Below are positions 1 through 64,000 of a DNA stretch of 64,000 nt, piece after piece. The DNA is taken from positions 26,275,564 through 26,339,563 of the forward strand of contig CAIIXF020000007.1 of assembly GCA_903813345.2 (NCBI GenBank). Direction: 5' to 3'. The notes beneath the pieces are model-generated. The model was not told the origin of the DNA and ran no database searches. It worked only from the letters and a program-made list of their open reading frames with translations. The position numbers and the translations under genes were made by a program. This DNA is from Owenia fusiformis (Eukaryota > Annelida > Polychaeta > Sabellida > Oweniidae). The first letter of the stretch is position 1. Each line of letters opens with the position of its first letter.

Positions 1-411
1 TGTGAAGCCTTGGAGACACTTATTTTGGTATATATGATTTATGGTGTATACTTTTCTGCAGTTTGTGTGAGTTTGGGACATTAAATGTTAAAATTCAAGA
101 AAATATGGCAATAAAACGACTAATCAATTAATATATACCAGCACTGTAGGTGTGGCTTTTGTAATGGCTTGTGTATGAATCAAATGTCCTTTTGTGTTAT
201 GGTCTTAGATGTGATAAAGGAACTTGAGCATGTGATATTAGACATTGTTTCCTTTTTCGCTGGATTATGGTTTGGGGTTGTTGGGGTTTAGGTTTTGGTC
301 CTTTCTCTTTGGCACATGTACATGTATGTTTGAACTATTAGAGTCTACTTCAAGGGTTTGGGTATATTTGAAGCAATTTATTAGAATTTACTATTTGATT
401 GTCTCTTTCAG
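1..411 (+). other. CCDC34: Intron of CCDC34 (5' side)
   Basis: This stretch has no convincing coding exon. It ends with a pyrimidine-rich tract and an AG at 410-411, used as the acceptor of the coiled-coil exon. The upstream exons of the gene must lie left of the window. The Met-initiated reading that starts at 245 runs through this intron and is not the protein start. Confidence 0.6.
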
Positions 412-974
412 TATAAACCGTACATTTATAACAGAAACACCAATAACTGATACCAGTCAGACTTCTAGTGCTAAAACAATTGAGGAAAAACTGTCAAATT
501 GGGAAAGCTGGCTAATTAGAAAATCCCAAGAAGATCGTCAAAACAAGAGAAAGGAACTACAAAAACAGCGAAAGCTTAGAGAAGAAAAAGAGAAACAAGA
601 AAAGGAGAAAATTGAAAAGTTGAAAAAGTCTGAACAAGTGACCAATGAATGGATTGAACGACGGGCAACTGAATTAAAAGTCCAGAAAAAATTACAAAGT
701 CAAAAAAATAAGAGTGAACAAGAAATAAAATCACAAGAAAGGTTAAAAACTATGGAAAAAGCTGAAAAGGAATATCATGAATGGTTAGAAATGAAACAAG
801 AACAACAAAGGAAAAAACTTGAACTGGCGAAAAGACACAAACAAGTAGAGCAAGAAAAGAAATTAGAGAAACAACGTCAAAGTGAAGCAGCATTTGAGGA
901 TTGGTGCAAAAAAGCTCAAACACGACCTAAAGCTGTATATAATAGTTTTGGTTACACCTCAGGAAAATTAACAG
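412..974 (+). CDS. CCDC34: CCDC34, coiled-coil exon
   Basis: Internal exon encoding most of a CCDC34-family protein, a coiled-coil protein linked to cilia and sperm flagella in vertebrates. The translated exon is almost entirely Lys/Glu/Gln-rich helix with Trp-centred motifs at regular intervals (NWESWLIRK, NEWIERR, YHEWLEMK, FEDWCKK), as in the family. It ends with NSFGYTSGKLTG, the start of the conserved C-terminal signature. The acceptor AG is at 410-411 and the donor GTAAGA at 975-980. The last codon is split (phase 1: G plus GC from the exon at 36,157), which restores the family sequence GKLTGYHDGN exactly. The 5' exons are outside the window. Assignment rests on remembered family features, not on a search. 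Confidence 0.88.
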
Positions 975-1042
975 GTAAGATAATATATATATTCAAAAGT
1001 ACCGAAAACAAGTGAAATAATCACATGCGATCAATCAGGGGC

Positions 1043-1363
1043 TTAAGGATGCAGTACCGGGTCGGTTTTCACGTCTGTTTGCGCAGGTTTGACTTCCGGT
1101 TTGAGAAAACTTGTTCTTGAGTCGCAATTAGTGGATACGAAAACCAGGGTTCGAAAGGTGCCAGCTCTATTGAAAACTCAAAAAAGTAAAAAGATTCATT
1201 TTGGGTGGGTAAAATAATTTTTTTATTTTGTAATTACCAGGCGGTCAATCCTCTTCATATTGCACTTGGATGATGATAACATCAAAGTGATACATTGTAA
1301 AAAATATGAGCAAAATCTAATGTCTGGAACTTTTTCTATGCTGACCTGGTACTGCATCCTTAA
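1043..1363. mobile_element. MITE, about 320 bp
   Basis: The ends are inverted copies of ttaaggatgcagtaccgg (1043-1060) and its near complement at 1345-1363 (cctggtactgcatccttaa). There is no coding capacity, so it is a non-autonomous DNA element in the CCDC34 intron. Confidence 0.7.
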
Positions 1364-1580
1364 ACCAATGTTTTTTCACAATGATGTTTCAGATGTCTAA
1401 TCAAGGATGGTGAGGCTTTTTAACTCTGTCTCAAAACAAAGTATGAAAGAAAAGAACATTTGCTTTTTTCCAATGCAACAAGTCAAGTAAACAAGTCTTA
1501 CCATACTTGATTTTCAAACATCTGATAGTTTCATTACACTCCTTGTTATTTCAAGTTGAAACATCATTTTAATTTATATA

Positions 1581-1812
1581 GCAGGGCTCTCGCCAGGCTT
1601 TTAGATTGTGGCGCAGCACCACACTCTATTTAGCTCCCTCCACACCCTATTGGCAAATCATGACTGTTTCCACAGTCTAAACTTGACTGAATATACAATA
1701 ATAGCATGTAAAAAGGATAAAACATTAACATAAATATGATTTATCATGATTGAACAGTTATTCTGAAGATGTTAGCACCACACCCTAAATATTTCCTGGT
1801 GAGAGCGCTGTA
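1581..1812. mobile_element. MITE, about 230 bp
   Basis: Terminal inverted repeats agggctctcgccagg (1583-1597) and cctggtgagagcgct (1795-1809) flank a short AT-rich interior without reading frames. Confidence 0.55.
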
Positions 1813-1830
1813 TAGGGGTCAAACATTAAT

Positions 1831-3320
1831 TATCCCATCGAACGAAGTTCGGAGGGATATAGGGAACGCCTCCGTCCGTCCGTCCGTACGTACGTCCGTC
1901 CGTACGTACGTACGTACGTCTGTCCGTCCGTACGTACGTCCGTCCGTCTGTCCGTCCGTACGTACGTCCGTCCGTCCGGGCAATAACTCAAATACCGTTG
2001 GCCCGATTTTGTTCATATTTTGTACACATATACCCTATGGGGGTAGAAGTTCTGCTCTAAAGCCGATTTTCAAAATGGCCGCTCATTTCAAAATGGCGGC
2101 CATTTTAGTGCCGATTTTACAGTAATTTAGGTGCAATATGTAAAACTGTAATAGCAATATGTTTTAAATGTAAAAAATTTATAAAGGACATTAATAATGC
2201 TACAAATGTAGATATTAAAGAAGCACATGGCAGCCATCTTGAAAAATGGCGGCCTTTACTCGTCATTTTACGATTTTTGCTGTAACTCAAAAAATAGTGG
2301 ATCGATTTTGTTCATATTTGGTATGTGAATACTATAAGCATTGCATACTGTCTAAAGACACTTTTGGTAGAAGGCGGCCATTTTGAAAAATGGCCGCCAT
2401 TTAACGTATTTTACTATAACTCGAAAAGTAGTGGAGCGATTTTGTTCATATTTGGTATGTGAATACTATATGCATGGCACACTGTCCTATGACACTTTTG
2501 GTAGAAGGCGGCCATATTGAAAAAAATTTTGAAAAATGGCCGGCATTTTAACGTATTTTACTATAACTCGAAAAGTAGTGGAGCGATTTTGTTCATATTT
2601 GGTATGTGAATACTATAAGCATGGCACACTGTCCTCTGACACTTTGGGTAGAAGTGGCCATTTTGAAAAAAAATTGAAAAATGGCCGCCATTTTAACATA
2701 TTTTACTATAACTCTAAAAGTAGTGGAGCGATTTTGTTCATATTTGGTATGTGAATACTATAAGCATGGCACACTGTCCTATGACACTTTTGTTAGAAGG
2801 CGGCCATTTTGAAAAAAAAACTTTGAAAAATGGCCACCATTTTAACGTATTTTACTATAACTCGAAAAGTAGTGGAGCGATTTTGTTCATATTTGGTATG
2901 TGAATACTGTAAGCATGGCACACTGTCTGTTTCTAATGACACTTTTGGTAGAAGGTGGCCATTTTGAAAAATGGCCACCATTTTAACTTATTTTACTATA
3001 ACTCGAAAAGTAGTGGAGCGATTTTTGTTCATATTTAATATGTGAATAGTTTAAGCATGGCACATTGTCTAATAAAACTTTGGTGAGTAGTTGGCCATTT
3101 TGAAAAATGGCCACCATTTTCATGTGTGTTATTTTACAAGTACGTGTGCGATTTTTCAAAAATTTTGGAGGTGGCTACTAAAAAGCATATTATTTCTTCT
3201 GATGACAACTTGGCTAGTGAGCAACCATTTTGAAAATGGTGGCCTTTCTGGTGTGTTGTTTTATGATATTTGCTATTCGTTTGTAAAATTGCCAGCCATT
3301 TCTGTTCGATGGGATTCGCT
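1831..3320. repeat. Composite repeat with GGCCATTTTGAAAAATGG tandem units
   Basis: It starts with tcccatcgaacgaagttcgg and ends with an inverted ttcgatggga near 3302-3313. Inside is a CCGT/ACGT microsatellite (1868-1979), then about six tandem units of roughly 120-150 bp. Each unit carries an inverted gccattttgaaaaatggc motif and the stretch gtggagcgattttgttcat. Related single units occur near 49,800, 52,600-53,200, 54,640 and 63,240-63,700. The open frames here are by-products of the repeat. Confidence 0.75.
1868..1979. repeat. (CCGT/ACGT)n microsatellite
   Basis: Alternating runs of cgtc and cgta units over about 110 bp. Both strands stay open in several frames, which creates spurious Arg/Ser/Val/Thr-rich readings. 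Confidence 0.9.
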
Positions 3321-4197
3321 ACGCTTTGGCGTTGCCGTTGTTCTGGTTTCATTATGTCACTAACTCAGGTGATGATATGTTGCTATAGTCTCCAACTAAT
3401 TTGTGGATGGTGTTCTGGCATTTGGCATCTGTAACAAATGGCAGGTGGTGACATTTTGCATGTTATGCCTTGTTCTCAGTTGCATTTAAAACATGTCAAA
3501 TGGGATGTTTAATTTGTTAAAAATTCCCAAGTACAACCCTTTCTGAACAAACATTTCATTTATAAACAAAATTATCTAATTTTGAAGGGAACAAAGATAT
3601 GGGTGAGTTCAAACAATCAACAACATTTTTATTCATTTCATTGTTTATTGTTATTTATTAAATTGTTATTTAAAGAAAATAGTATAATTGCACATATTTA
3701 CAAAAATAGTAAGACAATATACATATACTCTGCCTCGAACTTATATTTGGACGTATTGATAATTTGGTGCTATTCGATAAGTTGAAGTTTATGTGTTTGC
3801 ACTATTAAGTACTAATATATACTAGTATGACCCAAAGTTAACCAGACATTTTAATGTATCAAAACCCTATAATAAGTAAAACTAACAAACACAGACAGAC
3901 AACATAAAAAACTGAACAAGGGATTTTACAAACATATTCCTATGTAATCATTGAATTACATATTTGACGGATATCCTATAGCAGATCCTAGAATAGAATT
4001 GTATCCTCCCTATGAAAGGGCATACTGTTAAACCAGTCTATTCCTTCAGTCATATGAAATATCTTGATGGATCAAAATGAAGAAGCCAGTTATCTTTTAG
4101 AATTTATACATATTCAGGACAGGACCTCTCTATGTATAACAAAAATTGCCAATGTCTGATATTATGCATTTTTAAATTCATTATCGGTGTCTTTATT
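3321..4197. other. 3' flank of gene B, no exon seen
   Basis: No coding exon is visible. TTTATT motifs at about 3645-3657 are AATAAA on the minus strand and are candidate poly(A) signals for gene B, giving a 3' UTR of about 0.5 kb. Positions 3367-3470 belong to a dispersed repeat also seen at 22,060-22,215 and, inverted, at 51,040-51,120. Confidence 0.4.
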
Positions 4198-7100
4198 TCA
4201 GTCATCTTGTAATTTTAGTATTTCATCTTTGTGGTCTTTATAAAACACTGGAGTTTGTTGTTTGATGTCTTTGGCATTAGTGTCTGCACCTGCCTCAAGT
4301 AACAGTTCTACCAACTCATCTGATATCACATAGGCATAATGTAGAGGTGTTCGAGATAGCTGAAGTAGAAGAAATAGAAAGGAATTAAATTACAGGAATC
4401 TCAATTTATGAATTTATGAGATAAAATGATACTTTTGAAATCTTAATTCATGGACATCACATGTAGATATACCTGTTGTTATTATTTAGGTGCTTATGGT
4501 TTAGTTTTGCAAGTTATGCTTTTCCTATTTTAGGTTTCAAGAAAAAACATGATACACGCTTTTCTGTCAGCTTACATTGGGGCTTTTTTGCAGTCATGAT
4601 AGTGTTCATCTTTCTAAGAAGATTGTTACTGGTGCATATGTTAGGTTAATGCATTGCTTACAGAAAAAGCTCAAATAGAGATGATAAAATAATTTCATCT
4701 TTGAGACAGGGAAGATGCAAACAACCCACCAACCAACCAACCCTGATTTTCAACCCCTTCCACCCCTGCTTTTTCAATTTTTGTTGCATCAATATGTTGC
4801 GTGAAACTCAATAAAAATGCTCTTACATTGTCTTTGGTTGTTAAAGTTGATGGGAATTGTTGTATTATAAACTCTGCAGCATCTTGGTGTCCACCAAGGA
4901 TGGCAATATGTAGTGGTGTAAGGCCTTTCTCAGACTTTGATAGCGCTAGTTTCTTTCTGTCCATTACACCCTGAAGGTCTCGTAGCACACCAGCCTTGGC
5001 TGCTTTGTGTACATCATTGATTTTCTCCTAAAATATGAAATTTTATTTTATTTATCTTTATTTTATTTTTTTTTATCTTTTAATTTATTTATTTCAACGC
5101 AAAAAAAGATTTACACAAGAATTATAAAGCACTCAAAAGAAAAAATACAAAGTCTTGCAAGCGCTTGAAATTTTAATGTAATATAGGAGTGCAGTTTTTG
5201 ATGTCTCGATCAAATAAGGAGGTGGAAAGACGTAAAATATCAGCTAGAGATAAAGTATATTGTACAGAATTTCTAGACATTCAGACGCTCCATTTAAATT
5301 TAAATGAAAAATTAAAGAGATTTAAATCATAACAAGAGAACTTTTTAGGCATATATTTATTGTATTGTTTAGTACTTGAGCTTACCAAATAGTTAGGAAT
5401 GGAGTTGATCATCTCTTGCATGTCTTCAGTAAGAGCATTTTTGTCCATCTTTTCCACAACTTCATTCAGCTCCTTGGCATAACCATTCAATACCAGCCTC
5501 TGTATGGATTCCGTCTGCTCTAATTTGAAGAGCTCTTGCACGGATGAATCTAAAAACAAAGAATATTTTGAGTAAGACAAAAATTGGTTCATGAAAATGC
5601 AGGGCTGCTAAGGGATGATGTGAAAAAGTGATGTGATTTGATATTATTCAAAATGAAAAGAAATGATAATGAATAGATTTGAATGCACCTGACGTAATAT
5701 TGATCAGGTTAACAGGAACTGTCACTACCTCCCTCAATTTTCTGGATTAATGCATTATTTCAAATTGCATTTTCAAACTCACCTATAACTTCTACATGCT
5801 TGGTATGGCCAGCTTCTAGTGCAATATCCCTGGGAGTTTTACCATGACTGTCCCTCTCTGCAATGTTATGTCCCTGTCTGATCAATGTAACTATGTCACT
5901 CTCTTCATCAGCCGCAGCTCTGTGGAGCTCTGTCTGTCCAACATCATCTTTCTGAATTGTTTGCTGGATGTCTTCTGTATCTTCCTTGATGGTGGTAAGG
6001 TTCGGAGGTTGGGCGAGTAGTGCAGTGTCTTTAGCTGCAGCTCTGAAAAGTTTCATTATGTTATGAATAATTATTTTCAGATGTGATTTTCAGATATTTG
6101 TACTTGGTTTGGTGTAGAAGTTCATTTAACATTAAGTCTGTTGGTCTTTGGAAAAGTGTCCTACTAACACAGATTTTCCATTTCTAGAGGTGTTCCACTT
6201 TACAAGTTTTACTGTATGTCTAGTAAGTTGAACAATTTAACATGTGTTAGAATGAGCAATTACTATTTATCCATAATGTAGAAATTATTGATCTTACCTC
6301 CTTGCCATATCCTCCTGTTCTTTCTGTTTGCGTTTCTCCTCCTCTTCTTTCTCCCTCTGTTTCTGGAGCTCCTTCTCCTTGATCTCAGCCATCTCCTTCT
6401 GTCTTCTCTCCTTGCCCCTCTTCTCATCCTTGTTGTTTTGGATCTCCTGCTTCAGTTGTTCTGCCATGTCTCTTTGCTGGCAAATCAATAGTAAATATTG
6501 ATCGTTGTGATTTAGAATGGAAAGGAGTTGGATATGCAGTCACACATGAAAATGATTCAAAATTTTAGAATTTGAGAGGAAAAGCATTGAATCATTTCTA
6601 TCTTCACATTTGTAGACTTTAAGGAAATTCAAATCCTAATAATTTACATGATATGTACCAAAAAATAGATTGAAATTATTGTGGTTCACCAATAAGCTTT
6701 CAATGGTATGCATACCTCTTGTTCATAAGATTTATTGTCAGAATATTTATACAGCCACTGAGCCAGGAACTCTATAGGGTCCCAGGGGCGTTTATCTGCC
6801 AACTCAGCCAGAGCCATTGTAAGAGGATACCCAAGTTGCTCAGATACATATTTTCCATCTATTGTCTCAGGTGGTGACACGCCCCGTCTAGTGAACACAT
6901 CACGATCATTGGGTCGGTTATAAAGGCTCAGATTGATAGATGGGGTGGCTGGTTTAGAATCACCTGAAATTTTCGACATTTTTGAATATAGCAATTAAAT
7001 GTAAAGGATGAATTTGATTTGATTTTATATCAATACTTGGACATATTTAATCTTGCTTCTATGAATGTTCATCTCTTTGGTAGTAATGTACAAAGTTGTT

Positions 7101-9562
7101 GATTTTCTTTTCAAAATATAATTTTATTTCTGAAGAAGTAGGATGGACATCCTACGAAACGTCAAAAAGAAAAAGAAATATCTCTGAGAAAGAAAATCAA
7201 CAACTTTGTATATTAAATCTTGATTTATTTTCATAATATGGGATTTACTAAGAGTGGTAATAAGATCTGCTTTTGATGATTAGATTTGAATCTCTGTTTT
7301 CTGTTAATATTCAATAATATGAAAATCAATTTTCATTTACCTTTCCCTGCATTCCCTGACACTGGCCTCGCTGTAGGCTTTGCAGATGAGGAAGATACTG
7401 GTCGAGAACCATCTTTACTTTTAGCCGATCCTGACCTTGATTTATGAGACCAGGGCCTCGAGGGTGATGAATTCTTCTTCCTCTCCTGTATTTCCGAGAG
7501 ACGAGCTTGCAACTTTTTCACCTGCAGATATGCTGGGTCGTCTTTGTAGTATTTGGGGTCATGTTCAGCCTAAGGTAGATATTGATTTGTCATTACATGC
7601 ATTTCTATCGCACCCTTGGGTGCTATATTGTGATCAGTTTGTGCCGGGTAGACTGGCATCCAGATTAATCTTGTTAACAGGTTTTTAGCCAAACTATTTA
7701 ATTTAATGGGGAAATGTTAAGGTGGCCATTATGGCATCAAAATCATTAGATTTTATCATCAACTTACCACATCTTTTATGGTCTCATCTGCACCTCCTCT
7801 GATGAGAACATTATACATGTGACCTCCATCTCTAGAGGCTGCTGCATAGTGGAGGGCAGTACGACCCATCTGAAACAAATATAGCTTTATATCATACATA
7901 TATATTCAAATATGGCCACTATTGGAAAATAGTTAAAAAGGAAAACTAAGGTAGCTAATGCATCTTTTGTTCAATGCTTGTAACTAGAACATGATATGGT
8001 CATCAATATGAAATTTATTTTAATATAAGGCTCCATTGGTGCTGAGGATTTTCTGAATCGGTTTTATGTAGGGATAATGACCCAATGGCAATGAGCAAAA
8101 GCAGAAAAAAACATGAAGGTCTTATTATGAATAATTCATACCAATACTATAATAGACATGCAATTGGCACATATTCTATTCAGTTAACATAAGAGTGTTA
8201 GCACTGATTAGTAGAACTACAACATTTGGTTTTAAAACAACTAAAAAATGATGAACAGTAAATAAATCATATGTAATTCACACAGTTCTTGTTCATCTTT
8301 GTTGTTCATATTTTGAGAGGGTAAAATGGATAAAATAGAAAATCAGGACTTTGCTTCGAAAGACTGAATTCTTAAGTTGTACATAGATGCCACAACAGAA
8401 ACAAATTTCAAGATAAAAAAGTGAAGTTAACATTTTTAGAGAAACTTTATTAAACAATTCTCACATTGTCCTGGTTGTTAACTGCATTGGGAAAATTCTG
8501 CAGGATTTCCCTAATGATGTCAGAGTGCTCGTAAATTACTGCTTTTTGTAGTGGGGGGATTCCCGTCACATCCCGAGCTAAGACGATAATTTTTCTATCC
8601 ATCATGGTCTGTACAGAACGTAGTTCTCCATCTTTGATCGCCTTGTGGATCTGGTAGACCTTGTCCTGAAATATATAAATTAGCTTGATGAATTTTTGAA
8701 ATGTTGTATCTGTGTAGTGAATGATCATGCAGAGGCTAAAATGAGAACTTTAATTGCATCCATTTGAGAAAACATCACGAGGAGAATAATGTCTGTTTCT
8801 ACTTAGTAATGCATTATGCAGAAAAAATACTTGTCTATAAACTTGGTATATCCATACTAAGAAAATTGAACATAAGCTAGTGCACATGACGTGAAGTACC
8901 ATAGATGAAATATGAAATAATCGAAATGTGAAAATATTTGTGCGTCATGTTGTGACTGTAAGAATTCTAGGGAGATATGACTTTACATTAAGTTAAATCC
9001 AGTTTGTTATTTAAGCCTTTTGGCAAGCCTATAGAGGAATGACATTTAGACCTGTATGTGCAATACCAATGTTATTAGTCAGATTGTTTATTATACCCTG
9101 CCTACATTAACTCTAGCAAGACAACGAACTCACCTGGAAGTCTGGAAGTCGTCTAATGATATTCTCAACATCTTCATTTTTCTCTCCATCTGGACTGTAC
9201 CTAACTGGCTTGGTCAGGTACCCAGCCAGAGCCAGCTTCTCAAGGACCTTCTCATCTCCCTTGTTTATAAGTTCATGGAGATGGTTATCAACAGCCTCCT
9301 CTACATCTCTGGGGTACTCATTATCACATATAAGGTCATACGGAGTGTCGCCATTCTCATCACGTTCTGTGATGTCACTAACAGGAAGTAAGCTTTGGAT
9401 GACATTCTTGCTAACTTTTGATTTTATCGCCACATGGAGATATGTCTCCCCTTGTGCATTTTTTATTTTTGTATCTTCATCTCCATTAATTAAGTTCTTC
9501 ACTTCTTCAGTATTGTTATCTTTGATTGCTTTTAGAAGTTTTGAGCTGTCAAAAGTAGTCAT
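4198..9562 (-). CDS. Gene B: ankyrin repeat, Dpy-30 motif and coiled-coil protein (10 exons, 724 aa)
   Basis: Coding exons: 9562-9134, 8665-8465, 7869-7768, 7569-7341, 6963-6716, 6476-6298, 6042-5783, 5549-5386, 5027-4827, 4359-4198. All have GT/AG sites and consistent phases, and the total of 2,175 nt divides by three. Domains: ankyrin repeats in residues 1-245 (TYLHVA, GRTALHYAAAS); a basic Ser-rich linker at about 270-320; a Dpy-30 motif at about 359-400 (DKRPWDPIEFLAQWLYK); a charged coiled coil at about 404-463; and more ankyrin repeats to the end (GQTELHRAA, GLTPLHIAIL, RTPLHYA). Dpy-30 motifs dimerise and dock amphipathic helices, as in radial-spoke and histone-methyltransferase complexes. 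A ciliary role is inferred from Dpy-30 plus coiled coil and from the CCDC34 host. The start ATG opens the first exon directly. No family name is recognised. Confidence 0.87.
6716..6963 (-). CDS. Gene B exon 5, Dpy-30 motif
   Basis: Residues about 321-403 of gene B. The Dpy-30 helix pair reads YVSEQLGYPLTMALAELADK, then RPWDPIEFLAQWLYK. The exon ends at GAG with donor GTATGC, the same position relative to the motif as in gene A exon 12, so the intron predates the duplication. Confidence 0.88.
7089..7210. mobile_element. MITE, about 120 bp
   Basis: Perfect 20-bp-class inverted ends (tacaaagttgttgattttct at 7089 and its complement ending at 7210), lying in intron 4 of gene B. The interior contains gaagtaggatggacatcctacgaaacg-like sequence. 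Confidence 0.75.
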
Positions 9563-10750
9563 GATTTACCTTTCAATGTCTTGGATTTTCTATTATATAT
9601 TTCCTTTTTTAAATGTGAATTTAATTCACTATAATTCTTTATGTTTCTCTGCTATCCTATTATAATCACAGTCTCTCTCTAATGAATTCTGTTAGTCTGT
9701 AACACTGTTGCAAATAAAACAAAAATTGGATCAATTTTTCATAGGCTTCTATAGTAGGAAATTCCCTATACAGCTATACTGTCTCCATGTAGACATAAAT
9801 CCCATAGCAACCATATTTATACATGTTAAGGGCCCCGTTGAAAGGAATGCCATTGAATAGATTTCTGTTCAATATTTGTATAAAAGTTTATATTGACCCT
9901 AGGTATTATTCTATAGCCCTAATGGATTTCTATAGAAAGCAGAAATAAAGTAAATAAAGTTAAAGAACATGGATTATATTTTTGTAAAGGTGTATGATTT
10001 TGAATAGATCGCTAGATGAAGGAAATGTTTTACACAAGACGAAAAGATTCAAATCTACAGTATTTTGAGTTGAAAATGTTCATCTTGCAGAATAATATTT
10101 TAAAACAATAATTCACATGAAACTTACATAATATTTAGCAAATCACAATTTTTCAAAATATGACTGGTTTAAATGGGGTCTGGATTGTTTGTGTTTAACT
10201 GATATTTTTCTCTATGTGGCAGAGGACTTGGAATAGCATGTATAATTTTTCTCATATTGGAAGCTACTTACATACAGTATTATGAAATAAAGATAAAATT
10301 TTCTTGATGTTTATTTTATCAAACTTAAAAAAGATTAAGATTAAGTCAGATGGCTGAAGGGGTCTCACTTTTATTGTCAGCACTTTTCTGCTTGATGGAT
10401 TGATTAAACATTTTCATGGATATTTCAAGAGCTTATTTAATACCCGGGGCTTAGTTGTGTACCAGACAAATAGAGAAACGACACGACATCTGGGGCTTTG
10501 TTTGGTCTTCATTAGACAATGTTGTATAGTGGGGTAGATTTTCTCAGATCTAGGTACCTTTTTCTGTACCGTTTTGCGGTTATTTTACTCTATGGCATTG
10601 CAATCCGTTCACATCATTAGCTACATAATTGATTAATAAATATATGACATGTAAAAAAGGGTTGATACGAACAGAATAAACAGGGAAATGTAATTTAAGT
10701 GGCGATTGTGTTTTCTGCTAATGTATATCACCCTGCTTCGGAAATCCCCC
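9563..10750. other. 5' flank of gene B, nothing coding seen
   Basis: AT-rich spacer upstream of the gene B start. No exon and no clear promoter motif could be supported. It ends at the 3' end of the LINE copy. Confidence 0.3.
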
Positions 10751-10759
10751 ATAGCAGTC

Positions 10760-11950
10760 TATGTATGTATGTATTCTTTATTTGCGTCTATTCATTTAGA
10801 CAGTTACATGGTATACAATGATATAAGGTAAAAGAAAAGAGTAATATAAAAGTTACAGGTACAAAAAGTTAAAATGCCTTAACATAGTCTCCCTGGCTTT
10901 ATGCATAGAGTGAATGCTAATCAAAACAGAACAGAGAGAATCAAGGCTCTCCGGGCCCAAACTCAAATGATTTATACCAAAAATGAAGCTCAACTTTTCA
11001 TTAATTGTATGGCACTCTTCACTTTCTAAAAGCATGGTAAGTGTATGTCGCTCATGAGAAAGTGCGTCACACCGCAATAAGAAATGTTCCAAGGTGTCAT
11101 TTTCTTTGCTGCACAGAGGGCATAAAGCACTAATATCAAATGGGTAGCAACGCGTTTGCAGTTTGAACATTAGGATACATTGTTTGTTGAGAATAGGCCT
11201 TTTCTTACTAATATTCCACCATAAGATTGGCTGCATAAATGACCTGACAGTAGTTACAAACATAGTTAAAGAATCATACAATGAGCACATCATGATAACA
11301 CTATGGGCTTCGTTGCACCTTATTATACCACTCACAAGACGTTTAAAGGCTGATTTGGAGAGAAATTCCCCAGACTCTATCATCCTGAACACCATATTGT
11401 TCAAATTGTAGCGTTCTAAGGTTTCCCACATGATTGAAAGTGGGGAATTGTGCCGCCCATTCCCCCCTATAAGCCACAACAGTCGATGAATCAGGACAGT
11501 TTTGTATATATTGTTCATCGGTAATATTACAATGCTCCAGAAGAACATCAGCCTGGTAAAATCCATCTGTCTTTTTATAGAGAGCCAGCCAAGACCTGCG
11601 ATAGCAATGGGGTTCGGAGAACTTTTCGGGAGTGCCTGTATCCTCCTTCCGATTTCTCTATGTGAAATTTCCATTTGCTCCGTTTCACAATGGGTGTAGT
11701 CTATCACTTGGCATCCGTATAGCAGTTTGCTCATAGAAAAAGACCAATTCAGCTTACTTGCCATTAATGGGCATAGACCCCCAGTAAGAGAGCCTAGTCC
11801 TAGTAGTGAGAAAAATTTCCGTTTGGATTTGCACACAGTTTGTTTCACAAAATCATTGTGCCTTCCTAGGGGTATTCCTACATGCATCTCCCCTGCTTTT
11901 TGTTGGATCACATTGGGCCCTAGTTTAGCTACGTTATTTCCATTTTGACA
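10760..11950 (-). mobile_element. 5'-truncated non-LTR retrotransposon (LINE), 3' part of ORF2
   Basis: An uninterrupted 352-codon frame (11,911-10,853) encodes the region downstream of the reverse transcriptase palm. It contains the LLYGCQV and HREIGRRIQALP motifs typical of post-RT regions and a zinc-knuckle-like CPLCSKENDTLEHFLLRC near the C terminus. Beyond the stop, the minus strand runs into a short (tacataca) microsatellite tail at about 10,765-10,780, as in many LINE 3' ends. The RT and endonuclease are missing, so the copy is 5'-truncated and dead. The intact frame suggests a fairly recent insertion between genes A and B. Confidence 0.8.
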
Positions 11951-13763
11951 TGGCTCACATGTTTATGTAAATGAGAAAACCCCATTGGTTTCACGGCAGC
12001 ACAATCAAAACTGACACGGACAATCTTCGTTTTAACTGTTGTTTCTGAACGGTTCATGACCGAAATTCACTAAACTAAAGAAGGTTATTAGGATAGATTG
12101 TTTTTTTACTTACCAATCATCAACATGTGCTGACATATTCAACTTTATGTCCAAAAGGGGGTAAGACACATCGTCAGAATAAATTTCAAGTTCACACCCC
12201 TATCATGTTTAATTGGCTAATTCAAATCTGATGAGGTAAAAATTGGAATTGAAATTCTTGGAAAATTGCTCGTCAATATTACTTTAATTTCCTAAAGATG
12301 TCAGAGTACCACTTTCGTTTTTCTGGCAGTCATTTTAGATATGTTGACATTTCTCTATATCCCATTTGTATTTAAAATGGTTGCCTCCACTTAACACATT
12401 ATATATATTAAGCATGAGCAAATTATTTCTCATAATATTCCATAGTATATTATTTCACAAAGGTATGATATTATCTGACACCAGAGAAAGTTGCATTGAT
12501 GCGCGTGCAACAACTTCCCGCAACTTTTAGTACAGAGTGCAACTTTTACAAACAGCGCAACTTACAGTAATTTTAACACTTCAGCTCGTTTTCCACTCAA
12601 TATCTATCGTAAATTCCATGATAAGACCACTCAAAATCAGAATTAAGCAATTTTTTTGAAAGATCCTTTTGCTTTTACCGATAATTGGTCATTTTATGCT
12701 GGTTTTACATGTGGCAACTTTTGTTATTTTTGGATTGCAACTTTTGCATACCCCTCCCGCAACTTTTTGAAAAACAATTGCAACTTTCTCTTGTCTCAGT
12801 ATTAAAATACATGTAGAGAACAATGAGCTTTATAATGGCAAGATTTTATTGTATTTTACTTCATTTCTTTACATACATTGGCAATTATCAATAAATGCAC
12901 AGTTAAGATGGCACACAGTGATAAACAATTATCATACAGGTTCAACTCCAAGGCGTGTTAAAATTCCCATTAATGTTTGACTGTTATAAAGTCTTCAAAA
13001 CTTGTTCCAGTAGAGACACAACAAAAGTTCCTTCTTTCCAGTACTAGTATAAAACTTTCTGACATTGTTTTGGCAGCAAATACATAATATTTCTGGTAGA
13101 AAATAATGGTTGAAACTCCTCGATAGTTGAGCCCACGTAGTAGTTGATAGGTCTTTGTCCAGACAACAAAATTACAAAACCTGGCTATGATGACGCAGAG
13201 TTATAATTCCCTCTGAAGAACTGGCTTGTTCTGGCAATATTCAAGCCCTTTATGATGCACTGATAAACAATTATCAACATAAACTAATATAATAATTATC
13301 CTTTTATCACTCCAATAATCTGTACATCATGAGAAATCATGGCCTTCTATTAGCTTCTTTCTAGTTGAAGGCAGAAACATGTGATGAGCATCAGAATGTA
13401 ATCTGTTGAAACAGAGCATTTCTCTCTCATTCACCCACACGTTTGAATAAATGTTACCATTACATGCGTCAACTTTGGTGCAATTATCATCATTATGAAG
13501 GAGAAAATGTCAATGCCCTCTCTTTCCCCATTTCCTTGCCAGCATCTCTCTATTACATATAGTATTAATATTGTAACTTACAGTAAGTTGATGCTCCAAA
13601 TAATATTTCACAAATAATAAATTCATTTAAAATCCTTTAAACATTTGAAGTAAAAGAAGTACTGTATGTTCATGATATATCTATTATGGTTGGTTTAGTG
13701 GGTCTCTCTGTTATCCTCTCCTTTTTGTCTGTGCATGTCTTCCCCTATGTTATCTCACTTCTG
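11951..13763. other. 3' flank of gene A, nothing coding seen
   Basis: AT-rich. A TTTATT at about 12,845 is AATAAA on the minus strand, so the gene A 3' UTR may run about 0.9 kb. Around 12,490-12,790 the words gcaactttt and cgcaactt recur irregularly. No exon was found. Confidence 0.3.
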
Positions 13764-16700
13764 TTATTTGCCCTGTGTATCTTCCCCTGCATTTTCTGCA
13801 TCAGGTGGGTCATCCTCCTTTTCATCTTCTTTTTCAGTCTCCTCCTGAAGATAAGAATTTAATAAATGCTTACCATAGTGATCATTAACTTCAAGACCAG
13901 TGGCTAACTGCACTATTTTGTCAGTATACCTCATTATGTATAAGTGCTTATGCCATGGTCACATTTGCTTCGATTTTCAGGGTCTGGCCAATGAGTTTTT
14001 TGTTCAAAATTGCATTCAGTTTTGAACAAAATACTCATTGGTCAGGCCCCTGGAGCGCCAAAACTCAGAGCAATGTGCCCATGGGCTAGATAATGTGAAA
14101 GGTCAATGACTTGTCAATCAAATACTTAAGATTTGCTCATATTACTGTTTTTCATAAAATAGTTCAAAACAACCAAGAATGTATTTAGTTGAAATATTTT
14201 GGATTGATTTAATGAAATTGAAGCTAGTTATTTTATTCATGAATATCAACCATCATTTGGTTTTTGGTTAGAAAATTCTAAAACTAATGATATGAACCAG
14301 TCCTTGTTCATAGATCCAAAAGTACCCCATGAACAACCACATCACTGGTGATCCGCTCGGTTCCGTTTCGGTAACAAAATGTCGGAACGTCGAAGGTACG
14401 ATTTTTCTTTTTTGCTTATTTCGTTCGTTGTAGGCAGAATCCCCACGTCATTTTTTCTCACAAACGTGTATCAGTATCATATGTTTTATAAAAGGTACAT
14501 GTTTGCGAAAAAATAGCTCAGAAGACAACAGAATCGTGGATTTAATTCCTCACTTAAGTTACATAAACGGTAAGGGTTAAAAGTGCAGATCTTAACTGTT
14601 TTTCGAAATCCTCTTTCGGTAACTTAAGTGAGGGATTAAATCGACGATTCCGTTGTCTTCTGAACTATTTTTTCGCAAATGTGTACATTTTCTTAATCAT
14701 ATGATACTGATACACGTTTGTGATAAAAATGTCGTGGGAATTCTGCCTACAACGTGTGAAATAAGGAAGAAGGAAAAATCGTGACTTCGACATTCCGACA
14801 TTTTTGTTATCCAAATGGTTCCAGCGTAATCGAGTTGATCACCAGTACACATGTTAAATATTAAAAATATTACCCATACCTTTAAAATTTTAGGAGGGGC
14901 AAGTGTTTTGCTAGCATTAGGCTCATCTTCTTCAATCACAGACTCTAGGTCAGGTTTCTGGGCATATTGTTCTACATTCTCACGATTCCTGAAAAAACAA
15001 AGTAGAAATGCAGTGAAATAAGAATATCTTTACATTAGGCATCAACATATATGGGTATATCAGAGCTGGTATCTTGAAAATGTTGTTGTTGTAGATTATG
15101 ATTCCTAAATTCTTGGGGTTGTCGAGCTGGCCGATAGGTCTAGAGTGCTAAGCAAAGCACTTTCACAACTATGAGATTGTGAGTTTGAGACAGGTGAGGT
15201 CCTTGCATTTGTTCATTGATGATCAATGGCAGTATTGTAATTCATGCTGAATTTAAGCCTGTTGGCCTAAAGTTTACTATAAAACTCTTATTTTGTGAGG
15301 CCAAAACTATGGATTAGATTGATGAAATGAAAAAAACTACCAAGATTGCTATATATATCTCCTTATTGAGCCCACTGTGCAAAGTCAATGGTTGTATTAT
15401 TCCTTACTTCTTCTGTATTTCCTCCAGTTCTGCCATCCTTTTCTCCTCCTCTTCTTTCTCCCTCCTCTTTTTCTCTTCCTCTTGACGCTTTTTCTTCATT
15501 TGTTCAGCATCGGCCAACTTAATAGATTCAACCTCCTTTGCTTGACGCTTGCTTCGTCGTTTCTCCCTATGGGCATCATATTTCTCAACTTCCAAGTTAT
15601 ACTTCTCTTTTCGTTCCTGAAATAGTATTGTTGCAGCCATTTTCATTTTTCAATTCTTAAGTGCCTAATAAGCTAATTATCTAACCACCTGACAATTGTA
15701 GATTATTTCAAAATGATCTTTATAATCTCAAATGGAGTGTCAGAGATCTTTACTGGGAGGTTTAAAGTGAAATCAATGTAAACAGTGTGATCAATGTAAA
15801 GTTGCGTTTTTCCGACTGCATCCTGAGCTTGGATATATTTATCTAGATCAAATAAATAAATATATATAAAGAGTTGAGACATCGAGGAAAGTTGTATTGA
15901 GAGTTACATTGACATTTTTTTTAAAGATACAAACCTCCTCATCATTTTTCAAATTCTCTGCATGTTTGTATAGCCATTGAGCAAGGTATTCAATAGGATC
16001 CCAAGGACGTTTGTCCGCAACTTCTGCCAAAGCCAGTTGTAATGCCTCGCCTAACTGGTCAGCCAGATAGCGAGAATCAATGTTTTTTGGTTCTACGGAA
16101 AATTCTTTTCGAGGTCTTGGTTTGTACACTGGAGGTTCATCTAGGAAAGAGATTTTCAGTTAGTTTTGTTCATAAATTTGGATTCTATAACATGGATTGA
16201 TATCATTATAATGTGGCTGTATACTCATGGAGTTGATAATTATATGTTAACATACAGTTATGATATATCAAATTGTATAATAGTATGTTAACATGTAATC
16301 ATGATGTATCAATTCAAAGTAGTATGTTAACATGCAGTTAGTGATATATCAAATTGTATAATAGTATGTTAACATGTAATTATGATGTATTAACTCAAAG
16401 TAGTATGTTAACATGCAGTTAGTGATATATCAAATTGTATAATAGTATGTTAACATGTAATCATGATGTATTAACTCAAAGTAGTATGTTAACATTTAGT
16501 TAGTGATATATCAAATTGTATAATAGTATGTTAACATGTAATCATGATGTATCAATTCAAAGTAGTATGTTAACATGCAGTTATATCAAATTGTATAATA
16601 GTATGTTAACATGTAATCATGATGTATCAATTCAAAGTAGTATGTTAACATTTAGTTAGTGATATATGCAGAGATGGCCTCGGAAGAAGGTAGCCCAAAA

Positions 16701-19700
16701 CCTACAACAACATTGATCCATTTGGCCAAGCTTTTCTTTTTCATTTTACTTGCTACTGGTTACTGATTCATTCATTCCAGTTCTTTTAATGTTCTATATT
16801 ATAGTGTGTGCCAAATTGCTTTCTAAGTGGCTTAGTTAGGCTAAACCTATGTTGTGGTAGCTTACTATGAATTGACCCATAGTCATTTTAGATTGATCTA
16901 TTATCTATTCATTTTTACTTGTCTGCAGTCAAAATAGTGACACGAAAGGGCTAAACGGCTTGCACCAAGGTGCGACCGTCAAAAAGATGAGTTTGCAAAA
17001 TATACATTTTTTTTAAATAATACTTGTAAGTATATAAAATAAGACGCAAATTTGATATTGATGTGTAATGATAGTCCATTCGAGTGTAGTAATTTTATGA
17101 AAAACAATTATGGTAAAAAAATGGATATTTATGACCTTAAAATGCGTTTTCAATTAAAAATTTACTGTTGTCAAGGATATTATTCCTATTTTATATAGTC
17201 CATGTTTTTTAAATATACCAATAACCATTTCATTAGTTTTTGACAAAGTAAATAATTATAGGGCTCACACAAGGATCAACTTTGTTCATAGCAATTTCAT
17301 ATTAAGTGATGTTTTGAAAAAATACGAAGGTAAACTCAATTTTATTTTTTATTTGTTGAAGAAAAAACAATTGTATGTTTGTTTTCTTGTTTTGACTGAA
17401 AAATCTCAATTCATCGCCCTTGCTTCGCAAGCAGGAGAGTCTACACCAGTACGAAAAAGTCTTTAAAAAGCTGATCCTTGTGTGAGCCCTACAATTATTT
17501 ACTTTGTCAAAAACGTATATAATGGTTATTCGGATATATAAAAATCATTTAATAGGTAAAATAGGAATAGTATCATTGACTTTTGATTTTGAATAAAAAA
17601 GTATTACGAGCATTTAGTGCATCACTTAGTTTATAGCTTGCAGACAGTGATCTAAGGGACATCATCTTGTAGTAATGGGTGTGACAGTGATGAGAGGGAA
17701 TTGATTTTATTCGCAAGTTTTGACAATCCTAGAAGTATTGATGGTTTATCTTACGGACGTCATATTAAAAGATACCAATTTGCATTACATCAACATCAAA
17801 GAAGTTTGATTTGTTTACAGATACGTACGTGATACCTGTAGCAGTTGCACTAGATTGATATACAACAAGATATTATATGTGAGCATTCATTGCAACATTT
17901 ACTTAAGAGTAAAGAGTAGTAATTTTACTAAATCTGATGGAAAATTAGATAATTTAAGTCTATCTCTTTTGGTTTATTCAATTTAAATATTACTTTTGCA
18001 ATAAAGATACCTTAGTTTTGAAGCATTGGCAGCAATTTCATTTCAAAAAAATCAGTTTTCAACTTCGTATGTTTTATTCATAAAATATGTATTCAACATA
18101 GGTCAAAAGTCAGGGTCATTTCAGGTTTAAAATATCAATATCTAGGATAATTGGCATTTTAAGACATTTTGCCGATGGTGTGACCCTTCACAACCGATGA
18201 TTATGTGACCTGAGGTAAAGATCAACTGAATGGGTGTAGGTAATTTCAAGGTCAATATCTAGCAATTTGGTGTTTTAAGGCAATTGAGAACAATTCTGAC
18301 CCTTAACAACCGACAACCTGTTGTCAGGGTCAAGGTCTATAGGTCAAGATGATTGCAAGGTCATCAATATCAAAGTATTTGGCGTTTTTAGGGTAAGGTT
18401 ACCATTTGTGAATCATGAATGTGTGACCTGAGGTCAAGGTTATTCCAATGTCAAATATCAGTATCTAAGTATTTGGTGTATTAAGGCCCTCTGGTATCTG
18501 CTGTGGCCCCTAGCGACTCATGATAGGGTGACTTCCAAGGTCAATATCTAGCAATTTGGAGTTTAAAGGCAATTGAGAAGAATTGTGACCTTTGGCGACC
18601 AATGATTAGGTGACCTGGTGTCAAGGTCATTTCAAGGTCAATATCTAGGTAGTTGGCAAATGTGGGGCTACAGTCCTATTTAATGACCAATGATAAAGTG
18701 ACAAGAGATCTATAAGTCAGTGTTTATGGATCAAGATCATTTCAAGGTCATAGCTCAATATCGAATTAGTATTTGGCGTTTTGGGGCTGAACGTGTTTTT
18801 GTGAAAACAATATGATTTTTCTTATGTAAAGTCCCTGTGATAAAAATGATATCATCCAACTTCTTCACTTGAAAAGAAAAAACATCATGAATCCCCCTCA
18901 ACCTTTATTTTTCAACTTATTTTTTATGATTTCATTCTGGTTTGATTCCTTGAGAACTTAATGATACGCTACATGATTTTACTACTATATGTACGGGTAT
19001 AAGCATCAAATGTGGTGCCACCTGTTATTAATAACATTCGTAAACATAATGCTTGAATGTATAAATAAATTGCAATTGAAAATATAAATATTTGAAAATA
19101 TATCTGAAATATTATTGATAAGATCCCCACCTTGTCACTTTTTGAAAAATATTAGGCTTATTTTCTAAAGTATTTTTTCTTAATTCGAATATATCAAAAG
19201 TACTTCTACGCTAATGAATTAACAAATTCTGAAAAGGGGACGGGTATTGAAATGTGATAAAGTTAAAAACCACAAAATCCATGTTATTTACCATTGGAAA
19301 AACTCAGACTATCCATCGTTTTCAACATAATTTTGGTCATTGAAAATTCATATCTCCAAAACTACACTTTCATTACAATTCTACTAATGAAAAAGTTTTA
19401 GACCACTTGTTGAATAATATTTTCATGCAATTCAAATAAAAAAGAAGAACCTCTGTTGAGTAAATAATTTCAAAAAAAATGTTGAGATGGGTTCCCCATT
19501 CATAGTTTTTTAGATTGTTTGAATGATATTTTTATAATGATTGAGAATTGAATTTTCTTGAAAGATAACATATTGTGTTTTTGAGAAATGTCATATTTAT
19601 ATTGAGAAAGTAGTCATGGTAAAATATATGACGATCAAATATCACTTGCCATACTATACCTGGTCCTTTGCCAATTTGAAGTAAATTGTAAAATCATATC

Positions 19701-22700
19701 AGAAGAGAGGATATCCAAATATGAGGTCATTAGTTTAATGACTGCAATTAGTAATAAACAGTCACGATGACTAAGTTTTTCACGAGAGTTACTTTCTTTA
19801 ATAGTTCTGAATTGGATCAGTAAGCGGATGTGTTTTCCAAAATCTAAATTTAAAGCAAATTTAAAGTTTAATGGCCAAAGCAGGTTCAACATATTATATT
19901 TAGCTAAATCAAACAACAAATAATATGACCATTTAATTCACACTAGTTTCTTCATATGCCTGGACTAAAAAATCTCGAATCTGTTTGGGTGAAATAACCA
20001 AATGTGACCAATAATATGAGTATATTTGAGTATTGTCTCTTCATTTTCCAGTCAAAAATGTAAGATTTAAAAATAGTTTTACAAATAATTGCAGTAAAAC
20101 ATGCAAGATATAATGCACATTGGTTATTGAAATGTAAAGATAGTCCATGAGGGTATGGTTATATTATTAAAAACAATTATGGTAAAAATTGGGTATTTCT
20201 AACCATATAATGCTTTTTATTCCAAGTTCAAAGACATTATTCCTATTTTACCTTTGAAATGATTTTCATACCGACGAATAACCATTATATCAGTTTCTGG
20301 TAAAGTAAATAAGTGTAGGGCTTACACAAGGATCAACGTTTTTTAAGACTGTTTATGTACTTGTATATCCCCTGCCGTTCTTAGAGGAAGAGCAATGAAT
20401 TGCGATTTTTCAGTCAAAACAATGAAATAAACACACTCTGTTTATTTTGTTAAACATTCAACAAATAAAATTGTGTTTAACCTTATATTTTTTCAAAACA
20501 TCACTTAATATGAAAATATTGCAAATAAAGTTGATCCTTGTGTGAGCCCTATATTTATTTACTTTGCCAAAAATGAATATAATGGTAATTAAAATATTTT
20601 GAAAACAATGAATAGGTGAAATAGGAATATTATCATTAACAACCATGACTTTTCAATTAAGATGGTATTTTCAGGTCAGAAATATACAATTCTTCACAAT
20701 TATTGTTTTTTATGAAAATGGCCACACGCAAATGGACTATCATACTTATCAATATCAAATTTGCCTCCTATATTGTATACCCATTGCTATTATTTGAAAA
20801 AAATAATTTTTTATCAAACTCATCTTTTTGATGGTTGAACCTTGGTGCAAGCCGTTTAGCCCTTTCGTGTCACCTTTTTGAGTGCAGACAAGTAAAAATG
20901 AATAGTTGATGGACCAATCTATAATGATAATGGGTCACTTCATAGTAAGCTACCACAACATAGGTTTTTGTGATTTTCTGGAGTTTTGGCACACACTAAT
21001 TAAGTCGAAGATGTTAGCATGAATATTTTTGTTATGTGCAACATGAGAATATTAGAACTTACAAAGTGCATGTGGTGCATTTGGTGTGGCAGCATCTGAA
21101 AATGCAGCATTCAAATGTGTGATATGCAGGACAGTGATACAGCTAAGGATGAACTCAAAAACTCATAAACTTAAAAGCCAATAATTTTCTGACATTATTG
21201 GCTTTTGAGTTTATTAAGATTATGACAACGCTTAATGACGTTATTGTAGTAATTGGGTTTTGAGTTTATTAAGATTTAAAATGCAAAAATATGTAAATTC
21301 TCCATAATAAAAAACAAGGAATGTATATATCTTCAAAAACAAATGTACAAAAGCTTTTAACAATAATATATTTTTAAAAACATTTTATGACAAGGAATGA
21401 TACAAAAAAATTATCCAAAAAAATCCATATAATTTCTTGTTAATGTTGCTCGCTGATTAAACATACGTTTTGTGTTGACAATTACGTACATGTAACTATG
21501 GTATCAGCTAATCATCTACAATCTGCATTGGGTGTTCATTAAGAAAGAGAATGACTTCACAAAAGTCAGTGGAAAAGTCATTTTGTGTTCGAGAGGTGCC
21601 AAACATTTTTTAAATGTGCTTTTGCAGTGCATCAAAAAAAATATTCCATTGAGAAAAATGTCATTCTGACCATGCTTTTTTCGTATTTTTTCACTTGAAA
21701 ATTGAATGAATTGCCTGATTTTTTAGCATTTCTATATAATTTTTTAGAATATTCAATACAAGTATATTTATATATGGCCTATACTTTATTGTTTTAATCA
21801 CGGCCATGATATTTCACGGGGTCTCTTTTTACTTACAAGGGAGGCTTCCATACGAAGATGCTGATGAACGACGGTCATTTTGAACAGCAGCTTGTAGTGT
21901 TTTTATCCTAATGGCCTCTTCTATACAAGCAATTAGCTCCTGAATGGCGCTTTCTCTGGCTGCATCTCGAAATGTCTTGCCCTTAAAATATACATATACA
22001 TGTTCAGGGTTGAGATATCAGTAAATATCATTAATTACAATATCTATAATTTGTTTTCCGTCACGAACATAAGTGGTGACATATTGTTATAGTCTCCAAC
22101 TTTTTTGTGGACAGTGTTCAGCAGTTTGTGGTTAGTGTTCGGCATTTGGTGGTCAGTACCTGTAACAAATGGCAGATGATGACATTTGGCATGGTAATGC
22201 CTTGTTTTAAAATGAAGGAGTAGTTTTTAGTTAAAATACAATTGTTTAATATTTTTCCTTTGAATTTCTTAAATGTTTCTGGAATTTTTGCTCATTTCAC
22301 TCTTTCCCATTTTTGTGTCACATACACAACCTCCATTATATTTATCTGTTTATGTGCAGAGTTTACTCACCTCCCAAGTAACATAACAGTCTAGAGACTT
22401 GTCTATGAGGAACTTGGCGATGTCAATGGCATTGTGCTTCAGACATAGAAACAGCAGGGGTTCCTCAGATACAAACATTGGCATCTCGTTGATGTTCTTG
22501 GAGAACTTCCACATTTGTACTTGAACAGCTAAAAATAATTAAGTTGCAAAATTAAGTTAATTTCAGCTCTTAATTTTTTATCATTGTTAATTAGTTAATC
22601 AGACAAGTGTTAATTAAAATTATGTTTTACGATACTGTTAGATTAAAGGACAACTGAAATAGGTTTTCTCAACTTGCAGCTTCAAAAATGCGGTTTTCTT

Positions 22701-25700
22701 CATTGTAAGCCCAACGTAGAGTTTTTGCAATAGCCATTATAAAAGAAATGTTAGATAACTGTTAATGGTCATAAATAACGTAATAAAATTAACTGATCAA
22801 TCAGATTGGCCCCCACATGATTAGTAACGTCATACATAATATATAGTTTTAATTTATTGGTTCCTTAGTAATCACGACGTCACGGCAACCATATGATTGA
22901 ATCGAATATTGCTTATTAAGCAGCTATAACGATCGTAAGAGTGAAAGAATTTTCACAATACTGATGAGAAAACATGTCCAAATACATTTATCAAAAAATT
23001 ATATTGATTCCTTTAGGTCAAAAATACCATTTCATATCTGCTTTAAACTTTGAGATTAAACATTATTTAGGGTTAGTCATTATAGTCTATTGATTGGAAA
23101 TACAGTACAGCAGAGCTGTCAAGTGTCCCGCGAATGGCGGGATTATCCCGCGAATTCGATCAAAATTAGGCTAATTCGCGTGTCCGGCAATGTCCCGCAA
23201 AGTCCCGCAAATGTGGCTTTCGACCTCCGCGAATTTCCGAAATTGTTGCAATCCCCTATATTGTGATTATCTAATCTTATATAAGAAGCTAAGTTTTTGC
23301 ACTTTTGAGGAGTAAAGTTTACCTAATTTTAAGTACCTAGCATGCTGTTGTTTGGTATCAAAATAAAGAGGAAGGGTTCAACTTTCATTTTAATTACAAC
23401 AATAGGGATGTAGGTCAAATAGTTCCAACGTTGGCCTTTTTACTATCCGTGTGGCCTTCATCTCAGAACTGAGCAAATGTTAGCAAACGCGAGTTACAAT
23501 AAATGGACGCTGATATCTAGAAAGGATTTGTAGAAAAAACCGGGTACCGGGTAGTAAATCCTCCATGCTGGGTTCAAACTTGGTACCCGGTACCCGGTCA
23601 AAAAACGGGTAAGCTTACCCAAAAACAAAACGAATATACGAGTATAACATAATGAGATTATCAGAAAACATGTAAGATTTGTTTTGAATTTACAAAAATG
23701 TGTGTAGCATCCTTCAAAATTGAGCTAGAAGCTTCAAATAAAAAGCATATTTTAAGGCTCTTTTCTTCCTCTATCGTCATGACCATATTTTCATCGGTTA
23801 TGGGGGGGTGCCCACATAATGAGATTATCAGAAAACGTGTAAGATTTGTTTTGAATTTACAAAAATGTGTGTAACATCCTTCAAAATTGAGATAGAAGCT
23901 TCAAATAAAAAGCATTTTAAGCCTCTTTTCTTCCTCTATCATCATGGTCATATTTCCATTGGTAATGAAGGGGGAGGGGGGGGGGTGCGATCGCACCATC
24001 GCACCCTCTCCTGGCTACGCCTATGACATTGTAAGACATAACAATTTAGTGGACAATTCAGTGGACATTTTGTCGACAGTTGGGATAACTTAAATTATGA
24101 TTAATAATCAAAATCTTACACATTGCATCATGTAAATTAACACACGTCACCTCTCTGCTAAAGCAACGATAGCAATTTACAGATTTAAATCATAATCAAA
24201 ATAATTCACTTACCAACATACGAACTATTGAAAATAGAGTAAAGTTACCCCCCCCCCTCCCCCTTCATTACCAATGGAAATATGACCATGATGATAGAGG
24301 AAGAAAAGAGGCTTAAAATGCTTTTTATTTGAAGCTTCTATCTCAATTTTGAAGGAAGTTACATACATTTTTGTAAATTCAAAACAAATCTTACACGTTT
24401 TCTAATGATCTAAATATGTTGTATATTCGTATATTTCGTTTTTTGGGTACCCGGTTTTTTCGACCGAGTACCAAGTTTGAACCCAGCATTGAGGATTTAC
24501 TACCCGGTACCCGGTTTTTTCTACAAACCCTATCTAGAAAAGTAACCTCATTCCCTATAATTTGGTGTAGATTAATCGAAACCCTATACCATGGGCTTTC
24601 AATTGAAATAATATTTCTATGCGTATTTTGTGAAGTTATGTTGACGTTTATTTAAGTTGCAATGTAACGGTGTATTATATTTGATTAATCAGTATCTGAA
24701 AGTTTGATTTAAGTACTTTTACACGCTTTTACATTAGTCCAAATCACGCAAATCCCTTGAATGTCCCGGGATATCCTGCAAATTTAGGTGGATGTCCCGC
24801 GAAATCCCGCTTTAGGGCACTTTTTCTAGAAAATCTGTCCCTCTATGAAGTTTTTGCTGGTAAACCTGTTAACTGTCCCGCAATTAGGGTGTTTGTCCCT
24901 CGAATGGTCCCGCGAAATCCCGCGAATTTGATAAAAAAAATTGGCCTATAAGCGCAATCACGCAAATCCCTTAAATGTCCTGCGAAATCCCGCAAATTTA
25001 GTAGACTGTGTCCCGCAAAATCCCGCGAATTTTGGGCACTGGGTCTAAAAAATCTGTCCCGCGAGAAAATCTTTGGGGGTTGACAGTACTGGTACAGAAT
25101 TATAAATTTTAGAAAATCAAAACTCAAAAGATATAATTTTGGGATTGCTTTTAACTCACCTTTAAGATTTTTTTCAGCAATGGCTTTACTAAACTTGTTA
25201 TAGTGAAACTGGAAATAGAACATGTCTCCATATCTTTTCTCACGCTCTTTCTGTATCATCTCCTGAACAATAAACTCCTCGGGCTCTCTCTCATCCTCTG
25301 GTTTGACTGGTTGCTGGTTGAGCCCCATGTAATCCTTAGGGGTTAGGTTGTTCTGCAATGTTTGTCACATGAGTATAGTGAGAGTATGGGAATACTTGGG
25401 AATATCAAGTCACAAACACATTTAAAACAGTTTATTTGGGTTATATTATTACACATGCAGTAGTAAATTTTAAAAAATAGATTTTTGTGTAATTCATCTC
25501 AGTTTTGGCCAGTGGAGAGACATGAGACAAAGGTACCAGTATATTAGACTGGACAAGACCTTTTCAATGTGGACCCGTCCCAACTTTCATAATCCCCTCC
25601 TCTATATAGATTTATGCCTCACAACACCTTCCCCTTTCATATATTCATTCTTCATAACCCATCTCCCTTCATAACCCATTGCCCCTTTTTAGATCCTCCT

Positions 25701-28700
25701 TCATAAGCCCCTTCCTTTTACCAATCCACCCTCTTTAATGACTCTCCTTGAAAGTCCTCCTCTCAGACATGTCTATCACTTACCACATCCTTCAGTGTCT
25801 CATCTGCTCCAGCATTCACTAATGTTGTGTACAGGATCTCATTGTCCAAGGCTGCTACATAATGTAAAGCTGTTCTTCGCATCTAAAATATAATATAAAA
25901 ATCAAATGCCTCACTAATTCTGTCCCAAAAAATTCAATTATGAAATCAATTATTTAAATTTTGATTTTCAATAAACAATTCATATTTATATTTTGATAAA
26001 TACTTTATACTATTTATTTAATGACAGTTTTCTGTGCATATAATCAAGACTTGGCCAATGAGGTGAGAATGGCTGCCCTTTTGATATGAAGCCCATTTTT
26101 GGGACCATGTATTGTATACACTGTGCAAGTTTTGTAATTTGACATTTTAGGTTCTTTCTGTTGTATCTGTCATTCTATCTATACAATTTATACCATCGAC
26201 AAATTGCTTTTATTTACTCTATTCCTATGCTGATCCCACTTTTTACTCTGTTGCCCATTTTTTAAATTGTACACATTTTGTCATGTTATATGGCAGTTGT
26301 TGCAAAAGAAGTTACCTAGTTTTAATTAGGTCTGGTTTTCAAAAATAATTGATGTCTAATTATAAAGTATTTAAAAGTTGACATCAACCGATAATTAGCT
26401 GATAAATAACATAGATTATCACATCATTTATATTACTCATCTAAAGGAGTGGTATCGATATGGTGAACCTTTTGAACACACGTTTCTCTTAAACCAGTCA
26501 TCAAAACATTCTAAAAATTTTACACATCGTCAATTTAATGGTCATCTTATAGATTTTAACTTTATAATCTGAAATATAAATATATACTTGCATAAATGCA
26601 TACTTTTTGTAAAATCAACCCAAATTTCCTTTGTATAACTATAATATTGAGAAATCTTAGAAAATGTTGGCTATGCTATTTTGTTCCAGCAAGGTTCCGA
26701 AAGACATTTTATTTCATTCTCAAGAATTGGTAGAAAGGAACAAAAAACAATTGCACTAAAAAACAAAGAATGTTAACAAAAACAGTTATATAAAATATAT
26801 ATAAATAATTTTTGCGTTAAATTGTTGCCAATCAGTCAACATTACATAAAGGACCGTGTTTTTTTACAGAATGTTTTCAATAATTGATTTAAGAGAAAAC
26901 ATTGTTGAATTCAGTTCTCCATATCAATACCAATCCTTTCTTTCATTTTTACATATAGTAAAACCTATCTATGTAGAACACCTTTGACACCTCTATAAAG
27001 TGTTCCACTTGGGAGGTGTTCAGCTTATAGAGGTTCATTTAACATTAAATCAGTTGGTCTTGGAACTCTGAAATGACTTTTCATGATTTTTCTCATTTTC
27101 AAGTGGGTGCAAATGGATTTTCAGGTGGGTGCAAGCTCGAAATCTGAGGTGGGTGCTGTGCCCACCTGCTTGAATGCTGGAGAGATCACTGCTGTAATTC
27201 AAAGTGTTCTCTAGGTGCTCATTTTCCAAGTATCCTTTGCAAATTCCTCTCTTCTTTATTTTGAATTTCAATACATGACCCCACTTTGATACTTACATTG
27301 TCTCTGCAGTTGAGCGTGTCTTTAAAGTTATTCATCAGGTACTCGACCAGAAAGACTTTATTGACGAGACAAGCCATATGGAGTGCCGTCCTACCGCCTT
27401 TGTCTCTGATGTTCATGAGTTGGACTTTGTCTGGGCACTGCTCAAAGACATGTTCTATATCAACAGTGGTGCTTTCTGTGCCCTCCACTATAGTGAAGAA
27501 CAAGTCAATGTGGAATTTCTGAAAATAAGAAACTTGATCATATCATATTGTGGCTTGCTTTACTGATTGAGAAACATCCTGTGTAAGCAAACTTTTTATA
27601 GTCATTAGTTTTAAGTATATTTTCAAAATGATTTTAATAAGACATGAATATGCTTTATTTGAGCTTGTTATCGTTCAAATGTGAAGTCAAATTTGTTGTC
27701 CACTTTCCTTTTGCATTTCAGATGCTGTTGACCATGGGTCATTGGTTCAAATAATGATAATTGTAATACATGTACATGTAATTGTTGCCAGATCATTTAA
27801 GCAATTTGAGAAAATGATCTGTACATTAAACAAAACCACTTAAATTATTTTGCCATTGACGTCAAACAAATTATTGTTTGATGGTTTATGATATTACCTT
27901 AATTTTCTCCAATTCTTTCAGAAATTCAATGGTTCTTGTATCATTCTTCTGCTTTGCAACCTCTCTTACTGAAAATGAAAGATATGAAACTAGTTATAGA
28001 GTTTTTCGTTTTTAGAAAATTTTGAAATCGCCATTGAATACCGTCATTTGTCTGTTGATTTGACCAATCAGTGATGATGTTCTCAATACACATTTTTTTT
28101 ATCGTATGATCTGTAAAATGAATGATTGGTCAGTTCTTGAGCTGTACCGATCTATATTGCTACTGAGATTGTCCCCATTGATCATCTCTGTCGCAATACA
28201 GAAAATATTGGTACAGAGGGGACATTCTCAGTAGCAATACAGAGTATCACACAATAAAAACGTTATAGAATGATTTGAAGTGCAACACAGGAAATATTCT
28301 GCTCTCGATATTAAAATTCTCATGCAGAATATATCCTGTATTGCACTTAAAATCATTCAATAATTTATAACATTATCTCTGAACCCTGGGGTTTTCCCCT
28401 CTCATGGTGTAACATGGAGTCAACTGAGCCAACAACATGACAAAATGTGAGTCAGAAAATGTATGTTCTTCTGGGAAACTTTAACTTACTTGGTGTTTCA
28501 TTCTCATCAGTACATTCTAGCATCATATCCAATCCCTTTGTGATGAAATCTCTTCGTTTCTCCCAATCATCACCCATGATTATAGCCATCACTTGCTCCT
28601 TGTAGAACTTTACTCCCTCTGATTCGTTGCGCAAGATGGAGTGATCGAGGATGGTGTTTCCAACAATACATCTTAAAATAAAATAAATTGATACTGTGTA

Positions 28701-31115
28701 TTGAAAAATCAAATAAATTGATATTGTACATTGAAAAATCAAATAAATTGATATTGTACATTGAAAAACGAAATAAATTGATACTGTATATTGAAAAATA
28801 AAGTGAATTGATATTGTATATTGAAAAATCAAATAAATTGATATTGTTTATTGAAAAATTAAATAAATTGATATTGTTTTTTGAAAAATCAAATAAATTG
28901 ATATTGTTTATTGAAAAATTTAATAAATTGATATTGTATATTGAAAAATAAAATAAATTAATATTGTTTATTGAAAAATTTAATAAATTGATATTGTATA
29001 TTGAAAAATAAAGTAAATTGATACTGTATATTGAAAAATCAAATGTGAGTTTAGTTCTGATCGCACAAAATTAGTTCATGATTTATCATTGTTGGTTTAT
29101 TATTGTGGTTTAATCTATGACTTGATATTTTTTTTAATTTTTTGGAGGTGGTGAATTCGACCACTGCTGTTTTCACGAATACAGTATACACGTTTTCATG
29201 TTTTAACTGTGAATTTCATGTTTTTCTGCTTGGTCTCTCATTTCTTCATGTATGAATGATTATGGGGAACTTTCAAATGGTAGATTACATGTTTTCAATG
29301 TGTTTGTATTTGAATATAATTTGATGAAGAATTTAATGACCTCACCTCTCTGCAATATCCACACCTTTAAGCAAAATCTGATTGATGAAATCTGTTGACC
29401 TGACATCAGAGTTGACTTCATAGAGGTATGTCTTGCCATGACTGTTCTTCAAGCTGAGGTCAGCTTCCTCCATAACCCTGATGACAATGTCTTCAGGGGT
29501 CTTTGGGTAGAGCGTTTCAAGCATGAAGTAAATAGGACCCCTTGGAAACATACTCTTGTGGTAGAAGCTGAAATGACAAAATTTTATTGCTTGAGATTTT
29601 TTATCAATTTTACAAGAAGTATGTTAGACTGATTGGTGTTAATGATCTTATATGAATCATAACTAGGGATAAGTTTGATGAACTGATTGGTGTGAATCAT
29701 TACTAAATGGAATATGTTGGACTGACTTGTTCGAATCATTATGAATCCACTCGAATCAGTTATCTAATTGAGTCAGTCATCTATTATATAAATTTTCATT
29801 TTAAGGATAGAGAGTAAACGGTTTTAAAATTAACCAAGATCTGTGTATTACACACCCCTGGTTAATTACCTTTTAAATAACAAAATTGAAAGTCAACTTA
29901 TATGACTCTCATTGCTATCAATTAATAATTACATACTTTATTACCTTTTAAATTAGTATTGAAAGTCAACTTGTTTGACTCTCATTGATTTTTTTAATTA
30001 CTTACTTGACATCGGCCTTTGCTTGCTCAAGAACTCTCACTATGTCCATATCTTGTAGTTGGTTGGCCACAGCTATGAGAAGTGGGAGGGGGAGCACGTC
30101 TAAAGAATACTCTGTCTTATGATGACAATCTTGTGTATTTACATCAATCGCTTCTTTATATTCGTCAAGAAGACGAACCATTGAGGCGTCATCACATGCT
30201 AAGGTTGCCTTCACGTACTCAAGTGTTGGTTTTGCTTTTTCAAGCATCGTAATAATCTCAGAATTCTGTTTCGTTTTGGCGAATTCAAGGATGTCCATAG
30301 TGTGTGATTCAACGCCACGTTCGTGAAGAAAGCACCATGATTCGATAAGAGTCTTCACTGCGATTGGGTCACTGTTTTCAACAGCTGTCCATAGCCCAGG
30401 TGTGTATGCATCGAACTGACTCTTAATGGTGTCTTCTGTGAACATATCGAAAGGGTACTTTCCATCGTTGTTTGGGATCTCCATGTTAGCCCCGAGGCGA
30501 ATGAGTGCCTGTATTGAGCGCCAGCTGCCATTCTTTTCAGCGAACTTATGTAGTGCTGTATTTCCCTAATCACATAATAGAGAGAATACATTTTTATTTT
30601 GAAATTTGAATAATATATATTGTGACCAATTTGAACTGTATGAATTAATTTTACACTTTGGAGCCTTTGTTATTCTCTAACATAAATCGCTGTCAAATCC
30701 CATAAATCTGAGAGAAAAATCATAATCAAAATCATAATGTTTATGTGCATATTAAATAGCATGTTATTTTGTTTGTGGTAATTTATGTCAGACTGTCAGG
30801 AAATGTATTTAATCTATTCATTAAATGCTAAATGCTGAAATTAGTATTTACCTGATCATCTCTTGTATCTATGACAATGCCCTCTTTTCCAAGTTGGTAT
30901 ATGACAGGTACCAGTGGTTCTTGCTCCTCCTTGCTGTAAGTTGCAATAAGATGGAGAAATGTTGAGTTATCTTCATCCACAAGGTTCACCTCTTCTGTTG
31001 GTTTGTCTGTATTGGCTAAAAAACTCAGTGTCTTTTTGTGGATTTTCTCATGGAATTCTCCACTCTCTGGCTTAAGTAGAGCATATAGCTCACTTTCTTT
31101 AAATTTCGTTGCCAT
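13764..31115 (-). CDS. Gene A: ankyrin repeat, Dpy-30 motif and coiled-coil protein (15 exons, 917 aa)
   Basis: Coding exons: 31115-30852, 30565-30006, 29567-29346, 28671-28490, 27968-27898, 27518-27297, 25882-25784, 25352-25160, 22528-22371, 21981-21837, 21095-21063, 16140-15935, 15616-15408, 14988-14880, 13844-13764. Phases agree at every junction and 2,754 nt divides by three. Domains: ankyrin repeats over about residues 1-690 (GNTALHKFAEK, GRTALHMACL, RRTALHYVAAL, some degenerate); a Dpy-30 motif at about 741-780 (DKRPWDPIEYLAQWLYK); a Lys/Glu/Arg coiled coil at about 786-855; and an acidic Glu/Asp tail. ATG at 31,115 is the first Met and opens directly into ordered sequence. It is a tandem paralogue of gene B, transcribed in the same direction. 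Function is unknown; ciliary scaffolding is inferred. The donor of exon 12 is weak (GTTTGT). Confidence 0.85.
13976..14052. repeat. Hairpin in last intron of gene A
   Basis: Arms tggccaatgag...ttgttcaaaa and ttttgaacaaaatactcattggtca face each other across a 10-nt loop. Confidence 0.7.
14344..14846. mobile_element. Foldback element, about 500 bp
   Basis: Almost the entire element is two inverted arms of about 230-250 bp. It starts actggtgatc and ends gatcaccagt. Matching inner stretches include aatgtcggaa, cgtttgtgat-like, acaacagaatcg and cttaagtgagg. It sits 34 bp downstream of the gene A exon 14 donor, inside the intron. Confidence 0.85.
15117..15210 (+). repeat. Possible tRNA-derived SINE
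   Basis: The string gagctggccgataggtctag resembles a polymerase III A box and gattgtgagtttgagacag a degenerate B box, spaced as in tRNA-derived SINE heads. No intact tRNA cloverleaf can be drawn. Tentative. Confidence 0.4.
15935..16140 (-). CDS. Gene A exon 12, Dpy-30 motif
   Basis: Encodes residues about 717-785 of gene A. The two-helix Dpy-30 motif reads YLADQLGEALQLALAEVADK followed by RPWDPIEYLAQWLYK. It is bounded by cctag|ATG and GAG|GTTTGT. It enters in phase 1 with AT, like the 33-nt exon before it, so that exon can be skipped without frame change. Confidence 0.87.
16241..16670. repeat. 81-bp tandem repeat, about five copies
   Basis: The unit contains two related halves, gtatgttaacatgcagttag and gtatgttaacatgtaatcat, each with a GTTAAC palindrome. 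The array lies in the intron between gene A exons 11 and 12. Confidence 0.85.
16802..20999. mobile_element. Large foldback element, about 4.2 kb
   Basis: The ends agtgtgtgcc (16,803) and ggcacacact (20,988) are inverted. Matching arms extend inward for roughly 700-800 bp with mismatches: cctatgttgtggtagcttac, gtgacacgaaagggctaaac, cttgcaccaaggt, ggctcacacaaggatcaac. The word cctatgttgtgg lies near 16,847 and its complement near 20,960. The interior (18,080-18,790) is a degenerate tandem array. No transposase is visible, so it is non-autonomous. It enlarges gene A intron 11. Confidence 0.8.
18080..18790. repeat. Degenerate tandem array rich in TCAAGGTCA / GGTCA words
   Basis: Units of very roughly 100-150 bp carry phrases such as gtgacctgaggtcaaggt, tttcaaggtcaatatctag and aatttggtgttttaaggc. 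Many copies of AGGTCA or TCAAGGTCA occur. A related AGGTCA-rich stretch lies at 38,400-38,780. Confidence 0.65.
21063..21095 (-). CDS. Gene A exon 11, 33-nt microexon
   Basis: Bounded by gcattttcag and gtaagttc, phase 1 on both sides. It adds eleven residues, YAATPNAPHAL. Its length is a multiple of three and the next exon begins with the same AT dinucleotide, so inclusion or skipping both preserve frame and sequence at the junction. Optional use is likely but unproven. Confidence 0.6.
22060..22215. repeat. Dispersed repeat, 'gtctccaac...gtggacagtgttc' family
   Basis: Shares tggtgacatattgttatagtc, tttgtggacagtgttc and ctgtaacaaatggcag with 3367-3470 and, in the opposite orientation, with 51,040-51,120. 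The end word is also present at 38,790-38,825. Confidence 0.6.
22643..23047. mobile_element. MITE, taaaggacaactgaaatag family (copy 1)
   Basis: Begins with ttaaaggacaactgaaatag. The internal stretch aatcagattggcccccacatg and the words around it are found inverted in the copy at 53,931-54,418. No coding content. Confidence 0.75.
23110..25092. mobile_element. Foldback element with CCCGCGAA arrays, about 2 kb
   Basis: Outer arms carry clustered tcccgcgaa, tcccgcaaa and gtcccgc words (23,115-23,235 and 24,755-25,080). Inner arms carry cccggtacccggt-type sequence (23,540-23,620 and inverted 24,440-24,520). A block aaaacgtgtaagatttg is duplicated at about 23,660 and 23,835 and inverted at 24,370-24,400. 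It lies in gene A intron 8, 68 bp past the exon 8 donor. Confidence 0.8.
26446..26937. mobile_element. MITE, ggagtggtatcgatatgg family (copy 1)
   Basis: Inverted ends ggagtggtatcgatatgg and ctccatatcaataccaatcc. Inner arms include ctcttaaaccagtcat and its partner. Another copy runs off the right edge of the window (63,711-64,000). Confidence 0.8.
26960..27055. repeat. MITE fragment, 'gtggaacac / agtaaaacct' family
   Basis: Contains atagtaaaacctatctatg, gtgttccacttgggaggtg and agaggttcatttaacatta. Related copies lie at 6,110-6,215, 36,700-36,895, 37,425-37,740, 38,265-38,352 and 45,560-45,745. Confidence 0.65.
28155..28375. repeat. Two adjacent hairpins in gene A intron 4
   Basis: The first pairs attgctactgagattgtccc with ggggacattctcagtagcaa (28,157-28,243). 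The second pairs atagaatgatttgaagtgca with a complement ending near 28,375. Confidence 0.75.
28679..29042. repeat. 30-bp tandem repeat, about 12 copies, abutting gene A exon 4
   Basis: The unit is two halves, aaataaattgatat and tgtatattgaaaaatc. It begins 7 bp upstream of the exon 4 acceptor and is free of stops on the minus strand in the coding frame, because the unit length is a multiple of three. Confidence 0.9.
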
Positions 31116-32517
31116 GGCCTTTGGCGTTTTTTGTGAGATTGTTTAGATTGTTATATATTCAAGTGGTTTATTCTCCAATGATTTTGATATTTATTTTACA
31201 AGTATTTTCTGCTAATGTTCAAGCCAAACATAGATCCTTAGTTACAGTGGGGCATTCGCATGACTGTTAATACCTTAAGCCCCTATTTTCCTGTAAGAAC
31301 GATTATTGGAAACCTTACAACTATTTTCTACAGTCATTCAATCATCATCATAAATTATAAATCTAATAAAGTAGTTGTAATTTGCACTTCTATAAAATCT
31401 TTAGGCTTTTTTGCTACAAATCCTTGTGATTCCTCGCAATTTTGTCAAATTTTAAATTGATATTTATAACCATTTTGGCATTTGATTGAAGGGGGAATGA
31501 TGAGATTAGGTGTTCAATAACTGATGTATTGAACAATATAAAGTATTAGAATTAGATTATATTTAACAAATTGAATTTCTTTGTTAAAAGGAATAAGATC
31601 AAATCTTAGCTATTCAAAAAGTGGTAACAGTAAAACTTGTGTTTGTGAATATGTACCTTTATTACAGGGAAGTACTGTACAAGATTCAATATTTTGCGAT
31701 ATGTACATGTATAGTGCAGGGTGTCCAGGAAGTAAAGATACAAATACTCTGATTTTAAGAGATGTCCTTGTTTTGACATTGTTTGAGATGACATTTCTCC
31801 ATATTATAGAATCTCATTACAGCACTATATCATGCAACTACCATTACATATAGTTTAAAAATTATGAAGTTATGGTTGTTATGGTAACCAGAGTTACGGG
31901 CATGTGGAGCAACGTCAAAATTGTGTTACTCTACACTCATGTGTTTGATAACTCTTTTTCATTCTCATATCATCCCTGTCCACCACCACCTGTTCCTACT
32001 ATACAACAAATTGTGTACCACAACAGTGTAGGGATTAGTATGAAAACAGTATTGGATCATTTTGTATTACTGTTATCTGATATTCAGTATTTCCAACCAT
32101 TATATGCGCATTCGTGTTGCCTCATGACTAAAGATTCAAACATGTGACGAAAACCACTGTTGCTCACCTTTCTTAGATTGATGATAATGGTGGCTTTCAG
32201 CTCAGTCTAATCTGTGTGTTGAACTCCATCCAATCTTGTTTTCAGATGTCTGAAAGGGCTTTTTCAGGTGAATATAGAGCATTATATAAATGGTTCAGTG
32301 CGAAGACACTCCACTCCATTAAGTTTTGTTTCCTCTGCCTTGTGAATTGTTGCATTGTTGAGGTGTAGTATCATCTTTACTATTAATTTAGGCGACTTTA
32401 TGTCCCAGGGCTTGATTAAATCTTTGATTTTACTGGTGAGTGGCATTACACTGTTCTGTATAAATCAATAATATCATTATACAAAATGGAACACCATGGT
32501 ACTATATTAACTTAGAT
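31116..32517. other. Spacer between gene A and the UGT gene
   Basis: No exon is supported. A transposon-end-like word, gcagggtgtccaggaagtaaag, lies at 31,715. The promoter of gene A and the 3' UTR of the UGT gene should be here; no canonical AATAAA for the latter is obvious. Confidence 0.3.
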
Positions 32518-34179
32518 CTAGTCATCTTTCTGTTTACTATTTTTGAACAAACACATTACACATCTAAATATCCATCTAATAATGATGAAGATAATTGTCA
32601 CAATTACAGCCAATATAACAGCCAGGAATATGAGGACGTCCAGCATGAAATATTGGAAGAAACTCAAATCTTGTAGAGGTTTTGATACCAAGTGTTTGGC
32701 ACCATTCGTTTCGATGACATAATTGATCCAGAATAGGAAAACATCCCTCGGCTTGTTAATATTTTTCTGTATTAACCTTGAAGCTATCTTTGCATTTTCC
32801 TTATATTTTGGGTCCTCCAGAACAGAGAGGATTGCTTCAACAAGGCTTGTGTTTGTAATTTCTCTATGATCCATGCGTAATTCAATTCCCATTTTGAGCC
32901 TCTTAGTCAGTTGGGTTGAGTGCTTGAACTGGTCGACAGCTATGGGAATTGTGATAACTGGAACTGCATGGTAAATTGTTTCGTATGTTGAACTCACACC
33001 ACAATGTGTTATAAATAGTTTAGTCTTCGGGTGCCCCAGTAGATCATTCTGTGGTAGCCAGTTTACAAGATGTGTATTCTTCCCCAGTGACTTTGGTGGT
33101 TTACTGTTTTTGGGGTATTTCCATATAACTGTATAAGTTAAACCAGCAAATGCAGAGGCCATTTGTTCGGTAACATACTCAAGGGTTCCATGCGTTGGAT
33201 TAAATATAGATCCAAAACTCACGATAATCACACCCCCTGGTGAGGCATTCTTTACAATATTATCAATGTGACCAGAAAGGGGATTTGGAGGTTGGAAGTA
33301 CATGCCCCCAATATTGACATGATTTGGCATCACTGGTCTAGGGTAGTCCAGAACAAAATGGTTATTGCTGAAATGTAGCGATGTCTTTCGAGAAAGTGTA
33401 TTCATTGTTGATAAAGAGGCGTTAACCTTATACTTAATCCGTAAAGTATCCATATCCAGTAACATGGTATAATAAACGTATTGTATGACACTGTTTATCA
33501 ATGTGCTCTGTACACGTTCTGAAAATCTCATATCATCAGGGAACCCCACAACAAAAGGGGTTACAAAGGACCATGGCGCTGGATGATTTAAATGCCCAAA
33601 GTAAGTATTGACCAAGCCCCCTTCGTTAGAGTATGTTACAGTGGCGATGTCAAGATAGTCTATTGACAAACGGGCACACTCTTCAACATAATCCACTAGC
33701 ACAAGATCAAACTTGATTTTTTTTAATTCATGCAAGATACCACTTTTGAGAAGAGCCTCGCAGTACGATATTGTGAGATGTTTTACGAGAGAGGCCATCT
33801 CAATGAAAGAGGTGTTGTGGGCCTTCGCAACTACTGCATCATCTGTAACAAGCCATGCATCATCGGGAATCTTAAACTTGTAGATTTTCACGTCCTTAGA
33901 TATTGGACGATTCTCTTCATCATATCGGTTGTTTATCATCAATGAGACAGAGTGCCCATCTTGTATCAAGATATCTGCAAGTTTTTCCATGTTCATTAGT
34001 CTAGAGTTAGTCCCCTGAGTGTAAGGAATAAGCAGTATGTGTACAGCCCACACAGTTTCACTTATGACCCCACAAAATACTAGCAAAAGCAACATCAACA
34101 TGATGTTAAGTCTGTTCCATATGCAGAAGTGTAGCCACACAAGCTGAGCCTCACACTTGTACAGTGTTTTATGTCCCAA
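32518..34179 (-). CDS. UDP-glycosyltransferase (UGT family), single exon, 553 aa
   Basis: Transfers a sugar from a UDP-sugar to lipophilic acceptors, in the ER membrane facing the lumen. A signal peptide starts at Met27 or Met29 (MLMLLLLVFCG); ATG at 34,101 is a plausible alternative start to 34,179. The UGT donor-binding signature spans about residues 374-417 (WLPQNDLLGHP, FITHCGVSSTYE, PIAVDQ). One C-terminal membrane span lies at about 509-536, followed by a basic tail ending KQKDD, which fits the KxKxx ER-retrieval signal. Length is normal for the family. Oddity: the position that aligns with the catalytic His of the usual SH pair is Ser59-Arg60 (GTNSRLMNM). The partner Asp163 (LVLVD) is present. 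The acceptor is unknown. No introns, which suggests retroposition. Confidence 0.92.
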   Translation of the reverse strand: MGHKTLYKCEAQLVWLHFCIWNRLNIMLMLLLLVFCGVISETVWAVHILLIPYTQGTNSRLMNMEKLADILIQDGHSVSLMINNRYDEENRPISKDVKIYKFKIPDDAWLVTDDAVVAKAHNTSFIEMASLVKHLTISYCEALLKSGILHELKKIKFDLVLVDYVEECARLSIDYLDIATVTYSNEGGLVNTYFGHLNHPAPWSFVTPFVVGFPDDMRFSERVQSTLINSVIQYVYYTMLLDMDTLRIKYKVNASLSTMNTLSRKTSLHFSNNHFVLDYPRPVMPNHVNIGGMYFQPPNPLSGHIDNIVKNASPGGVIIVSFGSIFNPTHGTLEYVTEQMASAFAGLTYTVIWKYPKNSKPPKSLGKNTHLVNWLPQNDLLGHPKTKLFITHCGVSSTYETIYHAVPVITIPIAVDQFKHSTQLTKRLKMGIELRMDHREITNTSLVEAILSVLEDPKYKENAKIASRLIQKNINKPRDVFLFWINYVIETNGAKHLVSKPLQDLSFFQYFMLDVLIFLAVILAVIVTIIFIIIRWIFRCVMCLFKNSKQKDD

Positions 34180-34365
34180 TAAATATTTTGTGGGCTTTTG
34201 AGTTTTATACTGGATTTAGCTCTAATTTGTTGAATAAGCGTACGTTGGCAAGTTAAAGTTGCGTAACATGTTTTGGCATTACTCCACATTAGTTGTCTGG
34301 CCTTAACTCACTCAGAACACTTAAAGTCCCCATATAAAGTTTAAACCACTTTGGCTTATATTGTA

Positions 34366-34632
34366 TTATCCTACACTTAGTGTACTAAATGTATAATAAC
34401 ATGAAAAAATAAATTTGATATTTATTGGCAAAATGAATATCCGGAGGATATCGTAACGATATACTCCGGGCGGAGGATATCGTGACGATATACTCCGGAA
34501 AACCCAATATGCGGAGGATATTGTGACAATATACTCCGCTTGTTGATTTCCTGCCAAATTGACTCTATTTGGCATGAAATTCATTTTACAATGATATTAT
34601 ACATTCAGTACACTCCTTGTAAGTGTAGGATA
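34366..34632. mobile_element. MITE with three internal palindromes, upstream of UGT
   Basis: Ends attatcctacacttagtgta and its inverted partner (cactccttgtaagtgtaggataat). The interior holds three head-to-tail near-perfect hairpins, cggaggatatcgt with acgatatactccg (34,442-34,539). It lies about 190 bp upstream of the UGT ATG. Confidence 0.85.
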
Positions 34633-34708
34633 ATAAGAACATCCTATGATTATCCAATGTTATCAAAGTGTGATATGATATTTGATTATATATAATTCAT
34701 TTAGAGGG

Positions 34709-35155
34709 CACACATATCTTCAAACTCCCGTGCAGTGATATATTACTGCGGTGGGCAGGTATCTCACCGTAAGCATGGTAACTTCGTAATAAACAACTGA
34801 CGTTATTGGTTCTAGTCCCATGCTCAGGTCGCGTGATTGTAAAATTTAGACAATTTCATTGGTTGAATTGCGCGTATTAACTAATAAACAACACGTGCGG
34901 TAAACTATTATCAACAAAACTTTTACTCAGAATTCCTTCCGCGATGATTTCTTCTCATATTTCAATAATTTTGAAATATTTTGACAAAATAATGTTTGGG
35001 GAACATTCATGAATACATATTTTATAAGTTGTGTGAAAATTGACCACATATGCGATGAAAAGGGGAACTATTTTCCCCAAATTTTGGGGATTTGCTTCAT
35101 CTGCCCGCCGCAGTGTCTATACTGAGACACTGCATGGGAGTTCGACATATCTTTT
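34709..35155. mobile_element. MITE, about 445 bp
   Basis: Inverted ends aaactcccgtgcagtg...actgcggtgggcag and ctgcccgccgcagtg...cactgcatgggagtt, each containing its own small hairpin. No coding content. Confidence 0.75.
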
Positions 35156-36156
35156 AATAAGCCACAATTCACGAACTCATCAATACATGAAAATGGTTCA
35201 GAGAAAAATTCTTTTCAAAATTTTAGTTCTCATAAAAAACCAATGGTACAACAACATCTAAAACATAATATATTCTTCCTTTTAACCTGGTTAGACAATT
35301 AACATTGGTTTATTATTTTAGCACATTAAGAAAAGATTAACATAGAAAAAAAAATTCAATTTTTTGATGCAGCTAAAACATTGAAGTGGCACATTAAATA
35401 TGGCATTTTATTATTGAAATAGTGTGTCCTTTGTTCAATCTTTGCATTGGTGTTAAAAATATATTTTTTGAAATGTATGGAGAAACATTTGATGATTAAA
35501 AATTTCAACTTTTTTTGAAAAAATGGCGGGAAATATTTGGGATATGAAAAGCTTTCAAAAATGTCTTAAATAATTTTTAAAGTCATTACAAATAATAAAT
35601 GAATGATAAAAAAATATTTTCAAACTGCACATGGGGACTTTAAATAGGTGAATGTACTGGTTAAAAATATGTGATCTATAGATATTAATAATGTATTATC
35701 ATTTGAATTACTTTTGTGTAAATGTATTGAATTGATATGATATCTCATTTCTGCCATTTTTCCAATCACAGATTTTGTTAATGACATTTGTTTTGTAAAA
35801 CAATAATACATATTTGAATCAGCCTTGGTCCTGTCAATTGTCTAAAAATTGTTATGATTATTGTAATAAAAAAACCATGACAACTAACTGTATTTTGCGT
35901 CATCATCAAAAGGTGCTGATATATTGTTATAATACAAGATACTTTGAGAAAAATCATAAAAATTCCTGCTTTCGCTCGGTTATATCGGTGTAGCTTGCAG
36001 GTCAGAAGTATTCAATTATGAGTGTCATTTAACACAAAGCAAGTCTCTGAAGATATTTTTAAAACCATTTTGGATGTTAAACATTCAGCATTCATGTTCA
36101 CAGTCTGTAGCAAATTGATACATTGTTTACTTATGTTTTTTGTTTGTGTTTTTCAG

Positions 36157-36299
36157 GCTACCATGACGGCAATGCGTATCCAGTACCCAGTTTCTACAAC
36201 CCAGTGCCATGGCAACCAATTCACGTACCAAACCCTCAAAGAGACAAGAAGAAAAAGACTACAAAACCATATAAATTTAATCCAAAAAAGTATTTTTAA
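36157..36299 (+). CDS. CCDC34: CCDC34, terminal exon
   Basis: The exon starts after tgtttttcag and completes the Gly codon left open at 974. It reads GYHDGNAYPVPSFYNPVPWQ, then PIHVPNP, and a Lys-rich tail, ending at TAA 36,297-36,299. The YxDGNxYPxPSFYNPxPWxPIH block is the most conserved part of CCDC34 proteins as I recall them. A different frame over the same bases gives a spurious 115-codon reading. AATAAA at about 36,804 is one possible poly(A) signal. Confidence 0.9.
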
Positions 36300-39200
36300 C
36301 ATTTTGGTTACATACAATGTACTGTATAAGCAAAGTGTGATTTTTCTTAATTTTTGTAAAATGTTGTGATAACTTTGTTTTGGATGGATATTCAACTGTA
36401 GTTAATGGAACAGGGTACTTTTAAATTGTAATACATATTTGTATGATCATATTACAACAAATATGTACATTGTCAATGAAAAAACAATGAAAAAAACAAT
36501 GAAAAAGCTATAGTCAAGTATAGACAATCAATTGTTAAACCAAAATGGCAACTTCTGTATATTTGTACATATACGAGGGTTGTCCCAGAAGTAATGCACT
36601 ATATGCTCTAACTTTCTTTAATATACTTTAATTCAGCTGAAATATTGTGTGTATAACAATTGGAGTTTTATCTATTATATCTAGTCTATTTAGTCTTCAT
36701 GTACAGTAAAACCTATTATATCTAATCTGATTCCTCTGGGACTGGCCAAAGTGTTTATGTAATAGTTGTTCACATTTCAAGGTTTTATAAACACGTAGGT
36801 CAAATAAAGAAAATGATTTTTGGATCGGAAAAAGTATTTACCTTGAAGTTCAGATAAGTGAGGTGTTTTGATATACAAGTTTCACTGTACTTGTAAATAT
36901 TGCTTTGTTTATGTAATGTGCTATTTTTTGCTTTAAATATAATTTTAAATATGTATTGAATATAGAGAAAATGATAATATAAATTTGTTGCTTGCGCAGA
37001 GTTGGCAGAATCTCTTGAAATTAAATTCTAAGTTCACCAAGCTGTTTCTGTTAAGATGACTGGTGCATAAACTGCATGCAGAGTCTAGTTAAACTACACT
37101 CTGCCTAGTAGAGACCATATTACAGTTTAGTAGGCCCGCCCCACGACGGGTACGGTGACATGACAGTTTGAGTAATAAATCACTTTTGACCTACGTGCTG
37201 ACCTTTCTTTTGGTAAAATTTGGCCGACGAACACTGATTGGTGCGGTGAGTTCACAGGTTTATTTTAGTTTGAAAGAGTGAAGACGAAGCTCTCTTTTAA
37301 GAAGTGAAGTCAAACAAATGCAAAGGGTAACTGGTGCAGCATATAACTTGAAATGTATCAAAACAAGTCACTCATCTTAATGTCTTACCTGACTATCAGA
37401 GTGGACTTCATATTTACAATCCATACAGTAAAACCTGTGTTTGCTGAAGTTAAAATCTGACTTTAGATATAAGATTTGTCCTTCAATGACCTTCTCATGG
37501 TCAAAAAGGTTAAAAAGATCAAAAAGGTACAGTAAAACCTGTCCGATGGAATACCTCTCTGTAGGGAAAACCTATGAACAAGGAATGCTTTTCAAAAGAA
37601 CCAAATATTTTTCCATTGACTTACATGTTAACGAACCCTCTCTGTAGGGAAAACCTGTGAACAGGGAACAAGGAATACTATTTTGGTGCAAATTATGAAA
37701 ATTCCCCTGTGAACAAGGAATATGGAATATTGGTGACACTGTATATTCCGTTATTAAGTCTTAAGCCAATATCTGATTCTAAAAAGCTTGGATTAATATG
37801 ATTGAGATTAAGATAAGCCAATTGTTTACAAGATGTAGCATCCCACCCACTGTTAATTACCCTGATATATTTTAAAACTAATACTAATCTGTTCATTACT
37901 GATTATCATGACACTAATTCTTCCTTTCAACAAACCTAACTACATCTAATCAGTTGTGATAATCTAGGGATTGACACAATTGTTTTATGGAGATAACAGA
38001 TAAGTTCATGTGTCATGTTGAGCCAAATCTATCAACAATTACAACAACTAGACATCATCATACGCCAGCAGCAGTGGCTAAAATCAACATCGGGAGAATG
38101 CTCCTTACCCTCAGCTAAAGGAGGGAGGTGGGAGACCTTCATACATCTTCCAAGATGTCACAACAAGGTCTAGAAACCAAGTATGGAGTCGGCATTGGTA
38201 AAATCAATAAATGCCCAAATATATACAAAAAAATGCTTATTCAGCAATTCTGAGTTTGCTGAAAGCGCGGCCCCTCTCTATAGGGAAAACCTCTGAACAA
38301 GGAAACTTTCCTCCAGTCCGAAGAGCATTCCCTGTTCGCAGGTTTTACTGTATTTTTCAACTTGCTTCAATTGACCAATTTTTTTCAAAATCATCTACAA
38401 GTTCTCAGAAGTTCAAATCTGACTCTAGATTTGAGATTTCACCTTCAATGACCTTTTAAGGTAAATGAAAAAGAACAAAAAGGTCTTTTTTCAACTTGCT
38501 TCAAATTGACCAATTTTTCCAGATCATCTACATGTTCTCAAAAGTTCAAATATGACTATAGATTTGAGATTTGACTTTCAATGACCTTCTTAAGGTAAAA
38601 AATGATCCAGCCTTCAATGACTGACCTTCTCAAGGTCACAAAAGGTCAAAAAGATATTTTTCAAATTGAACAATTTTTTTCAAAATCATCTACAAGTTCT
38701 CAAAAGTTCAATATATACATGTAGATAACTATAGATTTGACCTTTAATAACCTTCTCAAGGTCAAAAAAGATTCATATTATTGTGAGCAGGTGGTGACAT
38801 TTTGTCATGTTAATGCCTTGTGACCATTTCTAGCATGTGTGATTTCATTAATGTATTATTTATTTGAAAAATATAATTTATTTAATGTTGTAGTTGATAT
38901 AGAAAAATCTTTGTTCATATTTGGTGATTTTATCTGCATTGCCTTTTTTTGTATACAGTGCTTGAGATATTGGACCAGAATGATACATAAGGGCCCTAGC
39001 CAGCCACTTGGCAGTCATGTTATAATAGTATCCCAGGCTATATCATATGGGTCATTTTGTAGCTTAGTAAATTTCGAACAAATTTTCTATTTTTTCATAT
39101 TTTTAAGAATTATTTCTGATTGTTTTAGAGGCAATTGAAAATTTGCACTTCCAATTTAGAAAATGTTAATGGAGCATTATTTGTGTTTGTTACTTTTTTG

Positions 39201-39800
39201 TATAAATTGTAGTTAAGTCAAATATTGTGGAAATAATATATTTCCTTTAAAGTTTCAATTTCAATCTTCCAATATTTTCATTGATATCATTACTTCTCCA
39301 ACAGTATATTTAGGCCCATATGTATTGGCCTATGGACTAAGTTAAGTAAGTTAAGTTTTAAAAATTAAGACAATTGAAGAGTGCTTATTGGGGCTATGAA
39401 CCTCTTATTTGTAAGTCGATTAATTCACTTAATTTTAATCACTTTTTGCGAGTCAATCAAAATTAAAAATAAGCAAACAAAGGACCAAATGCAATATTAC
39501 ACGGGAAAATACATTCATAGGGTACAGGTTTTATGTCCCGATGCCTATAGGAATTGGACCGTCATGCGTCATTGGTATAGATTTTGCCAAAATAAGACAA
39601 TATGATACCACTGTCCTAATGTGTCTGTCTTGAAATATCAAAACTGACGAGTAGATGATTAATATGTCAAAATACGATGAAATAATTCAAATGAATTATT
39701 TTCTTATTATTGAAAACAAACTAATAAGTGATCTAGGGTACTATTACTAATTGAGGCAATTGATGCTTCATTATAATTACCGATTCAAGTATAAACTCGC
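36300..39800. other. Repeat-rich spacer
   Basis: No exon is supported. It contains a transposon end (acgagggttgtcccagaagt, 36,574), several copies of the acagtaaaacctgt family with gggaaaacct / aacaaggaat inverted words (36,700-36,895, 37,425-37,740, 38,265-38,352), and an AGGTCA-rich degenerate array (38,400-38,780). Confidence 0.6.
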
Positions 39801-39842
39801 GCAAGCCATTTTCAGTTCATTTACTAGAGAAAACGCAAACGT

Positions 39843-39965
39843 ATGAGCCAGATCGATAATCAAGAAGATTCAGTTTTTTGGGCATTCGGTATTAAGACAG
39901 ATTTGTGGACGAGGGATTCAATTGGAACAATAAAATCTCATCTTTACTCTGTGATCCGTCTTTGA
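39843..39965 (+). other. Possible upstream ORF of the 40,014 gene
   Basis: A 40-codon ATG-to-TGA frame ends 48 bp before the main ATG. Whether this segment is transcribed is unknown, so it could be chance. Confidence 0.25.
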
Positions 39966-40013
39966 AAAGTCAAATAGCAGGTTGAAAGTGACCGCCTAAT
40001 AATTTTTTCGAAG

Positions 40014-40646
40014 ATGGGGATAGAATCTTACAACACGCCGGGGACAGCGAAAGAGAAGAACGTTCGACAGAGACAGATCCGGCAAAACTACAGAACTACG
40101 AGCTCCCGTTTTCCATGTTTACCCCAAGCACCAAGTGGCCCAAGTATTATGAGCAGCTTCTTCTACGGCTGTAAGACCAACGGCGATAGCATTGAATTCA
40201 CAGATATTGAGCAAGCTCGATCGTCGTTGAAACCTTGGTGGGCTCGGCGCAAAGAAGATGCTAACGGACCAGATAAATTATTTCCTGATGGAAAACAAGT
40301 TGAAGAGACAATTATCTTACCAAGTGTAACACCAAAGAGGACATTCATCAGACGGTCGAATGCGCCTGTCAAACAGGATCACGTTCGCCTACCAAATATT
40401 GAAAACAACTACAGCTCAAATTCAACTTCTTTGAGGACAATTGAACACGAAAAAGAAGACTTCAAATTTCCTGTACTAAACAATGCATGGATTCGTCCAA
40501 GGATTGTCCGTAGACAAGAATCGATAGAAATCGTTCAACAAGATTCTAAAGAATCGAGAACTTTAGCAAGATTTGACAGTAGAACTATAAGTAAGGACGG
40601 ACTGTACCTGCCGCAAATCAATGTAGATGTCAATCTGGACGACTGA
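40014..40646 (+). CDS. Unrecognised 210-aa protein, single exon
   Basis: ATG in strong context (A at -3, G at +4). The whole frame is one exon and stops at TGA 40,644-40,646. AATAAA signals follow at 40,773 and 40,784. The product is basic and hydrophilic, with no signal peptide, membrane span or coiled coil, and is probably largely disordered. Short Pro-centred motifs recur (CLPQAP, IILPSV, VRLPNI, FKFPVL, LYLPQI), and there is a possible anchor SLKPWWARRK. Codon use and composition look coding, unlike the surrounding AT-rich DNA. I do not recognise the family. The Pro motifs could be short linear docking sites, but this is speculation. Confidence 0.6.
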   Translation: MGIESYNTPGTAKEKNVRQRQIRQNYRTTSSRFPCLPQAPSGPSIMSSFFYGCKTNGDSIEFTDIEQARSSLKPWWARRKEDANGPDKLFPDGKQVEETIILPSVTPKRTFIRRSNAPVKQDHVRLPNIENNYSSNSTSLRTIEHEKEDFKFPVLNNAWIRPRIVRRQESIEIVQQDSKESRTLARFDSRTISKDGLYLPQINVDVNLDD

Positions 40647-41351
40647 ATGGATGAAAATGAAATATTCCCCGAAATTTCCCCGAGGCACATGCGTGTGCAT
40701 CCTCGTCCAAATTTGAAGTCAATGACTCGGTCGGTTAGATGGAATCTACCCACAACTTAAACATCAAGAATTAATAAACTGTTAATAAATGTATTATTTA
40801 TTTAAAAAATGAATCTCATTTACGATCTGAAGTCAATGACTTGGTTGGTTAAATTTTATCTACCTACAATTTCAATTAAACGTCGAGAGATAGTAAACTG
40901 CAAAAATGTAAACACAATTTTAATGTATTTCAAAAATGCATATCATTTACAATAGAACCTGTGAAACATGTGTAAATAAATGTACATAGATCATGATATT
41001 AAATAAGTTTTATGTTCTGTTAGAAAATGGTAATTTAACTACAAATAATTAGGATTTATTGATTAATTAATAACTACACTAGTTGGGTATTTACCAATGA
41101 ACAATATGACAATATTTAAATTATTATATTACTGTCATATGCCCCATTCTCTGATTGGTCCTATATGACAGTAACTAGGGAATACAATGAGATATTACCC
41201 GGCTGTACACGTGACTAAGAAATATTAAATGGTATCCCGAACATTTAATTTATGTTAACAGTGCATTCACGTTATCCCAAAATCGGATTCAATTACCGGC
41301 TGACGGTTTAATCTGCTATGTGTCCAACTTATTTAAGTAAAATGGAATTGT

Positions 41352-41540
41352 GGCAGGTCCTTTTTAAATGACTTGGCCGTAGAGTAGGTTAATCTGTCAG
41401 CCGGCAGTTGAATTCGCGAATGCCACATAAGTCTATTGCTTCTGCGTGTTTAGTATTCGCGATTGCAACTTTCGACTGTCGGCTACCGAATTAACCTACT
41501 ATTTTATGGGCAACTCGTTTAAATATGAATAGTACCTGCC
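41352..41540. mobile_element. Foldback element, about 190 bp
   Basis: Arms ggcaggtcc...gtaggttaatctgtcagccg and cggctaccgaattaacctac...gtacctgcc. A separate hairpin (tactgtcatat with atatgacagta) lies at 41,130-41,173. Confidence 0.75.
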
Positions 41541-41931
41541 AAGTTACGTATCATTATTAATTATGAATTAAATTAATTGTGCGAAACTCTTGATATTTCT
41601 TGGTCAACTATGGAGGTCTTATCTCCTTCTCTTTCTAAGCTCGTCTCTAGCCTTTGTTGGCTTTTAATCTTTACCCCCCGTAAAAACGTAAAGACCCCGT
41701 AAACATTATGTTCACCTATTGTTCCTGAATGTAAATACTGTTCTATCATTGATAACCATAATACTTTTCAAAACGTTAATATTTAACCCTATATATTTGC
41801 AATATTTGGTATTTGGTAATTATTTGTCACTTCTTACTCACTTTGTTATCAAACCAATATGTTGGACTTTACTCCATCTAGGTATATATTATATATATAG
41901 GTATAGGTAGAAATTTGTAATACAATTCAAG

Positions 41932-44900
41932 ATGGCACTCCGCTTAAAACAAAGACAATATCTCAATTTGACAACTTTAACACTGAGTTGTTGGATTATT
42001 CTTTTGGCGATAAGCATAGGTAGGTAGTCTTTAAACAGTTTATTCATTGTTTCATTATGGTGATCTTAATATAATCGAATCTCCGTTCATTTTTGAGGGT
42101 TCATCACGTGATCTGTTTTCTTATTTCCTCAACAAGGAAGTAATTTTTCTAAAGCTCTAAATGACTTGGGTTGGGTGTATTGAATACCAGAAGTACAGAT
42201 TAGTTATTTTCGAAAATACGTTTCCTATATACTTTTTGAATGATCAATCATAAAATGTTATTTGCTTATAATGTCACTTTGTATTTTTCTCCAACGGTGG
42301 TAGCAGTTTTTATTTATTTTCGTCTATTTATTTGTTATTTAGTACCAAGAACTTAGTGTCATATTTGTCAAGTATTGAATTAAAAACGGAAGTCAAGCCT
42401 CAAAATTAACTTAATACTGAAAACCGAGCGACCAGTCTTTTTTCTTAGCTTTAAGACTTCAAAAGACATGCCAAAACTAAAAACAAATATTGTAAAATCC
42501 AAAGTGGCAACAATATTTTGTCCAGGGGCTTTTTGACTTACAACATTTTGTCCAGGGGCTTTTACAGACAGTTAAGTCAAACCTGTTTTTGACTTCCCTA
42601 ATAAAAAGCCATCATGACAATACATGTCAACTTTTTTCTTTTCTCAGCCATCACGAGATGTTATGATATTATATGTTAGGTTTTGTGATCGCAAGTAGAG
42701 CTCAGAGTTAATTTTTTTAGATTTTTCATCTCAGCGCATGTACGTCATCCGAGTTGATGTAAAGAACTTCAACAAGATGTATTATCGATAAGTGACTGGT
42801 AATCACATGTTTATCAATTTTGATCATTTTATAACAATTATCTAAATCTACGTCATATCATGCTGGTATCAAATTAATTATTCATGTGACGATTCTGTGA
42901 CTGCTATCTGAAAGCATTGAAATCCTAAATTATAACAAAGATGTCTTCGATTATTTCATATCGAAGGTTAACTGTCTTCGATTATTTCAAACCAAAGATT
43001 TAATGAATTTGATCAAATTAACGAAACTACTTTATTTTGACACATATTCTTGGTTGATTTCTATGGTGTTGAAAACTCATATTGAATACTTTACACATAT
43101 GTAAGCTTACATGTAGTCAGACTAATATATACGAGAAGGCCTATAAATGGATGTTTTAACTTATAACAACACTCCTCGAACTAAGATATACGTTTATTGT
43201 GCAAGTCATTCTCTACAACTGGCTGTTTTTAACTTATAAAAGAGTACGACCATGACAGCATGTTATTGACAACTATTTTAATATAATTTTGAAGATGTTT
43301 GACTGAACATGAATGTACTTGTAATTGCGTGTCAGAGAAATCATGTTTTCGTCTGGGTGTAGTCTCGTATTTAACCGGCCAAAAAATTTCAAAAACCAAA
43401 GGTTCTAAAACGGTGATTTCTGTCTTCGCCACTATTCGAATCATTTCTTGATTGTTTCTTATGTTTTATCAATGATGTATTCTATTTTCTCAGAACAACT
43501 TCGTCAATATTGATGAGTTTGACTTACCTTTTTTGATAAAAACGCAGATTTTTGTGATTTCTTTGCACTTGTTAATGAATCGGCGAGAGCATGCCGAGAT
43601 AACAAATGTAATTTCGCAAAAGTTGAAATAAAATAATATCACTGTTTCTTCTATTGAACACCAATTGAAAGTTTTTCTCGAAATTGAAAAAGTTATTCCA
43701 AAAATTGTTACAATTAATGTGCAATCTCTTTCAAATCTTAAAATACTTAGAGTGTATAGGCTAATAGACCTAAAATATAGTAACCTGGAACATGCAGGCC
43801 TGTAGCCAGGGGGGGGGGGAGCTGGCGGAGCGGAAGCCCCCCCCCCCGGCCAGAAATTCTTTCAAAATCATGCAGTTTTTCACCATTCTGAGAATTTTTC
43901 GCATGATTTTTAGCCAAAATTGTGAAAAAGCTCCCCCCTGGAAAAAAGCTCCCCCTCCTGGTAAAAGCTGGCTACTGGCAAGACATGTACTACAAATGTA
44001 AAGAACCTTACTTAATTTGCATATCATATGCATCTACTTTCTGAATTGATGACTGAGGTGTTTCATCCTGAGCGAAACGTCATGTATTCTACCAATACGA
44101 TAATTCCACATATGAATAAATAGCCATTGGTAAAATTGGTAAAAAGCCGCGTTACCTATCTCCACCTTGCTTATATCAATATCGTTATGTCATAAACTAA
44201 ATATATATTTTGTTGATACCTGTTTTTCAGAATGTGAAGGCAAACGGACGTATAGGTCTTACAGGTCGACTAGGTCCACTAGGTACACCAATACCACCAC
44301 CTATACTGGGTATGTTATACCATTATAATAGTTATCTAGTGCCAAGTCCGCTCTACATTCTAATCAGAGAGATGGTGTAGTACTCGATAATATCATATGT
44401 CATCATATCAATATCATATCAACTATCTGACTATGGGGATGGGGATTGTGATGGTCAGTTGTATGAAACCAATAAAGCAAACGTAAAGTGCCCAAAAGCA
44501 ACTATCATAGCTTCATTCTACAATGACCCTGCAAATATTTACTATCTCGCGTTTGTGTTTTTGAGCGACTTAAAGGGATTATTGGTTGCAAAATCGCAAA
44601 CCATAGAATGAATCCCATCTTCGATTGCATCATTTTCCGCGCAGAGCGTTGTAAAAACATATGCCTATTACGTCAGAATGAACCAATGGAAAAAATATGC
44701 AATGATATTAATTAATATAAAACATCCTGATCCTGAACATGAATCGATCACACTAAGTTGTCTTGTGTGGTCATGACGTCATGTACGTCTAGTTTCATTA
44801 TCACTGTGATTATCTTTACAAATAGATAAAATGATATGAAATAAAACAAACTTAAACAGAAATTCGTCCACACAAACAACGTTGCGACCATCAGTGAATG

Positions 44901-47900
44901 AGGATAAAAATATGTTGTTTGGGGTAAATTCTTGTTTCAATTTCATTCATTTCAGTTTCTTCATAATGTCAAGTTCTAAGTTAGATTGATTTTTGCATCC
45001 TCCGAACGCAAGCCTCCAGAACTCGTACCTTCTTCTTCTGGAAGAAGAAAGGAATTTAGTGGATGACGTCTGGAACCCTGCGTTCGGAGGATGGATTTTT
45101 GTTACACTGACGTTTACTTTGCTTCTCTACGCTTGTAGTTTCATCATGCCTATCTCCTATGCTATTTGCAACTGTGGGAGAAACATGGTTCAAAGTATTG
45201 TCAAATGAGGCTTCTTCTACCTACCATTTGGCAATAACATGAATCATTTTACCGTTTTAATGCTGATAATACCAAGCTATAATGACATTTCATGGAAGTT
45301 TGGGAATAAGATAAATACTTATGAAGGCACAAACTATGCCTCAGTCACATTTAATCTACGGCAACCGTACGGCGACAGTAGCTTCCCAAAATCGAGAGAA
45401 ATATACAGCATAAAATATAGAGATAAGCAGTATGATGTAGATTTTCTATATCGATTTTGTGAAGCTACGGCCGCCATACGCCCGCCTTAGAGTAAATATG
45501 ACTGAGGCCTAGTGTGACTGGTAATGCGAATTTAGGTACTCTGGAGTTTGATCTACAGTGAAACGTAAAGTGGTACACTGCGAGAAAAGGAACACAGAAA
45601 AGGAACACCTCTGTTAGTGGAACACTTCAGAGTCCCAAGACAGTTACCTATATGATAAATGAACCTCTGTAAGTGGAACATCTCCCAAGTGGAACACTTT
45701 TTGAAGTACCAGATGTGTTCCACTGAGACAGGTTTACTGCAAACGAGCCAATATTGAGTAAGATCAAATGATCATCTCTCATTCGAGAATTATATGGATA
45801 CGTATTCTATCTATTCTATACATCCTGGTCCCATTAACACTGTGAGCCTTATTGGTAATTGCAGTTCAGATACCATATTCAACTACCCAGTGCTTATGTC
45901 CAGTCTCTTATCAACTATGGTCGGTGTTGTCATCTTGACGGGTGTCTGGTGCGTATGTAAGGCTGGCATACCAGGTACCGTTTCTCAAAATGGCGGTAAG
46001 TTTCATGTACATTCTGCATGAATAACACGCATGTATACACTGGTTCCCGTCACGTGTGCACTTTGCAGTAGTACAATCAATGGTTAAGGTAGTTCCGTAT
46101 GTTCAGAAATTTTAAAGACTTCCTAAATGGAGCCCTGTGTTATTTCAGGAATACATAATTCATTCCATGCATGGTCTAAGCCTACAATATTTTCAGATTA
46201 GCATAGGAGCATTAATAACCTTAGGCTAGTGGAGGATTCTAGATATGTAATAAAAAGGAGAAAATTCAGTGACCTACGTTTTGGTACTTTTAAAATGTTC
46301 ATACATTATAGAAAAATTATTTACCCTCATCTAATAATCTAGGTACACATGTTTGCTTTTTTGTGCAAAACTGAAAGGTGTAGACCAAGAATGGAATGAG
46401 TTATACGTTCAAAAAAATAACATGGAAGTTATAAAAATTTCTGAAAATATAGAATCCACATCATGGGTGCTGCTTCTAAAAGTGGATGACTTCATCACAT
46501 GCTGAATTTCTCTCTTCGATCCCCTCTAATTTCTGTTCTTGTGATTACATCTTCCAGCTCCGCAACTACCGATGCCGTCGCTCAGAATCTTCTCAGACAG
46601 ATCCTGATTGGAGGAGGTGTCGTTGTATTCGGCCTCGTTATAGGCTGCATTTTCTTATTCTGTTGTAAAGCGTGCATCCATAGCATGCTTCCATGGGGTG
46701 CTGGTAAGATTATAGTTGAATAAGTTATTGGGACTGATCAAGTTTTGCTTGCGGTGCTTGGTTCTGGAAAATATGGCATATCACGAAAAAAACTAACAAC
46801 TCATCCTTACCTACCCAACACAGTTTCCCATCCTCCCGAACCATATGGGACGCATGCGTAACATCAAAATTCACTGTGACTTGGAACAGAAAAACAGCTA
46901 GTGAAAGCAGTGCGTTCGGAGGATGTACCCACCCATCTACCAACCCTTAACCCTACACTGCTTGTACTACTGTAGTATTAGGTGAATGCTTGCTTCTTGC
47001 AGGTTCTTTGGTGGAGGTTCAACCGCAGGTGTTGTCCTAGGTGTAGCTATCGTCGCTTTGTTGACCGGATGCTTTTGCTGGATGTGTTGCAAGAGGCTTA
47101 AAGCCTGGCAAGCCAAGGAGAGTAAGTACCAGTTTAAACCGCTTTTTGGCGCGGTTTACAAATTCCAAACTATGGAGTATGTAAAAGACCTGGGCCAAAA
47201 CAATTGACACACCGAATATTGACTGCGTGGGTTGAAAAGGTAACGTGCATCACTTGCAACATTGAGTCTCCCTGCTTTTACCTCCCCTACAAACATATTA
47301 ACTTATATGAGATTCAGAAGACGTCTTTGTATCTGTAAAAGCATTGCAGATGAGTTTTGGTTGCATCTGTTTTTTTAATTGAGGTCATGTTGGACTCCTG
47401 CAAAGTGCTAACTAGCCTATTTTCTATTTTAAAATTCAAACAGCTCACCATTTTTGGTAGGTTTTTACATTCATAGGTCTTATAATCAATTTCAATTAAT
47501 TTGTGTAGGCAATTTGTATTGTACAATATGCATGTAATATTATCATCATGTTCATGATTGTCCAAACATCCTATCTTCAGGAGCCAACGCCAATCGACGC
47601 AACCCAACTGAGCATACGAATAGAGCATATTCCCCCGATGAACTGGATACGACCCCTCCACCCTGGATCCGCACCATCCAGTTGCACTGTGCCCTGGAAG
47701 CATTCCGCTGGGATCCAGAGTTCCATTCTTCAAAAATCATGATGGAAAGCCCGAGGGTGGCTGAATGTCTCGAATCTGACCGTGGTGCCACGCATGGTAT
47801 TATGGGGTCACATGGAATGAACTATGGACAACATATATGGGAGATAAACTTTTTAGGAGATAACAGAAACGCCAATAGGTCAGTTGGGGTAGCCAATAGA

Positions 47901-50453
47901 GGAGCAGCATTAGAAAATAGCACATCGGTCACACTAGTTGGATACAACCTTTACTCTTGGGGCCTGAATTTAAAATCCAAAAAACTTTACCATTTTGGGC
48001 GTCCAATCGGTACTTACCCTAATAAGGATACCAATTTTAAAGTTCCAACTAAAATCCGAATGTTTCTTGATATGAACTTGGGCACCCTTGCCTTTGGTAC
48101 GGAGAATGAATATTGGGGAGTAGCGTTCCAAGATTTGCAGGGCGGTCGGGCATCACTCTTCCCGATGGTTGCCACAAATCTGGCCTCTGACAAAATGATG
48201 ATTACGTACATTGGCTCAAGTAAGTAAATTGTTTATAATATTTAGATGTGGTAAAATCATAGTCAATGATACATAAAGTGAGGGATTGAGCATTTTCTTA
48301 ATGTCAGAGAATAGCGCTTGCGTTAATTTCATGTGTACGCTATAGCTGACGTTAATAAATAATTGTCTGAAACCAAGAATGAGAAACTTGACAAAAAGAT
48401 ACACAATAACGGGGCAATAAGGACTGTAGAGAAAATGGGAAAGTTTTTTAATTTTTTCTGAGCTATCAAGGCAACATTTGGTTTTTTAACATCTTCTTTG
48501 ACATACCTATTTTCTTAAAAGGTATGGATAAATAATTAATTTCAGCATTAAGAAGTGTAAATTCAGTTGAAAGCTTCAAAAAGGGGACTTCCACTTTTAT
48601 ATTTTTAAGATCCACCATGTTTCAAGAGGAATATCAGCTAAAATAATGTTTATCAAGGGGGTTTCTTTGTAGATAATAAAAATAGATGTTAGTCTTGAGG
48701 AAATATCCAAACTTAAATATATTTTGACACTGGTCCATGATCGTTGAATGACCCCTCACAAACAAAATGATTATACTGTATAAGTGACAAAAGTGTACAA
48801 TAGGGAGGTTAAGATTAGCGTAAATAGTCCACTTACAGACTCACGTATACCAATACGTAGTTTGTTAATTAATGCATTCAGAAATACAAACATACGAATA
48901 GGTATACGTATATTTTTACGTTAATCTTAAAATCCCAATAGCTCTTGTTCTCCCTCCCTTTCTTCCTCCCTCCATCTCTCACTCATACGTGTACTCTCGC
49001 ACTAACTGTTCTTTCTTACCTCCTCTCTCCCTAGCCCTAATCTCCATCTCCCTTCCCTCCTCATGCCTATCTTTCCATCCCTCCCTCTCTCCATGGTCTT
49101 TCAATAGAACCCCATGCTCTCTCTTAATATTTCGGACTACTATTTCTAAAATTGTATATGGAAATAATGCTTTTCACCATTGTACCATTTCTGTTTGTTA
49201 TACTACAGCATGTCCACCTAGTGATGGTCTCGTTCATGAAGGACTTCCAACAATAACTGATGGCACTCTACCGCCCTATGCACTGCCAGGTGCAAGTCCA
49301 TTCAACCAGATGTACAGCCCACCATATCCATCAGGTAGGTTCATAATATACATTGAAGTCAACACTCATACGAAACGCATTTCAGTCTCAACGCCAACAA
49401 GGGAGTTTAAGATTAGAATTAAGCGTAAACAGCCCATTTACGATTGCGATAATTAATGACCTAAATGTCCAAAGATTATGGTAATTCGAAAACGTATGTT
49501 TTTGTTAATTTGATGATGCATTAAACTGTCGAATCTACACATTGATCATCAATTTTGCTTATTGTAAATGTATGATACATGAATTAGTCATTTGCCCGTG
49601 CGTCATGCCTTTAAGTCAAGTTGAGCATGGCTTCTCAAGAAATCACTATTTACAGATGGCAAACTAGAAATCGGTAACTTCAAGGAGTACAAAATACCAA
49701 CGAACAACATATTCATGAGAACTATAATGCTACATTATGATACTAATATCAGTGTCATATAGCCTTTTTGTGAAGAGATCGGGAAATGATTGTGAAATCA
49801 AACATTTGGCGGCCATTTTGAATTTGGTAGCCATAACTTGTAATCACATGGGCCACGTATGTATCAATATAAACAATATTAGGCGGATGTATAGATGGAA
49901 CCATTCTCTTTATCGCCTAAACTTCGTTCGATGGGATAATTACGATTTTTATGACCGCCAAATATGTCACGTTTATATCTCAACGTGGGATCCATTATTT
50001 AAAGAGGTGTTGCTAAACATTTTGGGTGATTTGTAGATGGAAATATTGTGTTTTCCAGATGGAAGCAGTCAAATAACCACGTCTCCGATAATTCATCAAA
50101 ACTATGAGCCAACATCCCCTGGTGATCTACCTCCGTCCTACGCTGAAGCAATTGCAAGTTCAACAGAAACATTAGCAGCTAATCCTGCAATCAATGCTAA
50201 CCCTGCAGTTGATGCTAATCCTGCAGTTGATGCTAATTCCACAATTAACAATAATCCTGCAATAACAATGATCAGTGTCATAAATGATAATACTGCAAGA
50301 CCCAACTCTGCAAATATAACAGACACAAGTCATCCTAATGCTGCTACCACAAGCGCTAATACTGCTACCACTAGTGCTGATACTGCTACCACGAATGCAA
50401 ATACTACTGTCCCTTCAAGAGCAAATCCTGCAGTCATTTCAACAGAAATTTAA
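41932..50453 (+). CDS. Single-pass membrane protein with cytoplasmic SPRY domain, PPxY motifs and alternative TM exons
   Basis: Constant exons: 41932-42019 (signal-peptide-like MALRLKQRQYLNLTTLTLSC, then hydrophobic), 44231-44309 (27-residue Arg/Thr/Tyr ectodomain with an N-T-T site), 47581-48219 (SPRY), 49209-49334 and 50059-50453. Between exons 2 and 4 one of three TM exons (45865-45995, 46558-46703, 47003-47121) is inserted, giving 485, 490 or 481 residues; phases close exactly. Exon 4 has SPRY features: GSHGMNYGQHIWEI, VGVANR, MFLDMNLGTLAF, WGVAFQDLQGG, LFPMV. The tail holds LPPYALP, SPPYPSG and LPPSYAEA, candidate WW-domain (NEDD4-type) ligands, then Asn/Ala/Thr repeats. Poly(A) signal AATAAA at 50,577. 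A receptor or adaptor that couples a membrane anchor to SPRY partners is inferred. No family name is recognised. Confidence 0.75.
43796..43981. mobile_element. MITE, 'ctgtagccagggggg' family (copy 1)
   Basis: Begins ggcctgtagccagg with a G run, contains aattctttcaaaatcatgca, and ends gctggctactgg. Family members lie at 51,592-51,766, 56,135-56,209 and 59,782-59,981. Confidence 0.8.
44996..45093. repeat. 15-bp inverted repeat, third copy at 46,911
   Basis: Arms catcctccgaacgca (44,996-45,010) and tgcgttcggaggatg (45,079-45,093) are perfect complements. The right arm recurs exactly at 46,911-46,925, indicating a dispersed element in the TM-exon region. Confidence 0.8.
45013..45194 (+). CDS. 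Candidate fourth transmembrane exon (weak)
   Basis: An open segment encodes a hydrophobic stretch, GGWIFVTLTFTLLLYACSF, followed by AICNCGRN. With an acceptor at cgcaag|C and a donor at CAAA|GTATTG it would also be phase 2 in and phase 1 out. Both sites are poor, a better-looking acceptor at gaaag|G (45,053) is equally compatible, and part of it overlaps a 15-bp inverted repeat. Treat as possible only. Confidence 0.25.
45560..45745. repeat. MITE fragment, 'gtggaacac' family
   Basis: Repeated words aggaacacctctgttagtgg, aacctctgtaagtggaac and aagtggaacac, immediately upstream of the first TM exon. Confidence 0.65.
45865..45995 (+). CDS. Transmembrane exon, version 1
   Basis: 131 nt, acceptor ggtaattgcag, donor G|GTAAGT, phase 2 to phase 1. 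Encodes SDTIFNYPVLMSSLLSTMVG, then VVILTGVWCVCKAG and a short polar end. One hydrophobic span is followed by a CxCK juxtamembrane motif. Confidence 0.72.
46558..46703 (+). CDS. Transmembrane exon, version 2
   Basis: 146 nt, acceptor acatcttccag, donor CTG|GTAAGA, phase 2 to phase 1. Encodes SATTDAVAQNLLRQIL, IGGGVVVFGLVIGC, IFLFCCKACIHS and MLPWGA. The span is Gly-rich with a CCKxC juxtamembrane cluster, a likely palmitoylation region. Confidence 0.75.
47003..47121 (+). CDS. Transmembrane exon, version 3
   Basis: 119 nt, acceptor ttgcttcttgcag, donor GAGA|GTAAGT, phase 2 to phase 1. Encodes FFGGGSTAGVVLGVAIVALL, then TGCFCWMCCKRLKAWQAKE. It aligns with version 2 over the Gly-rich span and the GCxxxxCCK block, so the two look like duplicated exons. 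Confidence 0.75.
47581..48219 (+). CDS. SPRY-domain exon of the membrane protein
   Basis: 639 nt, acceptor tatcttcag, donor TCAA|GTAAGT, phase 1 to phase 1. A single exon holds the juxtamembrane linker (SPDELDTTPPW) and the whole SPRY/B30.2-like beta-sandwich, about residues 110-310 of the protein. Confidence 0.82.
49656..49762 (+). CDS. Possible alternative terminal exon
   Basis: After atttacag an open phase-1 frame of 34 codons runs to TAG at 49,760-49,762 (DGKLEIGNFKEYKIPTNN...). It starts with the same ATGG as the regular last exon. Using it would remove the PPSY motif and the Ala/Asn/Thr tail. No independent support. Confidence 0.25.
49795..49945. repeat. Single unit of the GGCCATTTTGA repeat family
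   Basis: Contains tttggcggccattttgaatt and ends aaacttcgttcgatgggata, matching the ends of the composite element at 1831-3320 in the opposite sense. Confidence 0.65.
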
Positions 50454-50568
50454 ACACAGTGATGGCTTCCTATGGACAAGCCCACTATAAATATTACAAA
50501 GCATTCCAGGGAGCATATATGAAAACACGAACAATGTGAATTATTTCACCTTTGACTAAGCCTCCAAA

Positions 50569-50598
50569 CTCTTGAAAATAAATTTCCGTTTTCAAGAG
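50569..50598 (+). terminator. Poly(A) signal within a hairpin
   Basis: AATAAA at 50,577-50,582 overlaps the left arm of a perfect hairpin, ctcttgaaaa / ttttcaagag. It lies 124 bp after the stop codon of the SPRY membrane protein. Confidence 0.5.
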
Positions 50599-51591
50599 AG
50601 CAATTAGATAATTAATCTTATCTAAAAGCTTTTACTCTTCATCACCCCAACTTTTCTTTGAGAATCGGAGGAGTGCATCTATGTCATACAGTGGTTCATC
50701 ATTATGTGTTATGTCCCGGATACGTTCATCAAGAAAGAAATACACCATATGTATCACACTGTACCGACTGTGAATGAGCTTGCAGAAAACGCTCGGTGCG
50801 GATATCATGAGGACAATGTGGAATCAATGGTCATTTTGTATTCATGAACTCTTGAAATTCTATAAACTATATAAGCCATGTTGGGTATTCAAATATATTC
50901 ATACATGTAAAAGGAAATTCCACCGAGCATTTTCTGCACGCCCAGTCTACATAGGGTGAGTATTATGCTCACGAAATATGGCTTATTGAAGGACTGCTCC
51001 GAAGACACAATATTCGATTTTGTATTCCTAAGAAAAGTCCAACCGCTGAACACCGTCCACAAAAAAAGTTGGAGACTAAAACAATATGTAACCATAGCAC
51101 TTGCGGTGGTCACATAATTGAAGGTGAGGGGACTGTGATGCCCTCTATATATTGCCAAATATTGTGTTGCATATGCCAGAACATGTGTTTTAATAACATT
51201 TAATAATACAATTATATCAATGCACTTATGTATAATATATTAATTTTCAAAATCAAATATACATATTTTTATACAACCATAATCTATTTTTTTAATTAAG
51301 GATGCTACAAAAAGTAAACATTGAATTCATTCTTAGTTTATATTTTGTATAAAGTTATATGAAGTATATTTCAAATTATCAGCAGATATGATTTTAAACA
51401 TTATATAAATACTAGTGACTGCCATTGAGGGAAATAGTGCAAAATATTTTCCCGAGCTGACATTTTCGGCCGCTAACTGTTCATGTGAATATGATTGATT
51501 GACTGATGATAGTCTTGCGTCAAGTGATCCCTCTAACTTACTTTACATCATATCAAGTGTTGGGTTTTTCCTGATGAATCTGTAGAGGGAG

Positions 51592-51766
51592 GCAGGCCTG
51601 TAGGTAGCTTTTGCCAAGGAGGGTTCAATTTTAAAAATTTCAGGGGAGTTTGAATTTGACATCCTTAGCCCAAAATCATTGGAAAAGTGCTCAGAATAGT
51701 GAAAACTGCAGGATTTTGAAAGAATTTCTGGCCAGAGTTACCCCCCCCCCCGGCTATAGGCCTGGG
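51592..51766. mobile_element. MITE, 'ctgtagccagggggg' family (copy 2)
   Basis: Diverged copy in opposite orientation to the interior of copy 1: ggcctgtaggtagc at the left, tgaaagaatttctggcc and a C run, then ggctataggcctgg. Confidence 0.7.
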
Positions 51767-53930
51767 GATGGGTAACAAGGACTCGAAGCAAGACTAAACT
51801 GGTAAAAAAATACAACAACACTTGAAGCACAGGTCTATTCCCAGGGTACCTATGACTCATTGTATTACTGGTCTCCGAATAATAAATATAGAACAAAATC
51901 ACAATTATAAAATGCAATATGTTTTGTATATTATAAATGCATATGAATTAACAATTTATACAGTTTATTCTTGGGGTACAATAACTGATATTATATATCT
52001 ATATATAAGAAATAATGATGAAATAATCAAATAAGTGCTGTGATGTTCCACTGCAGAAAACAAGAAAAACAGCAACTCCTGAGTAGCAAATCTCAATGAA
52101 TGAGACATATTTATATGTATCAAATATATATCATATTACATTGTATATACATTAAGCTTGTTCATGTGGAAAAAAACTGAAGATAGCAACCGTTTCCTTC
52201 TCTACTGCACCCTTTATAACCACTTGCAAAGTTAAATACATGTACAGTACATGTATGTTAGATTGTATGTTAGATTGTATCAAACATATGAATAATACAA
52301 AGTTACATTGTTTTTGTTTGGAAATTCTGAATTACAAAACAAATGATCTTTCAGTACATATTGTTGCAAATTTTATAGAATAGTCGAACAGAGGCTGAAC
52401 AAACTTTGTAAATAAATCATTTTTGTATTGACATCCTTCTCACTAATACTCCCGTCCCCTCCTTATTGTCATCATCATTTCATTACTCATATTCATTCAA
52501 TTTCTGATCAAATATATCATTTTATCTCTGACACTCTTTTTCCAATCAAGTTTTTGCCTTATGTATGTTTATTGTTTAACCCAAACCATGCAAGTAATAA
52601 TTAGATAATTAGAAAAGGTTATAAAAGGCAGCCATTTTGAATTTTGATCTTGCAAACTTACATGTATGAGAGCATTATTGTTTCAAATATGTTGCTATGT
52701 CCATCAGGTCCCAGCTTACAGTATAACATCTTAGATAAACATTTCTCATCATAGTGGCCATTTTCGAATCAATTTGAATGGCAATAATATTGGCATTTAA
52801 CTTACAAAAAAAATTACATCTTTAACAAAATGGCAGCTACCTTGAATTGAACAACCATATTGTAAGTTTCTTCTCCAGCAGAGGTCCTAGATCCTATGCC
52901 CATTCAAATTTCAAAATGATAATTCAAATATCGATTGTTTTAAATAAATTCTGAAAATGGTAGCCATAGCGGCCATTTTGAAATTCCCTTCTTTAGAAGA
53001 GGTTCTCTTAGTCATTAGCCGATAATATTTTGATCAAATCTGTCAACTGTTTTTTGAGTTATCATCGAGACACACAAATGACAAATGGATGGGCAGACCA
53101 ACAAACAAATAGAGGGATATGACTAAATGGATTGACAATTGGATGGACGGAGAGACGAATGGCTCCTCTGTTTCCCTCATCAAACTTTTTTTGGTGGGGT
53201 AAAAATTAATGCTGCATATATAGCACACTTTAAACACATGTCTTTAAACATTATGCAATAATTCAAGAATCATGCAATGCCTTATTTAAATGTTTCATGA
53301 ATCATGCAATGTCTCATCATATTAAACAGTGCCTTAAAACATTACCCAATTATTTTAAACATTACTCAATGCTTTAGACATTATACATTGTTATCAGAAA
53401 TTAGAAAATGCCTTTACACCTTAAACAGTGTTCGAAATAAAGGATTTCAACAACACTCATTGCTTTATTTGTTGGATCATGAGTTTATTGTATGGTAACC
53501 TCTTGATTACCACAGTGACAAGTTTTCTTGTCCCAAAAATGACACTGAGACATAAAGTGACAAGACAATCTCTCATAGAACTGGACAGTTTTTAATCCAT
53601 TGTACACAAAGTTTCAGTACAGATCAAAGTTTGTTTTCATGTACAGATCATGGATTGATGTAAACTAAGTACCAAACTGAGCATCACATATTGTACATGC
53701 CATAATGGCAAAAAAAGGCCAAAACTAAATAATGCTTGAGTTACTTGAAACCCATTGCTAAGCCTTAAAGTGAAAAGGTCAACAAAGACTAGTTTTAAGC
53801 ATTAATATAATAAATAGTACCATGGGTACTGGACTCACATGGTGTTGTGGTACTAATTTTCGGTTCAAAAAGTACAAGATCACCACCTAAATTTACCAAG
53901 ACTGTCCAAAAACTAGGCAGTTGTAGACTT

Positions 53931-54418
53931 TAAAGGACAACTGAAATAGTAATTTAAAGCTAAGGAAATCAATATTATTTGAGCATAGATGTATTTGGAC
54001 ATGATAGTACTATCTAATCAGTAATATGGCAACTGTTTCATTTTACTAAACGTGGTAGCTGCTTAATAAGTAATTTTTAAATGTTTTATGACATTTTTGG
54101 CCCACACGTGACTTTTCACTGGTCGCCACATGGACCGTCTTGGTCCATTGAATTATGACATCATAATTCCAAGATGTTTCTGCGGTTGCCTTGATGTCAT
54201 GATTACCAAGGAACCAATTAACCAAAACTATCAATTATGTATGACGTTACTGATCACACGGGGGCCAATCTGATTTATCCGTTAATTTTATGACCATTAA
54301 CAGTTATTTAACATGTCTTTTATAGGGTTATAGCGAGAACTCTATGCTGGGCTTACAATGCAGAAAACCTTATTTTTGTAGCTGCAAGTTGGGAAAAGCT
54401 ATTTCAGTTGTCCGTTAA
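53931..54418. mobile_element. MITE, taaaggacaactgaaatag family (copy 2)
   Basis: Ends taaaggacaactgaaatag and ctatttcagttgtccgtta are inverted repeats. The interior matches the complement of 22,643-23,047 (for example ggaaccaatt and cacgggggccaatctgatt). Confidence 0.85.
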
Positions 54419-55294
54419 TACCAGGAGACATCCCTAAAAATTTCAGATTGATCCATGAAATGGTTTGGCTCAAAACTTTACACACAAGATCTTAGGATGA
54501 AATATTGAACATGGCCACCTTAAAATTTACCAAAAATGCCCCATGATAACGAATAGTAACATGTCAACAGTAACAATGCGAGACGCCTTAAATTATTTGT
54601 TAAGTTACTAAATACTCAAAAAGTGAATTTTTGGGACCAAATTGGTGGCCATTTTGAAAAGAGGTGAGCTTTTGAAACGGGACTCATAGGGGCTTTTCTG
54701 TATTGATAATGAACCAAAATAATGGGAACCCTTTCGACAGAGATTTAGTACATGTACCACTATTTGTTGACAGACAGATGGAAAAGTGAGCGATTGCAAT
54801 AGCTCACCAAGTGAGCTAATACTAAAAATATAATCATTGACTGACACATTCATTAAACATTACACAATACTTTTAATCATTGTTAAAAAAATTGAGTTGA
54901 TTCAATCTTCTAATGATCCCAACAGGCTTGTCTGCAATTTCAACAAGTTGTATGCTAATAGCATTTACTCTGTGTATACCCTGCCAAACTATCTCGTACT
55001 GTATTAAGAGTTGATCTCAGCCCTTGCAAGAGGATTTCTGTCATGGATTGATTGCTTGATCTTTCTCTTTAATTGACAATAATTGACTAAAATTAAACAA
55101 GTCATTAATTTGACAAAATGTTTCCATCTTCCAATCATTACATAATATTGCAATATTGTAACGATTTTTTTGCATTTCTATAAAATAATATACTAGTACA
55201 TGTAGTACAATTACTGCAGGCCTGCTCACTTCATTCCTGGCGTATTGCACTCTTCTATTTTCATTTAAAAACATGATGATTTTCTCCCTGAGAA

Positions 55295-55390
55295 TCAAAA
55301 CGTCCATGGAGGTTCTGACCGCTTTACTTTTTCTAGCATTGTATCAAGTTTCTCAAATGTTTGCATGGCCAATGACTCGTCAACATCCAA
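55295..55390 (-). CDS. Terminal exon of an unidentified minus-strand gene
   Basis: Acceptor ctcatttcag at 55,391, then 31 codons reading LDVDESLAMQTFEKLDTMLE, KVKRSEPPWTF and TGA at 55,297-55,295. Phase 0 in. The sequence is helical and charged and looks like a genuine protein C terminus. It joins in phase to the exon at 57,270-57,172. I do not recognise the protein. Confidence 0.55.
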   Translation of the reverse strand: MDVDESLAMQTFEKLDTMLEKVKRSEPPWTF

Positions 55391-56134
55391 CTGAAATGAG
55401 AATGAGACACTTTTATCGATTGAAATAAATGTAACATGAAAGTAAATTATTGGGAATTCACACATGCATGTAGCTAGGCAAGATGTGTCTGATTCCAGCC
55501 ATTCTGAACAGAGTACTGTATTTCATATAACTGTAGTGCAGTGTATTGAATGTATAACCAATCGCCTCATCCAATGTTACTCATTGAATGGTTGTCAAGG
55601 TGACAACTGGACTCGACAGATTGAAATTGATGCTTTGCCAACTTGACCCTTGCAAAAAGTTTCATTGAAAATATCATCTTTTAGTGATTTTGTATCTTTT
55701 AGTTGATTTCTTAGAAAATATTTTGCAAAACGAGTATGTGAAAAGAATTTAAGCCCAAGACTTGATGCATTGTGGCTGAATCAGTGCACTCAGGAATTGT
55801 TTCCTAAACTTTGCATTCCCACTTTGATGCTTTGATTTATTCAAATATGCTGTCAATTTTCAAATGCAATTGTGGATAACTGTGAAGTTATGAGTAAAAT
55901 AAGAATATAGACAGATGTATATTTATATATCTCTGGATATAACAGTAGTATAGTTCATATGTTAATATTATATATAAACATGTTACCCATGCTGCCATCT
56001 TTACACCACTCTTTTTATCTCCCTAAGACATATGCATTCTGCACATGAACACAATCCCATTATTCAATTTATATCTGTTCATCCAATGAATTCAATGGAA
56101 TTGATTTGAGGCACATTGTACATAGTTACAGGTT

Positions 56135-56209
56135 CAGGCCCATAGCCAGGGGGTTGAGCTTTCTGAGCATTTTTCAAATGGTTTCGGTAAAGGTTGCTAC
56201 GGGCCTGCA
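56135..56209. mobile_element. MITE, 'ctgtagccagggggg' family (copy 3, 75 bp)
   Basis: Very short copy retaining both ends: caggcccatagccaggggg and ttgctacgggcctg. Confidence 0.7.
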
Positions 56210-56626
56210 GGTTAATGTAAAAATTTACGTAATTTACTAGTAAGTTTTACTTCATCATTTAGAATTGTAGCTAATACAGAGAAGACTTGGGTGGTAAACT
56301 GTGTACTTGTCACAGTCTGATTGGTCGCTGAGCTTAAACCTCCAATTACATCATTCTTTCATTAAAGGATGACATCAAATTAATTATTTTGAAATTGTTT
56401 AAAGTTGGCAGGATTTCCTAGGATTACAGAGAGTTAACTTTAAGAATCAACCTTCATTATAAAGTAATTTGACAAATGATCTCTTCAAAGGTCACATTCA
56501 TTTATTTTTCTTGGCAAGATTTTAACGAAGACAGTCTGAATTATAATAAGGCACACATGGTGGACAATATGGTACCAAAAAGACATTAACATGCAAAATG
56601 CTTCTTTGTCATTTCACTCATCTTTG

Positions 56627-57177
56627 TTGATACACTCACCTTATGTCAATACACTCACCTTATGTCAACACACTCACCTTATGTCAATACACTCACCTTA
56701 TGTCAATATACTCACCTTATGTCAATATACTCAACTTATGTCAATACACTCACCTTATGTCAATACACTCACCTTATGTCAATATACTCAACTTATGTCA
56801 ACACACTCACCTTATGTCAATACACTCACCTTATGTCAATATACTCAACTTATGTCAATACACTCACCTTATGTCAATACACTCACCTTATGTCAATACA
56901 CTCACCTTATGTCAACACACTCACCTTATGTCAATACACTCACCTTATGTCAATATACTCACCTTATGTCAATATACTCAACTTATGTCAATACACTCAC
57001 CTTATGTCAATACACTCACCTTATGTCAATATACTCAACTTATGTCAACACACTCACCTTATGTCAATACACTCACCTTATGTCAATATACTCAACTTAT
57101 GTCAATACACTCACCTTATGTCAATACACTCACCTTATGTCAATACACTCACCTTATGTCAATACACTCACCTTATG
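56627..57177 (-). repeat. 19-bp minisatellite, 29 copies, each unit a 5' splice site
   Basis: The plus-strand unit is tcaatacactcaccttatg; the minus strand reads GTGAGTGTATTGACATAAG repeatedly. Every junction recreates ATAAG|GTGAGT, a consensus donor. Six units have ac for cc (AAGTTGAGT) and lose it. Units 3-15 and 16-28 are identical, so a 247-bp higher-order block (56,666-56,912 and 56,913-57,159) has duplicated. The array abuts the exon at 57,172. The plus-strand Ser/Pro/Tyr-rich reading frames are artefacts of the repeat. Confidence 0.92.
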
Positions 57178-57270
57178 TTGGTTTGTAAAAGCTTTGCTAA
57201 ATAACCCTGCATTGCTGTAATACTTAGAATAGGGGTCTAAACTTTCAACAGGCTTCCTCCATACATCAAT
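57172..57270 (-). CDS. Penultimate exon of the unidentified minus-strand gene
   Basis: Acceptor catatttttag, then 33 codons: IDVWRKPVESLDPYSKYY, SNAGLFSKAFTNQHK. The donor AAG|GTGAGT is the outermost copy of the 19-bp minisatellite. Phase 0 on both sides, in frame with the terminal exon at 55,390. Using any inner donor would add 19 nt and hit a TAA after five codons (VSVLT stop), so only this donor gives the full protein. Confidence 0.55.
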
Positions 57271-57674
57271 CTAAAAATATGAAAAATGTTTGCTGTATAC
57301 AGAAATCATATTCTGGTTATTGGTGATAATGTCACCATATAGATATTACGAGAATTATTTGCAAAGGTTGGGTGAATCTTATGAAATATCATAAAAGATT
57401 AATTAATACAGATAAGTCCCTAACAAATAAGTCAAGGAGTAAATAGATAAAAAATAATTTATTGAAATCTGATGTGAGAGTTCACACTCAGTATGTTAAC
57501 AAAATAGCTGTTGTGTGTGACCAATGATAAATGCATGAAGGGAGCAATTTATTCCACGGGACTGCTTTTGACATTTGTCATCAAATGAACCATAATGCCT
57601 CAATAATGACACTGAACTATGGGACTAGCTTTTTCTCCATTGGTGTCCTGTAAAGAATGTAATAATTTAATTAC

Positions 57675-57731
57675 CAGTGATTCTGCCCCACAGTAAGTGC
57701 TGATTGTCATACTTGGCACCAGGAATCTCAA
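57675..57731 (-). CDS. Possible upstream exon of the same gene
   Basis: Acceptor ctgatttaag, 19 open codons (LRFLVPSMTISTYCGAESL), donor CTG|GTAATT, phase 0 both sides. Compatible with the exon at 57,270, but short and unverified. Confidence 0.3.
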
Positions 57732-58450
57732 CTTAAATCAGAAATATATATATTTTATTTTATTTATTTGATGACATACATAATTAAATCCCTTCAAATG
57801 CCAACAGACATACAATAAGCATTACAGACATAGCTATGGTCAAAACTGGCAATGGATCTTTTGTAAGGATGGCTATTTATTTTATTTATTCAAACACATA
57901 ATTGATATTTGTAAGTATTTGTATAAAAGCAAAGCATGAGAAGGTTTCATTAAAGAGAAATAAACAAACTTTTTTCAAAACAAACAATTCAGGACCTGTA
58001 GTGGCATATGATTAAAATATTTTAGATCTGTAAAAGTTCAATGTGACATATGCAGCAATTTGTCTTTTGTTGTTGTTTCAAAATATCTTTTGAAATCTTT
58101 TTTTTATTTATTTTTCCTAATGAAAGATACAAGTATACAAATACTGTAACATAATACGATACTAGCAACAGCAACAGGTTATGTAACACTTACATTTTTC
58201 TAATCAATATTTCAAAGTTAAATAAAAACTCCAAGTTTAAATGGTCTCCCCGTTATTATATTTGCTAACAACATTAGGTGCCACTGAAATAACTAAATTA
58301 TCTATCAATTTTTCTGTTGGGCTAAGATCAATATTTTTGTTTAATCTATCTTGACAATATATTTTCACCAATTCTTTTGAAATCTTTATCAGTTGTGCTA
58401 TATGAGATGTTTTGTACTACAGTGTATTTGAGATAGCTGTACTAAAATAA

Positions 58451-58504
58451 CTTACTAAAGCTAATTAATTACTTACTAAAGCTGTACTATAACTTACTAA
58501 AGTC
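58451..58504 (-). repeat. 21-bp triplicate containing a splice-donor sequence
   Basis: cttactaaag occurs at 58,451, 58,472 and 58,493, exactly 21 bp apart. On the minus strand each reads CTTTAGTAAG, the donor of the candidate exon 58,602-58,498 and two further copies downstream. Confidence 0.7.
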
Positions 58505-58602
58505 AAAAGCCAAAGACTGACTGACCACAGCCAGTCAGGAAGAATACTGTTTGTCATTTTGGTATAAACAAACCCTGGATTAGTCACACTGGAATAAATA
58601 CC
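58498..58602 (-). CDS. Possible exon, hydrophobic
   Basis: Acceptor tatattttcag and donor TTTA|GTAAGT are both strong. Only one frame is open through the 105 nt (35 codons, phase 0): GIYSSVTNPGFVYTKMTNSI, then LPDWLWSVSLWLLTL. It could precede the 57,731 exon. No homology is recognised. Confidence 0.3.
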
Positions 58603-58630
58603 CTGAAAATATATGAATCAATCACTAATA

Positions 58631-58703
58631 GTACAATAATGTCATTTCTAAGGGCAATATAGTGAAATATTTACTATATTGCTCGCAGAAATGACGTTAT
58701 TAT
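58631..58703. repeat. Perfect-type hairpin
   Basis: Arms aataatgtcatttct...gcaatatagt and actatattgc...agaaatgacgttatt around aaatattt. Confidence 0.75.
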
Positions 58704-59781
58704 TAGTATTATTACCACCGTTAACGACCAGGGCTGAAATAGCAAGAAAATCTTACGCAATGAACGATATCTAATTTCCCGGGGAAAAATTGCCGGTCCA
58801 GAATATATTCTAGACCGATCCATATGGACCACCACTATGACGTCACACATTTCTCAGGTCGATATAGTAAAATGAACGCCTTCTAAACTAGCACTAAAAC
58901 CCCTAGAACTGGCCCGGCAAGGTGGTAATAATGTATAATAAATAGAGGTTATGTGATATCATATTGACAAGGTATAAACACATATTTAATAGAGGACTTG
59001 CTATACAGGGTGTCAAATAAGTCCTGACCCTCCCTACAGCCAAAACCAAAAGATAGTGTATCAAGTGTGATATATCATTGGAAAGATCATCCAAAGTTAC
59101 TTTGATTGGCATATATCTGGTACCTGTCAATCAATGTCATAAATTGCCACATTGTATCAATTGAGGTGACCATACAAGGTGATCCAAAAGTAATGTCAAA
59201 GGTGTTGCCATTTCCTGTAAACCTAGAAACATGGTAACTGGTGATGTGGCAGGATTGTTAATGCAATAAAAGCTGCCAGAGGTACATTAACTATTAATGA
59301 AATCATGAACTTGGGAGTTGGTGAGTGCATGTAACTTTGGATGATCTTTCCAAAATGGTTTATCAAATTAGGTATCATCTGTTAAAGTTTTTACAAATTT
59401 TTTCTGTTTTGATATTAGATAATTGATATGCGATGTACATTTCTTAGATTTTCAAAGAAATCTACAAATATTTCATTGCGGTTTTATCTTTACATCATAA
59501 TTTCAATCACCGCCATAACTTTTCAAACAAGTTACCTTGAAATATTAAGACATCTGAAATGCTATTCTCATACTTGAAGAACTTAATGTGACAGTCATTC
59601 ACCATTTATTTATAAGCAGGAAAAAAAATTTACTACATGGGTGACACAATTTTTCTCAATTTTCCTGCTGAATGTTGAGTCTCTCATCATACAAATGTAA
59701 TTCTAGGCGATTTGTCTGCATGTGGTGCAAATAGTAATCAACGGATTGAGAGTGTTAATGACAAATAATCTAGTTAGATAA

Positions 59782-59981
59782 CAGGCCCGTAGCCAGGGGG
59801 GTTCGCAGGGTTCGGGCGAACCCCCCTGGCCAAAAATTCTTTCAAAATCATGCAGTTTTTCACCATTTTGAGCACTTCTGAAGTGATTTTAGCCATATTT
59901 GGGCCAAAATTGTCATATGTGAACCCCCCTGGAAATTTTTGAAAACTGAACCCCCTCTTGGCAAATCCTGGCTACGGGCTT
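59782..59981. mobile_element. MITE, 'ctgtagccagggggg' family (copy 4)
   Basis: Inverted ends aggcccgtagccagg and cctggctacgggctt. The interior includes gggttcgggcgaacccccct and ttctttcaaaatcatgca. Its right end is only 12 bp from the donor of the GPCR-like exon. Confidence 0.85.
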
Positions 59982-59994
59982 GGATAATATATAC

Positions 59995-60070
59995 CTGTTT
60001 ATTGTAAGTGCAGTTAATGTGTAGACTGAGGAGGTCACATATGTACTTAGATGAACTGTAACATTGGTTC
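59995..60070 (-). CDS. Exon resembling transmembrane helix 3 of a class A GPCR
   Basis: 76 nt, acceptor gtgttttag, donor AACAG|GTATAT, phase 1 to phase 2. Reads TNVTVHLSTYVTSSVYTLTA, LTINR. This matches the TM3 pattern of peptide-receptor-like rhodopsin GPCRs (S-Y-V-x-S-V-Y-T-L-T-A-L-x-I-D-R-Y), with Ser at 3.39 and Leu at 3.43 and 3.46. The splice falls inside the DRY motif (here NRY), a well-known GPCR intron position. The usual Cys3.25 is absent. Neighbouring TM exons were not found, so it may be an isolated or broken exon. Confidence 0.45.
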
Positions 60071-60330
60071 CTAAAACACAATAATAAAACATGTGGTTAT
60101 GCCAAGTGTCCTCAATTTGCATCAATTCAGAATCAGGAACTACTCATGTGAATCTTAAGTCCACACGCATTGCTCATGGCTCGCATGTGAGTCTCTTACG
60201 CAATAGGTCCGCAATCCCCAATTCAGGCAAATTGCTTTATCATGTTTATTCTATGAAAAAAAATATATTGCACTTTTTCAAAGTGCGATAAAAAACATTA
60301 TAACATACCTATGATGATGTATAGTGCAAA

Positions 60331-61902
60331 GTGTACACAGGCTTTGTATAAAAAACCTCCTACCCACGTACCCTCGTACCCACGTACATGGGTCCTGACC
60401 CAGTCTTTAAAGAGTTAAATTTTTAAATGTTTAAAACATTATTCAATCTCAGTTTATCCTGAATTATAGATGAATTTATGCATCCATATGCCTTTATTTA
60501 TAGGTCTGACATCTCTCTAGTAAAATAAAATAAAGCCGGAATTGCATAAATGTTCACTATTTTTGAGCTATTTGATTTATGTTTTTGATATGTCGAAATG
60601 TTTTTTGTTGATCGGGCAGTCTTACCTGTATAACACATCAAGCAATCTCCTAGCCTTCGTTCAGTGCAATCCGTGCCTCCTGTTACCTCATGCAGATTGT
60701 AAATGTCCGGGGAAGTTTACCCTTGTCCAAAAGTTGACATCTTTTTAAAAATATATTTCTTAGAGTTTCCAACCAATTAAATTCAGCACATTTTATTAGA
60801 TGTTTATTTCAAATGTTATTAGAATTCATTCTTACGAATATTATACGTTATTAACGTATGTAAGTCAAAGATTTGGTGTCGTTGTTGTCCATTGTATTCA
60901 CGTTTTACGCGCAAAAAGCTAAAAACTACAAAGCTGAACTTTTATCATTCAAACCAGTTTTACATCAAATCATTGTCAAAATAAAACTCTACTCTTCATA
61001 TTACCTAATTATGGATCAAACGGCCATGAATAATGTCGAAGTTTACAAAACCAAACTTACACTCCCCTGCATAAGTTTGGCAACTCTAACTTTTAATTCC
61101 ATCTAAATGATTCACTGAACTAGTGCGCACAATTATCCTTAAATTGTGCCAAAAAGCGATTAAAAACGAATATAGCGAATCCTTCTACTTTTCAAATATT
61201 TCGTTATTCAATTGCGCCACGGTTAAACAGAAATGCAGCCTTTATTATTCCTTGAGATCGTGTGAATTGATCACTCTATCACTTTGTATCTCCAATTCTG
61301 ATGTTAAATTAAATAAAAGACATAAGACAAATTACACGTATAGTTCAAATCTGTCGTGCAAACAATGAATACTTGTAATATCGTTTGAAAGAATAAAAAG
61401 TATATGTGATAAAAATCGAAACTACAGGGTGTTAAAAAACAGGACCGATGAAAAGTTGAATAACTTCGTCAATCCAGAATCATTCAGGTCATTCAATGTG
61501 AATTTTGTTGTGAAAGTTTGACCATATTCTGCTCATGGAGTCAAAAACTACAGCACTTTACAACACATGCCCCATGTGGCCAATTTGCGCCAAGCAATAG
61601 ATTGGTTGTACACTGTAAGACTGCCCGATCAACAAAAAATCGCTTCGATATATCAAAAACAACACTCAAATAGCTCAAATGAACATTATGCAATGCCGGC
61701 TTTATTTTATGACGAGACAGATGTCCGATCTAGAAATAAAGGCATATGGGTACATAAATTCATCCATAATTAAGCATACATTGAGATAGAATAATGTTTA
61801 AAAAATGTTAAAGATTTAACTCTTTAAAGACTGGGTCAGGACCCACGTATGTGGGTACGAGGGTACGTGGGTAGGAGGTTTTTTATACAAAGCCGTGTAC
61901 AC
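60331..61902. mobile_element. Foldback element, about 1.6 kb
   Basis: Inverted arms of at least 90 bp start at gtgtacac (60,331) and end at gtgtacac (61,895-61,902). They share ctttgtataaaaaacctcc, tacccacgtaccctcgtac and gggtcctgacccagtcttta. Diverged arm sequence continues inward, for example gttgatcgggcagtcttac near 60,608 and its complement near 61,615. No transposase frame. Confidence 0.85.
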
Positions 61903-62116
61903 AAGACAGCGGGCCAATATAAGTTTTGAAAAGCCCGCGCCCGCTAACTTTCTGATTGGTCAAGGTGCTGACGTCATAACCAATCAATCGAAGATAAAAC
62001 TGCGCGAGCAATTTTTCTAAACTAATTTCAATCATTTTCAAACCATTTGTTTGTCAATTCTATAAGAAAACAGTACTCTCTGACAAGTCTACATCATCAT
62101 AGGTATGTTATAAATA

Positions 62117-62230
62117 GTTTATGTCACTATCGTGGCACATATGCCCTCAGTTCTCAGAGATCAATGTCCCTCCCAATGTCGGGCCATATATCACTGAGAC
62201 CTCGGGCATATATGCCACGATAGTGACATT
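62117..62230. repeat. Hairpin, about 110 bp
   Basis: Arms tgtcactatcgtggcacata and tatgccacgatagtgaca, with the inner pair tgccctcag / ctcgggcat. Confidence 0.8.
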
Positions 62231-63710
62231 ACCTCTAAAAACAAGATAAAAACACTTGCTTTTTATATCCATCCCAGTCATAGTAATTATGTATGCACTG
62301 TACAAAGGGTGACTTTGCTAAATACACTTGGAATTTATATTATTTCTCGAATGGCTTCATCATTCAGAATGATTAAATATTCCAAGCAAATTACTTGAGT
62401 AAGTTGCAACATTAATCCAATAAGTAGGTATAAATGAATCCTTAGAGCAAAGCTAAGGGAATGTTAAAACAACTGACGTGATAAATGGATACATTCCTTG
62501 CGTGGCAACCAAATCTGTGTTCAATACAAATTTAGATTAAACATTAAGATGACAGAAGGCTTCGTTACGACTAAAACATGATTAAAAGTATCACCCATAA
62601 TATATATCAATACTACATCTTTTCTGATCAGAAAGTTCTACTTCAACAAAGTGTCTAGTATTTTCAGAAAATTTGACTTTTTGACGTCAAAATCACCAAT
62701 TTCTCGGAAACCGGGCGAACTTGAGAAATGCCGATGATAGGTCAAATAGGCATTATGGATATGTATAAAATGAATTTGGATATGACTCAATCCGAATAGC
62801 AGTTTTAATTTGTGCGGCCAATGTTGACGGACAGACAGGCCAACAGACGCCTGGTCGATCCCATAGGCTCACTGTGTGAGCCAAAAAAGAGAATCAAACC
62901 TTCTCCGACTGAGTAAAAACTGGATCACTCAATCCCTAAGCTACCATGTCAATTGATAATAACTGACATTTCTAAGTATAAAAAACTAATTAGTCAAAAC
63001 TGCATAATGATTGTGACAAAAGCAATAATTCTACAAACCAATTAAGTTACAGATGCTCTCCCGATTTATCGTATCATATACATCTAAATTAACGTCACTC
63101 ACACTCCTCTTAAAAAGTACATGAAGGACGACCTTTATTTGAACCTGTGATATAATGAACTTCTAAAACCAATGTTTAAGACATAATGCTCAAGATCTTT
63201 TCATATAATTTTTAACTCAGAATATCGATGGTCAAAAATAGAAAAATAGAAAAATAACACACAAAAATGGCCATCATTTTTCAAAATGCCCCTCACTTGC
63301 CAAATTGTCATAAGAAAGTGTTATATGCTTCTAAATAGGCACATATAAAATATCAACAAAATCACTCCAATATTTTTGAGTTTTAGTCAAATAACACACA
63401 TAAAAATGTGTCTACCTACTAGCTAAAGTGTCATAAGAACAAAATCGCTCCATTACATATATTATGGCAAAATTCGTGAAATAGATGACCACAATGTTTT
63501 TATATATTGTACATAAAATACTGTAAAATCAACACTAAAATGGTGGCCATTTTGAAAGCAGTAAGCATTTTGAAAATCTGCTTTCCAGAGGAACTTGTAC
63601 TACCATGGGGCATATACATATAAAATATAAATGATAATGGTCCAAAGGTATTCGAGTTATTGCCCGGAAGAATGGAGCCATTCTCTATATCCCTCCGAAT
63701 TTCATTTTCA

Positions 63711-64000
63711 AAGGAGTGGTATCGATATGGAGAACTATTGAAAATACATGCAAAATGGAAATAGCTCAGCTTTATTTTTTTATGTTACAAAAATTCGGAA
63801 TTGAATTGTCCTATCTCCATTATTAATATGCTCAATAAGTGTTTTAGAAAATCTTAAAATTCTCGAATTTTTTAGTGAATTTACACAAAGGATAGGTATC
63901 GATATTGTGAACTGAATTCAAAAATGTTTTTCTCTTAAACCAATTATTGAAAACATTCTGTAAAAAAACACGGTCCTTTATGTAATGTTGACTGATTGGC
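63711..64000. mobile_element. MITE, ggagtggtatcgatatgg family (copy 2, cut by window end)
   Basis: aaggagtggtatcgatatgg at 63,711, and a second end, ggataggtatcgatattgtg, at 63,892. The latter continues with sequence matching the complement of 26,830-26,937 up to the window edge. Confidence 0.75.

Follow-up and report, generated by a model that had tools for sequence, protein, structure and literature searches.

Three consecutive exons of one predicted gene, here called A, B, and C, each encode a transmembrane (TM) anchor and appear to constitute a frame-locked, mutually exclusive cassette of alternatives in a small single-pass protein with an SPSB-like SPRY domain, a reading that we hold with reasonable rather than strong confidence. 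The gene lies on the + strand of contig C7, within the 64,000-nucleotide stretch of Owenia fusiformis DNA that we analyzed (the window). The exon anatomy is real, and it probably serves a functional three-way choice of membrane anchor. Frame-locked alternative TM exons, as originally predicted, remain the best reading of this anatomy; that all three are used, we infer from the sequence. Counting against a cassette are the weak acceptor of A, the absence of shown similarity between A and either B or C, and the presence in each of two paralogs of one convincing TM exon.

Organization of the predicted gene

The host gene consists of E1, E2, one of A, B, or C, the SPRY exon, and the tail exons D and E (Table 1). 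From position 40000 to E2, at the thresholds applied, no hydrophobic candidate other than E1 began with an ATG and had a phase-1 donor, and a scan from E1 to A for internal exons that enter in phase 1 and encode two or more Cys found no additional exons. With A, B, or C alone, the full frame is open to a single terminal stop and encodes 485, 490, or 481 amino acids, respectively, and an AATAAA lies at 50577, 3' of coding exon E. The predicted product is a small single-pass protein composed of a signal peptide, an ectodomain of about 27 residues, the anchor, an SPSB-like SPRY domain, and a proline-rich tail. Since its predicted constant ectodomain, ECEGKRTYRSYRSTRSTRYTNTTTYTG, is this short, the label "receptor-like" attached to the gene in the original prediction is a generous one.

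Table 1. Predicted exons of the host gene and repeat elements in its introns (window coordinates).
Feature	Position	Strand	Description
E1, predicted first coding exon	41932..42019	+	Signal peptide MALRLKQRQYLNLTTLTLSCWIILLAISI; phase 1 out; in frame with E2
E2, short ectodomain exon	44231..44309	+	(E)CEGKRTYRSYRSTRSTRYTNTTTYTG; phase 1 in, 2 out; from splice sites and frame
98-nt element	44996..45093		15-nt inverted arms TGCGTTCGGAGGATG; intron E2-A
TM exon A	45865..45995	+	131 nt; phase 2 in, 1 out; helix ends WCVCK; weak acceptor
TM exon B	46558..46703	+	146 nt; phase 2 in, 1 out; GLVIG in helix; motif GCIFLFCCKAC
Third 15-mer copy	46911..46925	+	Intron B-C; could pair with 44996-45010, and A and B would then loop out
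TM exon C	47003..47121	+	119 nt; phase 2 in, 1 out; GVVLG in helix; motif GCFCWMCCKR
SPRY exon	47581..48219	+	639 nt; phase 1 in, 1 out; SPSB-like SPRY domain
Tail exon D	49209..49334	+	Phase 1 in, 1 out; proline-rich, PPYALP and PPYPS; from frame and splice sites
Last coding exon E	50059..50453	+	PPSYAEA, short repeats, terminal stop

Other features of the window were recorded separately. Short tandem repeats of 18 and 21 bp occupy 50178-50405, within coding exon E, and a 222-amino-acid open reading frame (ORF; MGIESYNTPG...) lies upstream of E1 at 39978-40646 (+). On the - strand, 32518-34215 holds a 565-amino-acid ORF that is UDP-glucuronosyltransferase-like as judged by eye. Thirty copies of a 19-bp tandem repeat at 56607-57178 leave all three forward frames open (ORFs of 185, 204, and 226 amino acids), and these ORFs are probably repeat artefacts.

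Properties of the three transmembrane exons

The coordinates, lengths, phases, GT-AG borders, and open frames of A, B, and C are all as first described, and each exon does encode one hydrophobic helix followed by a Cys/Lys juxtamembrane motif. A GxxxG motif is found in the helices of B and C and is absent from that of A, and the juxtamembrane cysteines of each exon are those given in Table 1. Inner in-frame splice sites also exist: A has an acceptor at 45904 and a donor at 45974, and B has an acceptor at 46597.

All three donors are GTAAG, match the phase of the SPRY exon, and are U2-type by eye. Among AG dinucleotides on the + strand of the window, 17.5% score at least as high as the acceptor of A, 4.7% at least as high as that of B, and 0.03% at least as high as that of C. 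The TM-exon splice sites are thus decent and not outstanding, given these rankings for A and B and the loss of all three exons in a stricter splice-score scan that still reported other places. The GC contents of A, B, and C (46.6%, 50.0%, and 51.3%) mark them as exon-like and resemble those of the adjacent coding exons; the background averaged 33.6% (SD 6.5) in 2798 overlapping windows outside masked coding stretches, of which 2.75%, 0.82%, and 0.5% reached the values of A, B, and C, respectively.

The window was scanned for TM exons by a crude detector of splice sites (entry in phase 2 and exit in phase 1, 90 to 180 nt, Kyte-Doolittle mean of at least 1.7 over 19 amino acids) whose thresholds were fixed with the exons already known. 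On both strands of the 64 kb, it returned A, B, C, and the internal donor of A and nothing else. A looser scan returned B, C, and A (with its inner acceptor) and additionally picked up two places in identical phases, 5912-5994 (+) and 43784-43528 (-). Across 600 dinucleotide shuffles of 44310-47580, the detector found a mean of 0.012 matches and a maximum of 1; the Cys/Lys motif occurred in none of the shuffles, and none (0/600) contained three such exons. The three-exon arrangement is not expected by chance.

Frame constraints and proposed mechanism of exclusion

Each of the three TM exons has a length of 2 modulo 3, and the lengths differ by 12, 15, and 27 nt, all multiples of three. When E2 is kept, inclusion of A+B, A+C, B+C, A+B+C, or none of the three shifts the frame and leads to early stops; when E2 is skipped, every TM exon is out of frame. 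E1, which ends in phase 1, is in frame when joined straight to the SPRY exon, which begins in phase 1, so that a product without E2 and TM is permitted. The earlier claim that exactly one TM exon must be chosen accordingly holds while E2 is included and fails where E2 and the TM exon are both skipped.

In the mechanism that we propose, each mRNA would carry a single TM exon, with all three in use. Transcripts with double inclusion, or with loss of the TM exon alone, would be cleared by premature stops and mRNA decay, and the frame together with decay of misframed mRNA would create exclusivity at the protein level. By analogy with human genes, something more than frame alone usually separates such exons. 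According to the available text of Hatje et al. 2017 (PMC5740500), exons whose length is no multiple of three occur in 377 (60%) of the human mutually exclusive clusters, and reads joining two exons were found in only 83 (22%) of these 377 frame-incompatible clusters. Because of this 22%, regulated splicing is probably needed here too and would likely add to the frame-based exclusion, although our analysis revealed no mechanism besides frame. Steric or U2/U12 incompatibility is disfavored as the mechanism; steric interference is unlikely because the A-B intron (562 nt) and the B-C intron (299 nt) are far above the donor-to-branch-point distance of <50 nt that is taken as steric in the same source. 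Distant branch points, an idea taken from the available text of PMC7969005, were considered and rejected, the AG-exclusion zones of A (16 nt), B (73 nt), and C (19 nt) being within or below the 20 to 99 nt of the other four acceptors.

The SPRY domain and its family

The SPRY exon product matched the Pfam SPRY family (PF00622, E=3.8e-11). Among solved structures in the PDB, SPSB1 (E=3.8e-20), SPSB2, and SPSB4 (E=4.2e-20) were closest, and BTNL3 (E=6.8e-4) was the weakest of 12 matches. SPSB proteins are soluble and carry a C-terminal SOCS box. The host product shares the SPSB-type SPRY domain, and no SOCS box was recognized in its tail, given that D plus E (PPYALP, PPYPS, and PPSYAEA) had no Pfam match at E<=10, a search in which the HMMER filters discard most very weak matches. 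Unlike SPSB proteins, the host product also has a predicted signal peptide, TM helix, and proline-rich tail.

In butyrophilins, a single TM helix precedes a cytoplasmic B30.2/SPRY domain. The host product has a like layout with one TM before the SPRY domain, but it has no Ig match in Pfam and its SPRY domain is far nearer to SPSB. More broadly, the E2-TM-SPRY products contained no Ig, FNIII, or cadherin ectodomain among Pfam domains. The combination of a Cys-rich juxtamembrane region with PPxY motifs is reminiscent of Shisa, and membership in a Shisa-like family was rejected in the absence of a Shisa Pfam match at E<=10. We likewise set aside sub-cutoff Pfam strays for isoform B with SPRY (Adeno_E3 at 0.066 and Comm at 0.22) and for isoform C (FAM163 at 0.035, Adeno_E3_CR2 at 0.13, and TraL at 0.16); isoform A gave none.

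Paralogs in the genome

With the SPRY exon product as query, a search of the genome (498,259,871 bases in 525 contigs) returned seven places including the host gene, among them C7:23.34 Mb (36%, 9e-28), C1:11.40 Mb (33%), C4:21.38 Mb (two exons, 44-45%), C1:46.1 Mb, and C4:17.7 Mb. All five non-self regions were examined; of ten SPRY-domain places, five, located on C3, C8, and C10, were not among the matches and lie outside the comparison. Two of the regions, L001 on C7 and L003 on C4, hold TM-SPRY paralogs with one convincing TM exon each, located directly upstream of the SPRY exon and encoding a helix and a Cys/basic motif, with phase 1 into SPRY. LFPM near the end of the SPRY alignment is common to the host gene and these two paralogs; at that place the SPSB-like L002 has LYPLVSAVWG. 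These findings suggest that L001, L003, and the host gene form a small membrane-bound SPSB-like family in this genome. L002, L004, and L005 gave no TM-exon candidate in the looser scan despite the presence of hydrophobic ORFs.

Within 20 kb of each of these two loci, weaker candidates with phase 1 out were also seen. In the C4 locus, one lies about 13 kb upstream at 3735-3817 (phase 2 to 1), one at 9443-9650 could be a signal-peptide exon, and one at 17952-18114 falls within the SPRY stretch; the C7 locus has one at 9272-9366 (phase 2 to 1), about 7 kb upstream. By eye, all of them lack the Cys/Lys motif. The TM exon of the C4 paralog has two possible acceptors, one in phase 2 (score -2.2) and one in phase 1 (score 2.1), and with this ambiguity we do not claim phase 2 as ancestral. 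Among the loci examined, the three-fold TM arrangement is, as far as the predicted exons go, particular to the host gene, and the two paralogs with one convincing TM exon each imply that three are not required by the family.

Origin and retention of the three exons

Alignment of B with C gave an 18-residue block (GV......GC....CCK), with 59% nucleotide identity over 54 nt, a JC distance of 0.59, and matching third bases in 3/8 codons for the same residue. This score was reached by 0/1000 full shuffles and by 64/1000 shuffles that keep the hydrophobicity profile. Under profile-keeping shuffles, the scores were reached in 943/1000 cases for A-B, 284/1000 for A-C, 46/1000 for C versus the C4 paralog, 112/1000 for C versus the C7 paralog, 38/1000 for A versus the C7 paralog, and 59/1000 for the C4 versus the C7 paralog, all among ten comparisons without correction. 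The shared block and its standing against both kinds of shuffles make it plausible that B and C are duplicates, in line with the exon duplication first suggested. This suggestion does not extend to A, which matches B and C no better than profile-keeping shuffles do; similarity does not demonstrably tie A to either of them, and A may descend from the family TM exon.

To search for extra TM-exon copies in the genome, we used E2+B, C, and A as queries, which returned 3, 2, and 1 places, respectively, and no extra copy, in a search that weak matches may escape. Matches on C3 (E=4.1) and C9 (E=1.4, containing a stop), outside the host gene, were dismissed as noise.

That both paralogs manage with one convincing TM exon bears on an alternative in which a single TM exon of the host gene does the work, while either or both of the remaining two arose by recent duplication or are seldom used and non-functional. 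This alternative is unlikely in our judgment and is nevertheless the most serious of those considered. It fits with the weak acceptor of A and its lack of shown similarity to B and C and with the many gains and losses of such exons in mammals described in the available text of PMC5740500. However, A, B, and C are all intact, phase-matched, and GC-rich like the neighboring coding exons, and the divergence of B from C speaks against retention without function. We simulated neutral decay at d=0.3 substitutions per site per copy with an assumed 0.1 indels per substitution (4000 runs per exon). Only 2.2-2.7% of the neutral runs were left intact (11-13% without indels), and 0.6-0.9% were intact with a helix. 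If B and C are duplicates, their divergence is too great for a copy under long neutrality to survive intact by luck; the argument presupposes the duplication, which is itself suggestive at most.

Possible alternative first exons and 3' ends

A second alternative, which we regard as improbable, is that some or all of the TM exons are, or are joined to, alternative first exons driven by internal promoters, so that SPRY proteins without E1 and E2 are made. In-frame ATGs with no intervening stop occur upstream of the TM exons at 45794, 46499, and 46986, and an ORF resembling a signal peptide, MIISHSRIIWIRILSILYILVPLT, lies in intron E2-A at 45768-45841 (+); its phase-2 donor is weak (score 1.8), and the ORF could feed B or C or be due to chance. 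The TM exon of the C7 paralog can begin MEPSSILIL and may be a first coding exon; about 16.5 kb upstream of it contained no signal-peptide exon above thresholds, and a looser scan gave two weak ones. On the other hand, open frames upstream of acceptors are expected, since polypyrimidine tracts translate as hydrophobic sequence, and A, B, and C each open with an acceptor in the exact phase of the E2 donor, that of C being in the top 0.03%.

We give very little credence to the TM exons being tied to different 3' ends, with unspliced A, B, or C ending the protein past the helix to give SPRY-less forms: read-through stops are present at 46019, 46721, and 47205 and an AATAAA follows A at 46249, but all three exons have GTAAG donors in the SPRY phase and the introns after B and C contain neither AATAAA nor ATTAAA.

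Possible intron pairing and a dispersed 15-mer

Within the preferred reading of a mutually exclusive cassette, one conceivable mechanism of choice is that of Dscam1, in which selectors in the introns compete to base-pair with a docking site. Introns E2-A and B-C do have 15 nt of perfect complementarity (Table 1), and a duplex formed there would favor C. The best E2-A/B-C duplex reached -33.5 kcal/mol (40-nt windows at 44990 and 46904) versus -28.9 for the best of six controls, and among the six intron pairs compared, this pair alone outdid all its controls. For the remaining five pairs, 1 to 9 controls (of 6 or 15) equalled them; the A-B/B-C duplex outdid 14/15 controls, A-B/C-SPRY outdid 13/15, and the others outdid fewer.

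The 15-mer TGCGTTCGGAGGATG has 189 exact copies in the genome versus 0 for its reversed control, and two more inverted pairs, with starts 82 and 71 nt apart, are found on C5 among the places listed. The element looks like a short dispersed repeat of the MITE-like kind. Pairing that rests on such a repeat argues against a selector, as does the nearer partner at 45079-45093, which is 68 nt away and should win; in addition, A and B are left unexplained. The competing selector sequences for which a search of the introns had been proposed did not emerge, as no element was found to pair beside all three exons in this one species with coarse 40-nt windows and 6 to 15 controls per pair. We consider selection of the TM exon by intron pairing highly doubtful, and the 15-mer could have been co-opted to favor C.

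Possible consequences of anchor choice

If the cassette is used as we propose, anchor choice would set the attachment of one cytoplasmic SPRY module and hence the membrane or partner that it meets. Helices B and C may pack through GxxxG and helix A would not, and the differing juxtamembrane cysteines may lead to differing acylation. We tentatively suggest, as something short of an even prospect, that the anchor alone is what this protein, with hardly any constant ectodomain, has under regulation: the three TM/juxtamembrane exons would be interchangeable address labels, and their frame-locked choice would determine the membrane or oligomeric state of a single SPRY adaptor with an SPSB-like domain and a PPxY tail. 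A three-way adaptor version, if true, would be a natural experiment on the TM helix and cysteines alone, with respect to sorting, packing, and acylation.

Comparison with known systems

The original prediction knew of no described system of this kind, a claim that does not stand, since mutually exclusive TM exons are known both from Dscam1 (exon 17) and from arthropod N-cadherin (ME-18a/18b). An anchor-only swap is thus described for two arthropod neural cell-adhesion genes. According to the available text of these sources, Drosophila Dscam1 exon 17 exists as two mutually exclusive TM exons (PMC1397879 and PMC3364881), with the resulting forms routed to dendrites or axons (PMC9880076), and such tandem TM-swapping exons are found in Drosophila and other insects (PMC9880076, PMC1397879, PMC3364881, and PMC8042237). 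Dscam1 has two variants at this position, in contrast to three here, and has an Ig/FN ectodomain, three more variable clusters, and no SPRY domain. Arthropod N-cadherin ME-18a/18b is likewise reported to swap the TM domain, with graded homophilic interaction and unchanged localization (PMC2655722, available text). The N-cadherin exons encode two variants of 68-70 amino acids in a cadherin without SPRY, whereas the host gene has three variants with SPRY.

A further case is an ion channel that has multiple TM segments and, unlike the host gene, no tandem cluster of three. Alternative splicing changes one of its TM segments, as indicated by a title cited in PMC9329894. Among the titles and abstract openings listed from the open-licence PMC literature, we found no gene with three alternative TM exons, which does not prove absence.

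Judged by the available text of PMC5740500, A, B, and C have several of the marks used there for mutually exclusive exons, being neighboring internal exons with GT-AG borders, a shared frame, and no in-frame stop, and with length differences (15, 27, and 12 nt) that go in steps of three and stay within 60 nt. Sequence similarity, a further mark, is suggestive for B and C and is not shown for A. The human clusters of Hatje et al. 2017, as presented in that text, are likewise neighbors in the same frame that are not divisible by three and whose joint inclusion breaks the frame; they differ in being validated by junction reads, whereas the host cluster is known from genome sequence and includes an exon, A, without shown similarity to the others. 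By analogy, the host gene as we read it is a device of the Dscam1/N-cadherin type, in three versions and in an unrelated protein, and if this is true, anchor swapping extends beyond large adhesion receptors.
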